Source of the DNA: Pseudokineococcus marinus
GTDB lineage: Bacteria > Actinomycetota > Actinomycetes > Actinomycetales > Quadrisphaeraceae
Direction of reading: 5' to 3'
NCBI RefSeq assembly: GCF_013004605.1
Contig: NZ_JABEMA010000010.1
Coordinates: 1 to 32,222 of the forward strand
Length of the DNA: 32,222 nt
Part shown: piece after piece, positions 1-32,222 of the stretch
How the letters are laid out: every line of letters starts with the position of its first letter
How positions within the stretch are numbered: the first letter of the stretch is position 1
The notes under the pieces: generated by a model
The model's database searches: none
The model's input: the letters and a program-made list of their open reading frames with translations, nothing else
What the model was told of the DNA's origin: nothing
Made by a program: the position numbers and the translations under genes

Positions 1-431
1 CACACCACCGCGTCCAACAGACCCTCCAGCTCGCGCCGGCCGGCCCCGACTCCCTCGACGACGACCAGGTCGAGTCCCGCGGGCACCGCGACGGCGCCTG
101 GCCGCTCGCGCGCGACCCAGCCCGGTGGGCGGTAACTCACCGCCTCTCCCCGCCGCACGGGCTCCAGCACCCCGCCAGCCAGCAGGTCCGTCCAGTCGAA
201 GAACGAGTGGTGCCAGGCCACGTCATCGGTGTGCACGACCGCCGACGCCGGGACCGCGCGGTGGAGCCGCTCGGCGAGCGTGGACTTCCCGCTGGCGCCG
301 CGACCGTCGACCGCCACCACCCGGGGTCGACCGGTCGGCGTGCCCGCCACCTGCTCCAGCACGTCCAGCAACTCAGCCAGCGGCGCCGTACGCCACGGGC
401 CCGCGGGCGGTTCTCCAGCCGGCAACGACAT
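1..431 (-). CDS. Uridine-kinase-like P-loop NTPase (5' part only)
   Basis: The reading frame starts at ATG 431 and runs off the left edge, so only about 143 N-terminal residues are visible. A Walker A motif GRGASGKST lies at residues 43-51 directly after a hydrophobic strand (RVVAVD). Further on are HTDDVAWHHSFFDW, which fits the nucleoside-binding/acidic segment of uridine-kinase-like proteins, and the strand LDLVVVEGVGAG. These features match the small actinobacterial (d)NTP/uridine kinase-like family, whose members phosphorylate nucleosides or related small molecules in the cytosol; the substrate cannot be read from the sequence. The gene is transcribed leftward, away from the phosphatase gene at 610, with about 180 bases between them. 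The catalytic C-terminal half is outside the window, so intactness cannot be judged. Confidence 0.8.
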   Translation of the reverse strand, partial: MSLPAGEPPAGPWRTAPLAELLDVLEQVAGTPTGRPRVVAVDGRGASGKSTLAERLHRAVPASAVVHTDDVAWHHSFFDWTDLLAGGVLEPVRRGEAVSYRPPGWVARERPGAVAVPAGLDLVVVEGVGAGRRELEGLLDAVV

Positions 432-609
432 CACTACGCCACCATGCCCGACAAGACCATCCCGCAGACGATCGCCACCCGGTCAGCGTCCCCTGACGAT
501 GGCTGGTGGGACGAGAGGGCTGATCGCCACGTTGGCATCTGGGCGTGGAGGCGTCCCTCCTTCATGCTGGTGCGGTGACAAGCGGGGGCCTTGGGGTGGT
601 GTGGGGACG

Positions 610-2068
610 GTGAGCAGGTCGGGTGAGCCGGCGGCCGACCCTGATGTCGGCGCGTCGTTCACCGGGCAGGAGCCCGGCCGGGCTGGGGCGTTGCCGGTGC
701 TGTCGCCGGTCCCAGAAGGGCTGGAGGTCGCCTTCGACCGGTACCTGCGGCTCGCGCGAGCCGCGCTGGGCGCGGAGCAGGCGCGCTTGTCGCTGCGGCC
801 GGGAGTGCTGGCCGAGCTCACCGCGGCAGGGCTGACGCCGGCCGCGACGAGCGTTCCCGCACCTGTCGCGCCGGGGGTCTGCCGGTTGGTCGCGGGTAGC
901 GCGCAGGCGGTGGCGACGCAGGACCTGCACCTGCTGGGCGGGGTCGGTCGGGACGCGACCGCGACCGCGGCCGGGGTGCGGGCCTACGCCGGTCACCCGG
1001 TCCTGGCCCCGGACGGGCGGGTGCTGGGAGTGCTGTCGGTTGCCGACACCACCGCCCGGGCGTGGTCGACGACGGCGTTGCAGGCGCTGGCCGACCTGGC
1101 CGGTGCGTGCCCAGCGGGTCCTGGCCGACGAGCGGACCGCCGTGGCCGAGGTCGGTTCCGCCCGCGCGCTCAGCGCGCAGCTGGACGCCGAGACCTCCCA
1201 GTTCCTGGCCGAGGCGGGCAGCGAACGCGCCCGCGCCGCCCAGGGCGACGCCGAGACCTCCGAGCGGGCCGTGCGGGTCCTGCTGGACCAGCGCCGCACC
1301 GTCGCCCACGTCCTGCAAGAGGCGATGCTGACCCGCCTCCCGCAGCCCGACCACGTCCACCTGCTCGCCCGCTACCTGCCCGCCGCTGCCGGCGAGCAGG
1401 TCGGCGGGGACTGGTACGACGCCGTCGTGACCGGTGACGGGGCGACGACGCTGGTCATCGGTGACGTCACCGGCCACGACATCCACGCCGCCGCGACGAT
1501 GGGCCAGCTGCGCTCGGCGCTGCGGACGCTGATCTGGGCAGAGCCCCACCACACCCCCGCGCAGGTCCTTGCCCGGCTGGACACCGCGATCCCCGCCCTG
1601 GCCCTGGACGCGTCCGCGACCTGCCTGCTGGCCCGCCTCGAGCAGTCCCCCGCACACGCCGACGCCGGGCTGCGCCGGCTGCGGTGGTCCAGCGCCGGTC
1701 ACCTACCACCCCTGCTGATCGGCCCGGACGGTCACGCCCGGCTGCTGAGCACCGAGCCCGAGCTGCTGCTGGGGTTCAAACCGGCCACCACCCGCCAGGA
1801 CCACACCGTCGACCTGCCCCCCGGCTCGACGCTGGTGCTGTACACCGACGGGCTCGTCGAGCGCCGCCGCTCGCACCTCAGCGATGACCTGGACCGCCTG
1901 GCGCAAGTGGCCACCACCCACGCCGACCTCGACCTGCCCGACCTCGCCGACGCTCTCGTGCACGACCTGGTCGGCGACCACCCCAGCGACGACACCGCTC
2001 TGCTGCTCGCGCGCCTGCACCCCGAAGACCGTCCCCGACCGCCCGAGGCGGGCCCTGCCACCGTCTGA
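610..2068 (+). pseudogene. GAF plus SpoIIE-type PP2C phosphatase, interrupted by a one-base frameshift
   Basis: The first part, from GTG 610 with a GGGGAC-like ribosome site, encodes a GAF-like sensor: YLRLARAALGAEQARLSL, then a strand ending HPVLAPDGRVLGVLSVAD. At about 1102 the frame must move by one base to continue into an alpha-helical linker (RAQRVLADERTAVAEV) and a complete SpoIIE/RsbU phosphatase domain. That domain shows GGDWYDAV, VIGDVTGHD, SAGHLPPLLI, LYTDGLVE and SDDTALLLAR, which carry the metal-binding aspartates of PP2C enzymes. The span is 1459 nt, one more than a multiple of three, consistent with one inserted base. Family members dephosphorylate anti-anti-sigma (STAS) proteins in partner-switching stress signalling. 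It could be a sequencing error, a true pseudogene, or a split gene restarting at GTG 1103, although no ribosome site is visible there. Its neighbours are also signalling genes. Confidence 0.75.
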
Positions 2069-2121
2069 TCCCGGTGACCGATCAGCGATCCTCACCTGGC
2101 TCAAGCCATAGGCAACGCGTC

Positions 2122-2559
2122 CTAGCCCTCCTGGGAGGCGCCGCCCTGGCGGGGCTCGATGCCGAGCTGGGCGAGCATGCCCATCTGGTCGCTGCTGCCC
2201 CAGCGCTCGACCATGCGGTCGTCCTCGAACCGGCTGATCTGCATGCCGCGGAAGCTGACCGAACGCCCTGTCGGCGCGAAGCCCATCAGCTGGCCCTGGT
2301 GCGTGCCGGTGACGGTGTAGGCGAACGCCACCTCGTCGTCGGTGGCCACCAGGTGGTCCACCGCGATGGTCAGGTCGGGGAAGGCCGTCCGCAGCTCGGT
2401 GAAGAAGTGCTCGAAGCCGACCGGGCCGGCCTCCTGGCCGGGTGCCGGGTCGTGGTCGACGCTGTCGACGGCGACCAACCGCTCGAAGGCGGCGAGGTCG
2501 CCGGAGTTCACGGCGTCGCCGAAGGCCTGCTGGGCTGCCATCACGCTGTCGCGGGACAT
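2122..2559 (-). CDS. SnoaL-like ester cyclase / NTF2-fold protein
   Basis: A protein of 145 residues starting at ATG 2559, preceded by an excellent GGAGGAGATCC ribosome site, which decides the start over longer upstream readings. The sequence has the order typical of SnoaL-like polyketide-cyclase/ester-cyclase proteins: a helical N-terminus (MAAQQAFGDAVNSGDLAAF), the VDHDPAPGQEAGPVGFEHFF segment, the strand-helix FPDLTIAVDHLVATDDEVAF, then TGTHQGQLMGFAPTGRSVSF and a C-terminal MVERWGSSDQMGMLAQLG. These proteins adopt a cone-shaped NTF2 fold and either cyclise polyketides or have unknown small-molecule roles. No polyketide genes are nearby, so a biosynthetic role is unlikely and the substrate is unknown. 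It converges on the phosphatase gene, with only 53 bases between them. Confidence 0.85.
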   Translation of the reverse strand: MSRDSVMAAQQAFGDAVNSGDLAAFERLVAVDSVDHDPAPGQEAGPVGFEHFFTELRTAFPDLTIAVDHLVATDDEVAFAYTVTGTHQGQLMGFAPTGRSVSFRGMQISRFEDDRMVERWGSSDQMGMLAQLGIEPRQGGASQEG

Positions 2560-2953
2560 GGATCTCCTCCACGGGGTCGGGCACGCGTGCGGTGCGGCCC
2601 GGCCCGAGCACCCTCGCCCAGGCACGGACGGCGCGCCACCGGGGCCGCCCGGTACCCGGTCGACCCGCCTGCGCAGGCCTGGCCGGCCCGGGACCTTCTC
2701 CGGCAGGAGTCCAGAAGCATGGCCGCAGCCCGGTCGGGTGACGGCTTCACCGTCACGCCGACAGCTCTCCCCGACAGCCATCCTCAACCGGTCTTGTTGT
2801 TGCCTGCCGGTGCGCGCCCGCTGCCACGTCCTCATGCGTCGGTCTCGCGCTGGTCACCCTGCGACAGTGGGCGCGAGCGGCTGGGCGCGCCCCATGGTGA
2901 CCGGACCACGGTGATGGACCAGAGGGTGACCGGACCAGGGTGAGGAGGACGGT
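2560..2953. other. Divergent intergenic region, 394 bases
   Basis: This stretch separates the leftward cyclase from the rightward GAF-ANTAR gene and should hold both promoters. I see no convincing coding sequence. The only clear structure is the pair of direct repeats at 2896-2943, next to the GAF-ANTAR start, plus an inverted copy of their core (GGTCACCCTG) near 2850. Confidence 0.5.
2896..2943. repeat. Two 19-bp direct repeats upstream of a GAF-ANTAR gene
   Basis: GGTGACCGGACCACGGTGA at 2896-2914 recurs at 2925-2943 with one change (C to G). The period is 29 bp and the second copy ends just before the ribosome site GGAGGA of the gene at 2954. The position suggests an operator or activator site; this is inference. 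Confidence 0.5.
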
Positions 2954-3673
2954 GTGGCGAGCGGGCGCACGAGACAGATCCTGGCCGAGGTCGCCGGCGG
3001 CGGCGTGGACGTCGCCGAGCTGCCCGGCGCGCTGGTCGCCCGCTGCGCGGCGGCGCTGCCGATCACCGGGGTCGGGCTGATGCTGATGACCGACGCCGGC
3101 CCGGCGGGCACGGTCGCGGCCTCCGACGGCCCGGCCGGGGCCCTGGAGGAGCTGCAGTTCACCCTCGGCGAGGGGGCCTGCGTGGACTGCTCGCGCACGG
3201 GGCGGCCGGTACTGGTGGCCGACCTCGCCGCGCAGGGGCCGGGCCGGTGGCCGGCGTTCACCGGGGAGGCGCTGGCGGCGGGGGTGGCCGCGGTGTTCGC
3301 CCTCCCGCTGCGGGTCGGGGGGATCCGGCTGGGGGTGCTGGACCTGTACCGGGAGGTGACCGGGCCGCTGGCCGGGTCGGACCTGGCCGAGGCGCTGGCG
3401 TTCGCCGACGCCGCCACCGCGGTGCTGCTGCACCTGCAGTCCCACACCCCCGAGGGCGAGACGGCCCTGGGCCCGCAGACGATCCCGGTGTTGGACGACC
3501 GGGCGCAGGTCCACCAGGCCACCGGGATGGTCTCGGTGCAGGCCGGTGTCTCCCTGGCCTCGGCGCTGCTGCTGCTGCGGGCCCGCGCCTTCGCGACCGG
3601 GCGTCCCGTCGCCGACCTGGCCCACGACGTCCTGACCCGGCTCGTGCACTTCCGCTCCGACGACACCACCTGA
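2954..3673 (+). CDS. GAF-ANTAR regulator (first copy)
   Basis: 239 residues from GTG 2954, with GAGGAGGAC a few bases upstream. Residues about 10-160 form a GAF sensor domain: GVGLMLMTDAGPAGTVAASD, then LGEGACVDCSRTGRPVLVAD, AFTGEALAAGVAAVFALPLR and LGVLDLYREV. Residues about 175-230 resemble an ANTAR RNA-binding domain: QVHQATGMVSVQAGVSLASA and LLLLRARAFATGRPVADLA. ANTAR proteins bind paired stem-loops in nascent RNA and prevent transcription termination; a GAF domain usually makes this respond to a ligand or redox state. Compared with the second copy (3844), the ANTAR helix is less canonical, with the usual EQAKG stretch replaced by HQATG. The shared GEGxCxDC motif in both GAF domains is a possible metal or redox site. 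The gene is probably transcribed separately from 3844, since 170 bases lie between them. Confidence 0.87.
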   Translation: MASGRTRQILAEVAGGGVDVAELPGALVARCAAALPITGVGLMLMTDAGPAGTVAASDGPAGALEELQFTLGEGACVDCSRTGRPVLVADLAAQGPGRWPAFTGEALAAGVAAVFALPLRVGGIRLGVLDLYREVTGPLAGSDLAEALAFADAATAVLLHLQSHTPEGETALGPQTIPVLDDRAQVHQATGMVSVQAGVSLASALLLLRARAFATGRPVADLAHDVLTRLVHFRSDDTT

Positions 3674-3691
3674 GCGCGCCGATGGTGCCGG

Positions 3692-3731
3692 CCGGTGCTG
3701 ACGCCGACAGACCGGTGTTGACGCCGGCAGA
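3692..3731 (+). repeat. Two tandem 20-bp repeats upstream of the second GAF-ANTAR gene
   Basis: CCGGTGCTGACGCCGACAGA (3692-3711) is followed immediately by CCGGTGTTGACGCCGGCAGA (3712-3731), 18 of 20 bases identical. A 20-bp period is about two helical turns, as for operators bound by adjacent dimers on one face. A short hairpin (CGGGA-TAC-TCCCG) follows in the leader near 3764. Role is inferred from position only. Confidence 0.5.
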
Positions 3732-3843
3732 CGGGCCGATCTGGGATGGCCCGGCACGCTGGACGGGATACTCCCGAGGACAAGCAGGGTGGTCACAAAA
3801 CCGCGGCGCCCACACCGCCGTCGCGGGAGAAAAGAGGGACGAC

Positions 3844-4566
3844 ATGGACGGACCGCAGCGGCTGGCCGAGGTGTTCGTGGAGCTAGCGGACACCCTCGTC
3901 GACGACTTCGACGTGGTGGAGTTCCTGCAGATGCTCACCGAACGGGCGGTGGAGCTGCTGGGCGCCGACGCCGCGGGGCTGATGCTCGCCGACCAGCGCG
4001 GCGCCTTGCAGCTGATGTGCTCCACGAACCAGCGGGCACGGTCCCTTGAGGTCTTCGAGGTCCAGACCAGCGAGGGCCCGTGCCTGGACTGCTTCACCTA
4101 CGGGGCACCGGTGGTCAACGTCGACCTCGCCCGTGCCGGAGGCCGGTGGCCCGCCTTCACGGCCGCTGCCGCCGAGCAGGGCTACGGCGCCGCCCACGCC
4201 CTACCGCTGCGGCTGCGGGGGCAGGTGATCGGGGCGATGAACCTGTTCACCGACGCCGCCGTGCACCTGGGCGAGGAGGAGATCGCGGTCGGGCAGTCGA
4301 TGGCCGACATCGCCACCATCGGCCTGCTGCAGGAACGCTCCCTGCGCGAGCAGACCGTCCTGTCCGAGCAGCTCCAGGGCGCCCTGTCCACCAGGGTCCT
4401 GGTCGAGCAGGCCAAGGGCGTGCTCGCCGAACGCGCCGGCATCGACATCGCGCAGGCGTTCACCCTGATGCGCACCTACGCCCGCCGCCGCAACACACCC
4501 CTGACGAGCGTCGCCACCTCCGTCGTCGACGGCTCCCTCGAGGCCCGCGAGCTCACCACCTCCTGA
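3844..4566 (+). CDS. GAF-ANTAR regulator (second copy)
   Basis: 240 residues from ATG 3844, preceded by an AGAGGGAC ribosome site. The N-terminal helix (LAEVFVELADTLVDDFDVVE) leads into a GAF domain at about residues 20-165: GADAAGLMLADQRGALQLMC, SEGPCLDCFTYGAPVVNVDL, YGAAHALPLRLRGQVIGAMN and LFTDAAVHLGEEE. A linker helix (REQTVLSEQLQGALSTRVLV) precedes a canonical ANTAR domain at about 178-230: EQAKGVLAERAGIDIAQAFT, LMRTYARRRN. The conserved EQAKG and AxxxLxxYA-type residues are present, so RNA binding is expected. Known family members act as antiterminators at leaders containing two hexaloop hairpins. It shares architecture with the gene at 2954 but is clearly diverged, so the two are paralogues rather than a recent duplication. 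The ligand of the GAF domain is unknown. Confidence 0.92.
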   Translation: MDGPQRLAEVFVELADTLVDDFDVVEFLQMLTERAVELLGADAAGLMLADQRGALQLMCSTNQRARSLEVFEVQTSEGPCLDCFTYGAPVVNVDLARAGGRWPAFTAAAAEQGYGAAHALPLRLRGQVIGAMNLFTDAAVHLGEEEIAVGQSMADIATIGLLQERSLREQTVLSEQLQGALSTRVLVEQAKGVLAERAGIDIAQAFTLMRTYARRRNTPLTSVATSVVDGSLEARELTTS

Positions 4567-4744
4567 CCGGCCCGACTGACCGGCCGGCTCCCCGGTCCCG
4601 CGGCCAAACAGCCACGGCCCTACCGCGGCGAGGCACGTGGTGCCATGATCGTCGCGTCGTCCTCGGGAACCCACGAGGTGCGCCAGCTGCCCCGGCCCCG
4701 GCAGCACATCACCACCACGATGTGCACCACACGGGAGCCCTGAG

Positions 4745-6346
4745 ATGACCGCCCACCCCGGCACCGGCACGACACCTGCGACCCCACCCGGCAGCCGCGC
4801 CGGCGAAGACGTACCCGCCCCGGCCGGCGGCGTCGTCCTGGTCGAGGTCACCGGCGACGTGGACCTGACCACAGCCGCCGACCTGCGAGACCGGCTCGAC
4901 GTCGCCGGACGGTCCCCGACCGGTCGCGTCGTCGTGGACGTCTCCGGGGTCGACTTCATCGACTGCCACGGGCTGGGCGTCCTGCTCGCCGCGCGCACCC
5001 GCATGGGTGCCCGACTCGAGCTGCAGGCACCGGCACCAGCGGCGGCGAACCTGCTCGACCTGACCGGCACCCGTCACCACTTCGACACCCCACCCGCGGC
5101 ACCCGCGCCGCCCGAGCCGGGCCCTGCCGGCACCGCGACCACGGCGTCCTGGCCGCAGGAGGTCCTGGGCGCCGCCGCCGAGACCGTGGAGCACCTGCAG
5201 CTGACCTACCCCGCGCAGGTGTGGCTGGTCACCCGCGTCGAGGGCGACCACCACGTCGTCACCGCCGCAGCCGGCCCCTGGGCCGGCGAGCTGCCGGCCG
5301 GAACGGTGCTGCCCTGGCGAGGGCCCCTGGACCCCAGCGACGACCTGGACACCAGCACCTGGCCGATGACCGACGTCGAAGAGCTGCTCGGCACCGGCAC
5401 CACCGGGCGGCGCCTGGCCGTCTGCGCCAGCACCGGCGTGCTGCTCCTGACCGGTGAGGACGTCGCCGGCACCTTGTGCGGCTTCACCACCCACACCACT
5501 CCCGCACCACCGCCGGAGACCACCACCGCCCTGCTACACCTGCTCGGCCGGCTGCTGGGTCTGACCCTGACCTCCGCCCGCGCCCAGGCGGTGGCCCAGG
5601 ACCTCGCCGTGGTCGACGCGCTGACCGGGCTGCGCAACCGCCGGGGCTGGCAGCAGGACCTGGCCCGGGAGAACGACCGCTGCTCCCGCTACGGCACCTT
5701 CGCCGGTGTCCTCGCGGTCGACCTCGACGACCTCAAGACCACCAACGACACCCTCGGCCACCACGCCGGCGACGCACTGCTGGCCGCGACCGCGCAGATC
5801 CTGCGCAGCACCTGCCGGCCCAGCGACGTGCTGGCCCGCGTGGGAGGCGACGAGTTCACCGTCCTGGCCGCCGGAGCCGACCCCGCCGCCGTCGCCACCC
5901 TCACCGCCCGCGTCGAGGAGCACCTGCACGCCGCGGGGATCCCCGCCTCCGTCGCCGGCACCGCCCGCCAGCCCACCGAAGGTCTGGACGAGACCTGGGC
6001 CCGCGCCGACGAGCAGATGTACGCCGTCAAGAACCAGCGCCGCGCCCACCCCACGACCTCGCACGCTCCACCGCATCAGCACACCCCCGCCACCAGCGTC
6101 CGGCTCTTCCTCCACCAGCACGGGCTGCTGCCCACCCCCGGCCGACCCACCGGCGACCCGCAGGCAGGACGCGACGACAGCACCGCCTCCCGCCTGGACT
6201 TCATCCACCAGGCCCGCCAGGCCGGCCTCACCCCACCGCAGATCCGCGCCGCCCTCACCCTGCGCCACTCCCCCACCACCACCAGCCAGCAGCTCCAGGA
6301 CCTGCTCCACGTCGAGACCCCGCCGACACCAGAAGTACCCACCTGA
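4745..6346 (+). CDS. STAS-GAF-GGDEF diguanylate cyclase with a MerR-like C-terminus
   Basis: 533 residues from ATG 4745. Residues about 30-115 are a STAS domain (VEVTGDVDLTTAADLRDRL, VDVSGVDFIDCHGLGVLLAA), but the usual DSSG phosphorylation site reads DCHG. Residues about 130-275 look like a divergent GAF. Residues about 285-435 are a GGDEF domain: VDALTGLRNRRGW, VDLDDLKTTNDTLGHHAGD, and the active motif GGDEF at 367-371. An inhibitory RxxD site (RPSD, 358-361) sits exactly five residues before it. This predicts synthesis of cyclic di-GMP with product inhibition. The last 90 residues (SVRLFLHQHGLLPTPGRP, then LDFIHQARQAGLTPPQIRA) resemble the recognition helix, wing and second helical pair of a MerR DNA-binding domain, without the usual first helix. 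Only the GGDEF and STAS calls are firm; the GAF and MerR assignments rest on residue pattern. The protein looks cytosolic: no membrane segment is visible. Confidence 0.88.
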   Translation: MTAHPGTGTTPATPPGSRAGEDVPAPAGGVVLVEVTGDVDLTTAADLRDRLDVAGRSPTGRVVVDVSGVDFIDCHGLGVLLAARTRMGARLELQAPAPAAANLLDLTGTRHHFDTPPAAPAPPEPGPAGTATTASWPQEVLGAAAETVEHLQLTYPAQVWLVTRVEGDHHVVTAAAGPWAGELPAGTVLPWRGPLDPSDDLDTSTWPMTDVEELLGTGTTGRRLAVCASTGVLLLTGEDVAGTLCGFTTHTTPAPPPETTTALLHLLGRLLGLTLTSARAQAVAQDLAVVDALTGLRNRRGWQQDLARENDRCSRYGTFAGVLAVDLDDLKTTNDTLGHHAGDALLAATAQILRSTCRPSDVLARVGGDEFTVLAAGADPAAVATLTARVEEHLHAAGIPASVAGTARQPTEGLDETWARADEQMYAVKNQRRAHPTTSHAPPHQHTPATSVRLFLHQHGLLPTPGRPTGDPQAGRDDSTASRLDFIHQARQAGLTPPQIRAALTLRHSPTTTSQQLQDLLHVETPPTPEVPT

Positions 6347-6535
6347 GCCGCCCCCCCCTCCCGCCGGCGGCACCGACGGCCCGAAGGCCGCACCGGCAGC
6401 TGACTGCCTGCCGGACCACCTCGGCGCTCGATCGGGACTGCTGCACGAGCAGGCGACAGCTGGCCTGTGGCGTCGAGGCGCCGTCCCAGCAAGCGACCGT
6501 CTATCGGCACATCACTCCCCCACCCGCCGACCGAG

Positions 6536-6559
6536 TGTGGCCCACAGGGATATGTGGCC
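6536..6559. repeat. Short direct/inverted repeat beyond the transposition operon
   Basis: TGTGGCC occurs at 6536-6542 and again at 6553-6559, with CCACA between them, so that both TGTGG-C-CCACA and CCACA-gggata-TGTGG palindromes are formed. It lies about 40 bases past the end of the tniB-like gene, where a transposon end or transposase-binding site could be. I found no matching copy at the other side, so an end is not established. Confidence 0.25.
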
Positions 6560-6595
6560 GTAGATCACCTGTGCTCTGTGTCCGGGCACCTTCGC

Positions 6596-7510
6596 TCAGT
6601 GCCCGATGAGGAGGGCCTCGCGGGCCGCTTCGACGACCTCCGGTGTCACCGTCGGGAGGTGGTTGATCTGGCGGATGCGTTCAATCTGAGTGAGGAGTCG
6701 GTCGACGAGGCGGAAGTTGCCGCCGGTGACGCGGGCGACCGTGGTGATGGCGGCGGCCTGAGCCAAGTCGTCTTCGTCCGGGTGCTTATCTGATTGCCAG
6801 CGGCGGGTGAGGACGGCGGTGAGCTCGTCGGGCCCCAGTGATCGGTACTCGTGGGCGAAGCCGATCCTGCTGTAGAGCTGGGGGTAACGGGCCAGGCGCT
6901 TCTCGATCCCGGGCATGCCGATCAGGATGACGCCGAGGCGGTGTCGGTCGTAGTAGTCGCGGACTTGCTCCAGCCCGACGGTTCTAAGCCGGTCGGCTTC
7001 GTCGATGATGAGCAGCTCGGTGAGCGCAGAGCCCGCTGAGGCCGGGTGCACGAAGGGGTCGACCTTGCCGTACTGGTGGTAGTCGACGGCGTAGGAGATC
7101 TCCTGGCACGCGCGGGGCAAGGCCCGGTCGACTTCGCGGGTGCTCGCGTTGACCGTGGGCGTCCAGAACGCGGTCCGCGCCTGCAGGACGCGTTCGGGCA
7201 CGGCACCGGGATCGGTGCCGCTGGTGAGGGTGTGCTGCCAACGCGCCCAGTGATCCGTGCCGGCGTAGTGGCGAGCAGACAGGGTCTTGCCAACCCCGGG
7301 CGGCCCCCAGCACAGCCCGACGTGGCGGTGGCGTCGCACGGTGTCGGCGAACTCTGCGAACCGCCGGTGCTCCTTCGTGACCAAGAAGGAGACCTGCTCC
7401 TCACGCGGCGCCGGCGGGACAAGCTCACCCAGTCCTCTGGTCAGGAAGCGCCGGCCGTCGTCGTTCTTGCCGAGGATGCTCCGGTCGGGGGCAGGTTCAG
7501 TCGTTGGCAT
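6596..7510 (-). CDS. tniB: TniB/TnsC-like AAA+ transposition ATPase
   Basis: 304 residues from ATG 7510. Walker A is GPPGVGKT at residues 69-76 and Walker B is LLIIDEAD, with D170 and E171. A sensor-1-like stretch follows (RLGVILIGMPGIEKRLARYP) and then the helical lid (YRSLGPDELTAVLTRRW, TGGNFRLVDRLLTQIERI). This is the IstB/TniB/TnsC/MuB group, ATPases that assemble on target DNA and activate the DDE transposase. The length is usual for TniB. Its first 14 bases overlap the 3' end of the transposase gene, which indicates translational coupling in an operon ordered resolvase, transposase, ATPase on the minus strand. No tniQ-like gene follows; the next gene downstream is the unrelated GGDEF protein on the other strand. 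The ATPase itself shows no sign of damage. Confidence 0.92.
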   Translation of the reverse strand: MPTTEPAPDRSILGKNDDGRRFLTRGLGELVPPAPREEQVSFLVTKEHRRFAEFADTVRRHRHVGLCWGPPGVGKTLSARHYAGTDHWARWQHTLTSGTDPGAVPERVLQARTAFWTPTVNASTREVDRALPRACQEISYAVDYHQYGKVDPFVHPASAGSALTELLIIDEADRLRTVGLEQVRDYYDRHRLGVILIGMPGIEKRLARYPQLYSRIGFAHEYRSLGPDELTAVLTRRWQSDKHPDEDDLAQAAAITTVARVTGGNFRLVDRLLTQIERIRQINHLPTVTPEVVEAAREALLIGH

Positions 7511-8962
7511 AGGTCCGCAGCCTGTGACGAGGGACGGGCGGCTCGGCCGGCGGACGCTGCCCGTCCACGCCCGGCAAGCCCGCGGGCTGCACCACGGCGT
7601 AGTGGTGATCCGCGGGCAAGGCGTCGGCCAGACTCCGACGCTCGCGCAGCTCCTTCTTCAGCGCCCGCCGTCTGGCGACGCGAGCGTCCTGCAGCTGCTC
7701 CAGCGTGACTGCTTCGCGGGCGAGCTCAGGTGCGATCGCCCGGCACAGGTACTTATCGCAGTAGTAGACGCGGACCTCGGCTGCGTCGCGGGGGTCGTAG
7801 CGGATGGTGACGCTCTCTCCGACGTAGGCGGCGAGCACCGGGCTGATGTACCGGGTGCCGGAGAAGCGGATCCCGTCACGTTGGACGATGCGGCTGGTAG
7901 CCGCCGTGAGCAGGAGCGTGTCGAGGTCCTCCGGGTGGGCTGGGCTGCGAGGATCCAACCGTCGGCGAGCCAGCGGACCACGGGCGGCTGCCGGGTCTCG
8001 GAGTGCGGCCGGCTGTGATACTCCTCGACGACGAAGCGCTCGACTGCGCTGTCGAGCTCGGCGAGGGTGAGCTGCGGCGGTGTGGTGGGTTGCCCGCCGG
8101 TGCCGTGCGGGATGTACCCCGGCAGGTGCGGCAGCAGCTCGGTGGTGATGGTCCTGAAGAGGCGCTCGATCTTGCCGCGGCCTTGCGGGACCCCGATCCG
8201 GGAGTGGATCAGGCTGACGTGGGTGTCGAGGCAGACCCGCTCGAGCCGGCTGCTGGTGAAGTCGCTGCCGTGGTCGCTGTAGAGCACGTCGGGTAGGCCT
8301 TGGACCGGCCAGGCAGGGTTGCCCTTCGCGATGACGGCCTGGTGCAGCGCGAGGGCCGTCCGCTCGGCGCTCGGCGCGCCGAGGAAGAGCGTGTAGCCGG
8401 CGACGGCACGCGAGTAGTCGTCCAGCACTACCGTCAGCCACGGTCGTGCCGGGCGTCGGTGGGCATCGAGGATCTGCACGTCGAGCAGCGTGTGGTCGGC
8501 CTGCCACTGTTCGTTCGGGCGGGCCGCCGAGCGCCGGTAGACCAGCTCGAACCGATCCCGATAGGCGGTGTCGCCACCCGTCGCAAGGGTGCGCAGACCT
8601 GGGTCGATGCTGGTGACGATGTCGCGCACCGTGGAGTAGCTCGGCGGAGCCAGCCCGCGGTCGCGCGCCATGTCAGCGATCCGGCGGTGCACGAACGCGG
8701 TCGTCGGGGCGGGCCGGCGTAGAGCCAACGCCTCGACGGCCGCGATGAGGTCGTCGGGCAGCCGGCGCTGGCCGGCGTCGCTGCGCCGTCGACGTTCCAG
8801 TGAATCGACGGTCCCGTCGGCCCGGTAGGTCGTTGCCCACCGGCGCAGCGTGCGCTCCGGGATGCCAGCGTGCTCAGCCAGGCGGGTCAGCGGCACTCCG
8901 TCCTGGAGGTGCTGGCACAGCAGCAAGGCCTTCTGCTGGGCCGTCAACCGAGCCGAGACCAT
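7497..8962 (-). pseudogene. tniA: TniA/TnsB-like DDE transposase with a one-base frameshift
   Basis: ATG 8962 follows an AAGGAG ribosome site. The N-terminus carries helix-turn-helix regions (TRLAEHAGIPERTLRRWATT). The integrase core has all three catalytic acids: D156 (QADHTLLDV), D230 (YSDHGSDF) and E266 (GRGKIERLF), giving the D-35-E spacing of the rve/Mu-like transposases. The beta-barrel and C-terminal Mu domain follow. Near 7950-7953 the frame breaks: LADGWI continues as PRSPAHPEDLDTLLL only if one base is added. The span is 1466 nt, one less than a multiple of three, as expected for a single deletion. Beyond it the tail is intact (SGTRYISPVLAAYVGESVTI, RYDPRDAAEVRVYYCDKYLC). The break removes about 150 residues, so the gene is probably inactive unless this is a sequencing error or frameshifting occurs. 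It starts 13 bases after the resolvase stop. Confidence 0.9.
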
Positions 8963-8975
8963 CGCTGTCTCCTTG

Positions 8976-9605
8976 CTACCTCGCGGACTCCGCTGCCGCC
9001 TGCTCGGTCGCCGGCGCAGCGGTGAGGTGCTCGACGGCCCGAGGCGGCAGGTGGCGGTACAGGCTGGTGCGGGCGATCCCCGTCTTGGCGACGATCTCCG
9101 CGATGGAGTGGCCGGCCTCACGCAGGTGGGCGGCGTAGGCGAGCTTGTCAGCGTCGACCAGGACGGGTCGGCCAATCCGCCGGCCCTTGGCTGTGGCAAC
9201 AGCTCGAGCGTGGGCGGCGCGCTCGACGGTGTAGGTCCGTTCCATCTGCGCGAACAGGGCCAGCAGGACGACCGCGAGCTGTCCCATCGGGTCGCTGGGG
9301 TTCGCGGAGTCGACCTTGATCGGGTCCGCGAGGTTGCGGACCCCGACGCCGCGGTCGGTGAGGTCGTGGATCAGGTTGAGGGTGTCGCGCACCGTGCGCC
9401 CCAGGCGGTCCAGGGTGTGCACGACGATGACGTCGCCCTCACGGGCGTACTCCAACACCGCCCGGAGGCCCGGCCGGTCGGTGGTCGCGCCGGACTTCTT
9501 GTCCAAAAAGATCTTGTCCCGTGCGACGCCGGCCGCCACGAGCGCCTCGACCTGCCGGTCAAGGTCCTGCTTCGCCGTCGAGACGCGTGCGTAGCCCAAC
9601 TCCAC
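8976..9605 (-). CDS. tniR: Serine resolvase of the transposition operon (TniR-like)
   Basis: 209 residues, read from GTG 9605 because the family begins a few residues before the GYARVST motif; no strong ribosome site is visible. The nucleophile is S9 in GYARVSTAKQDLDRQVEAL. Other landmarks are LDKKSGATTDRPGLRAVLEY, the catalytic-region arginines in HTLDRLGRTVRD, the helix MGQLAVVLLALFAQMER, and a C-terminal helix-turn-helix (AGHSIAEIVAKTGIARTSLY). The enzyme resolves cointegrates formed by replicative transposition by recombining two res sites. Its res site would be expected just upstream of the gene, between 9606 and about 9760, where two inverted repeats lie. It is the first gene of the minus-strand operon with the transposase and ATPase. 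Confidence 0.93.
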   Translation of the reverse strand: MELGYARVSTAKQDLDRQVEALVAAGVARDKIFLDKKSGATTDRPGLRAVLEYAREGDVIVVHTLDRLGRTVRDTLNLIHDLTDRGVGVRNLADPIKVDSANPSDPMGQLAVVLLALFAQMERTYTVERAAHARAVATAKGRRIGRPVLVDADKLAYAAHLREAGHSIAEIVAKTGIARTSLYRHLPPRAVEHLTAAPATEQAAAESAR

Positions 9606-9671
9606 CGGCCCAACGTACCGAAGGTCGTCTCTGTACGGAACCAACGGGACGCGATTTCGGGACCTACTTCT

Positions 9672-9693
9672 GGCACGGCGCGTCAGCCGTGCC
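9672..9693. repeat. Inverted repeat upstream of the resolvase gene
   Basis: GGCACGGC (9672-9679) and GCCGTGCC (9686-9693) are perfect 8-bp arms with a 6-base spacer. It lies 67 bases upstream of the resolvase start, in the place where the res recombination site of such transposons is found. It could equally be a hairpin terminator for leftward-entering transcription. Confidence 0.4.
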
Positions 9694-9723
9694 GCCTCGG
9701 CTCGAACAAGTCTTGGACCGCTC

Positions 9724-9747
9724 GTCCCACTTCCAAGGAAGTGGGAC
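9724..9747. repeat. 24-bp inverted repeat with a related copy at 18723
   Basis: Arms GTCCCACTTCC and GGAAGTGGGAC are perfect 11-bp complements around AA. It may be part of the resolvase recombination site or a transposase-binding site. A related sequence lies at 18723-18746, with 21 of 24 bases identical; the flanks are not alike. Confidence 0.5.
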
Positions 9748-9821
9748 AGGCTCAACTCTGTCTGACGCGTTGACCCAGCCTGGCCCTGTGTCTTCTGGTG
9801 CGGGAGTGGGAGCATCGCGTG

Positions 9822-9986
9822 ATGAGCCAGGACTCGAGGGAGTGCTCGTGCTGCGGGCGCAGCAAGCCGCGCCGCGCTCTTCATGCGTTGGACGGCGGGG
9901 CGTCGTACATCTGTCGGCCTTGCGGCCTATGGGTGGCCCTGAGGCTGAAGGGCGACACTGTCGGCGCGGGCTCGCACGAGCCGTGA
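9822..9986 (+). CDS. Small zinc-ribbon-like protein
   Basis: 54 residues from ATG 9822, with GGGAG ten bases upstream; GTG 9798 in the same frame is an alternative start. The protein has two CxxC pairs, CSCC near the N-terminus and CRPC about 20 residues later (GGASYICRPCGLWVALRLKG), the spacing of a treble-clef or zinc-ribbon metal site. No family is recognised. It converges on merA with 17 bases between the stops, and lies between the transposition operon and the mercury genes, so it may be cargo. The possibility of a chance frame is real for so short a gene, but the paired cysteines and ribosome site argue for coding. Confidence 0.5.
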   Translation: MSQDSRECSCCGRSKPRRALHALDGGASYICRPCGLWVALRLKGDTVGAGSHEP

Positions 9987-10003
9987 CGCGCCGGCTCGGG
10001 TGC

Positions 10004-11374
10004 CTATGCGCAGCAGCTCGTGGGCAGCGCTGAGCGGAACAAGCCGGCGGCGATGCGCAGGGCTTCGCTCATCGTTAGGTAGGGGGCCCAAGTGTCGGCG
10101 AGGTCGTCCACGGTGAGGCCGAACTTGATCGCGTAGGTCGCTGCGAGCATCAGTTCGCCTGCGCCGTCCAGGGCAGCGTGCACCCCGAGGATCTTGCGGC
10201 TCTCGGCGTCGATGACGAGCTTGAGGACACCGCGGGTGTCCTGGTTGACCAGGGCGCGCGGGATGTCTTGCGCTCCTAGGACGCGGCATTCGCAGGCGTG
10301 CCCAGCGGCGAGAGCTTGGTCCTCCGTCAGTCCCGCGCTGGCGATCTGGGGCGTGGTGAAGGTGACGCCGGGCAGCCCTCGATAGTCCACTGCTGAGGGC
10401 TGGCCGAGCGCGCCGGCTGCGGCGACGTGTCCTGTCTGGGCTGCGACGTAGACGTACTGCGGGACGCCGGACACGTCCCCGGCCGCGAAGACCCGTGGGT
10501 TGGTGGTCCGCTGGTTCTCGTCGACGACGACGAAGCCGCGCCTGTCAGTAGCAACACCTGCTGCATTGAGAGCCAGGTCGGACGTGTCGGCGAAGCGCCC
10601 GGTCGCCACGAGCAACCGCTGGCCCGTCAGCCGCCTCTCGCTCCCGGTCCGGACCTCAACGCCGTCGTGAGTCGCCCGCACCTCCGTCGCGCGCTCCTGC
10701 ACCACGGTGATGCCCTCGTCCTGAAACACGCCGAGCAACACGTCTGCAACCTCCGGCTCCGCGTGGGGCGCGAAGCGTCCGACGATGGTGACGGCGACAC
10801 CGAGGTGCGCCCACAGCTGGGCCTGCTCGAGCCCGACATACCCGGCGCCGAGCACCACCATGGATGCGGGTAGGTCCTGCTGCTCCATCGCGGTGGTGGA
10901 GGTCAGGTACGCCACGTCACCCAACCCCGGGAGGTCCGGGATGTGTGGTGCCACGCCGGTGGCCACGACGTACCCGTGCCGTGCTCGCAGGGCCTGGCCG
11001 TCGACCTGCAGTGTCTCTTGGTCGATGAAGCGTGCGTGGCCCTGCAGGATCGGGAAGCCGTGGGCGTCGGCGACGTCGGCGTACTTCGCTTGGCGCAGGC
11101 GGTCGATCAAGGCCTGCTTCTGCTCCATCAGGGCGCCCAAGGCGACCGGGCCCGCGCTGGTGGAGATGCCTTCAAAGGGGTGCGTGGCCGCACGGTGGCG
11201 CTGCCCGGCGGCGGCGAGGAGGTTCTTGCTGGGCACGCAACCGATGTTCAGGCAGGTCCCGCCTAGCGGCCCGTGCTCGACGAGCAAGACGCTGTTGCCG
11301 CGGGACCGTGCCTCGATGCCCGCGGCCATCGCAGCGCCGCCGGTCCCGATGACGATCAGGTCGTACTCGTCCAT
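10004..11374 (-). CDS. merA: Mercuric reductase
   Basis: 456 residues from ATG 11374, with AGGAG eight bases upstream. It is a pyridine nucleotide-disulphide oxidoreductase: FAD-binding IVIGTGGAAMAAGIEARSRG at the N-terminus, the redox-active GGTCLNIGCVPSKNL (C41, C46), the NAD(P)-binding MVVLGAGYVGLEQAQLWAHL, FAAGDVSG for FAD, and the dimerisation domain. The C-terminus ends in a vicinal cysteine pair (SCCA, C454-C455), the mark that separates MerA from lipoamide dehydrogenases; it delivers Hg(II) to the active site. The reaction is NADPH-dependent reduction of Hg(II) to volatile Hg(0) in the cytosol. The N-terminal heavy-metal-associated domain found in many MerA proteins is absent, as is common in actinobacteria. 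No merT, merP or merB is beside it. It is divergent from merR and expressed from the MerR-type promoter at 11411-11440. Confidence 0.95.
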   Translation of the reverse strand: MDEYDLIVIGTGGAAMAAGIEARSRGNSVLLVEHGPLGGTCLNIGCVPSKNLLAAAGQRHRAATHPFEGISTSAGPVALGALMEQKQALIDRLRQAKYADVADAHGFPILQGHARFIDQETLQVDGQALRARHGYVVATGVAPHIPDLPGLGDVAYLTSTTAMEQQDLPASMVVLGAGYVGLEQAQLWAHLGVAVTIVGRFAPHAEPEVADVLLGVFQDEGITVVQERATEVRATHDGVEVRTGSERRLTGQRLLVATGRFADTSDLALNAAGVATDRRGFVVVDENQRTTNPRVFAAGDVSGVPQYVYVAAQTGHVAAAGALGQPSAVDYRGLPGVTFTTPQIASAGLTEDQALAAGHACECRVLGAQDIPRALVNQDTRGVLKLVIDAESRKILGVHAALDGAGELMLAATYAIKFGLTVDDLADTWAPYLTMSEALRIAAGLFRSALPTSCCA

Positions 11375-11410
11375 GGCATTCTCCTCGCGCGCGCGGACAG
11401 GTCATCGGAC

Positions 11411-11440
11411 GGTAGACGTTCCAGTGCGGGGGAAGGTCAA
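11411..11440 (-). promoter_or_regulatory. MerR-type promoter/operator for merA
   Basis: On the minus strand, -35 TTGACC (11440-11435) and a -10-like TCTACC (11416-11411) are separated by 18 bases, or 19 if CTACCG is taken as the -10. The spacer holds the dyad GACCTTCC-cccgcact-GGAACGTC, 7 of 8 positions complementary. An over-long spacer with a central dyad is the MerR-family design, in which metal-bound regulator untwists DNA. merA starts about 37 bases downstream. Confidence 0.8.
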
Positions 11441-11455
11441 GGTCTACGGTTGACC

Positions 11456-11854
11456 ATGCGCATCGGAGAGCTGGCCGCCACGGCCGGCGTGACGACCAAG
11501 ACGATCCGCTACTACGAGAGCGCCGGCGTGCTGCCAGCGCCGGCTCGCCAAGCGTCGGGCTACCGGGAGTACGACCACCGGGCGGTCGACCGGCTGGCGT
11601 TCGTGAAGGCCGCGCAGGCGGCCGGGCTGACCCTGGCGGAGATCGTCGACGTCGTCTCTGCCCGCGAAAGCGCCGGCGCACCGTGCGCACACGTCGCGGC
11701 AGTGCTCGAACAGCACGCCCACGATCTTGAGCGGCGGATCGCCGAGCTCACGACTCTGTTAACCCAGGTGCGCCAGCTCAGCGCGCGGGCAAAGACTCTG
11801 CACCCTGACCAGTGCACCCCCGCCCAGGTCTGTCACCTCATCCCCACCGCCTGA
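11456..11854 (+). CDS. merR: MerR-family metal regulator, probably mercury-responsive
   Basis: 132 residues from ATG 11456. The N-terminus is a MerR helix-turn-helix (MRIGELAATAGVTTKTIRYY, ESAGVLP) with the wing GYREYD and second helix pair (LAFVKAAQAAGLTLAEIVDV). A long dimerisation helix follows. Cysteines are C77, C120 and C126. Hg-responsive MerR uses three cysteines at about 82, 117 and 126, the last two 8 residues apart, whereas here C120 and C126 have five residues between them. The metal specificity therefore rests mainly on its position, divergent from merA, with the operator between them. It is expected to repress without metal and activate merA with Hg(II). A different soft metal cannot be excluded from the binding loop alone. 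Confidence 0.85.
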   Translation: MRIGELAATAGVTTKTIRYYESAGVLPAPARQASGYREYDHRAVDRLAFVKAAQAAGLTLAEIVDVVSARESAGAPCAHVAAVLEQHAHDLERRIAELTTLLTQVRQLSARAKTLHPDQCTPAQVCHLIPTA

Positions 11855-12119
11855 AGCATCCGCCGTACCTGCGCGCGAACGCCGCAGCGCAGTCAGCCGC
11901 AAGGTGCACACATGATCACGGCGCCGCCGATGGCTGCCTCTGGGCCGTAGCCCCCCGTCGATGTCATGGGCCCAGCTCAACCGCCACATTGCGGCGACAG
12001 ATTCCCGCCACCCAGCGCTGAAAGCCACAGACCGAGCCGTCACCTCGACCCTCAGCGTCCCGATAGACCCGTCCGGATAGGAATCCCGCACAGGGGCGTC
12101 ATACGGCACACTCCCCGGC

Positions 12120-12743
12120 GTGAGCGGACTCAAGATCGGCTACGCCCGGGTTTCGACCACCGGCCAGGACCTCACCGGCCAGCGCAACGCCCTGCAGGCC
12201 CTCGGCGTCGAGCCCGACCGGGTCTACGTCGACCACGGCCTGACCGGCACCACCCGCGCCCGCCCCGGCCTACGCGAGGCCCTGGCCGCCTGCCGCGCCG
12301 GCGACACCCTCGTGGTCACCAAGCTCGACCGCCTCGCCCGCTCCCTACCCGACGCCCGCGACATCGCCGACGAGCTCACGACCCGTCAGGTCAAGCTCGC
12401 CCTCGGCTCCTCCGAGCACGACCCCACCGACCCCGTCGGGCGGCTCCTCTTCAACGTCCTGGCGATGGTCGCCGAGTTCGAGGCCGACCTCATCAAGATG
12501 CGCACCCGCGAAGGCCTCGCCGTCGCCCGCGCCGCCGGACGCCTGCGCGGCCGCAAGCCCAAGCTCAACCCCCGCCAGGAAGCCCACCTCGTCGAGCTCC
12601 ACCGGAGCGGCACCAAGACCGCCACCGACCTCGCCGAGCTCTTCGGCGTCGGCCGCTCCACCGTCTACCGCGCCCTCGAGCGCGCCAGCGCCCCGCCCCT
12701 CACACCCGCCCAGACGCAACAAGCCACTCAGGAGACGACGTGA
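12120..12743 (+). CDS. Second serine resolvase/invertase (Tn3-type)
   Basis: 207 residues from GTG 12120. The catalytic serine is S12 in KIGYARVSTTGQDLTGQRNA; the arginine-bearing VTKLDRLARSLPDARDIADE, the E-helix region (VGRLLFNVLAMVAEFEADLI) and a C-terminal helix-turn-helix (TDLAELFGVGRSTVYRAL) are all present. Length matches Tn3-family resolvases and DNA invertases. It is only distantly similar to the resolvase at 8976, so it belongs to a separate element. Its stop overlaps the start of the phosphotransferase gene by four bases (GTGA), so the two are translated together, an unusual coupling of recombinase and resistance-type cargo. The 265 bases upstream hold no gene I recognise and may contain its recombination site. 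Confidence 0.93.
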   Translation: MSGLKIGYARVSTTGQDLTGQRNALQALGVEPDRVYVDHGLTGTTRARPGLREALAACRAGDTLVVTKLDRLARSLPDARDIADELTTRQVKLALGSSEHDPTDPVGRLLFNVLAMVAEFEADLIKMRTREGLAVARAAGRLRGRKPKLNPRQEAHLVELHRSGTKTATDLAELFGVGRSTVYRALERASAPPLTPAQTQQATQETT

Positions 12744-13552
12744 CCACCACGCCCGACCCCACACCCGAGCCCAAGCCCGACACCGAGGAAGCGCTGGCCG
12801 GTGGCTTCAGCGGCCCCGTCGTCCGCGTGGGCGAGACCGTCCGACGCCCGACCGGCCCGTGGACACCGACCGTGCACGCCCTCCTAGACCACCTGCAGGC
12901 CACCGGCTTCACCCGCGCCCCACGTCCCCTCGGCCTCGACGACCACGACCGGGAGGTGCTCACCTACCTACCCGGCGAAGTGCCCCTGTACCCCCTGCCC
13001 GACTGGTGCTGGGACGACGACGTCCTCGCCCAGGTCGGGCGGGCACTGCGCGAGGTTCACGACGCCACCACCGGTCTACAGCTGCCTGAGGGCACCTGGA
13101 AGGTCGCCACCCACCAGCCCGCCGAGGTCATCTGCCACAACGACGTCGGCCCCTACAACACCGTCTTCGACGACGACCACCAGCTCACCGGCCTGATCGA
13201 CTGGGACTTCGCCTCCCCGGGCCCCCGCGCCTGGGACCTGGCCTACGCCGCCTACCGCTTCGTCCCCCTGGTCGCCGACACCAACCCCGACACCCCCGCC
13301 GTACCCGTCGCCGAGCAAGCCCGCCGCCTGGCCCTGCTCTGCCAGGCCTACGGACCCGACCTGCTCACCCCGGCCGAGGTCCTCGACCGGGCCCAAGAGC
13401 GCCTCGCCGAAGGCATCTCCCGCATCGTCGCCCTCCGGCGACACGACCCAGCCGAGCAGGAGCCCTACCGCCTGGGCCACCACCTGATCTACGCCCACGA
13501 CCTCGAGCACATCTGGGACCACCGCGACGCCCTCGCCTCTGCTGAACCCTGA
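12740..13552 (+). CDS. APH-fold phosphotransferase (aminoglycoside phosphotransferase family)
   Basis: 270 residues from GTG 12740, sharing GTGA with the resolvase stop. The catalytic loop is ICHNDVGPYNTVF, the family's HxDxxxxN motif with H133, D135 and N140, followed by the metal-binding LIDWDFASPGPRAWDLAYAA with D154 and D156. The N-terminal nucleotide-binding part is short and unusual, beginning FSGPVVRVGETVRRPTGPW, and lacks an obvious glycine-rich loop. APH-fold enzymes use ATP or GTP to phosphorylate aminoglycosides, macrolides, choline, homoserine or other hydroxyl compounds. The substrate cannot be read here, so resistance is possible but not shown. Translational coupling to a resolvase and proximity to mer genes favour a mobile cargo role. 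Confidence 0.85.
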   Translation: MTTTPDPTPEPKPDTEEALAGGFSGPVVRVGETVRRPTGPWTPTVHALLDHLQATGFTRAPRPLGLDDHDREVLTYLPGEVPLYPLPDWCWDDDVLAQVGRALREVHDATTGLQLPEGTWKVATHQPAEVICHNDVGPYNTVFDDDHQLTGLIDWDFASPGPRAWDLAYAAYRFVPLVADTNPDTPAVPVAEQARRLALLCQAYGPDLLTPAEVLDRAQERLAEGISRIVALRRHDPAEQEPYRLGHHLIYAHDLEHIWDHRDALASAEP

Positions 13553-13980
13553 GCCGCAGCCCCAGCCACCGTCCGCAACCCCCTGCAGGAGGTTCCGCGA
13601 CACAGCAGTTCCGGACACGAGTTGTGAACGCCACTCCCCCGGCGTGTCGCCCCGCCGGCGCGAGTGTCGCTCAAACGATCGAATGAGGTGTACGGGCGTG
13701 CGCTTGTGGGGCGTCGACAACTTCGCGCCGAGGCGGGCGAGCCGACTGGGGCCAGGGTCAGCACCCGCGCCCTGCGGACGACCGGGTCTGGACATCAACG
13801 AGCCGGTCCCGGGGGCCTTGGAGCCGCTAGGCCCGTCGGCCCGCCTCCTCTGCGCGGACGAGGCCACCCGCCGACTTCATGCCGAACACCCCCGTCACCC
13901 GACCGGCCCCTCCCCCTCACCGCTCATGCTATCTTTCGGGTAGTCGCTACCGCTCGGGTAGCCGGTCGAGAGGAGAAGTC
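13553..13980. other. 428-base region without a recognised gene
   Basis: It separates the phosphotransferase gene from the oxidoreductase-HxlR operon. Open frames exist but none shows a family pattern, conserved motif or ribosome site that I can support. The last 60 bases hold the promoter region and operator candidate for the gene at 13981. A boundary between mobile cargo and older sequence probably lies here; no terminal repeats were recognised. Confidence 0.5.
13939..13951. promoter_or_regulatory. Candidate HxlR operator
   Basis: GGTAG-TCG-CTACC is a perfect 5-bp-arm palindrome, followed by a further CGGGTAG at 13956-13962 (the first GGTAG is likewise preceded by TCG). It lies 30-42 bases upstream of the start at 13981, suitable for autoregulation by the HxlR protein encoded in the same operon. 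Confidence 0.45.
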
Positions 13981-14628
13981 ATGTCGAAGGTCGTCGTCAT
14001 CGGTGCCACCGGCTACGCGGGCGGGCGCATCAGCGCTGAGCTGCTCACCCGTGGGCACGAGGTCGTCGGGGTCTCACGCAGCGGGGCCGGGCTCGACGAG
14101 CGGGTGACCCCGGCGCAGGGGTCGGTGCACGACTCCGGTTTCCTGCGCGAGGTGACTGCGGGCGCCGACCACGTCGTGGTCGCGGTCAAGGCCGCCGCGG
14201 TCGAGCCCGGCGGCCCCACGCTGCTGGACGCCCTGCCGGGGCTGACTGAGGCCGCCGTGGCGCAGGGCGCGCGACTGGGCTTCGTCGGCGGTGCGGGTTC
14301 CCTCCTCGTGGCCGAGGGCGGGCCCACGCTGGTCTCCACCCCGGCCTTCCCCCAGGCCTACGCCCGGGAGGCCCTGGACCACGCCGCGGTCCTGGAGGCC
14401 CTGCGCCAGGCCCCCCGCGAGCTGGACTGGTTCTACGTCAGCCCCGCGGCGACCTACGGCGCCTGGAACGCCGGTGAGCGCACCGGCGCCTTCCGGGTCG
14501 GTGGTGACGTGCTGATGAGCGACGAGGCGGGCGTGTCGGCGATCTCCGGTGACGACTTCGCGATCGCCTACGTCGACGAGCTCGAGTCCGGCGCGCACCC
14601 GCGCCAGCGGATCAGCGTGGCCTACTGA
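13981..14628 (+). CDS. NAD(P)-binding oxidoreductase, NmrA/atypical SDR type
   Basis: 215 residues from ATG 13981 with GAGAGGAGA upstream. A Rossmann fold opens the protein: KVVVIGATGYAGGRISAELL, the TGxxGxxG-type dinucleotide motif with Y in place of one glycine-adjacent residue. The following strand (GHEVVGVSRSG) has an R/S end that suggests NADPH. Later landmarks are GADHVVVAVKAAAVEPGG, ARLGFVGGAGSLLVAEGG, and DWFYVSPAATYGAWNAGERT near the C-terminus. This is the pattern of atypical SDR/NmrA-like NAD(P)H-binding proteins, often quinone or flavin reductases or redox sensors. No classical YxxxK active site is evident. It is followed after 42 bases by an HxlR regulator, a very common pairing for reactive-electrophile or quinone stress. 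Confidence 0.85.
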   Translation: MSKVVVIGATGYAGGRISAELLTRGHEVVGVSRSGAGLDERVTPAQGSVHDSGFLREVTAGADHVVVAVKAAAVEPGGPTLLDALPGLTEAAVAQGARLGFVGGAGSLLVAEGGPTLVSTPAFPQAYAREALDHAAVLEALRQAPRELDWFYVSPAATYGAWNAGERTGAFRVGGDVLMSDEAGVSAISGDDFAIAYVDELESGAHPRQRISVAY

Positions 14629-14670
14629 GCGCCGAGACCACTCCGCGGCGCCACCAAGGCAGGAGACCCC

Positions 14671-15099
14671 ATGGACGACCAGCAGCAGCTGGGTGAGCCC
14701 ACGTTCGACCCCTACCACCCTGACTGCCCGAGCCGGCAGATGGTCGACCGGATCGGCGACAAGTGGACGGTGCTGGTCGTCGGCGTCCTGTCCGAAGGGC
14801 CGGCGCGCTACCGCGACCTGTCCGGCCGCGTCGCGGGCATCTCTCCGAAGATGCTGTCCCAGACTCTCAAAGGCCTCGAGCGCGACGGGCTGATCACCCG
14901 CCGGGCCTACGCCGAGGTCCCTCCCCGCGTGGAGTACGAGCTGACCCCCGCCGGGGCGAGCCTGCGCCCGGTCCTGCTGGACCTGGAGCGCTGGGCCCGC
15001 GAGCACATGCCCGAGGTCCTGCGCGCCCGGGCCGCCCACGACGCCGGCCAGGGCTCCCCCGACCACACCCCCGGCCAGGTCCCTGACCGGGTCACGTGA
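14671..15099 (+). CDS. HxlR-family winged-helix regulator
   Basis: 142 residues from ATG 14671, with AGGAG upstream. The HxlR signature is clear: CPSRQMVDRIGDKWTVLVVG, then LSEGPARYRDLSGRVAGISP, KMLSQTLKGLERDGLITRR and the wing PPRVEYELTPAGASLRPVLL. One cysteine sits just before the first helix (C18, DCPSRQM), in the position used as a thiol sensor in several family members such as HypR and QorR-type regulators. That makes a redox or electrophile response likely, by analogy. It probably controls its own operon (13981-15756) through the palindrome at 13939. The C-terminal tail after about residue 120 is a low-complexity extension. Confidence 0.92.
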   Translation: MDDQQQLGEPTFDPYHPDCPSRQMVDRIGDKWTVLVVGVLSEGPARYRDLSGRVAGISPKMLSQTLKGLERDGLITRRAYAEVPPRVEYELTPAGASLRPVLLDLERWAREHMPEVLRARAAHDAGQGSPDHTPGQVPDRVT

Positions 15100-15144
15100 T
15101 CAGGACCCTGACCGGGGCCCTGACAGCTGAGGAGAAGAACCGCC

Positions 15145-15756
15145 GTGCACGAGCTGATCTACGTCTTCGACGCCTACTGCGGGTGGTGCTACGGGTTCGG
15201 GCCGCAGGTCGCTGAGCTGGACCGCGACCCGGGCGTGAGCATCCGGGTGCTGCCCGGCTCCCTGTTCAGCGGCGCCCGGTCGGGCCCCATCGGGGACTAC
15301 CCACACATCCCGGCGGCCAACGCCCGCATCAGCGCCGCGACCGGGGTGCGCTTCGGCCCGGCCTACCAGGCGCTGCTGGCGGACGGGCAGGTGTCAATGG
15401 ACTCCGACGACGCCGCCCGAGGGCTCCTCGCCCTGCAAGCGGTGGCCGGTCACGGGCGCGACGTCGAGCTCGCCCGCGCGATGCAGGAGGCGTTCTACCT
15501 CGACGGGCTCTCCCTGTCCGAGGCCGAGACCTACCGGCGCATCGCCCAGCGCCTCGGCCTGCCGGCCGACGACGTCGAGGCCGCCTACGCCCACCCGCGC
15601 ACCCACGCGGCCGCCCGGGACCGACAGGCGCAGGTCGCCGCCCTCGGGGTGGCCGCCTACCCGACCCTGCTGGCCCGCACCCCGGCCGGCCTGGCCCAGG
15701 TCGGCAACCCCACCGCGACCGCCGACGAGATCCGGGCGGCCCTGCGCGACCAGTGA
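15145..15756 (+). CDS. DsbA-like thioredoxin-fold oxidoreductase
   Basis: 203 residues from GTG 15145, with GGAGAAG upstream. The active site CGWC is at residues 12-15 in LIYVFDAYCGWCYGFGPQVA, at the very N-terminus without a signal peptide, so the protein is cytosolic. The inserted helical domain follows (ANARISAATGVRFGPAYQAL, LARAMQEAFYLDGLSLSEAE). The cis-proline loop is GVAAYPTLLA near residue 171. This matches the FrnE/DsbA-like group, which reduces or isomerises thiols in oxidative stress. It follows the HxlR gene by 45 bases in the same direction and is probably the last gene of that operon, before the strong terminator at 15767. Confidence 0.88.
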   Translation: MHELIYVFDAYCGWCYGFGPQVAELDRDPGVSIRVLPGSLFSGARSGPIGDYPHIPAANARISAATGVRFGPAYQALLADGQVSMDSDDAARGLLALQAVAGHGRDVELARAMQEAFYLDGLSLSEAETYRRIAQRLGLPADDVEAAYAHPRTHAAARDRQAQVAALGVAAYPTLLARTPAGLAQVGNPTATADEIRAALRDQ

Positions 15757-15766
15757 CCGGCCTCGA

Positions 15767-15813
15767 CGACGGCCGGACCGTGAGCGCCCACGAGCCTCAC
15801 GGCCCGGCCGTCG
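15767..15813 (+). terminator. Strong hairpin terminator
   Basis: Arms 15767-15784 and 15796-15813 are 18 nt each with one mismatch, around an 11-base loop; the stem begins CGACGGCCGG. It sits between the convergent DsbA-like gene (end 15756) and OhrR-like gene (end 15888). No U-run follows, as is common in high-GC actinobacteria, and it may work in both directions. Confidence 0.8.
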
Positions 15814-15887
15814 CGTCGCGCCCGGACCCGCGCTCGTCCAGCACGGGACCTCAGGGCCTCGGGGGCTCGTGGGCTCGGGGGCTGGCG

Positions 15888-16373
15888 TCAGGGGGTCGCG
15901 TGCTCGACGGCTCGCAGGACCGGGAGGAGGGCCTGGTGCAAGGTGATGAGCTGGTCCTGGCTTAGGCCCAGGCGGGCGACCACCTCATGAGGGACGGCTT
16001 CGGCGCGCTGGCGCAACGCTCGTCCTGCCGGGGTCAGGCTCACGACCACCGACCGCTCGTCGTCCTGGCTGCGCTCCTTGGTCACCAGACCCGAGATCGT
16101 CAGCCGCTTGACCAGCGGGGACAGCGTCCCGGAGTCCAGCTGGAGCAGCCGCCCGAGCTCCTTGACCGACAGACCTCCGTGCTGCCACAGCGCCAGCATC
16201 ACCAGGTACTGCGGATGGGTCAGCCCCAGCGGTTCCAGCGCCGGTCGGTACAGGCCGATCACGTTGCGCGAGGCCACCGCCAGGGCGAAGCAGACCTGCC
16301 GGTCCAGGGCCAGCGGGTCCTCGCTGGGCGCCGCCTCCTGGGCCGCTGGCGTGGGCCTCGCCTCGATGGTCAC
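15888..16373 (-). CDS. ohrR: OhrR-like MarR regulator
   Basis: 161 residues from GTG 16373. The OhrR hallmark is at the N-terminus: LDRQVCFALAVASRNVIG with C28 in the place of the peroxide-sensing cysteine (C15 of Bacillus OhrR), then YRPALEPLGLTHPQYLVMLA. The winged helix follows: LSVKELGRLLQLDSGTLSPL and VKRLTISGLVTKERSQDDER. OhrR represses an organic-hydroperoxide reductase gene (ohr) and is released when the cysteine is oxidised. No ohr gene lies next to it; the divergent gene at 16491 encodes an unknown 89-residue protein. A longer start at ATG 16438 would run through the operator-like region and is less likely. The ribosome site before GTG 16373 is weak. Confidence 0.85.
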   Translation of the reverse strand: MTIEARPTPAAQEAAPSEDPLALDRQVCFALAVASRNVIGLYRPALEPLGLTHPQYLVMLALWQHGGLSVKELGRLLQLDSGTLSPLVKRLTISGLVTKERSQDDERSVVVSLTPAGRALRQRAEAVPHEVVARLGLSQDQLITLHQALLPVLRAVEHATP

Positions 16374-16408
16374 ACCCGACAGCGTACGGGACAGTCGTGT
16401 ACCGTTAG

Positions 16409-16420
16409 GTTGTACGCAAC
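16409..16420. promoter_or_regulatory. Candidate OhrR operator
   Basis: GTTGTACGCAAC has GTTG/CAAC arms about a TACG centre. It lies 36 bases upstream of the OhrR-like start and 71 bases upstream of the divergent gene at 16491. MarR/OhrR operators are short A/T-tolerant palindromes with a central TAC step, so the position and form fit, but the match is not diagnostic. Confidence 0.4.
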
Positions 16421-16490
16421 TGAACCGTGCACCGTTCATCTGTGCGCTGCGCGCGGCGCCGCACGGTCCACGAAGGCCTGAGGAGCAGGG

Positions 16491-16760
16491 ATGGCGAAGT
16501 CGAACGAGCAGTCGTGGCTGGCGCGGCTGGAGGCCACCTTCAAGCGGATCTACGGGCCCGCGGAGGTCGACTCCGCCAGCCAGCTGGATCCGCACGCGGC
16601 CAAGCGCCTGCAGGGCATCAACGGTGACTTCGAGGTCCGCCGCGACCGCAACGGGCGCAACTACCTGGTGGCCCGCCCGGGCGCGCAGCCCCCGGCGCCC
16701 CAGGACGGCACCCGATCCGACGAGGGCGACGGCGAGCCCACCGACCACCCGCGCCGGTAG
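16491..16760 (+). CDS. Unknown 89-residue protein
   Basis: Starts at ATG 16491 with GAGGAG upstream. The N-terminal half is probably helical and charged ([20 protein letters not shown]), followed by [20 protein letters not shown] and a beta-like [12 protein letters not shown]; the last 25 residues are proline-, acid- and glycine-rich and likely disordered. No cysteines, signal peptide or membrane segment. I do not recognise a family. It is divergent from the OhrR-like gene and shares its intergenic region, so it may be under the same control, and it precedes the rhodanese gene by 104 bases in the same direction. Confidence 0.7.
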
Positions 16761-16864
16761 AGCACCACCGACCACCCACCCCCGGACCACCCGTCCCGCG
16801 GGCGCCTGAGGTGTCCTCAGCACGCGCCCGGGCCGGTCCCCCGCACCGACCCGATGGAGAACCC

Positions 16865-17767
16865 GTGACGCTGCCCCGAGACGAGCACCCCAAGTTCGCC
16901 GAGTACGCCCACCCCGAGCGTCTGGTCAGCACCGCCTGGCTGCTGGAGCACCTGGGCGAGCCAGGCCTGGTCGTGGTCGAGAGCGACGAGGACGTCCTGC
17001 TCTACGAGACCGGCCACATCCCCGGCGCGGTCAAGGTCGACTGGCACACCGACCTCAACGACCGCGTGACCCGCGACCACATCGACGGCGAGGCCTTCGC
17101 CGCCGTGATGTCCAGCAAGGGCATCAGCCGCGACACGACCATCGTGATCTACGGCGACAAGAACAACTGGTGGGCCGCCTACGCCCTGTGGGTGTTCACC
17201 CTGTTCGGCCACGCAGACGTCCGGCTGCTGGACGGCGGGCGCACCGCCTGGGAGGCAGCAGGCCACGACTACACCACCCAGACGCCGCAGCCCACCCCGA
17301 CGGACTACCCCGTCATCGAGCGCGACGACTCCGCGATCCGCGCCTTCAAGGACGACGTGCTGGCCTTCCTCGGCGGCCAGCTCCTGGACGTCCGCTCTCC
17401 CGAGGAGTACACCGGCGCCCGCACCACGATGCCGGCCTACCCCGAGGAGGGCAGCCTGCGCGGCGGCCACATCCCCGGCGCCCAGTCCGTCCCGTGGGCC
17501 CGCGCGGCCGCCGGCGACGGCACCTTCAAGACCCGCGCCGAGCTCGAGGCGATCTACCAGGACGAGAAGGCCCTCACCCCCGACGAGCCGGTCATCGCCT
17601 ACTGCCGCATCGGGGAACGCTCCAGCCACACCTGGTTCGTGCTCCACCACCTGCTCGGCTTCCCCGACGTGCGCAACTACGACGGCTCCTGGGTCGAGTG
17701 GGGCAACGCCGTCCGGGTGCCCATCGCCGTCGGACAGGACCCGGGCAACCCCACGGTGGGCGCATGA
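16865..17767 (+). CDS. sseA: Thiosulfate sulfurtransferase (two-domain rhodanese)
   Basis: 300 residues from GTG 16865, preceded by GGAGAACCC. The N-terminal inactive rhodanese domain carries [20 protein letters not shown] and [20 protein letters not shown]. The C-terminal domain carries [39 protein letters not shown] and the active-site loop [20 protein letters not shown], with nucleophile C247. The CRIGERSS loop is the thiosulfate-using type seen in actinobacterial CysA/SseA proteins rather than the mercaptopyruvate CG(S/T)GVT type. The enzyme moves sulfane sulfur from thiosulfate to cyanide or other acceptors in the cytosol. Its last four bases overlap the ChdC start (ATGA), so they are co-translated. 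Confidence 0.93.
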
Positions 17768-18504
17768 GCCAGACGACCACTGGCCAGGCCATGCCCACGA
17801 CCCCCGCGTCGGCCCCTGCGACGGCTCCGTCGTCGGCGGAGGTCAACGAGACGATCCGCTACACGATGTGGTCGGTCTTCCGCGCCGTGGACCACCTGCC
17901 CGACGAGGAGCGCGAGGAGGCGACGGCCGAGCTCGAGCAGCTGCTCGCCGCCGACGAGGACGTCGTCGTGCGCGGCCTCTACGACGTCAGCGGCCTGCGG
18001 GCCGACTCCGACCTCATGGTCTGGTGGCACGCGCCGACGGTCGAGGCGCTGCAGGGGACCTACCACCGGCTGCGCCGCTCGGCCGTGGGCCAGGTGCTGG
18101 AGCCCGTGTGGTCCTCCACGGGGATCCACCGGCCGGCCGAGTTCAACAAGGGCCACGTGCCGGCGTTCATGGCGGGGGAGGAGCCCCGCGGCTACCTCTG
18201 CGTCTACCCCTTCGTGCGCTCCTACGACTGGTACCTGCTCGACGACGCCGACCGGAAGAAGATGCTGCGCGACCACGGCATGGCCGCGATGCCGTTCCCG
18301 GACGTGCGCGCCAACACCGTCAGCGCCTTCGCCCTCGGGGACTACGAGTGGCTCCTGGCCTTCGAGGCCGACGAGCTGCACCGCATCGTCGACCTCATGC
18401 GCGAGCTGCGCGCCACCGAGGCCCGCCGCCACGTGCGCGAGGAGCTGCCCTTCTTCACCGGGCCGCGCGTCAGCGCCCAGCAGGTCGTCGCCCGCCTCCC
18501 CTGA
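17764..18504 (+). CDS. chdC: Coproheme decarboxylase (HemQ/chlorite dismutase family)
   Basis: 246 residues from ATG 17764 overlapping the rhodanese stop. After a low-complexity N-terminus come [40 protein letters not shown] and [20 protein letters not shown]. The catalytic tyrosine is Y148 in [15 protein letters not shown] and the proximal haem ligand is H171 in [16 protein letters not shown] catalytic Tyr with no chlorite-dismutase distal Arg signature marks ChdC, the last enzyme of the coproporphyrin-dependent haem pathway: it turns coproheme III into haem b with peroxide. No other haem genes are in the window. Because this is normally a core chromosomal function, its presence here suggests either chromosome flanking the islands or a captured copy. 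Confidence 0.93.
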
Positions 18505-18540
18505 GCACCCGCCAGGCACGTCCCCGGCAGACACCTCGCG

Positions 18541-18753
18541 GGCCCTCCCGACCCCTCCTCGAGTCGGGGAGTCGCGGTCCTCCTCGACCCAGACCCGGTC
18601 GTCGCGGCGGGCGGCGACGAGCTCCTCGAGGGCGGTCGCGATGCGCTCGACCTTCCCGAGCAGGGTGACGACCACGGCGATGACGCCGACCAGCAGCGCT
18701 CCGGGCAGCTCCGCGGCAGGCCGTCCCACCTTCAAGGAAGTGCGACGCACCAT
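18541..18753 (-). pseudogene. Possible relic of a small membrane protein
   Basis: Read leftward from ATG 18753, the frame gives a hydrophobic segment (GALLVGVIAVVVTLLGKVER) followed by a helical IATALEELVAARRDDRVWVE and a charged tail. The frame then continues without a stop into the antisense of chdC, which is not credible coding, so the natural C-terminus seems to be missing. A true start may lie downstream, since the first ten codons overlap the 18723 repeat. It resembles a one-helix membrane protein with a cytosolic tail, but I recognise no family and it may be chance. Confidence 0.3.
18723..18746. repeat. Imperfect copy of the 9724 inverted repeat
   Basis: GTCCCACCTTCAAGGAAGTG, then CGAC, differs from the 9724-9747 repeat at 3 of 24 positions, and its arms match at 8 of 11. 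It lies between chdC and the lower-GC pentapeptide gene. Confidence 0.4.
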
Positions 18754-19031
18754 CGGGCTCGACGACCACCGACTCCGAGGCGCGACACGCGCAGATGTCG
18801 ACAGCTGTCCCTTAATGGGTGTCCGTTGCTCCGATGCCCGAGGCACCGGACGTAGTGGCACACGGTTTCGGACGCCCGACCCGGCCCCGGCGGCGGGGTG
18901 TGTCACAAACCATCGTTTGCGGCCGGCGACGTGTTGTCAAGAGGAGTCAGCCAAGAGCAGTGCCGCCACGCCCCTACCGTCACGAAAAGGACTCATCAGC
19001 GCGACTGCCGCCCGTAGGCTCGTTGCTCACC

Positions 19032-20309
19032 ATGACCTTCACGCCCGCCACCACCATCAGCATCGCGACCCTCATCTTCTTGGCAGGAGGGCTCGTCACC
19101 TATCTGGTTACGTCTTATAGGAGACGGCGGAGAGGTGCCTCCAAGCACACGGAAATTGCGATTGTCGCCGTCACTGCTGTCTTCCTCGGCTGCACGGTGT
19201 CATACGTACTTTGGGGCACAAGCGTCAGAGATCACCGTGAAGCCGTACGCACCGGGGCGCTCGCGGCAGGGGCGATCGGGGCTCTTTACAGCCTTTTGAT
19301 CAGCGAACGAAGGCGCGGTATTGAAGAAAGGCGGCAGGAAGTAGAGCAGCGACGTCACGACCTCGAACACGAACGCACACTTTTGGACGGGCACCGCGTC
19401 GCAACCGAGAGGTTTGCGAAGGCAATCGAACTCCTCGGGCACGAGACAGCCCAGGTGCGAGTCGCGGCGATGCACTCGCTGATCGAACTATCTCGTAGCC
19501 GCGAGGAAATGCTTCAGTCTGTCACGAGTGTTATATGCGCCTACTTGCGTCGCCCTTTCATGCCCCCCCTGACGGACTCGGGGGATAAAATCTACGATGA
19601 GGCTCTGAATGGCGCGCAGCGCGAAGAACTAACGGTCCGCAGGGCCGCTCAACGGCTTCTCAACCAAGCACTACAAGAGGGCGCTACCGGCAAGGCGCTT
19701 GACGTGGATTTGACTGGCGCCACTGTTGACCGACTCGATTTCGGCGGTAAGCATCTTGGGCAGCTTCTGTGTCACGACATGACAGTCCTCGGGACCGTCG
19801 ATCTCTCTGACGCGATAGTTGAAGACACGGCATCTTTCAGCCGCTCTCACTTTTTGGGTGATTTTAATGCCCGAAGCGCGACCTTCAAGGGCAACGTATG
19901 GTTCTCCTTGTCACGATTTATGCGAAAGTTGAACGCCGACGGGGCGCGCATTACTGGGGCAGTCACCTTCACCAGAAGCACCTGCAAGGGTCCGGTCTCA
20001 CTCCAAGGCATTACCTGCGAGGGGTACTTCGGCATGTCGCGAGTCAATGCCGCCTCCGGCATAGTGCTCGATAAAGCGCGCTTGCTAGGACATGCAGACT
20101 TCAGCTCGGCCAACATCAGGCATCGAACTGCACTCAATTCTGTTACTCTCGACGGACCGTCACTCAACATGCAAAAAGCGAAGTGCCAACACTTCGAATT
20201 CCACAAGATTGCCGTGGGTAGCGACTGTTCTATCAAGCCGCCCCACGGCTGGCTAGCAGGTGGACCCTCGGGTCGACCCTTCGAGCGCGACAAGGCAGCA
20301 GTTAAGTAG
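19032..20309 (+). CDS. Membrane pentapeptide-repeat protein, lower GC
   Basis: 425 residues from ATG 19032; the ribosome site is weak and in-frame GTG codons lie further upstream. Hydrophobic segments are at about 8-28, 43-62 and 72-90. They are followed by a charged coiled coil (SERRRGIEERRQEVEQRRHD) and the helical motif ATERFAKAIELLGHETAQVR, VAAMHSLIELSRSREEMLQ, typical of the membrane-anchored pentapeptide family in actinobacteria. From about residue 218 come degenerate A(D/N)LxX repeats, for example LTGATVDRLDFGG, VDLSDAIVEDTASFS and FSSANIRHRTAL, expected to form a right-handed beta-helix. The function of the family is not established. Codon use is much more AT-tolerant (many codons such as GAA, TTT and ATA) than the neighbours, pointing to recent transfer from a lower-GC donor. 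Confidence 0.85.
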   Translation: MTFTPATTISIATLIFLAGGLVTYLVTSYRRRRRGASKHTEIAIVAVTAVFLGCTVSYVLWGTSVRDHREAVRTGALAAGAIGALYSLLISERRRGIEERRQEVEQRRHDLEHERTLLDGHRVATERFAKAIELLGHETAQVRVAAMHSLIELSRSREEMLQSVTSVICAYLRRPFMPPLTDSGDKIYDEALNGAQREELTVRRAAQRLLNQALQEGATGKALDVDLTGATVDRLDFGGKHLGQLLCHDMTVLGTVDLSDAIVEDTASFSRSHFLGDFNARSATFKGNVWFSLSRFMRKLNADGARITGAVTFTRSTCKGPVSLQGITCEGYFGMSRVNAASGIVLDKARLLGHADFSSANIRHRTALNSVTLDGPSLNMQKAKCQHFEFHKIAVGSDCSIKPPHGWLAGGPSGRPFERDKAAVK

Positions 20310-20436
20310 CCCCGTAAGGCTAGCGACTCCTCGAAGGTGTCCTCGAAAGTGAGGAACATGAATAGGTCGCCAGCGCCCCCGAGATGGCCATTCGGATACG
20401 AGCGGGCTTGAGCGGTCACCCTCACAGTCCGCGGGC

Positions 20437-20625
20437 GTGACCGCCTGGGCACCTCCTCGGCGCAAGCAGCCTTTTCATCCAGGGGTCGCGACCGCCTGGA
20501 GGACGGCACGCTCGGCCGGGCATCTGCGGCTGATGGTCCACGCCCACAGGCCTTGCTTCAGCTCGGCGTGCAGGTCGCCGGGATGCGCCGGCCATAGCCC
20601 ACATGCGCGGCCGCGGCCACCTGCG
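20437..20625 (+). pseudogene. Frameshifted relic of the small Cys protein at 30660
   Basis: From GTG 20437 the frame gives PFHPGVATAWRTARSAG, which aligns with LFHPGVADAGKAARAAG in the intact gene at 30660. After a 4-base deletion the match continues in another frame as ALLQLGVQVAGMRRP and then a stop, aligning with SVQLGVADETPRRP. The upstream bases also match (AGTCCGCGGGC before the start here, GGTCCGCGGGC there). The cysteines of the intact protein are lost. It is a decayed duplicate; expression is unlikely. Together with 30660 it brackets the defence block at 20669-30573. Confidence 0.65.
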
Positions 20626-20668
20626 GGGCGCTGTGAGGGGCGCCCCGCGGCAGCGGCACAAGCAGTGG

Positions 20669-22486
20669 TCACTGAGATGCAGCCACTCTGCCCGCTCTGA
20701 TCCGCATGCCCTGCTTCAAGACTCCCTCAAGGAGGGTGAAGGGAAGGGCGGCCAGGGTAAGCGCTTCGGGCGAGGTGAGGTTCTCGTAGTCGCGCTCTCG
20801 CCAGGGCGTCTGGTGCTCAAAGCTCCAGGATCGAATGACGGCTTCGACGAAGACCTGCGCGTACCAGTCGTGGACCTGCTCGCGGGCGATCTGCTGCACC
20901 TCCTCCCCGCCTCCGTAGTCGGCCGCCAGGCGGGTGATGGCGTCCTGGACGACTCGGAAGCTCCTATTGGCGAAGATGACGTTGCTGGTGCGGACGTACT
21001 CGGCCGCACGGTCGGCGGGGCGGTCGTCGGCTTCGTCGAAATCGACCCAAACGATGTCGGGCAAGTCGCGGTCGGGGTGGACGCGGGTGGCTGGTGTCCC
21101 GTCGGTGTCGGCGAGGCCGGCGTAGTCACTGCGCTTGGTACCGGCGCCACCGGCTCCAGTCGTGCCGGTGCCGCCGACCGGTCGGGTGCCGTCGCCGCGG
21201 GTGCCGGTGGTGGTCTCGGTGCGGTCTCCGGCGCCCGAGGGCGCGGTGCCGCTGGCCCTCTCCTGGCCGGTGGGGGTGGGACGCCAGGCGGTGACGCGCC
21301 ACAGGTGCTTATAGCGCTGGACGCGTTCTTTGACGGTGCTGGCGTCGGAGCCGTCGGTGGCGTCGCGCACGGCAGCTTCCAGTCGTGCGATCTGCTCGGG
21401 TGGCTTGGCACGGAATTGGGCGGCCCAGTCTTCCCAGGGCAGCGGGGTTCCGCCGATGCGCAAAGTGTTGCGCGAGAGGTCGGCTGCGACGGGGCCGGTG
21501 GGCTCGAGGTAGAGGGCGATCCGCTTGGCGGCGAAGAGGATGCCGAAGTTCTGGGTGCGCACGCGGTGGGTGTTGCCCGTGGTGACTTCGTAGAGCTCGT
21601 CCTGGAAGAGGGCGCCGCTCTGCCCACGGGTGAGGTAGACGTCCTCGTTGCCGGAGGTCTTCTCGGGGAGGATCCACCAGTGGGCCCGCGCCCCGTCGAG
21701 GTCGACCTGCCCGGAAGCTTCGGCGTTCTGGTCTAGCCACCACTGCTGTCCGTTGCAGGTCCTCAGACGCGTGCCGGAGGCCTGCTGGGTGCTGTAGTCG
21801 ATGGGCTCGTCGTGAGGCCACTTGGCGTGGTCGGCGGGCCATTCCCGGACCCGGACGCGGACGCCGTCGGGGAAGCGGAAGAAGCGCCGGTTGAGGTACT
21901 GCACGAGCCAGCGCATCGTCTTCGGGGCGGCCTCGGGCGGGGTGATCGTCGACCGGTCCTCGTCGTCCCCGAGCAGGACGACCATGGTGCCGTGCCCGTC
22001 GTCGATGACGCCGGGGCGCATCTTGTCGATGCCGGTGAGGTAGGGGCGGGCGCCACCTTCGGGGTGGTCGAAGCGCTCGAGGCCCCACTGGTCGCCTTCC
22101 TGGCGGAAGTGGACCAGCGCCCCGCTGCCCTCGCGCCAGGAGGCGTAGACGACACCGGCGGGATTGCGGGCGCCAGCGGTGACCTTGGCCCCGATGCCGA
22201 AGTTGCCGTCGACGCCCTGCTGTCGGCCGGAGACGAACAGGGTGTTGATGTAGCGCACGAGGTCCGGGGAGGTCATGCCCTCGCCGTTGTCGATGCACGC
22301 CAGGCGCCAGACGCCGCGGGTGCGGACGGTGTGCCAGTCGACGTCCCACAGGACCTCGCTGGCGCCGGCCTGCAGCGCGTTGGTGGTGATCTCGCGGTAC
22401 TGCTGCAGGGGGTGGGCGTCCTTGGCGAGCAGCTCGAAGGCGATGGTGGGGTTGCGGACGTCCATGGACTCCAGGTCGGGGATCAC
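20669..22486 (-). CDS. MORC-like GHKL ATPase
   Basis: 605 residues from GTG 22486, which overlaps the DGQHR stop (GTGA). All GHKL motifs are present: N-box REITTNALQAGA with E32 and N36, G1 motif CIDNGEGM (D66-M71), G2 motif GNFGIGAKVTAGARNP (G97, G99, K101), and a GHGTMVVLLG strand for the last motif. The GxFGxGxK form resembles MORC/Hsp90-type proteins rather than the GFRGEAL of MutL. A middle region with KTMRWLVQYLNRRFFRFPDG follows, then a Gly/Thr-rich linker around 400-445 and a C-terminal domain (PDIVWVDFDEADDRPADRAA, YVRTSNVIFANRSFRVVQDA). MutL/MORC-type GHKL ATPases are known in restriction-modification neighbourhoods and are thought to clamp or remodel DNA on ATP-driven dimerisation. 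A role as the DNA-clamping subunit of this locus is inference. Confidence 0.88.
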   Translation of the reverse strand: MIPDLESMDVRNPTIAFELLAKDAHPLQQYREITTNALQAGASEVLWDVDWHTVRTRGVWRLACIDNGEGMTSPDLVRYINTLFVSGRQQGVDGNFGIGAKVTAGARNPAGVVYASWREGSGALVHFRQEGDQWGLERFDHPEGGARPYLTGIDKMRPGVIDDGHGTMVVLLGDDEDRSTITPPEAAPKTMRWLVQYLNRRFFRFPDGVRVRVREWPADHAKWPHDEPIDYSTQQASGTRLRTCNGQQWWLDQNAEASGQVDLDGARAHWWILPEKTSGNEDVYLTRGQSGALFQDELYEVTTGNTHRVRTQNFGILFAAKRIALYLEPTGPVAADLSRNTLRIGGTPLPWEDWAAQFRAKPPEQIARLEAAVRDATDGSDASTVKERVQRYKHLWRVTAWRPTPTGQERASGTAPSGAGDRTETTTGTRGDGTRPVGGTGTTGAGGAGTKRSDYAGLADTDGTPATRVHPDRDLPDIVWVDFDEADDRPADRAAEYVRTSNVIFANRSFRVVQDAITRLAADYGGGEEVQQIAREQVHDWYAQVFVEAVIRSWSFEHQTPWRERDYENLTSPEALTLAALPFTLLEGVLKQGMRIRAGRVAASQ

Positions 22487-23778
22487 CGCTTGGTCCCGTT
22501 CTGGGTGGGCAGCTCGGTGCCGGCCTGGGCCCATCCGGTGAGCCAGGTCACCAGTCGGCGCAGGTCCTGGGAGCGGGAGGAGGGGGCCATGGCGCCCTCC
22601 TCGAAGACGCCGCTGGCGAATAGGGGGTTGGTCTTGGTGACCGGGGCGTCCATGTGCGGGGCGAGGCGGGTGAAGAAGTCCTCGGCGCGCTGGGTGCCGG
22701 CGCGGTCCAGGGAGGGCATGTCGTCGTCGACGTCGATGGCGAGCTCGTAGAAGACGCCGGCGAGCACGCGCAGGATGGTTGGGGAGGCCAGCAGGCTGTC
22801 GCGGCGCAGGTCGACGGGGCTGGTTTCGTCGGCGGCGACGTCGCTGAGGCGGGGGAAGGCCTGCACGAGGGTGTCGAGGTAGGCCTGGACGAGCTGGGTG
22901 ACCAGCTGGTCCTTGTAGGCGGCCTCGCGGCGGACGTTCATCCGCCCGGAGATGCCCAGGGCGACGTGCTTGACGATGTCGGACAGGTTGCGGGCCGACA
23001 GCAGCGCGGTGTTGTTGCGCTGGGTGCGGTCGCGCTCGAAGTCGATGCGGCCGGCGAGCAGCTCGTGGGTCTCGGCGAGCTCGCGGGTGACGCGGTTGAT
23101 GACGCTGACGCTGTCGAACTCGACCGTCTTGGACTTGGTGATGCCCTTGGCGTTGTTCGTGATGTCGGCGAAGGCCTGCTTGTGCTCGGCGACGGTGATG
23201 CCCTCGACCACCTGCAGGGTGACGTACTCGGTCTGCAGGCGCTGCTCGAGCGCCTCGAGCTCGGCGATCTTGCCGGTGCGCACGGAGACCCCGACGTCGT
23301 CGCCGACGGACCGAGAGGCGCGCAGCTGCTCGCGCTGTTCCTTGAGCTCGCGGGCGATGTCGCGGGCGGCGATCGTCCAGCCGAGGATCCGGTGCTGCCC
23401 GTCGAGGATGTCCAGGACGTTGACCGCGTTGTGCGGCAGGGCGAGCACGCCGATCTCGACGCCGAAGGCGCGTGCCTTGACCTCGAAGGCCTGGCCGAGC
23501 TCGGCGTTGGTGTCCAGGAGCAGGGGCGGGGCCGTCCACTTGGGGTTGTTGCGCCAGTAGGCGGCGAACTTCTGCGCGTGGTTGAGGTCGACCCGGCGGT
23601 TGCCCTCGAACGGCTGCTCGGGGTCGGGGATGGGCAGGTGGGTGGGGATCAGGTGCAGCGGCAGGGCGATGTCGAAGTAGGAGCGCGCGCCCTGGCCGTA
23701 CCGGGTGGCGAGCACCTCCAGCTTGGCTCGGTAGCCGGAGAGGTTGGTGAAGTCGAGCGGGTCGGTCGTCGTGGTCAT
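22483..23778 (-). CDS. DGQHR-domain protein (DndB/DpdB-like)
   Basis: 431 residues from ATG 23778 with a strong AGGAGG ribosome site. The motif DGQHR is at residues 126-130 in NVLDILDGQHRILGW. It is preceded by PLHLIPTHLPIPDPEQPFEG and NRRVDLNHAQKFAAYWRNNP, and followed by a coiled-coil segment (REQLRASRSVGDD, ELEALEQRLQTEYVTLQVV) and FADITNNAKGITKSKTVEFD. The DGQHR family includes DndB, the regulator of phosphorothioate modification, and DpdB of deazaguanine DNA modification; the fold is ParB-like and some members hydrolyse nucleotides. No dnd or dpd enzyme genes are present here. It is first in a two-gene minus-strand operon with the GHKL ATPase and divergent from the methyltransferase. I infer a DNA-binding, sensing or regulatory part of a defence system; no direct function can be read. 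Confidence 0.85.
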   Translation of the reverse strand: MTTTTDPLDFTNLSGYRAKLEVLATRYGQGARSYFDIALPLHLIPTHLPIPDPEQPFEGNRRVDLNHAQKFAAYWRNNPKWTAPPLLLDTNAELGQAFEVKARAFGVEIGVLALPHNAVNVLDILDGQHRILGWTIAARDIARELKEQREQLRASRSVGDDVGVSVRTGKIAELEALEQRLQTEYVTLQVVEGITVAEHKQAFADITNNAKGITKSKTVEFDSVSVINRVTRELAETHELLAGRIDFERDRTQRNNTALLSARNLSDIVKHVALGISGRMNVRREAAYKDQLVTQLVQAYLDTLVQAFPRLSDVAADETSPVDLRRDSLLASPTILRVLAGVFYELAIDVDDDMPSLDRAGTQRAEDFFTRLAPHMDAPVTKTNPLFASGVFEEGAMAPSSRSQDLRRLVTWLTGWAQAGTELPTQNGTKR

Positions 23779-23866
23779 GGGTCCTCCTGTCGGGTAGGTC
23801 GTCAAGGTGGCTACCTCGATAACAAGGAGACTAGCTCCAGGTTAGGCGGCTTGGCAACGCCTTAGC

Positions 23867-23898
23867 CGCACTAGTCGCCTGATTGGGTGACTAGTGCG
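23867..23898. promoter_or_regulatory. Large inverted repeat between the divergent defence operons
   Basis: CGCACTAGTC (23867-23876) and GACTAGTGCG (23889-23898) are perfect 10-bp complementary arms with a 12-base spacer, the half-site centres 22 bp apart, about two helical turns. Further CTAG-bearing elements lie nearby (GGAGACTAGCTCC near 23827, GCTAGG near 23898), and an imperfect TTAGGCG/CGCCTTA dyad lies between them. CTAG is rare in high-GC genomes, so the cluster is striking. Placement between the DGQHR start (23778) and the methyltransferase start (24018) suggests an operator that balances both operons. Confidence 0.7.
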
Positions 23899-24017
23899 CT
23901 AGGAAGCTGCCTGGGGACGCCGGCGCGGTCCACCTCCCGGGGTCGTACGGGGCACGTACGGTCAGGTGCTGTCTGGTCGGTGTCGGTCCGCCGACGCAGT
24001 GGGGTGGAGGAGGCGTG

Positions 24018-25193
24018 GTGAGCGGCAGCGTGACGGCGTTGTTCGCCGGGATCGGTGGGCTCGAGCAGGGGCTGCACGAGCACGGCTGGGAGACCGAGCT
24101 GTTCTGCGAGATCGACCGCGGCGCCCAGGTCGTCCTTGAGGACCGCTTCCCCGGCCGGGACGTCGTCGACGACGTCGCGAAGCTGCGGGCGCTGCCGGCC
24201 GGAACGGAGCTGGTGACGGCTGGGTTCCCCTGTCAGGACCTGTCCCAGGCCGGGCGCACGGCCGGCATCGGTGGTGACCGCTCCGGGCTGGTGGACCACG
24301 TCTTCCGGCTGGTGACCCGCAAGAAGGGGCCCCGGTGGTTGCTGCTGGAAAACGTCCCGTTCATGCTGCAGCTGGACCGGGGGAAGGCGATGCGGCACCT
24401 GACGACCGAACTCGAGGACCGGGGGTACTCCTGGGCGTATCGGGTCGTGGACGCACGCGCGTTCGGGCGCCCGCAGCGCCGGTGGCGGGTGCTGATGCTG
24501 GCCTCGCGGACCGAGGACCCCACCGAGGTGCTGTTCGGTCAGGACGCCGGCGTCCCCGAGACGGGCGATCCGGCCGAGCACGCGTGCGGCTTCTACTGGA
24601 CCGAGGGCCTGCGGGGGCTGGGCTGGGCCGTCGATGCCGTCCCGACCCTCAAGGGCGGCTCCTCGGTCGGGATCGCCTCTCCCCCGGCGGTGCGGATGCC
24701 GACGGCCGAGGCGGGCCGGCGGATCGTGACGCCGGGTATTACCGACGCCGAGCGGCTGCAGGGCTTCGACCCGGACTGGACCCGCGCGGTCTTGGACCAC
24801 CCCGAGCTGCGCCCGGGGCACCGGTGGAAGCTCGTCGGCAACGCCGTCTCGGCGCTGATGTCTGAGTGGGTCGGCTCCCGCCTGGCCGACCCCCAGCCCT
24901 ACGACGGCACCCACGATCGGGCGCTGCAGCCCGGAGACGCGTGGCCGACCGCCGCCTGGGCCGGCAAGGACGGCGTCGCCCACCGCGCGGATGTCTCGAT
25001 GTGGCCGGTGCAGGCTCCCTACGAGCACCTTGAGACCTTCCTCGAGGACACCAAGCCCCTCTCGCCGCGGGCGACGGCCGGATTCCTCAAGCGCGCCCAG
25101 ACCGGGTCGCTGCGGTTCGTACCGGGCTTCCTCGATGACGTCGAGCAGCACCTGGCCGACATGGGCGGCTGGCCCTCCCGGGTGATGTCTTGA
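24018..25193 (+). CDS. C5-cytosine DNA methyltransferase
   Basis: 391 residues from GTG 24018; GTG 24015 is only one base past AGGAGG, so 24018 is preferred. Motif I is TALFAGIGGLEQGLHEHG (AdoMet binding). Motif IV is TAGFPCQDLSQAGRTAGI with nucleophile C72. Motif VI is LLLENVPFML with E111. Motif VIII is FGRPQRRWRVLML (Q153-R155), and motif X is KLVGNAVSALMSEW with G274. The target-recognition region between VIII and X is about 120 residues. A C-terminal extension of about 110 residues follows motif X (WPTAAWAGKDGVAHRADVSM, LSPRATAGFLKRAQTGSLRF). The enzyme puts a methyl group on carbon 5 of cytosine in a specific sequence, unknown here. It starts the rightward operon with a candidate nuclease (TTGA overlap) and vsr, as expected for a restriction-modification locus. 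Confidence 0.95.
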   Translation: MSGSVTALFAGIGGLEQGLHEHGWETELFCEIDRGAQVVLEDRFPGRDVVDDVAKLRALPAGTELVTAGFPCQDLSQAGRTAGIGGDRSGLVDHVFRLVTRKKGPRWLLLENVPFMLQLDRGKAMRHLTTELEDRGYSWAYRVVDARAFGRPQRRWRVLMLASRTEDPTEVLFGQDAGVPETGDPAEHACGFYWTEGLRGLGWAVDAVPTLKGGSSVGIASPPAVRMPTAEAGRRIVTPGITDAERLQGFDPDWTRAVLDHPELRPGHRWKLVGNAVSALMSEWVGSRLADPQPYDGTHDRALQPGDAWPTAAWAGKDGVAHRADVSMWPVQAPYEHLETFLEDTKPLSPRATAGFLKRAQTGSLRFVPGFLDDVEQHLADMGGWPSRVMS

Positions 25194-26050
25194 ACGAGCA
25201 CCCCCTACGAGCGGCACTCGATCGCGCCGATCCACGCCCCGAACCGCGCGCCCAGCAGGCCGACAAGAAGAACTACGCCCAGCGACTGTCCAACCACCTG
25301 GCCCAGGTCGTCGCCGACGAGCTGCGCCCTCGCTACCCCGCCGTCACGCCGACGGCGACCGGCCAGGGGCAGGAGGCCAGCGTCGGCGTCGACCGAGGTC
25401 GCAAGCGCCTGGACGTTAAGGTCACCGACCCGACGCTGGGCCTGCTGGTGTGCGTGTCGATCAAGACGTACAACTTCCAGGACTACAGCCCCAAGAAGAA
25501 CGAGCTCGGACGTTGGACGAAGAACATCGTGCGCAACGACCATGAACTGCGTGGCGAGGCCATGGTGCTGCACCAGCGCCAGCCCTACAGCGTGCTGGTC
25601 GCCGTGCTCTTCGAGCCCTACACGACGTGCGAGGACGGCGATCCGACCAGCTCCAACGACAAGGGCAAGTCTTCTTTCGCCCACCACGTGACGACGCTGG
25701 CCAAGCGAGCAGGTCGCGGTCGGCGCACCGTGTACGGCGGTGCGGACAAGTCCTGGGTGGAGCTCGGAGCCGAGGACACCCGCTACGACTTGTTCGAGCG
25801 GGTCTTCATCGGCCTCTACGAGCCGGACGGCCCGGACCGCGGCGCCGTGCGCTTCTTCGACGTCGAGCAGCCAGCCCCCCGCAACGGCAGGCCTGCGGCG
25901 AAGTACACGTGCTCCTTCGCCGAGTTCGTCGACCAGGTCGACGAGGAGGTCCGGCGACGCAACCGCACTGCCCCCACCTGGGCCGACCCCGATGCCAGCG
26001 ACGAGTCCAGCGACCCCGAGGGGCTCGGTGACGTCGACGTCGAGAACTGA
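25190..26050 (+). CDS. Candidate PD-(D/E)XK-like restriction endonuclease
   Basis: 286 residues from TTG 25190, overlapping the methyltransferase stop by four bases. I do not recognise a named family with certainty. A helical N-terminus (KKNYAQRLSNHLAQVVADEL) leads to KRLDVKVTDPTLGLLVCVSI and KT, in which D75 and K92 with hydrophobic strands between them fit the PD-(D/E)XK core; the middle acid of the motif is S90 here, a known type of variation but one that weakens the call. Further conserved-looking parts are NIVRNDHELRGEAMVLHQRQ, PYSVLVAVLFEP and DLFERVFIGLYEPDGPDRGA. A nuclease directly after a C5 methyltransferase and before Vsr is the common order for a type II restriction enzyme, so restriction is inferred largely from context. 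The acidic tail is probably disordered. Confidence 0.7.
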   Translation: MNEHPLRAALDRADPRPEPRAQQADKKNYAQRLSNHLAQVVADELRPRYPAVTPTATGQGQEASVGVDRGRKRLDVKVTDPTLGLLVCVSIKTYNFQDYSPKKNELGRWTKNIVRNDHELRGEAMVLHQRQPYSVLVAVLFEPYTTCEDGDPTSSNDKGKSSFAHHVTTLAKRAGRGRRTVYGGADKSWVELGAEDTRYDLFERVFIGLYEPDGPDRGAVRFFDVEQPAPRNGRPAAKYTCSFAEFVDQVDEEVRRRNRTAPTWADPDASDESSDPEGLGDVDVEN

Positions 26051-26489
26051 CGCCGGCCCCTCCCCCTCGGTGCGTGCTACTGCGGCACCGGCGGCCTCGG
26101 ACGCGGCGACGCTGGCGCGGATGCGCCGGCAGGGACGCCGGGACACCAAGCCGGAGGTCGCGCTGCGCCGGGAGCTGCACCGTCGGGGCCGGCGGTTCTT
26201 CGTCGACCGTGCCCCGTTGCCCAAGATGCGCCGGCGCGCGGACGTCGTCTTCCCTCGCCGGCGGGTCGCGGTCTACGTCGACGGGTGCTTCTGGCATGCC
26301 TGCCCGGTGCATGGCACCCGGCCGAAGCGGAACACGCAGTGGTGGGCGAACAAGCTCGACGGCAACGTCGCCCGTGACCGGGACACCGACGCCCGCCTCG
26401 AGGCCGCAGGTTGGACGGTGGTTCGGGTCTGGGAGCACGAGGACGCCGCGGCGGCTGCCGATGCCGTCGAGGCGGCCCTGGATCGATGA
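26028..26489 (+). CDS. vsr: Very short patch repair endonuclease
   Basis: 153 residues from GTG 26028, chosen because GAGGGG lies four bases before it; GTG 26070 would give 139 residues and no ribosome site. It overlaps the preceding gene by 23 bases. Vsr features are ARMRRQGRRDTKPEVALRRE, then RRADVVFPRRRVAVYVDGCF, WHACPVHG, and NTQWWANKLDGNVARDRDTD with WTVVRVWEHE near the end. D72 corresponds to the metal-binding aspartate (D51 of the E. coli enzyme) and W89-H90 to the W-H pair that intercalates and acts in catalysis; C87 and C92 fit the zinc site. Vsr nicks 5' to the T of T:G mismatches that arise when 5-methylcytosine deaminates, so it protects sites made mutable by the upstream methyltransferase. 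The E. coli H64 position is D85 here, as in many actinobacterial homologues. Confidence 0.94.
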   Translation: MTSTSRTDAGPSPSVRATAAPAASDAATLARMRRQGRRDTKPEVALRRELHRRGRRFFVDRAPLPKMRRRADVVFPRRRVAVYVDGCFWHACPVHGTRPKRNTQWWANKLDGNVARDRDTDARLEAAGWTVVRVWEHEDAAAAADAVEAALDR

Positions 26490-26522
26490 CCTGTTGCCCG
26501 TCGTCGCCCCGCGGCACGCCGC

Positions 26523-26858
26523 TCAGGTGGTCGAGGCGATGACGGCGCGCACCAACGGGAGGAGCGCCGCGGGGGCTCCGTCGTCGGTGGACTCGAAGGC
26601 CAGTGGCCCGTCGTCGTACTCGGTGCCCTCGCGGTAGATGCCCACGCCCCAGCCGCGATGCTCTTCGCGGTTCCAGGACAGGGAGTCCTCCTCGTCGGTG
26701 ACCAGGAGCGTGCGCCCGTCGGGGAGTCGGGCCTCGAGGGCGGCGTTGCCGCCGCCGGTCTGGGTAAAGACGGCCAACATCCCCTCCTCGCGGAGGAGGT
26801 CGAGGACGTCGCGGTAGCGGTCCTCACCGGTGGTCATCGCGTCGGCGTTGCTGGCCAT
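26523..26858 (-). CDS. Unknown acidic 111-residue protein
   Basis: From ATG 26858 with GGAG nine bases upstream; ATG 26837 (MTTGEDRYRD) is a possible shorter start. The sequence has an N-terminal helix (DRYRDVLDLLREEGMLAVFT), then strands ALEARLPDGRTLLVTDEEDS, GWGVGIYREGTEYDDGPLAF and a C-terminal helix LLPLVRAVIAS. The pattern suggests a small alpha-beta protein with strong negative charge. No family is recognised. It converges on vsr with 33 bases between stops, and lies downstream of the DUF2188 gene in the same direction, 52 bases away, so the two may form a unit. Strong acidity is shared with some DNA-mimic proteins, but nothing else supports that. Confidence 0.65.
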   Translation of the reverse strand: MASNADAMTTGEDRYRDVLDLLREEGMLAVFTQTGGGNAALEARLPDGRTLLVTDEEDSLSWNREEHRGWGVGIYREGTEYDDGPLAFESTDDGAPAALLPLVRAVIASTT

Positions 26859-26910
26859 GCTTCGAGGCTCCTCGTACTCGTGGCGGTCGCGGGGGTGGAC
26901 CGTCAGCGGG

Positions 26911-27159
26911 TCAGCGACGGTCGGTCGGCGGGTGCGGGTCGTTGCCGCCACCGACGGTGTCGGAGTCGCGGATCTGGCCCTGGCGGTCGTGGATGCGGAC
27001 CTCGCCGCCTCCGAGGTTGGTGACGATCTGCCGGGCGCGGTCGATGCCCTGCTGCTGGGTGTCGACGTGCGCGCTGGCCCGGCTGCCGCCGGGTCGGGTG
27101 ACGTTCCAGCCGCCGTTCGGGTCCGGGACCACGTGCCGGTTGTTGCTGTTCTTGGCCAT
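26911..27159 (-). CDS. DUF2188 protein
   Basis: 82 residues from ATG 27159, with GAGGAGG upstream. The DUF2188 pattern is clear: RHVVPDPNGGWNVTRPGGSR, ASAHVDTQQQGIDRARQIVT and NLGGGEVRIHDRQGQIRDSD TV. The domain is a short strand-helix-strand unit in which a HVVP.GGW strand pairs with the GGGEVRIH strand. The role of the family is unknown; such genes are widespread in bacteria and frequent on mobile elements. It is divergent from the gene at 27303 across a 143-base region that contains an inverted repeat (27235-27250). Confidence 0.9.
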   Translation of the reverse strand: MAKNSNNRHVVPDPNGGWNVTRPGGSRASAHVDTQQQGIDRARQIVTNLGGGEVRIHDRQGQIRDSDTVGGGNDPHPPTDRR

Positions 27160-27234
27160 GACGGCCTCCTCTCGACATAGGTCGGGCGACCCACGTCGAG
27201 GATGCCACAGGTCAGCGGTTCGCTAAATATCTAC

Positions 27235-27250
27235 ACACGCTTAGGCGTGT
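27235..27250. promoter_or_regulatory. Candidate operator of the XRE-ImmA pair
   Basis: ACACGC-TTAG-GCGTGT, perfect 6-bp arms with a 4-base spacer, preceded by an AT-rich stretch (CTAAATATCTA) that stands out in this GC-rich DNA and can serve as a -10 region. It is 53 bases upstream of the first gene of the pair. The XRE domain protein at 28064 is the natural candidate to bind it. Confidence 0.5.
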
Positions 27251-27302
27251 CCGGCTGTTGGTCACCCATGGTCGAGCCACGGCATCTGGTTGACTGTGCG
27301 GC

Positions 27303-28067
27303 ATGAGCAGGTGGGACAGCGCAGCGATGAAGCGCCTCGGGCAGGTGGCCGCGGACCTGCACGAAGTGGGCGTCGTGACGCAGGTCGCGACCCTGGCGCG
27401 GTCGACCTGGTCGACCAACCTCGAGCGGCACGAGCCGGAGCTCGGCGACACGCCCCTGCTGCTGGGCCTTCAGTGCGCGGAAAATCTCGCCCAGCGGGTG
27501 CACCGCCACTACCGGGCCCTGCGCCCCGCACCCGGCTCCCACGGGCCGGCCAGCGGGACGACTGCGGTGACGGTGTCTTTCGTGGAACGGGCGCTGATCG
27601 TCAAGGCCGCCGGGGTAGAGTTGCAGCTGCGCAAGGCCCCGGCCGGCGGTGGGCTCGTGCCCGACTGGGCGGCGATGTCCCACGCCGACGGGGTCCACCG
27701 GCTCGCGGCCGCTGACGCCAACAGCCTCGCCTACCGCCCCGAGGCCTCCGACCAAGACGGGCGACCGTCGACGCTGCCGAGCGAGGACGCATTGTGGCCC
27801 CTGGGTGACGCCGGCGCCCTGCGCCAGGTGAGCCTCGTGTGGGCCGGCACCGAGGACGGCGCCCGCACCTCAGGGTGGCTCGGCTTCCCCAGCAGCGGTG
27901 ACATCCCCTGGTTCGCCGTGCAGCCGCTGTGGTGGGACGAAGCAGGGCAGGACCCGGGCTCCCGACGCCGCGAGTCCTCACGTACTTCCGACGGCTTCGC
28001 CGACCGGCCTGCACCCACGCCGGTCCTACGTCCGCGCACCCAGCCCCGTGAGAGCGAAGGAGCATGA
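27303..28067 (+). CDS. Unknown protein coupled to an XRE-ImmA gene
   Basis: 254 residues from ATG 27303; ATG 27327 is an alternative. The stop overlaps the next start (ATGA). Visible pieces are a helical N-terminus (AAMKRLGQVAADLHEVGVVT), NLERHEPELGDTPLLLGLQC and AENLAQRVHRHYRAL, then a strand-rich middle (TTAVTVSFVERALIVKAAGV, ELQLRKAP) and a tryptophan-rich SGDIPWFAVQPLWWDEAG before a disordered, proline- and arginine-rich tail. No catalytic motif, signal peptide or membrane segment is seen. I do not recognise the family. Position directly before an XRE/M78 peptidase gene is the arrangement of several toxin-antitoxin or phage-defence pairs, in which the partner of the XRE-M78 protein is the effector. 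That role is inference from context. Confidence 0.75.
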   Translation: MSRWDSAAMKRLGQVAADLHEVGVVTQVATLARSTWSTNLERHEPELGDTPLLLGLQCAENLAQRVHRHYRALRPAPGSHGPASGTTAVTVSFVERALIVKAAGVELQLRKAPAGGGLVPDWAAMSHADGVHRLAAADANSLAYRPEASDQDGRPSTLPSEDALWPLGDAGALRQVSLVWAGTEDGARTSGWLGFPSSGDIPWFAVQPLWWDEAGQDPGSRRRESSRTSDGFADRPAPTPVLRPRTQPRESEGA

Positions 28068-29215
28068 GAGAGGACACGCCATCCCTGCTGGCCGCCAGAC
28101 GTCGACGCCGTCAAGGCACGATCACCGACTTCGACGGTGGCCGCCTCGCCCTGGCACGACGCCTGGCCCGACTCCCGCGCGCCCACCTGGCCCGGGACAT
28201 CCACGTCACGCCGGCGACCATCACCCAGCTCGAGCGCGGCGCCATCCGTCCCACCGCTCCGCTGCTGGCCGACCTCGCCGGCCGCCTCGACATGCCCGAG
28301 GACTTCTTCCGCCACGGGCGCCCTGTCCCGGCGCTGCCGGCGACAGCGGCGCACTTCCGGTCCCTGCGGACGACCCCGGCGCTCTCACGGGACCAGGCGC
28401 TGGCCTTCGCCGAGCTCGCCATGGACGTCGTCGACGCGGTCGAGCAGTACGTCGACCTGCCCACCGCGGACGTCCCCGCCCTCGAACTGCCCGACTCCCC
28501 CACCCGCACCGACATCGCCGAGGCCGCAGCCCGCACGCGCGCGGTCCTCGGGGTACCCGACGGCCCGGTCGCGCACGTCGTACGACTGCTCGAGGCGCAC
28601 GGCGTCGTCGTGCTGCGCCTGCCATCCGACGTCGCCGGGCGCCCTTTGGACCGCGACGTCGACGCGTTCTCCACATCGGCGACCGCTCGGCCGCTGGTGC
28701 TGCTCTCCCCGATGAAGGACGATAAGGCCCGTAGCCGCTTCGACGCGGCACACGAGCTCGGGCACCTCGTCATGCACCACGATGACGCCGAAGCCGGCAA
28801 CAAGGTCGTCGAAGGCCAGGCGCAGACCTTTGCGGCAGAGTTCTTGATGCCCGCAGACCAGGTCGTCGACGACCTGCCCAGGCGTGTCGACTGGGAGCAA
28901 TTGCACGCCGCGAAACGACACTGGGGAACCAGTCTTCGTGCATTGATTTACCGGGCCCGCACCCTGGGGGTCCTATCAGAGACCGCCTACAAGCGCGCGA
29001 ACATCACCCTGGCCGGTCAGGGCTATCCCGAGCCCGGGCCCCTCGGCCCACCGGAGTCACCGACGCTTCTCGAGGCGGCGACCGACCTACTGCGCGAGCA
29101 CGGCACCACGCTCGACCAGCTCGCGCAAGCGACCCGGGTCCCTCTCGCCCAGGTCACCGAAGTCATCATCGCCGGCAGCGATCCGAAACCACGCCTGCGC
29201 ATCTCCCCGCACTGA
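28064..29215 (+). CDS. XRE helix-turn-helix protein with ImmA/IrrE metallopeptidase domain
   Basis: 383 residues from ATG 28064, with GAAGGAG upstream. Residues about 25-85 are an XRE-type HTH: LARRLARLPRAHLARDIHVT, PATITQLERGAIRPTAPLLA, DLAGRLDMPEDFF. The M78 (DUF955) peptidase follows, with the zinc motif HELGH at 230-234 in RFDAAHELGHLVMHHDDAEA and the typical VEGQAQTFAAEFLMPADQV after it. Known relatives include ImmA, which cuts the ICEBs1 repressor, and IrrE/PprI, which cuts a DNA-damage repressor in Deinococcus. The HTH-M78 fusion is common on mobile elements as a regulator or antitoxin. The C-terminal 90 residues include a helix-turn-helix-like TTLDQLAQATRVPLAQVTEV. It is co-translated with 27303. 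The motif is intact, so proteolysis is possible. Confidence 0.92.
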   Translation: MREDTPSLLAARRRRRQGTITDFDGGRLALARRLARLPRAHLARDIHVTPATITQLERGAIRPTAPLLADLAGRLDMPEDFFRHGRPVPALPATAAHFRSLRTTPALSRDQALAFAELAMDVVDAVEQYVDLPTADVPALELPDSPTRTDIAEAAARTRAVLGVPDGPVAHVVRLLEAHGVVVLRLPSDVAGRPLDRDVDAFSTSATARPLVLLSPMKDDKARSRFDAAHELGHLVMHHDDAEAGNKVVEGQAQTFAAEFLMPADQVVDDLPRRVDWEQLHAAKRHWGTSLRALIYRARTLGVLSETAYKRANITLAGQGYPEPGPLGPPESPTLLEAATDLLREHGTTLDQLAQATRVPLAQVTEVIIAGSDPKPRLRISPH

Positions 29216-29327
29216 CGCCCGCTCCCGCATGGGACGGCTGAGCGTGAGTCCTATGACGGGCACGGTGAGCTGGGCGGCGGCCGCCCCTACGGCTCGGCGG
29301 CCTGCCGGACGGTGGCGTAGGCCTGCG

Positions 29328-29355
29328 TAGCGTCGTCGAGCAACGAGCGACGCTA
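29328..29355 (+). terminator. Hairpin between convergent genes
   Basis: TAGCGTCG (29328-29335) and CGACGCTA (29348-29355) are perfect 8-bp arms with a 12-base loop, between the XRE-ImmA gene (end 29215) and the leftward gene ending at 29353, whose stop codon is in the right arm. It is likely a factor-independent-like or bidirectional terminator; there is no T-run. Confidence 0.55.
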
Positions 29356-30159
29356 ACGGCCGCCTCGCCCCTCCGGGTCGCGTGTGCGTGGAGAGCGCGA
29401 CTCGGCCCTTCGGGGCGCTTCGGATCTGTCGGCATCGAGCAGTAGGTGGATGGCGGTGAGCGCCTCGTCGGCCGTCAGGGCAGCGGGCCGGTCGGACAGC
29501 TGAGCCATGAGCGGTGCGGCGTCATGAGTCGGCAAGGGATCGAGAGCGCGTGCGATGTCGGCGGCGTCATCGTCGGCGACGATGCTGGCTCTGGTCAGCA
29601 GCTTCAACTGCTCGTCGCTGGCCTGCCGTAGCGCCACCGCCAGTAGGCGGCGGGCTTCGGCCTCCGCGGCGGTCATCTCGACCTTGGTCTCGCTGGCGGT
29701 CTCGGCGCGCATGACCTCGACGACCGTTCCCTGGAGGACGGTCGAGGACATGCCTCGGCCGAGGCGCGGGCGCCGCCGGGGTAGCAGTCGCGCGATGGCC
29801 GACACGCGGGCGCGTACGGCGGGGCGGACCTTCTCTCGCCACAGACGCTGGGCGTGAGGCACGCCGCGCTGGATGGCCACGATGAGCAGTGGCAGCACGA
29901 CTTCCTGGAGGAGGAGGCGCAGCTGCTCGCGCTCGGCCTCCGACAGCGTCGTCTCCTCGGCGCCATCCACTGTGGGTGACGACATGGCCCACAGGTAGGG
30001 GTCGAAGTTGGGGGGCTGGGTGGCATCGGGCATGAAGCGCGCGTTGGCTTTGAGGACGCCTTCGGCGTCGAAGAGGTTCTGGTGCAGGCCCCCCTCCCGT
30101 TTATTTCCCGGGGTCAGATCGTCGTCGTCGTACTCGTACCACCCGCGGATTCGCGCCAC
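29353..30159 (-). CDS. Unknown 268-residue protein
   Basis: Starts at GTG 30159, with GGGGGAG seven bases upstream. The N-terminus has a distinctive, ordered look: RGWYEYDDDDLTPGNKREGG, LHQNLFDAEGVLKANARF, PNFDPYLWAMSS. A hydrophobic segment at about 82-97 (LLLQEVVLPLLIVAIQ) could be a membrane or buried amphipathic helix, and is followed by a basic stretch (RLLPRRRPRLGRG). The second half is helical and Ala-rich (AAEAEARRLLAVALRQASDE, LTADEALTAIHLLLDADR) with a basic tail. The N-terminal pattern seems familiar from other actinobacterial mobile elements, but I know no function. It is convergent with the XRE-ImmA gene and 63 bases downstream of lsr2 in the same direction. Confidence 0.75.
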   Translation of the reverse strand: MARIRGWYEYDDDDLTPGNKREGGLHQNLFDAEGVLKANARFMPDATQPPNFDPYLWAMSSPTVDGAEETTLSEAEREQLRLLLQEVVLPLLIVAIQRGVPHAQRLWREKVRPAVRARVSAIARLLPRRRPRLGRGMSSTVLQGTVVEVMRAETASETKVEMTAAEAEARRLLAVALRQASDEQLKLLTRASIVADDDAADIARALDPLPTHDAAPLMAQLSDRPAALTADEALTAIHLLLDADRSEAPRRAESRSPRTRDPEGRGGR

Positions 30160-30222
30160 GCCTTACTCCCCCGGACGATCTTTGCGCCGATCAACAGCCC
30201 CTAGAGGACCCCGCAGTCGGCC

Positions 30223-30573
30223 TCAGCGGGCGTCGTAGGCCTCGAGGATCTTGTTGGAGACGCGGCCGCGGTCGGAGACGGTGTGGCCGTTGTCGCGGGC
30301 CCAGGCGCGGACGGCGTCGAGGTCGGTGCGCTTGGGTCCCGAGCTCGCGCGGGTGCTGCTCGAGCGCGCGGGCGCGCCGCCGGCGGCGCTGCTGCGGCCG
30401 GTGGTCTTGCGGGCGTTGGTGATCCACTCGGAGAAGGACTCTTCGATCAAGGCGGCGTGCTCGTCGTTGAGGTCGATCTCGTAGCTGGTGCCCTGGAAGG
30501 CGAAGGTCACCGTCTGGGTGGCCTCTCCGCCGTCGATGTCGTCGGTGAGGATGATCTGGGTCTTCTGCGCCAT
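30223..30573 (-). CDS. lsr2: Lsr2 nucleoid-associated protein
   Basis: 116 residues from ATG 30573. The N-terminal dimerisation domain (MAQKTQIILTDDIDGGEATQ, TVTFAFQGTSYEIDLNDEHA, SFSEWITNARK) and the C-terminal DNA-binding domain (DLDAVRAWARDNGHTVSDRG, RVSNKILEAYDA) are both complete; the minor-groove RGR motif is R102-G103-R104. Lsr2 is the actinobacterial counterpart of H-NS: it bridges AT-rich DNA and silences horizontally acquired genes. The linker is longer and richer in Ser/Ala/Arg than in many homologues. A copy on a mobile element would be expected to quiet its own and other low-GC genes, such as the pentapeptide gene at 19032. It is divergent from the small gene at 30660, 86 bases apart. 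Confidence 0.95.
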   Translation of the reverse strand: MAQKTQIILTDDIDGGEATQTVTFAFQGTSYEIDLNDEHAALIEESFSEWITNARKTTGRSSAAGGAPARSSSTRASSGPKRTDLDAVRAWARDNGHTVSDRGRVSNKILEAYDAR

Positions 30574-30659
30574 GCCGCCCATCCTGGCCGAGACCTGGTC
30601 GTGAGTCGCGGAATGGGTGCTAGGCGGGTTGTCGGTGGTGGCTCCTACGGTCCGCGGGC

Positions 30660-30893
30660 ATGACCGAGCCGGCGCCGTCCTCTCCCCCGCCCGCGCATGA
30701 GCACCTCTTTCACCCGGGGGTCGCGGACGCGGGGAAGGCGGCCCGGGCGGCGGGGCGCCCGTACCTGGTGGGCTGTGCGGTCTGCGGGCGGTCGGTGCAG
30801 CTCGGGGTGGCGGACGAGACGCCGCGGCGGCCGTGGCCGGGCCCGCCGCAGCCGTGGCCAGGGCTCGAGCCGTGCTTCGTCCACCCGAACTGA
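30660..30893 (+). CDS. Small Cys-containing protein of unknown function
   Basis: 77 residues from ATG 30660. The sequence begins with a proline-rich stretch (EPAPSSPPPAHEH), then LFHPGVADAGKAARAAGRP, YLVGCAVCGRSVQLGVADE and ends LEPCFVHPN. A CxxC pair (C39, C42) with a later C and surrounding histidines suggests a metal-binding or rubredoxin-like knuckle. No family is recognised. A diverged, frameshifted duplicate lies at 20437, with similarity extending into the upstream bases, which supports this being a real gene. It is divergent from lsr2. Confidence 0.65.
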   Translation: MTEPAPSSPPPAHEHLFHPGVADAGKAARAAGRPYLVGCAVCGRSVQLGVADETPRRPWPGPPQPWPGLEPCFVHPN

Positions 30894-30940
30894 CTACCCC
30901 TCCTCCCACTCCCCCGCTCTCCCGCCCTCGGGGGCGTTGG

Positions 30941-31285
30941 TCAGGCGGTGGGCTCGCCGGCCCCCGACGGTGGCGCAGGGTCGTGGGGGCGCAGCAGGGA
31001 GGCGGGCAGCCATCCAGTGGCGACGGTGCCGGCGTCGTCGACGACGTAGGCGACCCGGGCCAGCCACCCGGCGCCGGTGCGGTCCCAGCTGGTCACGACC
31101 CCGGGCATCGGCGCGACGTCGTCGAGGACCACCCAGCAGTGCCGCCGCCCGCCCCCACGCGGACCCGACGTCGAAGACCCGCCACCGCCCGAGGGCCGGG
31201 CGCCCTCGGGCTCCTCGGCGACGGTGGGGGCGAGCAGGGCCTGTCGCTGCTCCGCCGCCCGGCTCGTCCCCCATCCCCCGCTCAC
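30941..31285 (-). CDS. Unknown 114-residue protein, plasmid type
   Basis: Read from GTG 31285, without a good ribosome site; the frame is also open upstream to the neighbouring stop, so a non-standard start overlapping 31348 is possible. The C-terminal 55 residues look structured and strand-rich: RHCWVVLDDVAPMPGVVTSW, DRTGAGWLARVAYVVDDAGT, VATGWLPASLLRP, an arrangement like small SH3-type barrels. The first half is low complexity. The motif order is familiar from small proteins on actinobacterial plasmids, but no function is known to me. It is the last of three leftward genes that start at the right window edge. Confidence 0.6.
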   Translation of the reverse strand: MSGGWGTSRAAEQRQALLAPTVAEEPEGARPSGGGGSSTSGPRGGGRRHCWVVLDDVAPMPGVVTSWDRTGAGWLARVAYVVDDAGTVATGWLPASLLRPHDPAPPSGAGEPTA

Positions 31286-31347
31286 GCCCGCCAGGTTCGC
31301 ACGCGCGTTCGACTCGCCCGCCAGCGCCCACAGGGGCGCCGGCGTGG

Positions 31348-31827
31348 TCAGGTGATGGGGTCGACGGTGACGCCGGTGATGCGGGCGCGGGCGCCGATGG
31401 CGTGGCCGTTGCAGACGTCCTGGGTCTGGCCGTCGGTGTCGCGCAGGCGGTGGGTGACCGGTTCGGGGCAGGGGGTGGACAGGCGGTCGTAACCCCAGGT
31501 GCGTGTGCATCCGGTGGCGGTGCACCAGGACCGTCCGCCGCTGGTGGTGATGGTGTCTCCGTGCAGGGGGCACACGCCCCACTCGATTCCGCAGGCCAGG
31601 TCGGGGGTCGCGGCGATCCGGGCGAGCTCACCGGCGGTGTCCTCGAGCGCGGCCGAGACCTGCCGGGCTTGGCCGGCGGCCTCGTCGAGGCGGAAGCCGG
31701 CCCGGGACCGGGCGCCGGAGTCCTCGGCGCGCAGCGCGGCCTGTACGGCGCGGATGCGGGTGGCGAGGTCGTCGGCGGCCGCCGCCAGCTCGCGCAGGTC
31801 CGCCGGGGTGGGGCGGGTGGTGCTCAC
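31348..31827 (-). CDS. Unknown 159-residue protein with coiled coil and cysteine-rich C-terminus
   Basis: From GTG 31827, overlapping the upstream stop by four bases. Residues about 8-70 form a long helix or coiled coil (LRELAAAADDLATRIRAVQA, DEAAGQARQVSAALEDTAGE). Residues about 78-140 contain five regularly placed Cys with His (CGIEWGVCPLHGDTITTSGG, SWCTATGCTRTWGYDRLSTP, CPEPVTHRL, DVCNGHA), consistent with two zinc-binding knuckles. I recognise the pattern from small genes on actinobacterial plasmids and integrative elements, but no function is assigned. Coupled translation with the DNA-binding-like gene upstream suggests a shared role, perhaps in replication or partition. Confidence 0.75.
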   Translation of the reverse strand: MSTTRPTPADLRELAAAADDLATRIRAVQAALRAEDSGARSRAGFRLDEAAGQARQVSAALEDTAGELARIAATPDLACGIEWGVCPLHGDTITTSGGRSWCTATGCTRTWGYDRLSTPCPEPVTHRLRDTDGQTQDVCNGHAIGARARITGVTVDPIT

Positions 31828-32171
31828 CGCTGGTCCTGGGTGTCCTGCCCCAGGGGTGGGAGGCCGACGCTGGCGCGCAGCTCGTCTTCGGTGGTGCCGC
31901 GTAGGCGCTGGGGGTCTTGCAGGAGGAGGTCGACGGCGACGCGGACGAGGGTGTTGTCGGTGATCCGCTCTCCCACGCCGCTGCGGCCGCCGCGGCGGCG
32001 GGCTTCGTTGAGGGCGCGGGTGAGGTTGGCGAGCTCGGAGACCTGGCCGGAGTGCATCCGGGCCTCGCGGCGCACCAGCTGGAGGTACTTCGGCACCCCG
32101 GGAGTCTGTGAGTCCGGCACTCCGAGACTCTGTCGCTCCGTGGTCGCGGGCGCCGGCGTGCCGTTGGTCAC
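31824..32171 (-). CDS. Small DNA-binding-like protein (possibly partition-associated), start uncertain
   Basis: 115 residues if started at GTG 32171; the frame stays open to the window edge, so the gene may be longer. The central part has VPKYLQLVRREARMHSGQVS and ELANLTRALNEARRRGG, then GERITDNTLVRVAVDLLLQD and a conserved-looking LRGTTEDELRASVGLPPL. The pattern of a basic segment followed by ITxNTLxRVAVDLLL resembles ribbon-helix-helix-type accessory proteins found beside ParA on actinobacterial plasmids. A ParA gene could lie just beyond the window but cannot be seen. The four-base overlap with 31348 marks an operon. Confidence 0.65.
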   Translation of the reverse strand: MTNGTPAPATTERQSLGVPDSQTPGVPKYLQLVRREARMHSGQVSELANLTRALNEARRRGGRSGVGERITDNTLVRVAVDLLLQDPQRLRGTTEDELRASVGLPPLGQDTQDQR

Positions 32172-32222
32172 CTCGGCCGGTGCAGCAGCCTCGGTGGCAT
32201 CGGGCTGGTCGTCGCGGTTGGA

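What the first reader, a model, noticed from the sequence alone, without database searches (positions are those of the whole stretch)
20669..26489. Divergent five-gene module: MORC-like ATPase and DGQHR protein facing a C5 methyltransferase, candidate nuclease and Vsr
Seen: two tightly overlapping operons (4-nt overlaps, and a 23-nt overlap into vsr) back to back around a strong inverted repeat. Known: C5 methyltransferase plus Vsr is a standard pair; DGQHR proteins act with phosphorothioate (DndB) and deazaguanine (DpdB) DNA modification; MutL/MORC-type GHKL ATPases were described in restriction-modification neighbourhoods by Iyer, Abhiman and Aravind. Inferred: here DGQHR and GHKL subunits work with a methylation-based system, perhaps sensing unmethylated phage DNA and clamping it for the nuclease. 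I know no named system with this exact set.
Basis: partly seen in the sequence, partly recalled or inferred. Interest (0 to 1): 0.87.

Follow-up and report, generated by a model that had tools for sequence, protein, structure and literature searches.

The report
Restriction system beside unrelated ATPase pair
The five genes are real, but three of them form an ordinary DNA restriction-modification system with a repair helper, and the two genes facing it belong to families that live apart from it in nearly every other genome, so this is most likely two defence-type modules side by side rather than one new machine.

Summary
The five genes are confirmed, with 4-nt overlaps in both operons and a unique inverted repeat between them; two start codons need correction. 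The "one methylation-sensing module" reading is not supported by co-occurrence.

The right-hand trio (C5 methyltransferase, nuclease candidate, Vsr) recurs complete in another actinobacterial genome (67/73/70% identity, same order) and rearranged in a second. Neither has a DGQHR or GHKL relative nearby. The nuclease's other relatives sit directly behind N6-methyltransferases, so it is best read as the restriction enzyme of a Type II R-M system with a V gene.

The GHKL protein has the GHKL-S5 fold but lacks the published MORC motif. Its 9 closest relatives (31-39% identity) lie beside none of the other four genes. The DGQHR protein is DndB-like; its 34 full-length relatives also lack the other four, and 25 of the 30 viral ones lie next to a phage terminase.

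Most likely: two neighbouring modules in a defence island, with a Rosmer pair next door. The DGQHR-GHKL pair was seen only here; its function is unknown. A weaker lead survives: on two plasmids the same methyltransferase family with Vsr faces a different GHKL operon (published HEF_HK type), so a functional link cannot be excluded.

The parts
20669..22486 (-). GHKL (Bergerat-fold) ATPase with S5-like domain, 605 aa; ATP-binding motifs RE(x)3N, DNGEGM, GIGAK and GT intact
   Evidence: Pfam HATPase_c_3 4.9e-4 and HATPase_c 3.1e-3, both below gathering; invariant motifs in 14-row alignment; AF2 model matches GyrB/ParE, MORC3, MutL, Hsp90 with Foldseek probability 1.00
22483..23778 (-). DGQHR/DndB-family protein, 431 aa from ATG 23778 (ORF open to 23805); DGQHR motif at residues 135-139 of the longer ORF
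   Evidence: Pfam DndB 9.5e-29; TIGR03187 DGQHR 8.8e-22, over cut-off; start by Shine-Dalgarno and homologue starts
22483..22486 (-). 4-nt GTGA overlap of the DGQHR stop and GHKL start
   Evidence: sequence
23867..23898 (.). inverted repeat in the shared divergent intergenic region, possible operator; only copy in genome
24015..25193 (+). DNA cytosine-C5 methyltransferase, 392 aa, motifs FAGIGG, PCQ, ENV, QRR
   Evidence: Pfam PF00145 1.7e-40; PADLOC MTase_II PDLC03324 1.3e-140 full length; motifs
25190..26050 (+). putative Type II restriction endonuclease, 286 aa; invariant K72-x2-D75 ... S90-x-K92 and E123/H128
   Evidence: homologues sit directly behind N6 methyltransferases and behind C5 methyltransferases; alignment; fold not confirmed
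26028..26489 (+). Vsr mismatch endonuclease; likely start GTG 26070 (139 aa)
   Evidence: TIGR00632 vsr 4.3e-32, over cut-off; conserved D-x2-F, GCFWH-x-C, N-x2-RD and WEHE

Best explanation
Two adjacent modules in a chromosomal defence island. Module 1 (24015-26489) is a Type II restriction-modification system with its own repair gene: the methyltransferase marks host sites with 5-methylcytosine, the 286-aa protein cuts the same sites when unmethylated, and Vsr nicks T:G mismatches left when 5-methylcytosine deaminates. Module 2 (20669-23778) is a translationally coupled DGQHR (DndB-like) and GHKL ATPase pair that works independently of module 1; most likely the ATP-dependent GHKL dimer acts as a DNA clamp or switch for a DNA-binding, possibly NTP-hydrolysing, DGQHR partner. 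Shown: gene families, gene order, overlaps, GHKL-S5 fold, recurrence of the trio without the pair. Inferred: the restriction activity of the nuclease candidate, and everything about what the pair does.
For: The trio recurs without the pair: L056 has methyltransferase 67%, nuclease 73% and Vsr 70% in the same order in an ordinary neighbourhood; L057 has 53/33/57%, with Vsr convergent and a ribonucleotide reductase gene next door; Nocardia L016 has the methyltransferase (68%) plus Vsr (74%) only. Nuclease relatives are second genes in N6-methyltransferase operons on four plasmids examined, overlapping by 14 nt. Nine GHKL relatives (31-39%) have no DGQHR, methyltransferase, nuclease or Vsr homologue in the DNA held around them, up to 10 kb a side. 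Full-length DGQHR relatives (30 viral, 2 plasmid, L054, L111) have none of the other four. In 396 actinobacterial genomes the GHKL and DGQHR searches did not match the two trio-bearing genomes. A Rosmer pair at 27303-29215 marks a defence island.
Against: The pair as a pair was found only here, so its independence is inferred from relatives of each part at about 30-39% identity; a closer subfamily that does travel with the trio could be missed. The divergent operons share one intergenic region and a unique palindrome. Two plasmids carry the same methyltransferase family with Vsr divergent to another GHKL operon, so a functional link is not absurd. Only two other complete trios were found. Several neighbourhoods are truncated by contig ends. 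The low-confidence AF2 model of the nuclease leaves its fold untested.
Confidence: 0.6

Rival explanations
1. One integrated five-gene system: DGQHR and GHKL sense unmethylated DNA, clamp it and hand it to the nuclease.
For: Divergent, tightly packed operons with a shared control region. Prokaryotic MORC/paraMORC neighbourhoods with cytosine methylases and Vsr are published (PMC2292703). The same methyltransferase family with Vsr faces a HATPase_c_3 + HATPase_c protein on two plasmids.
Against: No other locus has the set; each half occurs alone. The trio already has all parts of a working R-M system. The GHKL proteins in the two plasmid cases are unrelated to this one by BLAST.
Confidence: 0.18
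2. The pair is a regulator or safety device of the R-M system: a GHKL-DGQHR switch acting at the shared promoter palindrome, in the way HEF_HK/Response_reg_2 genes have been proposed to be associated with C5 methyltransferases.
For: Unique palindrome in the shared intergenic region. Parallel architecture on L022 and L023 (PMC8011034). The palindrome is absent upstream of the methyltransferase in L056 and L016, which have no pair.
Against: No DNA-binding domain was detected in either protein. Absence of the palindrome elsewhere fits but does not prove this; other regulators could bind it.
Confidence: 0.15
3. The DGQHR gene is a phage-derived gene captured in the island and the GHKL is a solitary ATPase; their adjacency and overlap are coincidental and they do not work together.
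For: 25 of 30 full-length viral DGQHR relatives lie beside a terminase. GHKL relatives lie beside none of the other genes.
Against: The 4-nt GTGA overlap and intact motifs in both genes argue for selection as an operon. DGQHR also occurs in a Zorya/Mrr/GmrSD island.
Confidence: 0.07

Closest known systems
Type II C5 restriction-modification system with V gene (Dcm-type methyltransferase, restriction enzyme, Vsr)
   Same: Methyltransferase motifs, complete Vsr motif set, nuclease candidate of a family found behind methyltransferases; same order in a second genome
   Different: The nuclease family has no Pfam, NCBIfam or PADLOC name; recognition sequence unknown
MORC / paraMORC GHKL ATPases in R-M neighbourhoods (Iyer, Abhiman and Aravind 2008, PMC2292703)
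   Same: GHKL-S5 fold, intact ATP motifs, here next to a C5 methyltransferase and Vsr
   Different: MORC motif GhXhhpXXRhl absent; relatives not linked to R-M genes; no helicase in the locus
HEF_HK / Response_reg_2 system beside C5 methyltransferases (PMC8011034)
   Same: GHKL operon facing a C5 methyltransferase and Vsr; seen with this methyltransferase family on L022 and L023
   Different: Different GHKL family, a single HATPase region, and a DGQHR partner instead of a response-regulator-like protein
DndB / DGQHR proteins (phosphorothioate system; DGQHR domain similar to the ParB/Srx-like GmrS, PMC4619093)
   Same: DndB Pfam hit 9.5e-29 and DGQHR motif
   Different: Far below the DndB equivalog cut-off (30 against 328 bits); no other dnd gene among the locus proteins examined; nearest relatives in phage and plasmid contexts

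Membership tests
Type II R-M system with V gene | C5 methyltransferase with catalytic motifs | tested here: met
   Pfam PF00145 1.7e-40; PCQ, ENV, QRR present
Type II R-M system with V gene | Cognate restriction endonuclease | tested here: inconclusive
   Linked behind C5 and N6 methyltransferases in several genomes and invariant K-x2-D...S-x-K residues, but no family hit, AF2 model too poor (pLDDT 54), no significant PDB match
Type II R-M system with V gene | Vsr endonuclease | tested here: met
   TIGR00632 110.9 bits against cut-off 97.85; conserved motifs
Type II R-M system with V gene | Site-specific modification and cleavage | not testable with these tools
   needs methylome and cleavage assays
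MORC family ATPase | GHKL plus S5 module with ATP motifs | tested here: met
MORC family ATPase | MORC-specific motif GhXhhpXXRhl in S5 | tested here: not met
   absent in window and all 9 relatives scanned; window has GILFAAKRIA with the R one residue early
DndB (phosphorothioate system) | Equivalog score over cut-off | tested here: not met
   30.1 bits against 328
DndB (phosphorothioate system) | dndCDE genes nearby | tested here: not met
   no dnd hit over cut-off among the other locus and neighbour proteins scanned; the rest of the genome was not searched for dndC-E
HEF_HK / Response_reg_2 system | HATPase_c_3 plus C-terminal HATPase_c/HEF_HK and a Response_reg_2 partner | tested here: not met
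   window GHKL has one HATPase region and a DGQHR partner; no BLAST similarity to the L022 GHKL

The most novel reading that the evidence does not exclude
The DGQHR-GHKL pair is a functional two-gene partner of the C5 R-M system (or a two-gene defence system of its own) in which a DndB-like protein and a gyrase/MORC-type ATPase act together, a combination for which no record was found here.
Probability: 0.25. Interest if true: 0.65.

Novelty: new member of a known kind. Interest (0 to 1): 0.36.

Why it matters
It separates a tempting five-gene story into parts that can be tested apart. The R-M+V trio is an ordinary defence system with an unnamed restriction-enzyme family. The pair would be of interest if functional, because DGQHR proteins are otherwise known from phosphorothioate and deazaguanine DNA modification and GHKL ATPases from MutL/MORC-type DNA clamps; a coupled pair would make the role of either family in defence directly testable.

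Tried and rejected
Close-relative scans with single proteins found nothing, so profiles were used. Reading the GHKL as a MORC was rejected on the missing motif. Reading the DGQHR protein as a Dnd component was rejected on score and context. Structure of the nuclease: AF2 with 5 sequences gave pLDDT 54 and Foldseek found nothing significant, so no fold claim is made. PDB sequence searches for the DGQHR and nuclease profiles gave no meaningful hit. No Rfam family and no tRNA in the window. No consensus sigma-70 promoter or terminator in the intergenic region. Literature search for DGQHR with methyltransferase and Vsr found no paper. No named phage carries a close DGQHR relative.

Full report
Observation. 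The five genes exist as described. In the left operon, on the minus strand, DGQHR (ORF 22483-23805) runs into GHKL (20669-22486) with a GTGA overlap. In the right operon, on the plus strand, the C5 methyltransferase (24015-25193) overlaps the nuclease candidate (25190-26050) by 4 nt, and Vsr follows to 26489. Two starts need correction. DGQHR most likely begins at ATG 23778, which has AGGAGG upstream and where both plasmid homologues begin. Vsr may begin at GTG 26070: the homologues are conserved only from about residue 23, so the 23-nt overlap is not certain. The inverted repeat at 23867-23898 is real and unique in the genome; by surrogates it is above chance but not extraordinary (11 of 2000).

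The trio. The methyltransferase matches a PADLOC Type II methyltransferase model over its full length (1.3e-140) and Vsr passes the NCBIfam cut-off. The nuclease candidate matches no family, but its relatives are placed like restriction enzymes. On plasmids of Mycobacterium, Cryobacterium, Bradyrhizobium and Pseudonocardia they overlap the end of an N6 methyltransferase gene by 14 nt. In actinobacterial genome G278 the whole trio recurs in order at 67, 73 and 70% identity. In G075 it recurs at 53, 33 and 57% with Vsr convergent. Invariant residues K72, D75, S90, K92, E123 and H128 would fit a PD-(D/E)XK-like site with Ser in the usual acidic position, but the structure prediction was too poor to test this. 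The restriction role is therefore well supported by context and unproven by fold.

The pair. The GHKL protein keeps the ATP-binding motifs across 14 aligned members. Its model, though of low mean confidence (pLDDT 52), matches GyrB/ParE, MORC, MutL and Hsp90 structures with probability 1.00. It lacks the motif that Iyer and colleagues give as defining MORC (PMC2292703). Its nine closest relatives come from Verrucomicrobia, Eisenbacteria, Blastocatellia, Planctomycetota, Burkholderiales and other Betaproteobacteria, and an actinobacterial MAG. None has DGQHR, methyltransferase, nuclease or Vsr homologues in the DNA held around it, up to 10 kb a side; one (L027) lies next to a HamA gene followed by a helicase. 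More distant plasmid relatives (25-30% over the aligned part) sit in other contexts. The DGQHR protein is DndB-family (9.5e-29) but far below the DndB equivalog cut-off. Its relatives are lone plasmid genes, a gene in a Zorya/Mrr/GmrSD island with a different 812-aa partner, and 30 full-length viral-contig genes, 25 of which lie next to a terminase large subunit. In a tree the window protein is a long branch of its own.

Co-occurrence. In profile searches of 396 actinobacterial genomes and order-level searches, no other genome was found with a member of both halves at full length. The genome draws were reported at the same size, 396, for all three profile searches and are taken to be the same set. 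The pair itself, DGQHR next to GHKL, was found only in this window.

What keeps the linked reading alive. Ten relatives of the methyltransferase on plasmids were inspected. On Mycolicibacterium L022 and Ornithinimicrobium L023 the methyltransferase with Vsr lies divergent to an operon with a HATPase_c_3 + HATPase_c protein and a response-regulator-like protein. This resembles the published HEF_HK/Response_reg_2 systems (PMC8011034), although the partner gave no Pfam hit. The GHKL family is different from the window's. So 'a GHKL operon facing this methyltransferase' happens more than once, with unrelated GHKL proteins, which could be convergence on a useful partner or simple clustering in defence islands.

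Mechanism. For the trio: host cytosine methylation, cleavage of unmethylated DNA, and Vsr nicking at T:G mismatches from deaminated 5-methylcytosine (established for such systems; inferred here). For the pair: the 4-nt overlap suggests coupled translation and a complex. GHKL-S5 proteins dimerise on ATP and act as DNA clamps or gates (established knowledge of GyrB, MutL and MORC). The DGQHR domain resembles the ParB/Srx-like GmrS (PMC4619093), which suggests NTP and DNA binding. That the two act together on DNA is inference.

Verdict. An R-M+V system, a new member of a known kind, beside an unexplained two-gene pair, in a defence island with a Rosmer-type RmrT-RmrA pair. The five-gene system is possible but not supported.

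Noticed in passing
window 27303-29215 (+): Rosmer-type defence pair: RmrT (PDLC03941, 3.9e-31) and RmrA (PDLC03955, 5e-145) with a 4-nt ATGA overlap.
   Followed up: partly
L064-L093 (viral contigs): A DndB/DGQHR-family gene lies within about 3 kb of the terminase large subunit in 25 of 30 viral contigs with full-length relatives, usually just upstream; no close relative was found in named phages.
   Followed up: partly
L111 (G532:C18), 149-15100: DGQHR gene with an 812-aa partner between Zorya type I genes (ZorA, ZorB, ZorD) and Mrr plus GmrSD_N genes.
   Followed up: partly
L022 and L023, about 2.3-7.6 kb: Methyltransferase of the same family with Vsr (fused on L022) divergent to a paraMORC/HEF_HK-like GHKL and a response-regulator-like gene; the L023 copies are broken into pieces.
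   Followed up: partly
L027, 1327-6328: A relative of the window GHKL is directly upstream of a HamA gene followed by a DEAD-box helicase gene, as in Hachiman.
   Followed up: no
window 19000-20500: G+C drops to about 58% over a pentapeptide-repeat gene (18819-20309), against about 70% around it: probable island boundary or recent insertion.
   Followed up: no
window 23831-23902: Four of the window's 16 CTAG sites fall in the intergenic region between the operons, within and beside the inverted repeat.
   Followed up: partly
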